Source: a virus
IMG/VR virus record: IMGVR_UViG_3300008952_000213
Coordinates: 1 to 30,249 of that record
Reading direction: 5' to 3' (one strand)
Length of the DNA: 30,249 bases
The notes under the pieces are model-generated. The model searched no databases. It was not told the DNA's origin and saw only the letters and a list, made by a program, of their open reading frames with translations. A program made the position numbers and the translations under genes. Positions 1-30,249 of the stretch are shown piece after piece; within the stretch, counting starts at the first letter, position 1; the number at the start of each line of letters is the position of its first letter.

Positions 1-194
1 ATTTTCCCAGAGCCCAGCCGCATAGCGCCGTTCGCGGTTCCCTGGGCGAAAACGCGAAAAAACTTAGCCAAACCGGACAGAGCGGACACGGGCACCCGCC
101 TTCGGTCTTGACGTAGGGCAGGCACCCCGGCCATCCTATTCAGACTGCGCGTCCTACGCGACCAAGGCGCAGTCCGGGCCTGCTCTTTCTCCCG
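1..194. other. Structured non-coding leader upstream of the packaging genes
   Basis: No convincing gene lies here. Several inverted repeats are visible: 12-17 pairs with 42-47 (GCCCAG/CTGGGC) with inner CCGC/GCGG arms; 143-150 pairs with 167-174 (GACTGCGC/GCGCAGTC); 118-123 pairs with 178-183 (GCAGGC/GCCTGC), enclosing the previous one. A direct repeat GCGAAAA occurs at 46-52 and 54-60. In lambda-like phages the DNA just before the terminase genes carries the cos cleavage and terminase-binding sites, so this is a candidate packaging region, but here one gene intervenes. No run of T follows either hairpin closely enough to call a terminator. The function is inferred only from position. Confidence 0.35.
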
Positions 195-230
195 GTGAAC
201 CCAGATCGGCCAGAGGGGACAGATCGGCCT

Positions 231-1172
231 ATGCCTCAAGCCACCGCTTCGCCCGCCAGTCCGCGCTTGGATATTAAGTTCGACGACCGGGAGTTTCGTC
301 TCTGGATCAAGCAGATGAGAGATAAGGATGTCAAGCGGGTAAGCATGAAAGTTTTGAAGGGTGCGGGCTTCGACGTAATGAAGCGCGAGCGCATGGAGGT
401 GCGGCGAGCCTTCGCGACGAGTGGCAGGCCGGCGACGGCGGCATACGTCTCCAATGCGATCCTCTACGAACCCTTCGACCGTCTGAACGAGGTTTGGGTC
501 GGACCTTTCCGAAAGACAGGGAAAGCCAAGGGAGCTGGACGCAAGCGCACCGGGCTCAACGCCAAGAAAATCATCGGCGACCATGTCGAGGGAAGTTCGT
601 TCTCGCCGAGGTCATCTGGCACTCGGGGTCTCCACGCCACCCGCCTGGTCACGGACAAGGAAATCGCGGTCCCCGTTAAGGCTTTCAAGCGTGGGGGGAC
701 GGGGAAGTTAGCCTTCGGCAAGATCGCTCGCGGACTGACCCGAGAGTCTGCGTTCAACATCGGCAAGGATCTCCAGGGCCGACCCATCGGTAACAAGGGT
801 TTCCGCATCCAACCCTACGGGGGCGACCCTGGTCAAAAGACCGGACCCACCTTCCTCGCAGTGAGATCGAAGAAACGTCTCGCGGGCACTTGGGGTTGGA
901 AGCAGGGTCCGAGGAAGGAAAACGCGAGGACCGTAAAGGGGAAGCGCAAGGGGAAGCGCCGGATCGCGGTAACTCACCCCATCATTGTTCCTCTCTTCAT
1001 TCTGGTGAAGAACGCGAAGGTCAAGCCGGTCATCCGGTTCTATTCGGTGGCGCAGAAGGTCGCTAGGGCATCAATCCACAAGAGGTTCCAGATCGAATTC
1101 GTCCGTGGCCTCAAGTCGTCCGCAAGGTTTGGCGCCCCGATGGTTCACCCGATGCCAAGCTCGAGAATGTGA
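231..1172 (+). CDS. Putative minor tail / tail-completion protein (gpZ-like)
   Basis: This basic protein of about 313 residues is rich in Lys, Arg and Gly. Its N-terminal part, after a Pro/Ala-rich stretch, reads like the helical start of gpZ/gp10-type tail-completion proteins, and its C-terminus (VAQKVARASIHKRFQIEF) resembles the 'F..ef.ra' ending of such proteins. The assignment is by pattern only and is moderate to weak. The frame can start at GTG 195, but ATG 231 has a GAGGGG run about 12 bases upstream whereas 195 has no ribosome-binding site, so I chose 231. The stop overlaps the terminase small subunit start by a few bases (GTGA), so the two are translationally coupled. In lambda, Z lies between FII and U. 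Here that slot is empty and this gene precedes the terminase. It could instead be an unrelated morphogenesis or DNA-binding protein. Confidence 0.5.
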   Translation: MPQATASPASPRLDIKFDDREFRLWIKQMRDKDVKRVSMKVLKGAGFDVMKRERMEVRRAFATSGRPATAAYVSNAILYEPFDRLNEVWVGPFRKTGKAKGAGRKRTGLNAKKIIGDHVEGSSFSPRSSGTRGLHATRLVTDKEIAVPVKAFKRGGTGKLAFGKIARGLTRESAFNIGKDLQGRPIGNKGFRIQPYGGDPGQKTGPTFLAVRSKKRLAGTWGWKQGPRKENARTVKGKRKGKRRIAVTHPIIVPLFILVKNAKVKPVIRFYSVAQKVARASIHKRFQIEFVRGLKSSARFGAPMVHPMPSSRM

Positions 1173-1750
1173 CCGTGCCGGCCACGGAAGACATCAAGAT
1201 CAAGACGAAGGAACTCGCCGACGTTCTAATGCTGACGACCCGCAGGGTGCAGCAGTTGGCCCAGGGCGGGGTTTTGCCCCGCAAGACGCCTCGGGGTCCA
1301 TTCGATCTGGTTCCGTCGATCCAGGCTTACGTCCGCTTCCTGAAGGAAAGCGCGGGCGCCAGTGACGAAGTGATCGACGGCGAGAGCCATGAGCAGGCGC
1401 GTACACGACTAACTAAAGCCAGAGCCGACATCCATGAACGGACGGCGATGCAGTTGCGCGGCGAACTGATCCACGCCGATGACATCGAAGCGGCCTGGAC
1501 GAAGATCGTGACGATGGTTCGCCAGCATCTAATCGCACTTCCCGACCGTGTCGCTCCGAGGGCACATGACTCAGAATCGCTTGAAGAAACCCGAGGGTTC
1601 CTCAAAGAAGGGGTCCACGAAATCCTCCAAGAACTCGCGGAAGCAAAAGTCGAGTTCGACGATCCCACCCCTACGCCTGACGGGGCATCCAAGGCTGGCT
1701 ACCGTAGCGTCGAAAACGCTGCACGCACTGCGTCCACCTCCAAGCCTTAG
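1169..1750 (+). CDS. terS: Terminase small subunit (Nu1-like)
   Basis: The protein recognises the packaging site and recruits the large subunit. The 193-residue sequence begins with a winged helix-turn-helix typical of lambda gpNu1: IKTKELADVLMLTTRRVQQLAQGG at about residues 8-31 matches the 'k.qlA.i....r.vq.l...G' recognition pattern. A basic segment (RTRLTKARADIHE) follows, then a helix starting RGELIHADDIEAAW, the usual Nu1 multimerisation region. The length is close to lambda Nu1 (181 residues). It starts with GTG overlapping the previous stop. The last 60 or so residues are coded by the same DNA as the predicted N-terminus of the large subunit, in another frame. The family assignment is firm from the N-terminal half and from its position before the large terminase. 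Confidence 0.88.
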   Translation: MTVPATEDIKIKTKELADVLMLTTRRVQQLAQGGVLPRKTPRGPFDLVPSIQAYVRFLKESAGASDEVIDGESHEQARTRLTKARADIHERTAMQLRGELIHADDIEAAWTKIVTMVRQHLIALPDRVAPRAHDSESLEETRGFLKEGVHEILQELAEAKVEFDDPTPTPDGASKAGYRSVENAARTASTSKP

Positions 1751-3665
1751 CGTCTCGGAGTGGGCAGACGAGTACCGTTACCTCTCTCGGGAAACTGCGG
1801 CCGAGCCAGGCAAGTGGCACACAGACCGCGTCCCCTACATGAAGGAGGTGATGGACGCATACAGCGATCCATCGGTTGTGCGGGTGGTGTCGATGTTCGC
1901 GGCCCAGATGTCCAAGAGCGAAGCGGCGATCTGCAACGTCGTTGGGTACTTCATGCACCAAGATCCATCGCCGATTTTGGTGGTTCAACCTCGCGAGCAC
2001 GACGCGAAGCAGTTTTCCAAGAATCGTTTAGCGCCGATGATTCGGGATTCGCCTGCACTGCGGGATAGTGTGCAGGCTCCGAAGACTCGGGACTCCAACA
2101 ATACGATCCTCGAGAAGTCATATCCGGGGGGTCGTCTCATATTGGCCGGCAGCAACTCCCCTCAAAATCTTGCGGGCAACCCTTGCCGAATCGTCCTCTT
2201 CGATGAAACTGATCGAATGACGGCCAGTTCGGGAACCGAGGGTGATCCCATCGAACTGGGCGAGGCGCGTACAGCGACCTTCGGCAACCGGAAGATAGGG
2301 ATGGCCTCGACGCCTACTGAACGCGACACCTCACGGATAGAGAAGGCATACAACGATTCAGATCGGCGCCAGTATTGGGTGCCGTGTCATGCGTGCGGCG
2401 AGTTCCAAATACTGATCTGGTCGCAAGTGCGATGGGAGAAGGACGAAAAGAACCATCATCGCCCGGAGACTGCGAAATACTTTTGCTGCGAGTGCGATGA
2501 ACCGTGGACGGAAGCGCAGCGTCACAATGCAGTTCGCCGGGGTGAGTGGCGGGCACAGGACGAATTCACCGGCACAGCCGGGTTTCACCTCAACGCTCTG
2601 TACTCCCCCTGGTCGAATCTTTCACTGGGGAACCTAGCGGACAAGTGGCTGAAGGCTCAAGGCAAGCCACTGCTACTCAGGACGTTCCTTAATACGGTTC
2701 TCGCGGAGACTTGGGCCGAGAAGTACGAGGCAGTCGATAGCACGGGATTGCTTAGTCGCGCCGAGGCGTATCCGATGGATGGGGCGCAGATGCTCATCCC
2801 GAAGGAGGTGACTGTCCTCGTTGCTGGTGTCGATACTCAGGACGACCGTCTCGAGTTCGCGCTGCACGGGTACGGGGCCGGCGAGGAGTGCTGGCATCTG
2901 GAGTACACGGTTTTGCCGGGTGATCCTGGGACGAAGGATCTCTGGGATCAACTCTGGGAAGTGATCAGCGAGCCGAGATACTCGGAACTGGGCGAGGAAA
3001 TGTTCGTCCGGGCGACGTCGGTGGATACTGGCGGGCACTTCACGCAGCAAGCGTATGCGTTCTGCGGCCCGAGGTTCCGCTACTTAGCGGACAACGGGGA
3101 TCGGTGCTTTGTCTTTGCCATCAAGGGTCAGACGGGGAACGGAGACATTTGGCCGAAGCGCCCGAGTCGGAAGAACATCGGGAAGATCCCCCTGTTCCCG
3201 ATTCGGGTCGCGCCAGCAAAGGAAGTGATTTACTCGCGCCTGAACAAGGTGCGCGATCCGGGGCCTGGGTTCATTCACTTCTCGGATCAGTTCAACGACG
3301 ACTACTACAAGCAGTTGACTGCGGAACGAGTTCTCACCAAATGGGATGCACGCGGATTCCCAAGCAGGGTGTGGGAACTCAAGGTCAAGGGAAATCGGAA
3401 TGAGGTTTTCGATCTAAGTGTGTATGCCTATGCCAGTCTCTGTGGTTTAGAGTCGATGGGTTTCGCACTAGATCGCGAGAGCGAAAAGCGCAGGGTAGAG
3501 ATCGAAGAGCAGGGCCACCCCCCTGGTCTGGAGGACGGCGGGCAACCGTCGGACTCGGTGGCGCCGTCTCCCGCAGCGACGGCGCCACCTTCCCCTGGCG
3601 CGGCGGTGGGTGGACGAGGTGGCTTGAGGCGAGGGGTCTCAAGAAGCGGATACTTGGGGAGGTGA
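1566..3665 (+). CDS. terL: Terminase large subunit (phage lambda gpA family)
   Basis: This is the packaging ATPase and nuclease that cuts concatemeric DNA and pumps it into the prohead. Numbered from ATG 1566 (699 residues), it shows the gpA hallmark SVSEWADEYRYLS, then a Walker A-like AAQMSKSE with Lys117 (the usual Gly before Lys is Ser), the DPSPILVVQP segment, a Walker B-like VLFDETD with Asp213-Glu214, a zinc ribbon (C274-x2-C277 ... C307-x2-C310), and nuclease-type acidic residues Asp423 (GVDTQDD), Asp487 (VDTGGH) and Asp616 (EVFDLSVYAYA). The C-terminus is a Pro/Gly-rich tail. The only in-frame starts before the conserved domain are GTG 1548 and ATG 1566, so it overlaps the small subunit by about 185 bases. 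GAGGG at 1558-1562 is a close ribosome-binding site. The family call is very firm; the start is uncertain. Confidence 0.95.
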   Translation: MTQNRLKKPEGSSKKGSTKSSKNSRKQKSSSTIPPLRLTGHPRLATVASKTLHALRPPPSLSVSEWADEYRYLSRETAAEPGKWHTDRVPYMKEVMDAYSDPSVVRVVSMFAAQMSKSEAAICNVVGYFMHQDPSPILVVQPREHDAKQFSKNRLAPMIRDSPALRDSVQAPKTRDSNNTILEKSYPGGRLILAGSNSPQNLAGNPCRIVLFDETDRMTASSGTEGDPIELGEARTATFGNRKIGMASTPTERDTSRIEKAYNDSDRRQYWVPCHACGEFQILIWSQVRWEKDEKNHHRPETAKYFCCECDEPWTEAQRHNAVRRGEWRAQDEFTGTAGFHLNALYSPWSNLSLGNLADKWLKAQGKPLLLRTFLNTVLAETWAEKYEAVDSTGLLSRAEAYPMDGAQMLIPKEVTVLVAGVDTQDDRLEFALHGYGAGEECWHLEYTVLPGDPGTKDLWDQLWEVISEPRYSELGEEMFVRATSVDTGGHFTQQAYAFCGPRFRYLADNGDRCFVFAIKGQTGNGDIWPKRPSRKNIGKIPLFPIRVAPAKEVIYSRLNKVRDPGPGFIHFSDQFNDDYYKQLTAERVLTKWDARGFPSRVWELKVKGNRNEVFDLSVYAYASLCGLESMGFALDRESEKRRVEIEEQGHPPGLEDGGQPSDSVAPSPAATAPPSPGAAVGGRGGLRRGVSRSGYLGR

Positions 3666-3668
3666 ACG

Positions 3669-3887
3669 ATGGCATTCTCGTCGGCGGATTTGACGGCAAT
3701 CGAAACCGCAATGAAGAGTGGAGAGTTGGAGGTTGAGTACGGCGACCGTCGCGTGAAGTATCGCAGCATCATGGAACTCACGCGCGCATACGAGGTGATC
3801 AAGTCTGCGGTGAATGAGCCCGCGACTGCGAGCTCTCGCACGGCGAAGCAAGTTCGCTTTGCAGCCAAGCGAGGGTTTGGCAAATGA
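3669..3887 (+). CDS. Head-tail joining protein gpW-like
   Basis: This 72-residue protein matches the small gpW family: an N-terminal helix (SADLTAIETAMKSG), then the short hairpin LEVEYGDRRVKYRS, a second helix (IMELTRAYEVI) and a basic tail. Lambda gpW (68 residues) binds the portal after packaging, stops DNA leakage and creates the platform for gpFII. The gene sits three bases after the large terminase and overlaps the portal start by four bases (ATGA), exactly the lambda A-W-B order. AGGTGA lies just upstream of the ATG. Confidence 0.88.
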   Translation: MAFSSADLTAIETAMKSGELEVEYGDRRVKYRSIMELTRAYEVIKSAVNEPATASSRTAKQVRFAAKRGFGK

Positions 3888-5383
3888 GTGACGTTACGAT
3901 CCTCTACGGAGCCGACAACCGACCGATCAAGATTCGCGCAGTCGGGTGGGATGCTGCGACTGCGACAGGACAGAAGGACAGGGTCCGCGCTTACAATTGG
4001 AACTCGTCTTCGGATTCGATCAACAATCTTTTAACGACGGGCGGGATCGGCACGATTCGCTCGCGTGCTCGGGAGGCAGTCAGGAACAACCCGGTCGCGT
4101 CTCGAGCCATCGATGCGTTCGTCAGCAACTGCGTGGGCACCGGCATCAAGGTTTTACCTGCGGTCGAGGACGAGGCACTCAGGTACGAGATCGCCGAAGC
4201 ATGGCAGGAGTGGTGCTACGAATGCGATGCCGACGGAATGAACGACTTCTACGGTCTCCAGGCACTGGCAGTGCGGGCGATGCGGGAGGGCGGCGAGTGC
4301 TTTGTGCGGTTCCGTCCGCGCCGCGCCGCCGATGGTCTCTCGACGCCCCTCCAAGTGCAGTTGCTGGAGTCTGAATTCTGCGACACGCAGAAGGACAACG
4401 AGACGGCGAACGGGAACCCGGTTCGCGCCGGGGTGGAGTTCAACCGATTCGGGAAGCGCACCGCATATTGGATGTTTCGGAATCATCCGGGCGACATGGT
4501 GGGCATTGGGAACTGGACGTCATTCCCCGTGCCGGCCAAAGAGATCGCCCACATGTACGAGGTGCTTCGGCCTGGACAGGTGCGCGGCATCCCGTCGCTG
4601 ACTCCGGTTCTGGTGCAGCTCTACGAGTTGGATCAATTCTCAGACGCAGAACTTGTGCGGAAGAAACTCGCCGCGATGTTCTGCGCGTTCCAAGAAACGC
4701 CCAACCCAGACCAAGACATTCTGGGTGCAGGGTCGGTGGCGACTGCGACGGACGGGGTAGAACTCGGGTCATTGGAACCGGGCACCCTGCAACTCTTGCC
4801 GCCTGGGCATTCAATCCGGTTTGCCGAGCCTGCGGATGTGGGCGGGTCGTACCGGGACTTCATGGGTCAGCAACTCCGCACCATCGCAGCGGGCGTTGGA
4901 CTGACCTACGAGCAGTTGACCGGAGATTACAGCGAGGTGACGTACTCGAGCGCCCGTGCGGCGATGATTGAGTTCCGGCGCCAGATGACTCGGACGCAGA
5001 ACCAAGTCGTGATTCACCAGTTTTGCAGACCGATTTGGAATAAGTGGTTTGAATCTGCGGTGATGTCTGGCCGAATCAGTTTACCCAGTGGGATGACGGT
5101 GCGAGCCGCATCAAAGGCGCGTTGGGTGACTCCCGGCTGGGGACAGGTTGACCCGCAGAAGAGCATTGCTGCACAGGTTGCTGCGATCCGCGCCGGAATC
5201 ATGTCACGCGACCAGGCGATTGCAGAGCAAGGAATTGACCCCGAGGAGTTGGATGCCGAGATTGCAAGAGGCAATGCGCGGCAAAAAGAGCATGGCTTGA
5301 CCTTTGACCCGAGTGTCTACGATGAGCACGACGGCGGGGAAGAGGAAACCGACGAAGAAGGGGGAGCGATTTATGGAACCTGA
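3884..5383 (+). CDS. Portal protein (lambda gpB family)
   Basis: The protein forms the dodecameric ring at the unique head vertex through which DNA enters and leaves and to which terminase and gpW dock. The 499-residue sequence has features of the lambda-type portal family: SRAREAVRNNPVASRAIDAFVSNCVG near residues 60-85, EAWQEWCYECDADGMNDFYG near 108-127, the AKEIAHMYEVLRPGQVRGIPSLTPVL stem region near 220-245, and VGLTYEQLTGDYSEVTYSSARAA near 340-362, which is highly characteristic. The acidic C-terminus (DGGEEETDEEGG) is typical of disordered portal tails. It starts at ATG overlapping gpW and ends 11 bases into the protease gene. The family is firm; atomic roles of residues are not deduced. 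Confidence 0.95.
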   Translation: MSDVTILYGADNRPIKIRAVGWDAATATGQKDRVRAYNWNSSSDSINNLLTTGGIGTIRSRAREAVRNNPVASRAIDAFVSNCVGTGIKVLPAVEDEALRYEIAEAWQEWCYECDADGMNDFYGLQALAVRAMREGGECFVRFRPRRAADGLSTPLQVQLLESEFCDTQKDNETANGNPVRAGVEFNRFGKRTAYWMFRNHPGDMVGIGNWTSFPVPAKEIAHMYEVLRPGQVRGIPSLTPVLVQLYELDQFSDAELVRKKLAAMFCAFQETPNPDQDILGAGSVATATDGVELGSLEPGTLQLLPPGHSIRFAEPADVGGSYRDFMGQQLRTIAAGVGLTYEQLTGDYSEVTYSSARAAMIEFRRQMTRTQNQVVIHQFCRPIWNKWFESAVMSGRISLPSGMTVRAASKARWVTPGWGQVDPQKSIAAQVAAIRAGIMSRDQAIAEQGIDPEELDAEIARGNARQKEHGLTFDPSVYDEHDGGEEETDEEGGAIYGT

Positions 5384-6689
5384 CCAGACACGGGCGACTT
5401 TGGAGTTGGCGAGCCGCGTTTACAACTCACCTTTGGCAATCCACGGAGACGTCTTGCAGTTCATCAGTTGGTGCAAGCTGGACGCCGAGGATCTCGCTCG
5501 CTGGATGGAAGCGGCAACGGAGTCGCCCGAGCCTGTCGGAAGCGTGACTGGGGGTGGGGTTGCGGTCATCCCGATTCGCGGATCTCTTTTCCGGGGCACG
5601 TTCTTCAGCGACTACGACGTAATCGGCGATTCGCTGGATGCGGCCCTGGCCGATCCCGACGTTTCATCGATTCTCCTCGACGTTGACTCTCCGGGTGGCG
5701 AGGTGCGCGGGATGTTCGATCTCGCCGACCGCATCTACGAGGCGCGGGGCCAGAAGCCCATCGTCGCCTTGGCCGACGACCAGGCCACTTCGGCGGCGTA
5801 TGCGCTTGCGAGTGCGGCCGATACGGTGGTGGCGAGCCCGACGGCGACCGTCGGATCGATTGGCGTCGTTGCGGTTCACGTTGATCAGTCGAAAGCCACC
5901 GAGCACGCGGGTCTCAAGATGACCGAGATCGCGAGTGGAAAGAACAAGACCGCCCTGAGCCCCAACCGCCCGCTCTCCGAGTTGGGCCGGGGGATCCTCG
6001 AGAAGGCAGTCGATTCTTCAGCCGAGCAATTCTTCGACCTTGTGGCGCGAAACCGAGGCATCTCGACCGACTCGGTACGCGCCCAGGAGGCGGGAGTCTT
6101 CACGGCGAAGGAAGCGTTGAACAACGGACTTGTAGACCGAGTCGCCATGCGCGGATCTGTCTTGCAGGAGATGACCGGCCCCGAAGCCATCGGTGGGGAG
6201 ATGGGTGCAAGCCTATCCGCCGAAATCCCCGTCACCACAGTGGGTGACGCGGGATCAAATCAACCAGCAACAACCGAGACGGAGGGGAGTCAAACCATGG
6301 CGACCACCGAAGAGACGACCGAGGTCGTGGAGGAGACTCCCCTGGCCGAGGTCGAAGAGACAGTCGTAGCCGAGGCGCCCGAAGCGGATGCCCCGGTGGA
6401 CGAGTTGGAAGTAGCCCGCGCAGAGGCGCGTGCCGACGCAACGAAAGAGGCTCGAGAGATTGTCGAGCTTTGCACTTTGGCGGGCGTGCCCGCAGATGCA
6501 GCGACGTTCATCGCCGCTGGCGAGAGCGTCGAGAGTGTGCGCTCAAACCTCTTGGAGGCGAAGGTCGCCGAGAGCGAGAGCAACGACATCAACAACCATG
6601 TGGAGGCAATCGCCTCCACCAATGAGCCGGCGCTCGACTCGTATGCGATTTATCGCAAGCGTGCAGAAGCCGCCGCCTCTCGGAGGTAG
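5373..6689 (+). CDS. Prohead protease, S49 (SppA/lambda gpC) family, with C-terminal scaffold region
   Basis: This is a serine protease that processes the prohead. Numbered from ATG 5373 (438 residues), it shows the S49 core: GGVAVIPIRGSLF, then DVDSPGGEVRG, the nucleophile Ser140 in DQATSAAYALASAAD, and Lys192 in ASGKNKTALSPNRPLS. The spacing of 52 residues between Ser and Lys equals that of the Ser/Lys dyad of B. subtilis SppA. From about residue 309 the sequence becomes Glu/Ala/Val-rich and low complexity, then ends in a helical segment (EIVELCTLAGVPADAATFI) common in protease-scaffold fusions. The frame opens upstream at 5304, but ATG 5373 follows GGGGGAG and overlaps the portal by only 11 bases, so it is preferred. 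The C-terminal part is probably also made separately as a scaffold. Confidence 0.92.
   Translation: MEPDQTRATLELASRVYNSPLAIHGDVLQFISWCKLDAEDLARWMEAATESPEPVGSVTGGGVAVIPIRGSLFRGTFFSDYDVIGDSLDAALADPDVSSILLDVDSPGGEVRGMFDLADRIYEARGQKPIVALADDQATSAAYALASAADTVVASPTATVGSIGVVAVHVDQSKATEHAGLKMTEIASGKNKTALSPNRPLSELGRGILEKAVDSSAEQFFDLVARNRGISTDSVRAQEAGVFTAKEALNNGLVDRVAMRGSVLQEMTGPEAIGGEMGASLSAEIPVTTVGDAGSNQPATTETEGSQTMATTEETTEVVEETPLAEVEETVVAEAPEADAPVDELEVARAEARADATKEAREIVELCTLAGVPADAATFIAAGESVESVRSNLLEAKVAESESNDINNHVEAIASTNEPALDSYAIYRKRAEAAASRR
6281..6287 (+). promoter_or_regulatory. Internal ribosome-binding site for a nested scaffold start
   Basis: GGAGGGG lies nine bases before an in-frame ATG at 6297, inside the protease gene. 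It is as good as or better than the Shine-Dalgarno sites of the neighbouring genes, and it sits exactly where the protease domain ends and the scaffold-like region begins. Confidence 0.65.
6297..6689 (+). CDS. Nested scaffold protein (Nu3-like), in frame with the protease
   Basis: This is a predicted 130-residue protein made from an internal ATG of the protease gene, sharing its frame and stop. It begins MATTEETTEVVEET and continues as a strongly acidic, Ala/Glu/Val-rich, probably helical or disordered chain, then a conserved-looking helix (REIVELCTLAGVPADAATFI) and a basic C-terminus (YRKRAEAAASRR). Acidic middle plus basic C-terminus is typical of scaffolding proteins, which bind coat protein through a basic C-terminal helix. 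In lambda, scaffold Nu3 is made in the same way from within gene C. The evidence is the internal Shine-Dalgarno site, the domain boundary and the lambda precedent; expression is inferred. Confidence 0.65.
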   Translation: MATTEETTEVVEETPLAEVEETVVAEAPEADAPVDELEVARAEARADATKEAREIVELCTLAGVPADAATFIAAGESVESVRSNLLEAKVAESESNDINNHVEAIASTNEPALDSYAIYRKRAEAAASRR

Positions 6690-6695
6690 AGAGAA

Positions 6696-7058
6696 ATGGC
6701 AACCAAGACCGAAACCCAACATACGGCGGGCTTTATCGTCTCGGAGGCGAACGGGAATCGCAGTCGTAAGAAGGTGACCCTGCTTGCATCGGAGACCACA
6801 GGCAATCTCGCCGCTGGTACGGTCATCGGAGAGATGAACGCTGGTGACGACACATACGGCGCTTACGACAATGTCGATCCACAAGCAGTGGCTGGGATTC
6901 TTGTTGAGGCAGTCGATGCGAGTGCATCCAACGTCGAGGCGACGATTATCGTCCGCGATGCCGAAGTCAACGAAGACGAGTTGACGATTGGTGGTGACGC
7001 GACTTCGGTTACCGCAGCGGGAGTAGAATTGCTCGCACTCGGTATCATTTACCGTTAG
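6696..7058 (+). CDS. Head decoration protein (lambda gpD family)
   Basis: This 120-residue protein matches the lambda gpD/SHP decoration family: GFIVSEANGNRSRKKVTLLAS near residues 12-32, then AGTVIGEM, and a beta-rich remainder ending in LLALGIIYR. Trimers of this protein clamp the expanded capsid surface at the three-fold positions and stabilise it once DNA fills the head. Lambda gpD has 110 residues. The gene lies seven bases after the protease stop with AGAGAGAAA upstream, and precedes the major capsid gene, the normal C-D-E order. Confidence 0.9.
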   Translation: MATKTETQHTAGFIVSEANGNRSRKKVTLLASETTGNLAAGTVIGEMNAGDDTYGAYDNVDPQAVAGILVEAVDASASNVEATIIVRDAEVNEDELTIGGDATSVTAAGVELLALGIIYR

Positions 7059-7087
7059 CCACTGGCTAGCAAGAAAGGAGTCATACC

Positions 7088-8074
7088 ATGGCAACCATGG
7101 ATGTCTTTTCGGGTGACGCATTTTCGATGCGTTCGCTCACGGCGGCAGTCAATGCGACACCGTTTGTGCCAGGGCGCGTAGGCGCGTTGGGAGTTTTCGA
7201 GGAACGGGGAATTACGACCACCAAGGTGAGCGTCGAACGTCTCGCCGAGACGGTTGGCCTCGTTCAGAGTTCTCCGCGCGGCGCACCGCCCGAGCAGAAC
7301 AACTCAACCCTCCGCACCATGTACGATCTGAATACGACTCGCGTTGCGATCAGCGACACGATCTACGCAGACGAGGTGCAGGGGATTCGCGCCTTTGGCA
7401 CGGAAACCGAGGCGCAGACGTTGGCTTCGGAAGTGATGGTTCGCAACGACCTCATGGCGAGGAAGATTGCGGCGACCATCGAATACCAGCAGTTCACTGC
7501 ACTTCAGGGAATCACCAAGGACGCCGATGGAACCACCCTGGTGGACAGTGGGTCGGTCTTTCCTGGCGCTATTGCGAGCGATTTGGCAATGGCCCTCGGT
7601 TCGACCGGATTGCGTGGGAAATGTTCAGAGGTGATCCGCAAGATCGAAGATGCTCTGGGCGGGCGACCCTATGCGTCCATCCATGCTTTTGTGGATTCCA
7701 CGTTCTTTGATGGGCTCATGGAAAACACAGACATCGTGAACTCATTCCAGTACACGGACGGCGGTCCTCTCCGCGAAAGGACTGCACGGCGCAGTTTCTT
7801 CTTCGCCGGTATCGAGTTTGAGGAATACCGACCTGGCGGGACCAACCCGCTCGGTACGGGCAAGGGGATCGCGTTCCCGATTGGCGCGGGTATCTTCCAG
7901 ACGCGCTACGCGCCGGCCGACTACGCGGACACCGTCAACCAGACGGGGCTGCCTGTGTACGCTCGGACGTTCCCCGATCCGATGGGGAATCGCTTCCAGA
8001 TGCTTGAGTGCCAGAGCAACGTGCTCAACGTCTGCGTCGAGCCCGCTGCGATTCAGCCGCTGGACGACGCATAG
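7088..8074 (+). CDS. Major capsid protein (lambda gpE family)
   Basis: This is the main shell subunit. The 328-residue sequence has the gpE pattern: FSMRSLTAAVNATPFVPGRVGALGVFEERGI at the N-terminus, the regular TTTKVSVERLAETVGLVQ strand, RGAPPEQN, TRVAISDTIYADEVQGIRAFG, and the FVDSTFFDGLMENTDI and TARRSFFFAGIEFEEYRPG segments near the C-terminal domain. Its length is close to lambda gpE (341 residues). A strong site, AAGAAAGGAG, precedes the ATG by about eight bases, fitting very high expression, and a hairpin terminator follows. Unlike HK97-type coats there is no N-terminal delta domain; a separate scaffold is used instead. Confidence 0.94.
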   Translation: MATMDVFSGDAFSMRSLTAAVNATPFVPGRVGALGVFEERGITTTKVSVERLAETVGLVQSSPRGAPPEQNNSTLRTMYDLNTTRVAISDTIYADEVQGIRAFGTETEAQTLASEVMVRNDLMARKIAATIEYQQFTALQGITKDADGTTLVDSGSVFPGAIASDLAMALGSTGLRGKCSEVIRKIEDALGGRPYASIHAFVDSTFFDGLMENTDIVNSFQYTDGGPLRERTARRSFFFAGIEFEEYRPGGTNPLGTGKGIAFPIGAGIFQTRYAPADYADTVNQTGLPVYARTFPDPMGNRFQMLECQSNVLNVCVEPAAIQPLDDA

Positions 8075-8105
8075 TCAGTAAGCCACTGACTTAGCGTTCC
8101 ATTCT

Positions 8106-8144
8106 GAGGGGCGGGGTCTTCATTGACCTCGCCCCTCTTCTTTG
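8106..8144 (+). terminator. Rho-independent terminator after the major capsid gene
   Basis: A 13-base-pair stem (8106-8118 with 8125-8137, GAGGGGCGGGGTC/GACCTCGCCCCTC, one G-U pair) with a six-base loop is followed by TTCTTT. It sits 31 bases after the capsid stop and just before the FII-like gene. It probably reduces or partly stops read-through from the heavily expressed head genes. Confidence 0.85.
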
Positions 8145-8153
8145 GGGGTGTGC

Positions 8154-8468
8154 ATGGGTTGGACTGATCTGGCGGGCCGCATTCACTATGCCGGCCAAAA
8201 GGTTTTCGGCGAGACCGTTGTATTCACACCATCGGGTGATTCACCGCAGACCGTGACCGGCATCTTTGATGCCGAGTTCACCTATCAAGAGATGATCGGT
8301 GAAACGGTGGTCGAGACCAGTCGCCCGAGAATGATTCTCCGGGCGTCGGACATCACCGGCACGCCAGCTCGCGCCGACGCAATCAATGTCCGCTCAACGG
8401 ACTACACGATCATTGAGATCCACCCTGACGGTCAGGGTGACCTTGAGATGATCTTGGAGAAGGCGTAG
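8154..8468 (+). CDS. Head-tail joining protein (lambda gpFII-like)
   Basis: This is a protein of about 104 residues with the FII-type pattern: a short N-terminal segment (MGWTDLAGRIHYAGQKVFGE), then a beta-rich body (VVFTPSGD ... TVTGIFDAEF) and a C-terminal strand pair (TDYTIIEIHPDGQGDLEMILEK). In lambda, gpFII (117 residues) adds to gpW and makes the site to which the finished tail attaches. The frame also allows TTG 8142 and GTG 8148, but ATG 8154 has a GGGGG run about five bases upstream and gives the family-like beginning. The next gene begins two bases after the stop. A counterpart of lambda FI is not seen. Confidence 0.8.
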   Translation: MGWTDLAGRIHYAGQKVFGETVVFTPSGDSPQTVTGIFDAEFTYQEMIGETVVETSRPRMILRASDITGTPARADAINVRSTDYTIIEIHPDGQGDLEMILEKA

Positions 8469-8470
8469 GC

Positions 8471-8911
8471 ATGGCGGGAATCCACGTTAGGAATCGGATC
8501 CTCGCCGAGGTGAAGGCTCATCTGATGAACCTCCCGACGACCGGGGTCAACGTCTTCGACGACCCTGCGGAAGCAGTCTCGGATGAGAGCCTGCCTGGGA
8601 TCGTCATTGAGCCTGGACGCGAGAGCACGGAGTCACTCGGTGAAATAGGTGAACCCGATGCAGGGTACATCCAAGACCGGGCACTGACCGTGAACGTGAC
8701 TGCGATTGCGAAGAGCATTGCTCAACGCGACCAGTCCGCAACAGAGATTGAAGAGGCCATTTTGTCGTCGTCGATTGGTGTCAACCGGAAGCTAGATGCG
8801 ACCGACTTTGATGCTTCGGCCGACGGCAACACTCGCCTTTGGGTCTGCGCTCTCAGCTTTGAGATCCAGTACCTGACGGAAAGCAAATACCCGCGACACG
8901 CAGTTCGATAG
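8471..8911 (+). CDS. Tail terminator / minor tail protein U-like
   Basis: This 146-residue protein has the gpU pattern: an N-terminal helix (HVRNRILAEVKAHLMNL), a strand with VFDDP, then LPGIVIEPGRE, the central RALTVNVTAIAK strand, a helix (SATEIEEAILSS) and a C-terminal strand pair (LWVCALSFEIQYLT). gpU (131 residues in lambda) forms a hexameric ring that stops tail tube growth and joins the tail to the head. The position between the FII-like gene and the tube genes fits. A strong terminator follows its stop by 22 bases. Assignment is by pattern and context. Confidence 0.78.
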   Translation: MAGIHVRNRILAEVKAHLMNLPTTGVNVFDDPAEAVSDESLPGIVIEPGRESTESLGEIGEPDAGYIQDRALTVNVTAIAKSIAQRDQSATEIEEAILSSSIGVNRKLDATDFDASADGNTRLWVCALSFEIQYLTESKYPRHAVR

Positions 8912-8933
8912 CGACGTCGCTTATCCGCACATG

Positions 8934-8968
8934 GGCCGGAGCCGCCTTCGGGTGGTTCTGGCCTTTTT
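8934..8968 (+). terminator. Rho-independent terminator with a UUCG tetraloop
   Basis: A 13-base-pair stem (8934-8946 with 8951-8963, including three G-U pairs) is closed by the very stable UUCG loop and followed by five Ts (8964-8968). It lies between the U-like gene and the first tail tube gene and separates head-completion genes from tail genes. No obvious promoter consensus was seen between it and 9010. Confidence 0.9.
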
Positions 8969-9009
8969 GCGTTCACTTGCCGGGAACCCGGCATGAGGGA
9001 GAGAAAATC

Positions 9010-9441
9010 ATGGCAACCGGAGTTCTCGTCAAAGGGACCAAGGTTTACCGGGCACCGGAAGGCACCACAACTTGGGCGGCGATTGACAACTTGGGGTCGA
9101 TCACGGGTCCAAATGCCACGGGCGACCACATCGATGTGACCAACCAAGATTCAACCGACAAGACGCGACAGTGGCTACCTGGGCTGGTGAATCCTGGGTC
9201 GATCAGTTTTTCTTGTAACTACGATCCCACAGACAACACTGGCGTAGCTACCCACAACCAACTTCTTGCCGACTCCAGTGCAGGGACTCTGTTGGAGTGG
9301 AAGCTCGAGTTTGCGAGTGGGTCCGACGCGATGACGTTCCCTGGTGTCGTGACGAAGGCAGAGTTGAGTGCGCCAGTTGACGGTGCGTTGATGCTCGACG
9401 TCGAGATCACGATTACCGGAGCAATCACCTGGCCCACTTGA
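9010..9441 (+). CDS. Tail tube protein, copy 1 (gpV-like)
   Basis: This is a 143-residue protein of the phage tail tube family, the stacked-ring subunit of the non-contractile tail. It shows the pattern GTKVYRAPEG...WAAIDNLGSITGPNATGDHIDVTNQD, then a SISFSCNYDPTDN strand, FPGVVTKAELSAPVDG and the terminal ITITGAITWPT. It is the shortest of three tandem paralogs and the most divergent in its loops. ATG 9010 follows GAGGGAGAGAAA and is preferred over an upstream in-frame ATG at 8977 that overlaps the area after the terminator. Whether this or copy 2 is the main tube protein cannot be decided from sequence alone. Confidence 0.85.
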   Translation: MATGVLVKGTKVYRAPEGTTTWAAIDNLGSITGPNATGDHIDVTNQDSTDKTRQWLPGLVNPGSISFSCNYDPTDNTGVATHNQLLADSSAGTLLEWKLEFASGSDAMTFPGVVTKAELSAPVDGALMLDVEITITGAITWPT

Positions 9442-9517
9442 TCCGCGTTTAGTCACGCGGGTGGAAGTATTCAAAACACACGACCGACATCGGCCTGTGT
9501 GAGAAAGGGAAATACCT

Positions 9518-9976
9518 ATGGCAACCGTAGCTTGGTTTGGCAAGGGAACAAAATTGCAACGCGACACGGGCGCAGGGAGTGCGTTTACCGACATTGCAAA
9601 TATCACATCGATCAGCGGTCCAAGTGCTACTTCAGACCAGATCGACATCACTTCGCACAACACCACTACGAGATTCCGCGAGACGATTGGCGGGCTGCAA
9701 GATGGTGGAGAGGTCAACGCATCGGTCAATTACGATCCGACTGTGGTGTATAATTCAGGCGATCCCACCACCGACAGCACAGGTCATAACCGATTGATGC
9801 AGGACTTGGAAGACGGAACGGAGGACAACTACAAAATCATCTTCCCCGATTCCAGCAACCATGAGGTTTTGTTTCCGGGCGTCGTATCCAGTGTGTCCTT
9901 GAATTCTCCGATTGATGGAGTTCACACCATGGACATCACCATCAAGATCGTTGGAACGATAACCTGGCCTACTTGA
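9518..9976 (+). CDS. Tail tube protein, copy 2 (gpV-like)
   Basis: This 152-residue paralog of copy 1 reads GTKLQRDTGAGSAFTDIANI, then TSISGPSATSDQIDITSHN, RFRETIGGLQDGGEVNASVN, a middle loop with YNSGDPTTDST, and FPGVVSSVSLNSPIDG before the ITIKIVGTITWPT end. It is clearly closer to copy 3 than to copy 1 (TSI.GPS.S.DQIDITSHN.T.RFRE is shared). The ribosome-binding site AAAGGGA stands about eight bases before the ATG. It is separated from copy 1 by 76 non-coding bases holding two short hairpins without T-runs. It probably forms part of the tube or a tube-tip ring. Confidence 0.85.
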   Translation: MATVAWFGKGTKLQRDTGAGSAFTDIANITSISGPSATSDQIDITSHNTTTRFRETIGGLQDGGEVNASVNYDPTVVYNSGDPTTDSTGHNRLMQDLEDGTEDNYKIIFPDSSNHEVLFPGVVSSVSLNSPIDGVHTMDITIKIVGTITWPT

Positions 9977-9990
9977 TAGAGAGGTGAAGT

Positions 9991-10746
9991 ATGGCAATTA
10001 AGGCCAAATTCGCGAAAGGCACACTCCTGCAACGTCAGTGGCCGGTTGCTGGTGTCCGAATCGAAGCACAGGAGAACAGCTCCGCGTCGTCTCTTTTGGT
10101 TGTAAACGCAGATGCCCCAAATTTCGATATTGGCGATCTCGTCCACTATTACGCTAGTACCCAGACAGGGCAGGGTGATATCGTGCAAAATATCGTCTCG
10201 GGGAAAACAGCGGGCGCGACGCACACCACGCTAGATATGGAGTACACCCATAAAACCGTAGTGCAATCCTCATTGACCGCGGATGATGGGAAACTCTGGT
10301 ACTACGACTACGAAGACATTGGCAACGTCACTTCTATCACGGGTCCGTCCCCATCAACAGACCAAATCGACATAACCTCGCACAACGCGACAAGTCGTTT
10401 TAGGGAATCATTCCCTGGTGGTGGGTTGCTTGAAAGCGGGGAACTTCAAGTCTCCTTAAACTACGACCCAGGACTGGTGGGTAGCACGTTTGCGGATAAC
10501 GACTACTACTACAAAAACAAGAATGACTTCAATGATCTAGTGTCGGAACTAGATCAAACAAATAAATACGTCGATTGGAACTGGGACGTAGTTTCGCCAC
10601 GTTGGAGGTTGAACTTTCCTGGCACCCCAAAGAATGTGGCTTTCAATGGCCGCATCACAGGGGCTGTCTTCGGAGCACCAATCGACGGGGTACATAACAT
10701 CGACCTAACAATTAAAGTTGACGGCGACATCACCTGGCCGACGTAG
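9991..10746 (+). CDS. Tail tube protein, copy 3, with inserted beta domain
   Basis: This 251-residue paralog has the same start (KGTLLQRQ), core (SITGPSPSTDQIDITSHN, near 113-130) and end (GVHNIDLTIKVDGDITWPT), but carries about 90 extra residues between residues 15 and 106 and about ten more in the C-terminal half. The insert contains NFDIGDLVHYYAS and VQNIVSGKTAGATHTTLDMEY, a beta-like segment similar in style to inserts in other tail proteins of this phage. The ATG follows GAGAGGTGA, 14 bases after the stop of copy 2. The insert probably projects from the tube as a surface decoration or marks a special ring. This is inference from where the alignment breaks. Confidence 0.82.
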   Translation: MAIKAKFAKGTLLQRQWPVAGVRIEAQENSSASSLLVVNADAPNFDIGDLVHYYASTQTGQGDIVQNIVSGKTAGATHTTLDMEYTHKTVVQSSLTADDGKLWYYDYEDIGNVTSITGPSPSTDQIDITSHNATSRFRESFPGGGLLESGELQVSLNYDPGLVGSTFADNDYYYKNKNDFNDLVSELDQTNKYVDWNWDVVSPRWRLNFPGTPKNVAFNGRITGAVFGAPIDGVHNIDLTIKVDGDITWPT

Positions 10747-10770
10747 GCCAACAAGGAGAACAAGCAAAGC

Positions 10771-11205
10771 ATGGCAGCAGCAAACGGGACTTACGCGACA
10801 CGCGATCAAATCCTCTCAGCGGACGACCTGGGTTACGAAGACTTGGTTGTGCCGGAATGGGATGGTGCAATGGTCCGTATCCGTGAACTCACGGGCACGG
10901 AGCGCGGCGTCTTTGAGAAGTCGATCTCAAAGGTGTCGAACAATGCCGACGGCACGACGAATGTCGAACTCGAGGCGCAGAATCTCCGGGTGCAGCTTTG
11001 TGCGCTCACGATGGTGGACGGTGAAGGCAAGCGACTCTTTGCCGACCATGAAGTGCATCGCCTGGGCGAGAAGAGTGCCAAGGCACTCCAGCGGGTATTC
11101 GACGTATCCGCGAAACTGTCTGGAATCTCCGACGACTCCGTGGAGGATGCCGTGGGGGAATCCGAAGCCATCCCGAGCGACGAGTCACCCTCGCCCTCTG
11201 CCTAG
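10771..11205 (+). CDS. Tail assembly chaperone (gpG-like)
   Basis: This 144-residue protein has the gpG pattern: MAAANGTYATRDQIL, then a beta-rich segment (VVPEWDGAMVRIRELTGTERG), a helical middle (LRVQLCALTMVDGEGKRLF) and an acidic Ser/Pro-rich end (ESEAIPSDESPSPSA). In lambda, gpG and gpGT coat the tape measure during tail assembly and are absent from the mature virion. The gene begins 24 bases after copy 3 of the tube gene, with AAGGAG upstream of the ATG, and lies directly before the T frame and the tape measure, as in lambda. A probable -1 frameshift site lies at 11154-11160, 45 bases before the stop. Confidence 0.8.
   Translation: MAAANGTYATRDQILSADDLGYEDLVVPEWDGAMVRIRELTGTERGVFEKSISKVSNNADGTTNVELEAQNLRVQLCALTMVDGEGKRLFADHEVHRLGEKSAKALQRVFDVSAKLSGISDDSVEDAVGESEAIPSDESPSPSA
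11154..11160 (+). promoter_or_regulatory. Probable -1 ribosomal frameshift site (G GGG GAA)
   Basis: The gene G codons here read GTG GGG GAA, giving the heptamer G GGG GAA with five consecutive Gs (11154-11158). The -1 frame is open from 11052 (after a TGA at 11049) to the T-frame stop at 11498. It encodes the expected gpT sequence without a good start of its own, so slippage is required somewhere in 11052-11205. A -1 shift re-pairs tRNA-Gly on GGG and tRNA-Glu on GGA with one wobble. No better X XXY YYZ heptamer was found in the open interval. Confidence 0.7.
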
Positions 11206-11498
11206 CCCTGGGCATTCCGTCGAAGCGCGAGCTGTATGCGCGCTTGACCTCGTCGGAGATCACCGAGTGGCTCGCGTTTTATGCCGTGGACCCTTGGGAT
11301 GGCGAACGGAAGTACGACCTCCCGGCCGGGATCGTGGCTTGCACGATTGCAAACGCGAACCGTGGGAAAGAAGGCAAGGCATTTCAGCCGAAGGACTTCA
11401 TGCCGAAGTTCGGTGTGACGCAGGAAGAGAATGACGGGGGACAGTCCGTGGAAGAGCAGATCGCTATTCTGAAAGCCATGACTGGCGGGGGCAGGTAG
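11157..11498 (+). CDS. Tail assembly chaperone frameshift extension (gpGT-like, T domain)
   Basis: This -1 frame continues gene G. After the shift it reads through a basic linker into LALCLALGIPSKRELYARL, then SSEITEWLAFYAVDPWDGE and ACTIANANRGKEGK, ending FQPKDFMPKFG and a Gln/Glu-rich tail. These are the hallmarks of DUF4035/gpT, which binds the tube protein and helps its polymerisation on the tape measure. The only in-frame start-like codon near the conserved part is TTG 11244, with no ribosome-binding site, so production by frameshifting as a G-T fusion of about 242 residues (10771 to 11498) is much more likely. It ends five bases before the tape measure gene. Confidence 0.8.
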   Translation, partial: GIRSHPERRVTLALCLALGIPSKRELYARLTSSEITEWLAFYAVDPWDGERKYDLPAGIVACTIANANRGKEGKAFQPKDFMPKFGVTQEENDGGQSVEEQIAILKAMTGGGR

Positions 11499-11502
11499 GT
11501 AG

Positions 11503-14500
11503 ATGGCGCTCCGCGACCGCATAGTCGTCAAACTGGGCCTAGACCCCGATCAATTCAATCGTCAACTGAAGACGACTGAGCGCAGGCTGAAGAATACTGC
11601 CCGTGGTCTCGAGTCATGGGGACGCAAGGCGAGTATGGTGTCTCTGCCGATTGCCGCTGCGGGGGGCGCCGCAATTAAGGTCGCTACGGACTACGAAGCG
11701 TCCTTGACGAAGATCAAAACCCTAGTGGGCATAAACGCGAAACAGGTTGATGACTGGGGCAAGCAGATCCTAGAGAAGTCAGGCGATCTCGGTCGCGGCC
11801 CCAATGAACTCGCAGAGGCTCTGTTCTTTGTGACATCCGCCGGCCTGCGATCCGCAGCGGCGCTCGACGTTGTGGAGATGTCCGCGAAGGCATCAGTCGT
11901 CGGGTTGGGTAACACAGCAATCGTTGCGAAGTTGGTTGTCTCTGCGATGCAGGCTTATTCAAAGTCTAACCTGACCGCAAAGGATTCAGTCGATGCCCTA
12001 ATGGCAACCGTTCGATTCGGCAATATCGAGTCCGAAGAGTTGGCCGGGTCGATGGGCCGCGTGATGGGTATCGCCGCAGAAATGGGCGTGTCCATCCAAG
12101 AGGCTGGCGCCTTTGTTGCGACTTACACCAGAGTCGGCGTTGATGCCAATATCGCCACGACCGCACTACGCGCCACGCTTTCAATGCTCCTCGGCCCCGG
12201 CGACCAGGCAAGGCAAATCCTACAGAGGCTAGGGCTCACAGTCGAGGAGATGCACGCAAGGATACGGGATGACGGACTAGCCAAGACGCTTGTCAATATC
12301 GCCAACGCAACCGACATAAACGCAATCGCGCTGGACGAGCTCATACCTAATATCCGAGCGTTGGCGGGTGTATTGGCAGTCGCCAAGTCGCAGGGCGAGG
12401 TGTATCTGGACATCGCTGGGAAGATGGCACGGGGTGAGGTGTCTACGCAGGAGGAGTTTGAGAGGACTCGGAAGACGGCGAAGTTCATGTTTTCGTCACT
12501 CGTTGCGGAGATAGAGGTTTTTGCGACAAAGGTGGGTTCGCTATTCCTGCCTAGGGTCGTAGCGATTGTGACTGGTCTGATAGAGTGGGCCAAACAGTTG
12601 TCTAAGACTTCAGACGAGACCAAAGAATGGATTGTTGCGGTCGGGGCAGGCTTGGCAGTGATGGGGCCATTTGCGTTGGCGTTGGGTGCCGTCATCCACG
12701 TTATCACTCCGGTCGTGATAGGGCTAAAGGCCATGACTCTTGGTCTGTTGAGTTTTACAGGGGCGACTGCTCTGGCAACCAAGGCTGTGGTCATATTACG
12801 GGCGTCTATGATTGGAACCGCCGCCGCCACAGCCGCCGCATGGGCTAAACCAGTGGCAGTTATTCTTGCGATTGTTGGCGCTGCGGTAATCGTCAGATCA
12901 GCGTTTTCCGAGTTGCTTATGCAATCCAATTCGCAAACCGAGGCTATGAGAAAAGACTGGGGGACCGTAGGTAGGGTTTTCTCCTGGCTTAGTATCAAAC
13001 TCCAACAACTCGGAATCGACGCAGTGATCGCGTCTCTTCATTTCGGCAAGATTGGGATTGCTATTGCGGGTCTTGTGCGTGGACGTAAGTGGGCCGACCA
13101 CCAAATAAAGAACATCGATCTCGTTATTGCCGGACTGGAAGAGACTAGGCTCGGGTTGATGAAGACCCATGAAGAGTTCTACAAGTTCCAGGCAATGTGG
13201 AAAGACGCAAGGGCGACCGCACAAACAGGCAGTTTGATCGACCTTACCCTCAACTACGGAGACGGCGCACCAGAGCGGGACTTGATGGCAAGGGTCGAGG
13301 AGTTGCAAGAGCAAGCAGATCAACTGGTCGCCAGTTTTGGTAGCGATCTTGGGCTTGCCGCAGCTTCAGACGGTGGGAAAAAGGCACTTGAGTCACTAAT
13401 GAAGGAGTTTCAGTCGATAACAACTGCGACAGAAGATGCCTTTGCCTTCTCCGATCTCGACAAGGAAATCCTACAACTAGAACGAATCGGCGAGAGAGTC
13501 GGAGATGCGTTCGACTCGCTATCAAAGACACCGGAAGGACTGATTAAACTTGCCGCAGTATTCAAGAAACTCCCACTAGAAAACTTCCTTAATACTGACG
13601 ACCTCGCGTCTAGTCGTGCGGAGTTGATCAACTTCTTCCAGAATTATCTCTCGCTTCAGTTCCAGGCAACGGATGCAGCCAATGAGTACGCTGATGCGAT
13701 CTCCCGTGCGGATAACGCATCAAGCGGAATCCGGTCCATGTTTGAGGGGTCAAAGAAGTCTCTTGAAGATTTCCTTGCGGTGACCGAGGTCGAGAAGTTT
13801 GAGAAGAGTATGAGGCGTGCCCGATCCGAGTTTTCCGGGTACGTTAAGGAACTCAACAAGACAGAGGAGGGACGTCAGAAAATAGAGGATCTAAAGGTTT
13901 CGCTGGGAAGGGCTGGCATCTCAGCATCTCAGTTGGGCGAAGAGATATTTGCTGCGATGAGTAAGGCGAACCCAGCGATAGTCACTGCAACGTCGATGGT
14001 GAGGCAGTTGCAGAGAGACATCGAGGACGCCGCAGCGAAGACGCCCGAGGCAATACTTGATCTCAAGGTTTCGCGTGGCGAATCCGACTTTAGGGATGCA
14101 TTGGCTGGACTCCAGGGTGGTGGACACACGGAAACCCTAGAAGCACTTCGGAAGTCCATAGGTGCGGTAACGACCGAGACCGAAGACATGGTATCGGCCT
14201 ACGGAGCCTGGTTGCGACAGATGGAAGCGGACTCAATAAACGTCAAGATCATAGACGATCTACGCGGCAAGTTCTCAGAGCTTGAGAAATCCATTAGTGA
14301 ATCGCTCGCGACGACTGATGCAGAGAAGTTCGCGAGGCGAGTCAAGGAAAGTGCCGATGAGGTGGAAGTACTTGCCAATAAATTCTCCAAGGTAGACGAG
14401 GCAGGGTTCGTTAAGGTTGCGATGGAGATCCTGAAGCTCAAGGGGGAAACAATATCGGCGACGGAAGCAGTCAGATTGCTCGGTGAGGCGATGACCGATG

Positions 14501-15501
14501 GCATGAATCAGATGCACCCATCGATCCAGTCCGCAATCGGCATGGTAGATGCCATGAAAAATAAACTGGCCGAGGCGAACGCAACCTCTGACCTTGAGAA
14601 GTTGGAACTGGCCGTCAACAAGGGCGCTAGCGCATTCCGAAAACTCGTTGATTCCATCCCCGACAACAATGCCGGGAGGGACGCTCTCAATGCGTTGAAG
14701 GTGTCACTCGGGACCGCCACCACTGATTCGGGCGAACTTGCGGAGGCTTATTCAGCCATGATCCGCAGCATGGAAGAGGACTCAAAAACCTTCAAGATCA
14801 ACGTCGGCGAGATGCTTGCGGGTTCGATGACCCAGGTATTCACCGGGATCGCACGCGGCACCCGAGAGGCGAAGGACATCCTGAAGGGGTTCCAAGACTT
14901 CACGATCAACGTCTTCGGCCAGATGTTCTCTGAGATGCTCAAGTCGAAGTTGGACTTCGATGCGGTGTGGGAAAAGAACTGGCTCGAGGACATCCCTGGT
15001 GCGGTCAAATCTGGGATGAAGTCTGTGGGGGAATTCGTTCTACAGACAATGCAACTCGTAGTCAATGCGATAGGTGCCGGATTGGGTCTAGATTGGAACT
15101 TTGGTGGTGGGTTAACCGCACCGGCCGGTACAGCGGCTAGGGTTGATGCCAGTGCGGCTGCCGGCGGGCCGACGATGGAACTGGCAACCGGAGGAATAAC
15201 CACCGGGCCGAGGCTTGCCATGGTCGGCGACAACCCGTCAGGCACCGAGGCGATCATACCCCTGGAGCGATGGAAAGAGGTGATGGGCGGTGCGGGTGGT
15301 GGTGGTGGCACGCAAGTCGTCATCCACGCGCCGACTGCGCTGATGAGCCAGAAGCGCAAGCAGGACTCTCAGGGCCGCGAGATGCTGGAGTTCATCTTTG
15401 AGGGTGCCAAGGGTGCGGTGGCGCAGGACATCATGCAGGGTGGCGAAGTCTCGCAGGCCATGTCGGCGGCATTCGGCGCCAAACGCGGAGGTGGTCGCTG
15501 A
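11503..15501 (+). CDS. Tail tape measure protein (TP901-type core)
   Basis: This 1332-residue protein fixes tail length and is expected to pass into the host membrane at infection. The N-terminus reads VVKLGLDPDQFNRQLKTTER, then helical segments with a TP901-type core: ATDYEASLTKIKTLVG, GDLGRGPNELAEALFFVTSAG, VRFGNIESEELAGSMGRV and LGPGDQARQILQRLGL. Residues about 375-468 are hydrophobic (two or three possible membrane spans, e.g. WIVAVGAGLAVMGPFALALG). Residues about 761-1098 contain about four repeats of 86-91 residues. The C-terminus has LATGGITTGPRLAMVGDNPSGTEAIIPL style, typical of tape measures. A GGGGGCAGGTAGG run stands upstream of the ATG. It directly follows the chaperone genes and its stop overlaps the next ATG. 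Confidence 0.93.
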   Translation: MALRDRIVVKLGLDPDQFNRQLKTTERRLKNTARGLESWGRKASMVSLPIAAAGGAAIKVATDYEASLTKIKTLVGINAKQVDDWGKQILEKSGDLGRGPNELAEALFFVTSAGLRSAAALDVVEMSAKASVVGLGNTAIVAKLVVSAMQAYSKSNLTAKDSVDALMATVRFGNIESEELAGSMGRVMGIAAEMGVSIQEAGAFVATYTRVGVDANIATTALRATLSMLLGPGDQARQILQRLGLTVEEMHARIRDDGLAKTLVNIANATDINAIALDELIPNIRALAGVLAVAKSQGEVYLDIAGKMARGEVSTQEEFERTRKTAKFMFSSLVAEIEVFATKVGSLFLPRVVAIVTGLIEWAKQLSKTSDETKEWIVAVGAGLAVMGPFALALGAVIHVITPVVIGLKAMTLGLLSFTGATALATKAVVILRASMIGTAAATAAAWAKPVAVILAIVGAAVIVRSAFSELLMQSNSQTEAMRKDWGTVGRVFSWLSIKLQQLGIDAVIASLHFGKIGIAIAGLVRGRKWADHQIKNIDLVIAGLEETRLGLMKTHEEFYKFQAMWKDARATAQTGSLIDLTLNYGDGAPERDLMARVEELQEQADQLVASFGSDLGLAAASDGGKKALESLMKEFQSITTATEDAFAFSDLDKEILQLERIGERVGDAFDSLSKTPEGLIKLAAVFKKLPLENFLNTDDLASSRAELINFFQNYLSLQFQATDAANEYADAISRADNASSGIRSMFEGSKKSLEDFLAVTEVEKFEKSMRRARSEFSGYVKELNKTEEGRQKIEDLKVSLGRAGISASQLGEEIFAAMSKANPAIVTATSMVRQLQRDIEDAAAKTPEAILDLKVSRGESDFRDALAGLQGGGHTETLEALRKSIGAVTTETEDMVSAYGAWLRQMEADSINVKIIDDLRGKFSELEKSISESLATTDAEKFARRVKESADEVEVLANKFSKVDEAGFVKVAMEILKLKGETISATEAVRLLGEAMTDGMNQMHPSIQSAIGMVDAMKNKLAEANATSDLEKLELAVNKGASAFRKLVDSIPDNNAGRDALNALKVSLGTATTDSGELAEAYSAMIRSMEEDSKTFKINVGEMLAGSMTQVFTGIARGTREAKDILKGFQDFTINVFGQMFSEMLKSKLDFDAVWEKNWLEDIPGAVKSGMKSVGEFVLQTMQLVVNAIGAGLGLDWNFGGGLTAPAGTAARVDASAAAGGPTMELATGGITTGPRLAMVGDNPSGTEAIIPLERWKEVMGGAGGGGGTQVVIHAPTALMSQKRKQDSQGREMLEFIFEGAKGAVAQDIMQGGEVSQAMSAAFGAKRGGGR
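13783..14800 (+). repeat. About four tandem protein-level repeats in the tape measure gene
   Basis: Repeats begin at about 13783, 14041, 14311 and 14584 (residues 761, 847, 937 and 1028), giving spacings of 86, 90 and 91 residues; the fourth is shorter, ending near residue 1098. Shared signals include 'E.K', 'L..LK.S.G....' and 'A....M..M..' patterns, for example DLKVSLGRAG, EALRKSIGAV, EILKLKGETI and NALKVSLGTA at equivalent places. Variation is high, so these are old duplications. They likely set tail length in steps. Confidence 0.65.
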
Positions 15502-15893
15502 TGGCCTGGCCCGGAACCCTCCCAGAATATATGCCGATTGAGACGCAGGAGTCGGCCGACGACAACGTCATCAAAACCGAGATGGACATGGGGCCGCGCA
15601 AGGTTAGGCGACGGTTCACAGCTCTAGTCCGGTTCCTCGACCCACCGCCGGATCGATACATCTTCACCGAGGCCCAGAAGGATACGTTGCTGACGTTCCA
15701 CGACACGACGCTGAAGCACGGGTCACTCTCTTTCAATTGGGTGTCGAATGGCCCGACGAAAGAATTCGACGGTGTAACGACGGCGACAAGTTTCCGCTTC
15801 GACGGGCGCCCCGAGGTTAAGCTGATCGTGACTGGGTCGAGTAGCGCGAATCGTCTCTACCGAGTTTCGATGCGGCTGGAGATCCTTCCGTAA
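15501..15893 (+). CDS. Minor tail protein, gpM-like
   Basis: This 130-residue protein fits the small minor tail protein of this class: an N-terminus with PEYMPIETQESADDNVIKTEMDMGPRKVRRRFTALVR, a middle with FTEAQKDTLLTFHDTTLKHGSLSFNW, and a C-terminal strand ending YRVSMRLEILP. Proteins of this pattern lie directly after the tape measure, before an L-like protein, and form part of the distal tail ring to which the tube and hub attach. Lambda gpM has 109 residues. It overlaps the tape measure stop by one base and the next gene by one base, indicating tight coupling. Assignment is by pattern and place. Confidence 0.75.
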   Translation: MAWPGTLPEYMPIETQESADDNVIKTEMDMGPRKVRRRFTALVRFLDPPPDRYIFTEAQKDTLLTFHDTTLKHGSLSFNWVSNGPTKEFDGVTTATSFRFDGRPEVKLIVTGSSSANRLYRVSMRLEILP

Positions 15894-16585
15894 TGCCGAG
15901 AACAGTATCGACCACATTCAGGGAAGCGTTCTGGGCAGACGAGACAGACAAGGTCGCCTTGCTTTTGCTTGAACTCAATCATGCGGACCTGGCCTCACCA
16001 TATCGTTTTGCCCTGAATACAGAGAAGGTCAGGCAAAAGCCTGTTCAGACGACTCTGACCAGCGGGATAGGTAGCCTTTCGACGGGCTGGAGCATCGCGT
16101 CTTCAAGTGGGCTCGCAGCGGACGATCCGGTAACGGTCCTGTTGGATAGTGGTGAGTATCACGACACGATAGTCGCAAGCATAGATACAGGGTTTTCTAT
16201 CGTTGTGGAAACGGCGCCGCCTTCGGACGCGGCGTCTGGCAACGAGGTTTCAAAGTACGTTGACTATCTCCCATTCCCTTTTGAGGTTGAGTTGCCCCAG
16301 GATGTTCCTGGGTCTCCGCTACGCGCCAGTCTAAGAATTGACAACATAGATCGCTCTATCGCATCGACGCTACGCGGACTGTCAACGTCTCCGACCGTTG
16401 TTTTAACGATTGTACTAGCAGACACGCCAGACGTTATTGAAGTCCAGACACCAGAGTTGATCTGGGAGACTACGAATATCGATGCTCAAAGTGTGCGTGG
16501 GGAGTTGACTGGACCCAGGATAATGAACAGAAGTTTCCCGATGGAAGACTTCACCCCAACTACGTTTCCCAATATTTTTGTATGA
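15893..16585 (+). CDS. Tail protein DUF1833-like (gpL position)
   Basis: This 230-residue protein occupies the slot of lambda gpL and reads like the DUF1833 tail family: FREAFWADETDKVALLLLELNHADLASPYRFALN at the N-terminus, and VDYLPFPFEVELPQDVPGSPLRASLRIDNIDRSI near 118-155, with an end of RSFPMEDFTPTTFPNIF. Residues about 51-118 look like an insertion, with GLAADDPVTVLLDSGEYHDTIVASIDT, since they separate the two conserved halves; ordinary family members are shorter. The insert resembles a beta domain also seen in tube copy 3 and the J-like protein. It overlaps the following NlpC/P60 gene by four bases. Confidence 0.75.
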   Translation: MPRTVSTTFREAFWADETDKVALLLLELNHADLASPYRFALNTEKVRQKPVQTTLTSGIGSLSTGWSIASSSGLAADDPVTVLLDSGEYHDTIVASIDTGFSIVVETAPPSDAASGNEVSKYVDYLPFPFEVELPQDVPGSPLRASLRIDNIDRSIASTLRGLSTSPTVVLTIVLADTPDVIEVQTPELIWETTNIDAQSVRGELTGPRIMNRSFPMEDFTPTTFPNIFV

Positions 16586-16995
16586 CAGAGGGTTGGGCAT
16601 CGAAATACATTGGCATCCCGTATGAGTCTCAGGGGTACACGATTTCCGGCGCCAACTGTTACGGACTTCTCGTACTCGTCTATCGTGATGAACTAGCTAT
16701 CGATCTGCCCTGGTTTGTGGAACTGAACCCAGAGAATAAAGAAGACAGGGAAGAATACGACAGGGTTTGGAGCGAAGGTCGGGGGTCAGACTGGTCCCCG
16801 GTCACACAAGGCGAAGAGCGTGCCGGTGACGTTGTTGATCTAACTGTTCTTGGCCTCCCCCACTGTGGGATCGTTGTTGGGGGCGGGGCGATGCTTCACT
16901 CGAGGCCGGCAAGTGGATCGAGTATTGAAAGTTATCAGAGAGGACTGTTTTGCAGGCGAGTGAACAACTTGTACCGGCACATATCGATGCTGTAG
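16582..16995 (+). CDS. NlpC/P60 tail peptidase (gpK-like)
   Basis: This 137-residue protein is a cysteine peptidase of the NlpC/P60 type, expected to cut the peptide part of peptidoglycan during DNA entry. The catalytic Cys26 sits in GANCYGLL, His94 in LPHCGIVVGG, and GAMLHS (His106) follows as in other members. The usual Asp before Cys is Asn here (Asn25). Lambda gpK combines a JAMM domain and an NlpC domain; only the latter is present here. The gene overlaps the upstream gene by four bases and the J-like gene by 46 bases. It may be attached at the tail tip. Confidence 0.87.
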   Translation: MTEGWASKYIGIPYESQGYTISGANCYGLLVLVYRDELAIDLPWFVELNPENKEDREEYDRVWSEGRGSDWSPVTQGEERAGDVVDLTVLGLPHCGIVVGGGAMLHSRPASGSSIESYQRGLFCRRVNNLYRHISML

Positions 16996-19900
16996 AAGGG
17001 TCTCCTGGTGGAGTTGCGCCGGATGGCTACTTCCGACTCGTCGTGCTCCCGTCTCCCTTCCGATCCGAGCGGAGAGAAGTTGTCGCCCCTGTCGGAACCT
17101 CTGTGCGCGAACTTGTCGAAGAGATATTCGGTCGTGAGGTCAACGAAGAGGTAGACTCGTTCCGCGTTGCGGTAAACGATACGTTTTCTGAATCTAAGCA
17201 TGGCTTCGATGAGGAACCTAAGAGCGGCGACCTCGTCATTGTTCGCGCTGTGCCTGGGTTCGGCTTAGAGCACTTTATCGCACTCTTGGTTGTTTCGGCG
17301 ACTCTGCAAATCGCAGGGTATGCGACTGGCAACCAGACGCTGATGCTGATCGGCGCGGGAATAGGGTTGGTAGCGTTCGGTGCTGGTATCGCGGCTGGAC
17401 CGGGTGTGGTTTCTGGAGCGGCACTCTCCTACGGTTCTCTTGCCCTTGGCGCGGCGAATCTTCTCGGATCTCTTATCGCCCCGCAGCCGCACAACCAAGC
17501 ACAGAACAGTTCGTCGGTTGCCCAGTCAGGTTTTTTGCAGGGAGTTGGGAATAGGGCGACCCCCTGGAAACCGATTCCGATGGTTCTTGGGAATACGAAG
17601 TTCGCGCCACCTCTCGGAGGCCAGCAAATCAACGAAGTGGTCGGAGACGTTGTCTGGCTACGCACTTCGTTTTGTCTCGGCTATGGGCCACTCGACTTCA
17701 CCGAGGACGACATATTTCTCGGAGACACTCTTCTCTCTGATTCAGAGTACGACACATACGAGGTTGAGATTCGGCAAGGCTTTCCATCGGATGCCGATGG
17801 ATTCCTGTATAGCGGGTCGTTCAGTCAGCAAACTGTGAACGCAAGCCTAGCGGAGCGTGCCGCAGACCAAGAAGACTGGATCGACCTTAGCCCGGAGGCA
17901 CCCAGCGTAGATGCGGTCAGTTCCCATGAGTCAAATCCGTATGTGACCACTCCTACGAACTATATGGTGGTGAGTTGCGGTAGCGCGTATTCCACGGCAT
18001 GGTCAACGGCATCTGGATTTGACGTCGAGCACGAATTGGTGCAGTGGGGAGTGGATGGTGCCAATGAGGGGAGGGGAATAACATACAAGTGGTATGAGGC
18101 AGCCGACGCGCCCATAACTAGACCCTTTACAGCACAGGGGCCTCTGGCCTTTAGTGTAGATATTTTGTGGGACCGGAATGAAGGGAATTGGCCCAAGCCG
18201 GGTGACATTATCAAGAGAGTCTCTGATCCAACAGTATTCGCGACTGTACTCGGAACAATCGGGAGGTCGATCCCCATTAACAGTGGGTCGGGTAGAAACC
18301 ATCCAGGGGCGAATAGCGAGGGTGTCGCCCTAGACGCCTACAGCACAAGGCTGGATACATGGACATTTTTCAACCATCAAGTAGCCGGATCCCCAGAACG
18401 GACACAGACTGGGTATGTCTACGATCCTGTGAGCAATACGACGGGCGCGTCGTTGGGTGCCAATCAGATTTATATCGGTCGTGGTGATGCACAGAGTGTC
18501 GTAGCAGACTGGTTTAAGGGCAATGCAAATGCGGGCCGTTGGTTTATCATCCAACACTACGTTCTGCAAGGTGGTGTAATTGGTGGAGTAGAGGTTGAGA
18601 CTTACCCACTGGGCGACGGTTCGACTACAAACGCTTCTAGCAGAGTAGAGGGGTTTCTGTTTAGGGAGGTACAGATAGGCGAGAAGGTTTGTATCCACCT
18701 CGACGACAACACTTGGCAAGAGGTCACCATCACCAAGAAGTCTGACAACCTATCAGGAAGAAACTTTGGTGACTTTCTCGGTTGGGGCGGGCCGGAGGGT
18801 GTGTACGATAGTAATTCAACACCAGACCCGAGAACGACTGACCAGATGTACTGGACGAAGGTTGAATTCACCCCAGCTCTCACAGCAAGCGCGGCACGAA
18901 GAAACCACATCATCAGGTTTGGGGCCAGGTGGGAGACGCGGACGACTCCGGTTGGCACGACAGAGTACACCATAATCCTGTTCAACCCTGGTGGCATGGC
19001 TGGGCCATCACAATCGACCCGTTACAACGACATTGTTGTTTGGCATCGCGTGAAAGACATCGGCGGCGGGGTGCCCGGAAACTGGATTGCAGTCGGTCTG
19101 GCTGGAGACACCAACCTTACCGATTTCCCCATGGAAAACGTAACGCTCGAGGGTACAAACTTTGAGCGCGTTGAATCCAAGGTAAACCGGATATCGTCTA
19201 CCCACGTTTTGCGATGGTCTGGCGAGGTGGGTGGTGATGGCTTCGCACACATCCGGGTAACAGGACTCGACGCAGACCAATACGACGTTCGGGTCGGAGT
19301 TGGAAACTACGGGGGGGATCGTACCCTAGTGACGGAAACGGCGGAAGTTTCGTGGACTGCGCTTACAACAAACTCGATTGCTAACACGATCTCTCCGACT
19401 GTCAAAAATTTGTCTTATGTGAATGTTTTGCTCAAAAGCACATCGGAGAGAACGGGCGTAATCGATGAGCTGCGCGTGAACGCGCAGGCACTCCAGTCGT
19501 ACTATACGAAGGGCGCGGGGTCGAATAACGGGTACTGGACCGACCCCGAGCCTCCGTCAACGCGGGGGCGGGTTAGTGGGGCGCACTCCGTGTCTGAGAC
19601 GACTATCGAGGTAAAGCCCTGGGACTACTATCAGGTCAAAACAGGCACATCCCTAGCGGAGTCAGAAATATGGATTCCGATGACTGGCATTAGCTCGGAC
19701 CTAACCTTCCGAGACTCCGATAAGATTATCATTCAGTCGTCAGCAACGGACGCGGATAGTACAACGGTTGGTGGACAGACGTTCTCGTCTACTGCCAAGC
19801 TGAAGTACACGGTCATTTCTGTAGACCGTACTAACAACCGCATCAAGCTAGACAGGGGCTTGGATGACGACGGTGCCGGCAAGTGGTCGTCTGCGTCGAG

Positions 19901-22900
19901 TAGCACCCTGTGGGTACGCACAGACACATCCGGGTCGGACGACGGTCTTCTGCGACTAGAGAACAGAGACCCCGTAAGAATCCAAAAGCCAGATGATACA
20001 TGGTTCTCGACGACCACTTCTGGTGGCGTCGAGGGTTACATGATTGTGACATCGGACACAGTCAACCCGCTTCTCTACTCCCCACCCGACCTAGATTTCG
20101 ATGGCTCATCCTACAAGAAGATCCGCATAGCACTCAGGGAAGAAAGCGTAAACGCTGCGTCATCGTGGCTCGGTCGGATTTACTGGACAACGACTACGGC
20201 AGGAGAGAATACCTTCACCGGAGGCGACCGTTGCAAACAGGTTATATGGCCCGAGCCGACTTGGCCCGGTTCTGGATATTCTGAGATAGAGATCGATATG
20301 TCTGGGTTTACAGCCTGGACAACGAGAACGATCACGCAGCTTCGGTTGGATTTTTCTAACCCAGGGACGGTTGGCGACATTTACCACATAGACTACGTCG
20401 CAATCGGGGACGTAGGCAATGAGATACACCGTTGGGACTTCGGTGGCGTAACGGAGGGATGGCTTGGCAGTGGTGTCAGCAATAGCGCATACGGAGAGAT
20501 CACCCTCAATGACGCGCTACCAGTTGGTGGTATCTCAGATGCAGCCAGGGTCGAGTTCGATTACGGATCGTTCAAGACCAACTCTCCAGCATCGGCATTT
20601 GCGTCGGTTCTCCGGGGGTCCGCACAACCCACACCGATTGCCGATTCACACATCGACTCTGATGGACTGAAGGATTGGCACGACATGACGCTTGATCCCG
20701 AGGGAGATGGGTCGCAGCCCGCGATGAAACTGAATAGCGTAGTCGATTTTCGGGGAACGACTTTCGATATTTTGTCCCGTATCGCATCATCGGGTAGGGC
20801 TTCGGTTCACTCCAAAGACTCCCGAGTTTCGGTGATCTATGACAGGAACAGATCGTCGGAATATCCGATCCAGATGTTCACGGCGCGTAATATCGTGAAG
20901 GGCAGTTACGGTGCCAGTTGGACATACACCGATCTACCACACGCAGTTCGCGTTCAGTACAACGACTCTGAGGGGAGGCCACAGGAGGTCGTCGCCTACA
21001 AGGATGGATACTCATCAAGCGGATCAGTTGGCACCACGGTAGCCACCCGCTTCGATTCCATGTCTGCGTGGGGGATTACGACCCGTGAGGAGGTTTACGC
21101 CTATGCAATCTACCACCTCAAGCAGATGGATAGGCGTAATGAAATTGTAAACATTGATGTAGACATCGAGGCGTCTATTGTGGAGCGAGGCGATCTAGTC
21201 TTGCTTTCCCATGACATTGAGTTCACGGGTCTCGCGTCTGGGCGGATCAAGTCAGAAACGCATTCGGGGGGCGCCGGGAGCACTATGGTTTCCGTTACCC
21301 TCGACGAGACGCTTACATATGAGCAATCCGAGACGTATAAAATCCGTGTGAGGCGTAAAGAGCAGAACGACTTCCCCGAGTACGATATAGACAATCCAGC
21401 CTCGGGTGCTCCACCGGACGTAGAGAGCAACGTCGTTACTTTCGCCAGTCCGGTCGAGGACAGTGAGATCCAGGATGACGCGCCGCACATCGGTGATGTT
21501 GTGGTCTTTGGGACTACCACATCGACACCAAGGAGAATGATCGTTCAGTCGGTCGCTCCGAAAGCGGACCTATCTGTGAAACTTTCGATGGTTCCCGAGG
21601 CGCCGGAATTGTTCACAGTCGATCTCGCGGCGGCTGCGGCGGGCGGCTTCGCTACCTCAAGCCCAGTCGGGTCAACCTTCGGATACACCAAACCAGATCG
21701 ACCGACGATTATAAGCTCGAGGACAAAACAGTCATCGGACAACCCCCTCTTCTACTCCATCGTTGCGACTGTTGTGCCACCCGGTGTCTCATACGGTATG
21801 GGCGGAGAAACCTTTATCGAGGTCAAGTGGAAGTCTGGGATGGGTCGCCCGAGAGGTGGTGGCGGTAGGAGGCGCGCACCGAGCCCCGGTACGATTGGTG
21901 AAACTAAAAGATTCAACGCCGACGACGGGGCTAAAACTCTCACCTGGCTCGACGATATACACCTCTCGGTGACGCCTCTCGGTAAGCAGGTCACGATTAT
22001 GGCAAGGACGGTCAGGGTTGGTGCCTTTGGTGACTCCAGATCCAGAGTTGCATCGAACTGGATACGACACACGACGCGGGTGCCAATCGGTGATGATCTC
22101 CTCGCTTCCACTCAGCCGGTCGTTGCGAATCTATCCGCCGGCAAGCAGACGGTGGCATCAGACACTTTCTCTTTCGATGGTACAGATGCAAAGGCGACTT
22201 GGAGCAGTGCCGTTATTCTTAATGAAGACTCTGGTGATATGAACGCAGCGACCGAGTTATACGGTGGACTGACGAACGAGTCTTCGATTGCTCCGAGGAT
22301 CGCGGATATGTCATTCAATGTCGGGATTTCAGAATCAGAAACGGGGAGATTGCTGCGGACTGTTGCAGTGCCGGGGTCGGAGAGCAGTCTGGTATATCGA
22401 CTGGAGGATAATATCGCAGACGGTGGACCCCACCGAGCCATCTCTTTCTTGGTTACTCCGACCCATAAAGGTAAGACCGGAACGTCGAGATTGGTATCGA
22501 CCGTGAATGAGGCGCACCCCGCTCCCAAGATACTGTCAATCGTGCAATCCCTGACAGGTTTAGTTGTGACACTCGACCGCAACTGGGACATCCGAGAGGA
22601 CTTGGCGGGTGTCTTGATTTGGGCATCCCAACAGTCCGGTTTCACCCCAAGCGAGGCAAACCGTATCTACTCTGGTCCGATGCGCGAAGTGCTCAAGCTA
22701 CCGACGATGGAACCAGTCACTTGGTATTTCCGCGTAGCCGCCTTCGACTGCTACTTCAGAGACAACGGGGATTACTCTGGCCTAGTGAAGACAGACGAGT
22801 TTTCTTCGCGCCTCATCCCATCTACGGACACTCAAAGTCTTCTTCTGGCAGAGACTGGCGGAAACCTCCACCCCGATCCCATCCTGAAATACAGCGGAGA

Positions 22901-24275
22901 GATGGGTGTGATGCACAATCTTATGACTGCGAATTCCCCGGTACAATACAATCTACCCGACGGAACAGTGCGGGGCGGGGACGTCAGTACGACCGGCGGT
23001 TGGTCGGTCTGCACCGCAGAGAACAGCATAACCCCTGTCAACGGCGCGTATATGCTTCGGCATCACTCGGCCGATCAAAACGCATCTGTTTCCTTTGGTT
23101 CCATGGCGGTTACCGTGCCGCGCATCGAGGGTTCACTGCATGGCTCGACGTCATACGATCCGAAGTCACAAGATGGACTTGCACAGCAGCAAGGTTTGCA
23201 TGTAAAGGCGGGTGAGAAACTCTCATTCTCGTTCCAGGCAAACCGGACCACTGGGTCGAACCTTTCCAGTGGGACGTATGGTCAGTATCAAATCAACTTC
23301 TACAACTCCTCGCATGAGTGGCTCTCACATGACCCGGTAGGTGGAGCGTCAGCGGATATCGCGGTTAAGACCATTTTGCTGCCAGACGCCGCCAAGTGGA
23401 CAACGCAATCACTAACCCAGGACGTCTTGTCTAACATGGTTACGCTGGAGTCTTCTATCGCAGCGCAATTAGCGGGAGATAATGGACTCCTTGTGTATTC
23501 AGAGCCCGACCATTGTGTCGCCACACTGGTCTTGGACGACGTAGAAAACTACACCGACGCCGGATCGACAAAGACCGACGGCGCCCCCCTCTACTTCGAC
23601 CAGTTCGACTTCCGTAAGCTGCAACTTGAGGATACTATTGCACCTGGCGCGGTGACAGATCGGACTTCGTATGTGTCCACAGCGGACCAAAGCGGTTCGG
23701 CTTTTCAGGTTGTGATGCAAGAGTTGCAGATCGTAAACTCGGCCGGGGCTAGCCCAGTCGAAGTCCTTTGGTCTGGGAACCATGTTCGCACCAATAGTTA
23801 CTCCACTGGGACAGTCCGTGATGAGTTTTTCATCCGCAGATGTTCACTATCGACCGCCCAAACGTCCGGTGGTGGTGCCGGGACAAACACGGTTACCGTT
23901 GCGGACTCCACTGGTTTTGAGGCCGGCGACAAAATCGCATTCCAAGCGATCTCTACTGCCTATTGGGACAGTCGGGAAATCCAATCGGTGAACCATTCGA
24001 CGAACGTGATAACCGTTACGGTCAACTTCACCGGGTTCACATCCAGCGGGGTGGTCCGCAAGGTCGATGCCGACGTCGTCAACGTATCCAGCAATTTGTG
24101 GACACTCAATCTAGACGAGGAGTTCGTAGTCACTGGTGTCGATAGCGCGGTGCCCAACGGGACATGGGACTACCAATTTATGTCTTACAACACCAGCAGT
24201 GGGACTCCCAACATCTTCCAGGCGACAACAGTTAGAGCTGGCGCTCACTACGATATCAAGTTGGTGAAGCGATGA
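16950..24275 (+). CDS. Giant tail tip protein: gpI-like domain fused to host-specificity protein J
   Basis: This 2441-residue protein forms the central tip and receptor-binding structure. Residues about 25-100 form a ubiquitin-like domain with PVGTSVRELVEEIFG and KSGDLVIVRAVPG. Residues about 106-180 hold hydrophobic segments, as in lambda gpI. The J-type part begins with WKPIPMVLGN (Trp206). Residues about 356-438 hold a QWG module shared with the fibre protein downstream. Residues about 1040-1156 look like a galactose-binding-type beta domain (SPPDLDFDGSSYKKIRIAL ... IYHIDYVAIGD). Residues about 1229-1550 match the J hub (TFDILSRIASSGRASV, RVSVIYDR, VERGDLVLLSHD). Fibronectin-like strands follow, then a possible carbohydrate-binding region near 2030-2204. 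The TTG start has AGAGAGGA about five bases upstream; it overlaps the NlpC gene by 46 bases. Confidence 0.88.
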   Translation: MQASEQLVPAHIDAVEGSPGGVAPDGYFRLVVLPSPFRSERREVVAPVGTSVRELVEEIFGREVNEEVDSFRVAVNDTFSESKHGFDEEPKSGDLVIVRAVPGFGLEHFIALLVVSATLQIAGYATGNQTLMLIGAGIGLVAFGAGIAAGPGVVSGAALSYGSLALGAANLLGSLIAPQPHNQAQNSSSVAQSGFLQGVGNRATPWKPIPMVLGNTKFAPPLGGQQINEVVGDVVWLRTSFCLGYGPLDFTEDDIFLGDTLLSDSEYDTYEVEIRQGFPSDADGFLYSGSFSQQTVNASLAERAADQEDWIDLSPEAPSVDAVSSHESNPYVTTPTNYMVVSCGSAYSTAWSTASGFDVEHELVQWGVDGANEGRGITYKWYEAADAPITRPFTAQGPLAFSVDILWDRNEGNWPKPGDIIKRVSDPTVFATVLGTIGRSIPINSGSGRNHPGANSEGVALDAYSTRLDTWTFFNHQVAGSPERTQTGYVYDPVSNTTGASLGANQIYIGRGDAQSVVADWFKGNANAGRWFIIQHYVLQGGVIGGVEVETYPLGDGSTTNASSRVEGFLFREVQIGEKVCIHLDDNTWQEVTITKKSDNLSGRNFGDFLGWGGPEGVYDSNSTPDPRTTDQMYWTKVEFTPALTASAARRNHIIRFGARWETRTTPVGTTEYTIILFNPGGMAGPSQSTRYNDIVVWHRVKDIGGGVPGNWIAVGLAGDTNLTDFPMENVTLEGTNFERVESKVNRISSTHVLRWSGEVGGDGFAHIRVTGLDADQYDVRVGVGNYGGDRTLVTETAEVSWTALTTNSIANTISPTVKNLSYVNVLLKSTSERTGVIDELRVNAQALQSYYTKGAGSNNGYWTDPEPPSTRGRVSGAHSVSETTIEVKPWDYYQVKTGTSLAESEIWIPMTGISSDLTFRDSDKIIIQSSATDADSTTVGGQTFSSTAKLKYTVISVDRTNNRIKLDRGLDDDGAGKWSSASSSTLWVRTDTSGSDDGLLRLENRDPVRIQKPDDTWFSTTTSGGVEGYMIVTSDTVNPLLYSPPDLDFDGSSYKKIRIALREESVNAASSWLGRIYWTTTTAGENTFTGGDRCKQVIWPEPTWPGSGYSEIEIDMSGFTAWTTRTITQLRLDFSNPGTVGDIYHIDYVAIGDVGNEIHRWDFGGVTEGWLGSGVSNSAYGEITLNDALPVGGISDAARVEFDYGSFKTNSPASAFASVLRGSAQPTPIADSHIDSDGLKDWHDMTLDPEGDGSQPAMKLNSVVDFRGTTFDILSRIASSGRASVHSKDSRVSVIYDRNRSSEYPIQMFTARNIVKGSYGASWTYTDLPHAVRVQYNDSEGRPQEVVAYKDGYSSSGSVGTTVATRFDSMSAWGITTREEVYAYAIYHLKQMDRRNEIVNIDVDIEASIVERGDLVLLSHDIEFTGLASGRIKSETHSGGAGSTMVSVTLDETLTYEQSETYKIRVRRKEQNDFPEYDIDNPASGAPPDVESNVVTFASPVEDSEIQDDAPHIGDVVVFGTTTSTPRRMIVQSVAPKADLSVKLSMVPEAPELFTVDLAAAAAGGFATSSPVGSTFGYTKPDRPTIISSRTKQSSDNPLFYSIVATVVPPGVSYGMGGETFIEVKWKSGMGRPRGGGGRRRAPSPGTIGETKRFNADDGAKTLTWLDDIHLSVTPLGKQVTIMARTVRVGAFGDSRSRVASNWIRHTTRVPIGDDLLASTQPVVANLSAGKQTVASDTFSFDGTDAKATWSSAVILNEDSGDMNAATELYGGLTNESSIAPRIADMSFNVGISESETGRLLRTVAVPGSESSLVYRLEDNIADGGPHRAISFLVTPTHKGKTGTSRLVSTVNEAHPAPKILSIVQSLTGLVVTLDRNWDIREDLAGVLIWASQQSGFTPSEANRIYSGPMREVLKLPTMEPVTWYFRVAAFDCYFRDNGDYSGLVKTDEFSSRLIPSTDTQSLLLAETGGNLHPDPILKYSGEMGVMHNLMTANSPVQYNLPDGTVRGGDVSTTGGWSVCTAENSITPVNGAYMLRHHSADQNASVSFGSMAVTVPRIEGSLHGSTSYDPKSQDGLAQQQGLHVKAGEKLSFSFQANRTTGSNLSSGTYGQYQINFYNSSHEWLSHDPVGGASADIAVKTILLPDAAKWTTQSLTQDVLSNMVTLESSIAAQLAGDNGLLVYSEPDHCVATLVLDDVENYTDAGSTKTDGAPLYFDQFDFRKLQLEDTIAPGAVTDRTSYVSTADQSGSAFQVVMQELQIVNSAGASPVEVLWSGNHVRTNSYSTGTVRDEFFIRRCSLSTAQTSGGGAGTNTVTVADSTGFEAGDKIAFQAISTAYWDSREIQSVNHSTNVITVTVNFTGFTSSGVVRKVDADVVNVSSNLWTLNLDEEFVVTGVDSAVPNGTWDYQFMSYNTSSGTPNIFQATTVRAGAHYDIKLVKR
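18015..18263 (+). repeat. QWG module, J-like copy
   Basis: This codes for a segment with VQWGVDGANEGRGITYKWY near its start and KRVSDPTVFATVLGTIG at its end. It resembles the protein made from 24752-24955, where VQWGASGADEGRGYIVSYV and KLVSDPTVTFATVAALG occupy the same relative places. It is a probable domain duplication between two tail genes. Confidence 0.6.
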
Positions 24276-24652
24276 GCATGGGACTCAGCGATCTGGAGAG
24301 CACACGCCACATGAAGTGGGGACAACTACACCAAAATTACGAGACTCGGACCAACGCTGGGCAAACGGTGGGAGCTAACACCTACCAGATTGACACCGAG
24401 TCGCTGGGCCGGATCGCGACGACTCTCGCTGAACTGCGCTCGGGCAAGGTAAACCCGCACGGTGGTTTTTGGGTGGACATCGTCAACGCAAAGGTCACCG
24501 TCGATGATTCGGAGGCGACGACGCTTCTCGAGGCTCTCGTCGCCGGTCGTCTTGCGGTTGATCAGCACTACCTCGATACTCGCGACTCAATCAACCAGGC
24601 GACAACTGAGTCAGAGTTGGACGCAATCGACGTAGGATTCACGGGGGTCTAA
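24272..24652 (+). CDS. Hypothetical tail-associated protein, DUF4376-like
   Basis: This is a 126-residue protein directly after the J-like gene, with which it overlaps by four bases (ATGA). The C-terminal half, WVDIVNAKVTVDDSEATTLLEALVAGRLAVDQHYLDTRDSI, followed by a helix and ELDAIDV, resembles the DUF4376 domain seen in tail-fibre-associated and assembly-related proteins. The N-terminal half (RHMKWGQLHQNYETRTNAG) is not recognised. No membrane segment or signal is visible. It could be a fibre chaperone or a structural tip protein; the evidence does not decide between them. Confidence 0.6.
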   Translation: MSMGLSDLESTRHMKWGQLHQNYETRTNAGQTVGANTYQIDTESLGRIATTLAELRSGKVNPHGGFWVDIVNAKVTVDDSEATTLLEALVAGRLAVDQHYLDTRDSINQATTESELDAIDVGFTGV

Positions 24653-25720
24653 GTGGCACAAATCAACAACGGGACTGTCTATGCGGTTACCGATAGCGCC
24701 GTGATAAAGTGCGTGTATGCCCTCAACCTTTCCAGTATCAACGGAGACGGGGGGTTCACCGTAGGCGCGGAGGTACAGTGGGGGGCATCTGGAGCAGATG
24801 AGGGCAGGGGTTACATCGTCAGTTACGTCGGAACGGTTCTAAAGGTTCGTCGTAAGAACGTGGATCCGACTGATGAGGCGCCGGTCGCCAACGACACGGT
24901 GAAACTGGTTAGCGATCCGACAGTCACATTCGCGACGGTTGCGGCACTGGGCGCGGGGTCTCCTCCGAATTGGTCTACGAAGGTGTCTAATATACCCGGC
25001 GCAAAGATGTTTACCGTAGCCGGTGGTAACACCGGCTACTACAGTGTGGCGTCTAGCACCGCAGACACGATCACTCTGACCGCTGTATACCAAGGACTTA
25101 CGCAGTCTGACGCTCGCTACTCCATCGTGTATGACTTCACGGGAAACATCGGGCTGCCAGTCGTCAGCGCAGGAGACATGAGCCCGGTTGCCCTATTGAA
25201 CCGTGGATTTCTCGAAATCGACCGCAGACTGGGGTTTTACGCCGCACTCTCTGGGCTTGATGCGAATAGCGGGACTCTGTCGTCGTCACCGACGGTTCTA
25301 GATTTTGATGACCTAAGTTCGGGCGGGCTATACGATGCCGGTTCACTTCCGCTCCTTTTGAACGATCCGTCTCCGGCGCCAGCCGCGTTCTGGGAATCAA
25401 CTGGTGGGGATGGTTTCTTTACGGTGCCCGCCAAAGTCAAGAGGCTGAGATCGTCACTCCAAGTAGAGCTATCAATAACCCCGCCATCGGTGATCGACCT
25501 TCAGATAGTACACTCTGCGTCTGGAAGTATCGTCGCCCGCACAACCCAGCAAGCCGAGACTGCGTCCTGCGTCCTGCAAATATGCTCGCCAATCGTTTCA
25601 GTGACGTCCGGTGACACCCTGAAGGCGCAGATCACATCGTCAAACGGCGGGACCGTGCAGAATACGACTAGCACATGGTTCTCAGTCGAGGCAGTTGAAC
25701 TCGTAACGACCCAAGTTTAG
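24653..25720 (+). CDS. Putative tail fibre / receptor-binding protein with C1q-like C-terminus
   Basis: This 355-residue protein starts with GTG immediately after the preceding stop. Residues about 34-100 carry the QWG module shared with the J-like protein. Residues about 110-165 are another beta segment (MFTVAGGNTGYYSVASSTADTITLT). A short helical link (ALLNRGFLEIDRRLGFYAAL) at about 181-200 resembles a trimerisation neck. Residues about 250-352 read as a C1q/TNF-like jelly roll, with FFTVPAKVKRLRSSLQVELS, IVARTTQQAE and the typical end STWFSVEAVEL. Such C-termini are often used for host binding or as surface fibres. The phage may use it with the J tip for adsorption. Confidence 0.68.
   Translation: MAQINNGTVYAVTDSAVIKCVYALNLSSINGDGGFTVGAEVQWGASGADEGRGYIVSYVGTVLKVRRKNVDPTDEAPVANDTVKLVSDPTVTFATVAALGAGSPPNWSTKVSNIPGAKMFTVAGGNTGYYSVASSTADTITLTAVYQGLTQSDARYSIVYDFTGNIGLPVVSAGDMSPVALLNRGFLEIDRRLGFYAALSGLDANSGTLSSSPTVLDFDDLSSGGLYDAGSLPLLLNDPSPAPAAFWESTGGDGFFTVPAKVKRLRSSLQVELSITPPSVIDLQIVHSASGSIVARTTQQAETASCVLQICSPIVSVTSGDTLKAQITSSNGGTVQNTTSTWFSVEAVELVTTQV
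24752..24955 (+). repeat. QWG module, fibre-protein copy
   Basis: This is the second copy of the module described at 18015-18263. It has conserved protein signals EVQWGASGADEGRG and VSDPTVTFATV, and the matched DNA is also partly alike, e.g. CAGTGGGG followed by GATGAGGG/AATGAGGG. It is shorter in the middle than the J-like copy. Confidence 0.6.
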
Positions 25721-25731
25721 GAGAGAACGCG

Positions 25732-26082
25732 ATGCCCGAAGTCACCCTCACCGTCACAAGTGCCGCCGACGGCCCCATCTACGTCGATGCGGAGCCCGAC
25801 GGTCACGCTTACGCGAACGACGGACAGACCATTCTCTTTATCAAGAATTCGACCGGGGGTGCGTACACTATCACCCACGTTGAGCAGGGGACTTGCGACT
25901 TCGGCCACAGCGGAACCAATACGACCGATGTTGCAGACGCAAACGATACGACTGCAATTTGGAAGTCGCGGAACGTCGTCCGGTGGAACGACTCAGGTGG
26001 CAAGGCGCACATCACTATTTCTGCGACCGTCCCAGGGGATGCGACACTTCAAGTCGCTGCGGTGACGTACATCGACACATGA
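25732..26082 (+). CDS. Small beta-rich structural protein (capsid-decoration-like)
   Basis: This 116-residue protein has the sequence style of a family of small phage Ig-like or beta-sandwich proteins: DGHAYANDGQTILFIKNSTGGAYTIT, a middle with CDFGHSG, then a segment with WKSRNVVRWNDSGGKAHITIS and an end LQVAAVTYIDT. Such proteins are usually encoded near the capsid gene and may decorate the head; here the gene lies after the fibre genes. The ATG follows AGGAGAGAAC. Exact role unknown; the alternative is a tail fibre tip or accessory surface protein. Confidence 0.6.
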   Translation: MPEVTLTVTSAADGPIYVDAEPDGHAYANDGQTILFIKNSTGGAYTITHVEQGTCDFGHSGTNTTDVADANDTTAIWKSRNVVRWNDSGGKAHITISATVPGDATLQVAAVTYIDT

Positions 26083-26092
26083 GGAGCGGAGT

Positions 26093-26320
26093 GTGCCTGA
26101 CCAGAAAATCACAGAGCGCGAGCTTGGCGTTGCGATCCAAGAACTCACAGAGGTCCGGCACGACCACCGTAACCTTCGCCAGATCGTAACCATGCTGGCG
26201 GATCAGCAAGAGCGGATGCGGCTTGATCACGCTCGTTTGCAAACCAGAGTCAAGACGTTCGCATCCGTTGGGCTCGGACTTTTCGCCGTCGTGGGGTGGT
26301 TGCTAGATCACTTCGCGTAG
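26093..26320 (+). CDS. XhlA-like coiled-coil membrane protein (lysis accessory)
   Basis: This 75-residue protein begins with GTG after GGAGCGGAG. Residues about 8-52 form a helical, probably coiled-coil region (ELTEVRHDHRNLRQIVTML ... ERMRLDHARL) and residues about 53-74 form one C-terminal membrane segment (ASVGLGLFAVVGWLLDHF). This arrangement is that of XhlA-type proteins, which work with a holin and endolysin in lysis. Its position at the start of the lysis region and before a terminator supports this. It could also be a small holin on its own. Confidence 0.6.
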   Translation: MPDQKITERELGVAIQELTEVRHDHRNLRQIVTMLADQQERMRLDHARLQTRVKTFASVGLGLFAVVGWLLDHFA

Positions 26321-26342
26321 CACGCAGGAAAATTCGTCAACC

Positions 26343-26376
26343 AGGGTCGGTGTCCAGGCGCCGGCCCTTTTCTTTT
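26343..26376 (+). terminator. Rho-independent terminator before the secreted protein gene
   Basis: A ten-base-pair stem, 26343-26352 with 26359-26368 (AGGGTCGGTG/CGCCGGCCCT, two G-U pairs), encloses a six-base loop and is followed by TTTTCTTTT to 26376. It lies 22 bases after the XhlA-like stop and immediately before the ribosome-binding site of the next gene (GAGGTGAGGAC). Confidence 0.85.
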
Positions 26377-26387
26377 GAGGTGAGGAC

Positions 26388-26879
26388 ATGAACTGGAAAA
26401 CTCTTCTACTCAGCGCAGCCGCGTTGAGCTTTCTCTTCCCGGCGACGGCGACGGCCGAGGCCGCAGGATCTACGCGAGTAGTCGCGAAAGACCAGGCTCT
26501 CGAGTCAACCAACACTTGCCGGGTAAGGCGCGGATCGCGTTGCTACTTCGCATTCGACGACGCCACAGCGGCGGCTAGCGACTCGGCAAACTCCAAGGTT
26601 TTCCGAGTTGAATCCGCCGAGGCAGTTGCGTGCTTCACAAGTAACGTGGCACTGAGCGCCGACGCAGGTTCGTCCGTAAAGTTTTGGCGTGTGGTTGCTG
26701 GCGAGACTGGGACAGACGCAACGAGTTTCGTTCCCACCGCAGCATCTACGAGCACGCTGAACGATTCATCGGGTGATTGCTTCACCCTAGTGCAGGGCTA
26801 CTGGTGGATTGAGGTCGCCGCAGTTCCGGGTGCAGATATCACCTCACTCGTTTCAATCACCGGCATCAACAAGAGATAA
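26388..26879 (+). CDS. Secreted protein with signal peptide and four cysteines
   Basis: This 163-residue protein has a clear signal peptide: basic start (MNWK), hydrophobic core (TLLLSAAALSFLFPA) and an AxA cleavage motif with Ala21-Thr-Ala23 before Glu24. The mature part (about 140 residues) is rich in Ala, Ser and Thr, with beta-like strands and four cysteines (44, 52, 82, 131), which could form two disulfide bonds in the periplasm or outside. I recognise no domain. A phage exporting such a protein during the late stage could modify the envelope, block superinfection, or help release. The gene is downstream of a strong terminator and has its own Shine-Dalgarno site (GAGGTGAGG). Confidence 0.78.
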   Translation: MNWKTLLLSAAALSFLFPATATAEAAGSTRVVAKDQALESTNTCRVRRGSRCYFAFDDATAAASDSANSKVFRVESAEAVACFTSNVALSADAGSSVKFWRVVAGETGTDATSFVPTAASTSTLNDSSGDCFTLVQGYWWIEVAAVPGADITSLVSITGINKR

Positions 26880-26890
26880 GGGGGGGCGCT

Positions 26891-27217
26891 ATGTCGATGG
26901 GAGCAACATTTGGGCCAAAGGGGAAACCTGTTTACTATGGGTCGGAAACGAAGGACTGGGGTTCAGTTTCAAATTGGGGAACCCTGTCCGAGGAAGTTGA
27001 TTGCGTTGGCGCAGAGGAAGGAATGTTCGTATCTGTCGGCATGACCACACTCGACGGAGCGAGCGGTTCACAGGCTGCCCTTCATAACAACCTGCATATG
27101 CATGGTTACGTTAAGTCCGGTGGGGATGTCGTCGTTGTCGTACTTTCAAACATGGCGCAAGCCGGCAGCATTAACCTGACTTCGGGGACTCTTTACGTCA
27201 AGGCCACATTCGGATAG
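26891..27217 (+). CDS. Hypothetical protein
   Basis: This 108-residue protein begins MSMGATFGPKGKPVYYGS and contains a Gly/Ser-rich middle, a histidine-bearing stretch (LHNNLHMHGY) and beta-like repeats ending SGTLYVKATFG. No signal peptide, membrane segment or enzyme motif is evident. Composition suggests a small virion or surface beta protein, but I do not recognise it. It follows the secreted gene by 11 bases with a GGGGGGCG stretch before its ATG and precedes a membrane-protein gene by nine bases. Confidence 0.6.
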   Translation: MSMGATFGPKGKPVYYGSETKDWGSVSNWGTLSEEVDCVGAEEGMFVSVGMTTLDGASGSQAALHNNLHMHGYVKSGGDVVVVVLSNMAQAGSINLTSGTLYVKATFG

Positions 27218-27226
27218 GAGCGAAGA

Positions 27227-27526
27227 ATGCCCGGAGACTCACCCAACGGAACTTGGAAAATTGTTGCGATGCTCGCCTTGGGGGGAACGCTTGGCGGTGG
27301 TGCGGGCACCCTAACCGGGGCACTCGCCCAGGAGGACAGGGTCCGCACCATCGTCGCCGCCAGCCCCGAGATCGCGGTGATCAAGGCAATCCAGCAAGAG
27401 ATACGCCAGGATGTCGAGGCACTTGCCGTTGAGCAGAAAGTGACAGGTGACAAAGTCAGCGAGGTGGATCGCAAGCTCGACCGACTGCTCTTCATCGTCG
27501 AGCAAAACGGAGACCCTTCGCGTTGA
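27227..27526 (+). CDS. Membrane-anchored coiled-coil protein, lysis-region candidate
   Basis: This 99-residue protein has a hydrophobic segment at about residues 11-34 (IVAMLALGGTLGGGAGTLTGAL), followed by a charged helical region (EIRQDVEALAVEQKVTGDKVSEVDRKLDRLLFIVE) that looks like a coiled coil. This is the reverse of the XhlA-like layout upstream. Its ATG follows TAGGAGCGAA. It overlaps the endolysin gene by four bases (TTGA). A spanin-like or holin-accessory role is possible from position and topology, but there is no specific family match. Confidence 0.6.
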   Translation: MPGDSPNGTWKIVAMLALGGTLGGGAGTLTGALAQEDRVRTIVAASPEIAVIKAIQQEIRQDVEALAVEQKVTGDKVSEVDRKLDRLLFIVEQNGDPSR

Positions 27527-27966
27527 GTCACGACGTACCCTGGGCAAGACTCGGCCCTCGAGTGGTTTGGAAAGATGGAGAATCGGGCGCATACTGCTTT
27601 GGCCGTCACTACGCGCCAGAGATCGCCGAGATGGTTCGCGTAGCCGCAGAGACGGCACCGACTCTCAGAGATAACACCCTAGTGCTCACCGAAGCATGGC
27701 GCCCAGGGCACTCGCAGGCATCGCTCCACCCGGCCTGCAAGGCCATCGACATCCGGGCAGTCGATGGAGCAGACCGACCAGGCGCGATTGTCGGTGCAGA
27801 CGAGGCAGAGCAGATCGTAGCGGGAGACCGCTGGGCCGAGCGCATGAGACAGAAACTCGGAGACAACTACGACGTCGTCTTCGGAGACCAAAAACACATC
27901 AATCACATCCACGTTGAAAGAGACGTAAAACGCCGACCGTATAGGCCGGTTAAGGAAGGGGAATAA
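27523..27966 (+). CDS. Endolysin, M15-type zinc peptidase
   Basis: This 147-residue protein has the D-alanyl-D-alanine/L-alanyl-D-glutamate peptidase pattern: VLTEAWRPGHSQASLHPACKAIDIRA with likely zinc ligands His69 and Asp76, and HINHIHVE with likely ligand His130 (His128 is also near). Such enzymes cut peptidoglycan peptides at lysis. No signal peptide is present, so export would need a holin. It starts with TTG overlapping the previous stop by four bases. The C-terminus is basic (RRPYRPVKEGE). Family assignment is by motif; the exact bond cut is not predictable. Confidence 0.83.
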   Translation: MSHDVPWARLGPRVVWKDGESGAYCFGRHYAPEIAEMVRVAAETAPTLRDNTLVLTEAWRPGHSQASLHPACKAIDIRAVDGADRPGAIVGADEAEQIVAGDRWAERMRQKLGDNYDVVFGDQKHINHIHVERDVKRRPYRPVKEGE

Positions 27967-27967
27967 A

Positions 27968-28156
27968 ATGGAAGTCATTAATTGGATCACGGGACTCGAC
28001 TGGCAAATGTTGGTCAACATCGCGTTGCAGGCAGTGGGACTGGCGGCTCTCGTATCCAGTCAGACACCCAACCAGGCCGACGACAAAATCGTTTCGGCAA
28101 TTTTGTCAGCTCTGAATTTCCTCGGAGCGAATTTCAACAAGGCAGCAAACAAGTAG
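27968..28156 (+). CDS. Small membrane-associated protein, holin-like
   Basis: This 62-residue protein has one hydrophobic segment at about residues 10-30 (LDWQMLVNIALQAVGLAALV), then SQTPNQADDKIVSAILSALNFLGANF and a basic end. The second half resembles a small family found beside phage endolysins, with 'TPTP..DD..v.ki...ldflAlNfg'-style sequence. A holin or holin-like role is possible but not proved. It follows the endolysin stop by one base; AAGGAAGGGGAA forms the ribosome-binding site. Confidence 0.62.
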   Translation: MEVINWITGLDWQMLVNIALQAVGLAALVSSQTPNQADDKIVSAILSALNFLGANFNKAANK

Positions 28157-28158
28157 CG

Positions 28159-28431
28159 ATGACCATCGCACACGATCCGCAGTGTGATCTCGGATACGAT
28201 TGTGTGTGCCCAGCGGGCGACGTTCTTTTCAACCCTGACTACGTTCCAAAAAACGAAGAGGAACTGTTCGGTCGCTGGGTACTTTGCGATAGGTGCGACA
28301 ACCCATGGTGCCTCGCCCATGAAATGCACGCATTTGAGTGCGCGTGCCCTGCCACGGACGAGGTAGAAGCCGACGGCGACCCCCCCGCCGCCGAGGTGCT
28401 CATGGAGTTGAAACCAAACTGGGGGAAATGA
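28159..28431 (+). CDS. Cysteine-rich hypothetical protein (zinc-binding candidate)
   Basis: This 90-residue protein has eight cysteines: 9, 15, 17, 43, 46, 51, 61 and 63, plus His54 and His57. The C43-x2-C46 pair followed by C51 and C61-A-C63 suggests one or two zinc sites. It begins at ATG 28159, two bases after the previous stop. Further upstream the frame runs antiparallel to no known product, so I chose this start. The C-terminus is acidic (EVEADGDPPAAEV). No known fold was recognised. Function unknown. Confidence 0.6.
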   Translation: MTIAHDPQCDLGYDCVCPAGDVLFNPDYVPKNEEELFGRWVLCDRCDNPWCLAHEMHAFECACPATDEVEADGDPPAAEVLMELKPNWGK

Positions 28432-28638
28432 TTGACGAAGCTTGCTCGAGAATTGTGGTCGAAGAGTCCTAGCGACACTGTGCCAACGTGTGGTCGGTGC
28501 GGGTGCCAGGTTCACCAATGCCGATTTTTGAATACGGAGAAGCACAACTCGTCCTGCCTCGTCTCTCTGAAGTTGGAACTCGCCGACGTTAACGTGCTCC
28601 AGAGGGCAGTGCGACTGGAGGAGACCATCGGTGAGTGA
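28432..28638 (+). CDS. Hypothetical cysteine-cluster protein
   Basis: This 68-residue protein begins with TTG directly after the preceding TGA, with GGGGGA five bases upstream. Residues about 20-30 contain CGRCGCQVHQC with Cys20, Cys23, Cys25, Cys30 and His28, and Cys42 follows, consistent with a small metal site. The C-terminal half is helical (ELADVNVLQRAVRLEETI). Not recognised. It overlaps the next gene by eight bases. Confidence 0.5.
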   Translation: MTKLARELWSKSPSDTVPTCGRCGCQVHQCRFLNTEKHNSSCLVSLKLELADVNVLQRAVRLEETIGE

Positions 28639-28930
28639 CAATCCATCCGTAAAGGACTGGCTAGGATCAGCGGAGCGTGTCACATCTCGGGTCTGCATCT
28701 CCTGCCAAGATCCATGGAAGAGCGCGATCCGAGAAGTTCTCGAGGAGTTGGCGGCGGGGACGGCGGGTCCAGGCGTAACGCTCGCTGGCCTCCATAGGTT
28801 CTTGCAGTCGGATGCGTTTGCATCACCGTACCCGGTGGGGGTGTCCGCTCTTCGCGCCCATGTCCGAGCGCATGAATCGGAACTTCACGCGACATGGGTC
28901 GCGAGGGGTGGCAAGCTTGCCGGCGCCTAA
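28631..28930 (+). CDS. Hypothetical protein, possible small DNA-binding protein
   Basis: This 99-residue protein starts with GTG in a GTGAGTGA overlap with the previous gene. It contains Cys22-x2-Cys25 (VCISCQDPW), then a helical region (KSAIREVLEELAAG) and, after GVTLAGLHRFLQ, a segment VSALRAHVRAHESEL with His77 and His81. This layout resembles small phage proteins that join a CxxC site to a helix-turn-helix (recognition helix 'VS...lr.H...H'). DNA binding is inferred from pattern alone. It ends within the phosphoesterase gene start region. Confidence 0.55.
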   Translation: MSDNPSVKDWLGSAERVTSRVCISCQDPWKSAIREVLEELAAGTAGPGVTLAGLHRFLQSDAFASPYPVGVSALRAHVRAHESELHATWVARGGKLAGA

Positions 28931-29840
28931 GACCGCCCGCGAGTGGGCGCGATCTCAGACTGGGCACGACGAGCGTGAAATCACCCGCATGGACGATCTG
29001 CGCTCGCACGACCTAACGCCACCGAAACCGTACCCACGGATTCCGGCGAAGAAGCGGCCCAAGGTCGGGAAGACCATCGTTGCCATACCGGATGCACACT
29101 TCACACCGGGGGTGGATAATGCCCGCGCGGAGTGGGCTGGGCGCCTCTGCGCTCACGTTCGCGCAGACTACGCGATTGATGTGGGTGACTGGTTTTCCAT
29201 GGAGTCCATGTGCAAGGCAGTTGGCGATGCCGAGCACGCCTGGTCCGCGAACTCATATGCGGAGGACGTCCATGCCGGGATCGACGCTCGCTTGCGTTTC
29301 AACCGAGAGCTCGACGAGTTCAACAAAACTCAGAAGAAGGGGTCAAAACTAGTCACCGAGAAACATTTCTGCCTCGGGAACCATGAGAACAGGACCGATC
29401 TTTGGCTTGCCGAGAACCCGAAGTGGCGGGGGGTGATCTCTACCGACGACTTCCGTTCCAAAGCACTGGGTTGGCATGAGCATCCATTCCTTGAGGTGCA
29501 GGAAATTCTCGGCATATCGTTCGCACATTATTTTGTTTCTGGACCCATGGGCCGGCCGATTTCAGGGTTTCAGGTCGCCAACTCCATGGTGAACAAACTG
29601 CACAAGTCGTGCGTGCAGGGTCACCTCCACCTGTACGACGAGGCGATCCGCACCTCTGCCCAGGGCGACCCGGTAATCGGACTATGCGTGGGTGTATTCA
29701 CGGAGGAGTGGATGGACTACGCGGGACCGGCCAATCTCATGTGGAGGCGCGGTATCCCGGTGCTTCACAACTGCACGGGCTCGGGCGCGTTTGAGACGGA
29801 GTGGTGGTCGATGGAGCGTCTGAAGGCGACGTTCGGGTAA
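28917..29840 (+). CDS. Calcineurin-like metallophosphoesterase
   Basis: Numbered from TTG 28917 (307 residues), this shows the full metallophosphoesterase motif set: Asp59-x-His61 (IPDAHF), Gly90-Asp91 (DVGDW), Gly154-Asn155-His156-Glu157 (LGNHENR) and Gly235-His236-x-His238 (QGHLH). These bind two metal ions and cut phosphoester bonds; substrates range from nucleotides to DNA or protein phosphates and cannot be deduced. The frame opens at ATG 28812, but that would overlap the previous gene by more than 100 bases. ATG 28860 and 28872 are also possible. TTG 28917 has GAGGGG about eight bases before and only a 14-base overlap. Confidence 0.88.
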   Translation: MPAPKTAREWARSQTGHDEREITRMDDLRSHDLTPPKPYPRIPAKKRPKVGKTIVAIPDAHFTPGVDNARAEWAGRLCAHVRADYAIDVGDWFSMESMCKAVGDAEHAWSANSYAEDVHAGIDARLRFNRELDEFNKTQKKGSKLVTEKHFCLGNHENRTDLWLAENPKWRGVISTDDFRSKALGWHEHPFLEVQEILGISFAHYFVSGPMGRPISGFQVANSMVNKLHKSCVQGHLHLYDEAIRTSAQGDPVIGLCVGVFTEEWMDYAGPANLMWRRGIPVLHNCTGSGAFETEWWSMERLKATFG

Positions 29841-30249
29841 TGCCGAAAGCGCGGACGCGCAGGGGGCGGGTGTACCAAGTAGCCAACTGGCTACGCGACA
29901 AGCACCCGTGTCCGATGCCAGTGGATATCAAGTTTCGCAAACTCTCGAGCTTGCCAAAGAAGGAAAAACTCTTTGGGTGGGCAGAGCGGGACGGAAGGCG
30001 CGGCCGAATCGTCCTCGTCGAGTCCAGCTCTACGAGCACTCCGATTCTCATCGATACGCTTCTGCATGAATGGGGGCACCTCCAGTGTATGGGCAACGAG
30101 AGGTTTGAGGCGAAGTCTGGGTTTACCTCTGCGGGACGGGGTAGACCCAGATCAGAGTTCGCGCACGATGCCGTTTGGGGCGTAGCCTACGCTGCGCTGA
30201 TCGAATCGTTCCACGACTGCGATCCCCCTGGATCGAAAACCTCGCGCGA
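29840..30249 (+). CDS. Putative HExxH zinc metalloprotease, partial (runs off the window)
   Basis: This open frame starts at ATG 29840, overlapping the previous stop by one base, and remains open to the window end (136 codons plus two bases). It begins MPKARTRRGRVYQVANWLRD, a basic N-terminus, and contains LIDTLLHEWGHLQC with His76, Glu77 and His80, the zinc-protease HExxH signature. Later segments include SEFAHDAVWGVAYAALIESF. Small phage proteins with an HExxH motif often resemble this class, but the substrate is unknown. The third zinc ligand is not yet certain and the C-terminus is missing. Confidence 0.7.
   Translation, partial: MPKARTRRGRVYQVANWLRDKHPCPMPVDIKFRKLSSLPKKEKLFGWAERDGRRGRIVLVESSSTSTPILIDTLLHEWGHLQCMGNERFEAKSGFTSAGRGRPRSEFAHDAVWGVAYAALIESFHDCDPPGSKTSR

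Follow-up and report, generated by a model that had tools for sequence, protein, structure and literature searches.

The tail of a siphovirus is commonly regarded as a homopolymer built from a single tube protein. Phage lambda has a single tube gene, lying between the tail terminator gene and those of the gpG and gpT chaperones, with the tape measure gene beyond, and its product gpV carries a C-terminal Ig domain. In solved tubes, contact between rings is made mostly by the β2–β3 loop. The β1–β2 loop lies on the outer face and meets the sheath in T6SS and, in lambda, the Ig domain (PMC8718954). Several departures from the simple homopolymer have been described. That a siphovirus tube can combine undecorated and decorated subunits has its experimental precedent in SPP1, whose tube mixes gp17.1 and gp17.1* at 3:1 (PMC7666168); the long form arises by translational frameshift from one gene, and its decoration is a dispensable C-terminal FN3 domain. 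YSD1_22 and JBD30 gp44 have a domain that is inserted in the tube fold and lies outside, in each case encoded by a single gene, and pb6 of T5 has a duplicated tube domain fused in one chain. The presence of two major tail proteins has been noted for several clusters of actinophages (PMC11080557, PMC10652937), and our literature search returned no study explaining the role of extra tube copies or how the copies share a tail.

Here we analyze a tail module with three tube genes, T1, T2, and T3, in a 30,249-base IMG/VR record from an uncultured phage (hereafter the window). A phage with three tube types would make it possible to ask how rings choose their partners and whether distinct segments can exist in one tail.

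Three tandem genes in the tube slot

T1, T2, and T3 are separate open reading frames in series on one strand, each with a purine-rich stretch 5' of its ATG (Table 1). An earlier note, made from the sequence alone, had described them as tandem paralogs with a common start, core, and end, and our alignments bear this out. Local identities are 39% for T1/T2, 40% for T2 and the T3 core, and 31% for T1/T3, and since the pairwise alignment scores lie 24–40 standard deviations over those of shuffled sequences, the likeness is not due to chance. All three have KGT near the start, the motifs SI.GP and D.ID(V/I)T, and ITWPT at the C-terminus. T2 and T3, which the note had picked out as the closest copies, are indeed the nearest pair (48% identity over the trimmed core) and form a clade with branch support 96/91 in a tree of twelve tubes. 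Fourteen positions, several of them within the inter-ring loop, are invariant in eight tubes that include T1–T3, and all three proteins therefore still look constrained as tube proteins.

Table 1. Positions in the window of the tube genes, their loops, and neighboring features.
Feature	Position	Strand	Description or evidence
Tail terminator	8471..8911	+	PHROG 4204 9e-13
Stem-loop and T run just 5' of T1	8933..8964	+	14-pair stem; region 8912-9009 z -3.96
T1	9010..9441	+	Tail tube protein, 143 aa, without extra domain
T1 β2–β3 (inter-ring) loop	9112..9186	+	Unlike T2/T3
T2	9518..9976	+	Tail tube protein, 152 aa, without extra domain
T2 β2–β3 (inter-ring) loop	9623..9697	+	Close to T3
T3	9991..10746	+	Tail tube protein, 251 aa; tube core plus insert
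T3 insert, residues about 16-106 (~91 residues)	10036..10308	+	Alignments; strand positions in T2/T3 models
T3 β2–β3 (inter-ring) loop	10348..10428	+	Close to T2
Tail assembly chaperone, gpG-like	10771..11205	+	PHROG 344 8.5e-25
Tape measure protein	11503..15501	+	PF10145 2.3e-21

That T1, T2, and T3 are tail tube proteins, as proposed in the same note, and of the lambda gpV type is supported by profile matches, structure predictions, and synteny. None of the three matches PHROG 2645, the family of the multi-copy tubes described below; they match PHROG 158 ("major tail protein") instead, T1 at 2.2e-22, T2 at 1.9e-19, and T3 at 1.3e-6 over residues 106-249. Among the lambda-type tail tube families in Pfam, T1 matches PF16460 (47.9 bits, cut-off 28.4) and PF16461 (31.3 bits, cut-off 26.1), and T2 matches PF16461 (38.0 bits, cut-off 26.1); T3 alone stays under the Pfam cut-off (18.1 versus 28.4 bits). 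The AlphaFold model of T2, built on an alignment of eight sequences (pLDDT 64.6), matches lambda gpV-type tubes in Foldseek with an E-value of 5e-9 and a TM-score of 0.69. The model of T3 is less confident (pLDDT 56, with parts of the core at 70–83), and its best matches are again lambda-type tubes (E 1.3e-4, probability 1.00) at a low TM-score of 0.26. The predictions thus support the tube β-sandwich fold, well for T2 and weakly for the T3 core, and for T1 the fold is assigned by homology only.

The three genes occupy the normal tube slot, with the tail terminator on one side and the tail-assembly chaperone on the other, and the gene order (capsid protein E, head closure, tail terminator, T1–T3, gpG-like and gpT-like chaperones, tape measure) is the standard lambda-like series. 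The sequence family, the predicted fold, and the neighbors are thus those of lambda gpV-type tubes, but this tail module holds three homologous tube genes where lambda has one, and unlike gpV, T1–T3 have no C-terminal Ig domain.

An insert in the first loop of T3

The earlier note had credited the third copy with about 90 extra residues forming a beta-like insert. The length holds, at about 91 residues, but the beta-like nature found no confirmation, because the AlphaFold model gives the segment a pLDDT mostly below 50 and searches of Pfam, PHROG, and phage sequences returned no family match. The insert interrupts the β1–β2 loop, after the KGT.LQR block and before the block starting DI.N.TSI.GP. 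A second addition, which the note did not mention, makes the loop past NYDP about 20–25 residues longer in T3.

Since the β1–β2 loop points outward in solved tubes, the insert should, by analogy, be displayed on the tube surface, clear of the lumen and of the ring interface. An exterior domain is also what YSD1_22 and JBD30 gp44 have, although the YSD1 insertion site is α1/β4, and insertion at the β1–β2 loop was not found among the solved tubes in the literature that we examined. Two possible resemblances, neither of which entered the interpretation, were recorded: against a domain in the relative L019 (14009-14743), 12 of 1000 shuffles scored equally high, and against the chaperone protein, the best of 19 comparisons, 11 of 5000 shuffles scored as high.

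Copy number and origin of the copies

Most lambda-like phages have one tube gene, as the note had stated. With T2 as the query, all 26 matching phage records carry the tube at one place only, and the same is true of all 34 records matched by a tube of the relative L009. We also searched 399 Pseudomonadota genomes with the PHROG 158 profile, setting aside matches limited to its C-terminal (Ig-like) part; by our own count they hold 45 prophage tube loci, one of which is an adjacent pair (genome G395, contig L170) of two open reading frames 3 bases apart.

PHROG 2645 phages are different in that multiple copies are the rule, with 480 places in 243 phage records. In Microbacterium phage Count, three proteins of this family are annotated as major tail proteins (gp22, gp24, and gp25, 41–47% identical), and Arthrobacter phage Shiba also has three copies. 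Together with Microbacterium phage Damascus and Streptomyces phage Soshi, these phages resemble the window in carrying two or three paralogs in one late block, some of them with extra domains. They belong to another sequence family, however, their copies are separated by an extra gene (gp23 in Count), and their extensions are C-terminal, whereas the T3 addition is an insert in the first loop. One such protein is Shiba gp18 (L171 5001-7040; 679 residues), annotated as a "minor tail protein", which has a full PHROG 2645-type tube domain at its N-terminus and is flanked by two further tube genes. Several tube paralogs are therefore no rarity in tailed phages overall, given that two or three occur in phages of PHROG 2645. 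Multi-copy tubes as such are known, but three copies of the lambda type were absent from every other record searched here. Judged from its genes, it is plausible that this phage has an unusual tail architecture, for which the note had suggested a mixed tube or special rings at the tip or head end. Families of tube genes have separate origins in at least the lambda-type (PHROG 158) and PHROG 2645 lineages.

Queries with the terminase, portal, and capsid brought up relatives of the window. T2, A1, and T3 found no relative when used to scan viral contigs, and T1 gave one weak match only. Of the relatives found, the closest two, L077, which is the same contig as L019 (portal 71% and capsid 67% identical), and L078 (portal 69%, capsid 67%), each have a single tube gene in the slot between terminator and chaperone. 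L009 (IMGVR_UViG_3300032278_000313; portal 59%, capsid 49%) has two, an 80% identical pair. Copy number is thus lineage-specific, with one, one, two, and three tube genes in L077, L078, L009, and the window. L011 was left out because it looks like a contractile-tailed relative, with a large sheath-sized open reading frame and no PHROG 158-type tube. L009 and L170 resemble the window in having adjoining PHROG 158 tube genes, but they have two rather than three, and neither has an insert.

In the twelve-tube tree, the two L009 genes fall with the L078 tube (92/96), and T1 falls with the L077 tube, though not firmly (support 82/79). A single clade uniting the L009 doublet with the triplet of the window was rejected (AU p 0.009), so the two arose separately. 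Monophyly of T1, T2, and T3 was not rejected (AU p 0.30), and T2 and T3 need not be a separate acquisition. Their G+C content is unusually low for the contig (50.4%; 4 of 968 windows are equally low), whereas that of T1 is average, which fits a separate origin of T2/T3 without proving it.

The inter-ring loop

For all 66 pairs of tubes, we ranked the difference between identity in the β2–β3 loop and identity in the rest of the protein. The T2/T3 pair ranks first, with 18 of 25 loop residues identical versus 49 of 115 (43%) elsewhere. The T1 loop shares 10 of 25 residues with T2 and 8 of 25 with T3, which places these pairs at ranks 58 and 62. The test is small and was devised once the alignment was known, and with other loop boundaries T2/T3 rank third or seventh of 66. 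Because the T2 and T3 loops are so similar, these two proteins probably stack or mix together, and because the T1 loop is unlike theirs, T1 probably forms its own rings, which counts against free mixing of all three copies. We regard this as moderate evidence, drawn from sequence comparison, that T2 and T3 would touch one another within one tube into which T1 rings are not freely mixed.

The loops of the L009 tube pair are identical at 24 of 25 positions. At the DNA level, the two L009 genes (9087-9512 and 9554-9961) have a mosaic pattern of identity, in which a stretch of about 90 bases over the inter-ring loop has three differences; this near-identity is suggestive of gene conversion.

A proposed composite tail tube and its alternatives

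We put at about even the chance that T1, T2, and T3 are all genuine subunits, present in the virion, of one composite long non-contractile tail tube. T1 would then be the tube protein passed down vertically, the counterpart of the one copy in the sister phages, and T2 and T3 would represent a second tube type that was duplicated later. By gaining a domain in the β1–β2 loop, T3 may have become a surface-decorated version of T2, comparable to gp17.1* beside gp17.1 in SPP1. In such a tube, T2 and T3 would stack or mix together, and T1 would form rings of its own. Both the low G+C content of T2 and T3 and the independent, loop-conserving L009 doublet were counted in favor of the composite tube. 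The likeness to SPP1 has its limits: the window has separate genes rather than a frameshifted long form, and T3 has an insert rather than a C-terminal domain. The low-confidence model of the insert and the dispensability of the SPP1 decoration count against this reading. The T5 tube also differs, as its duplicated domains share a chain. Since plain copies are sometimes paired with a domain-bearing one, the arrangement suggests a general way of decorating tails, and the cultured PHROG 2645 phages, which have a similar genetic arrangement, make this idea testable now.

Terminal rings with a tube fold are formed by gp48 and gp54 of T4 and by Afp5 and PVC5 of contractile injection systems. By analogy, one copy could build the tube and the remaining copies could make specialized rings at its tip or head end, a division of labor that would explain both the extra segments of T3 and a T1 inter-ring loop unlike those of T2/T3, as expected of a subunit with other neighbors. 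All three genes, however, lie in the major-tube slot and not past the tape measure gene, the location of the genes for lambda-like tip proteins, and the sister phages manage on one tube gene amid the same flanking genes. We consider such end rings unlikely, if the best of the alternatives.

Slightly less probable in our view is a tube built in blocks, with two ring classes set by the inter-ring loops, T1 filling one stretch and T2 mixed with decorated T3 another, so that the surface domain would occur on part of the tail only. It is also doubtful, and by our estimate slightly more so, that a single copy works as the tube and the others are transitional or low-level leftovers of duplication or module exchange, with no distinct role. 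The unstable copy number among close relatives, the viability of single-copy lineages, and the off-average base composition of T2/T3 agree with such leftovers. Against them, all three copies are intact at 31–40% identity, tightly spaced, and conserved at core residues; being divergent yet intact, they have been retained over a long period.

Two further alternatives carry little weight compared with the composite tube. Monomeric phage tail tube protein binds and triggers the host sensor DSR2 (PMC11087589), and a second, divergent tube might evade or dilute such recognition, but three tube types would offer more triggers, not fewer, and no defense-type gene was found among the right-end genes tested, making escape from host sensors very improbable. 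An assembly chimera of two phages is least credible of all: the contig is metagenomic, T2/T3 have a low G+C content, and the tube genes are not covered by a second contig (L004 and L008 end before them), but either flank resembles one and the same set of relatives (L077, L078, and L009) with the gene order preserved, and an assembler would hardly yield three divergent, intact, in-line copies with normal spacing.

Other features of the window

The very strong stem-loop just 5' of T1 may be either a terminator-like or an mRNA-processing element. Stem-loops also precede the single tube gene of L078, where they are not stronger than in shuffled sequences, and the sequence upstream of T1 yielded no sigma-70 promoter. 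Another very strong stem-loop with a T-rich tail (8106-8137, z -5.8) lies between the capsid and head-closure genes.

Near its end, the gpG-like chaperone gene contains GTG GGG GAA (11152-11160), and the -1 frame is open (11154-11498) to the stop of the gpT-like open reading frame; from the sequence, a lambda-style G/GT -1 frameshift is likely here. The terminase small subunit gene is preceded by a minor tail protein-like gene (195-1172, PHROG 1924), an arrangement also found in L009. In L009, the terminase large subunit (1723-3771) is present as two open reading frames in one frame, split by a stop codon that may be real or a sequencing error. The central tail fiber J homologue of the window is encoded at 16950-24275 by an open reading frame of 2441 aa, of which only about residues 1206-1557 match PHROG 31.
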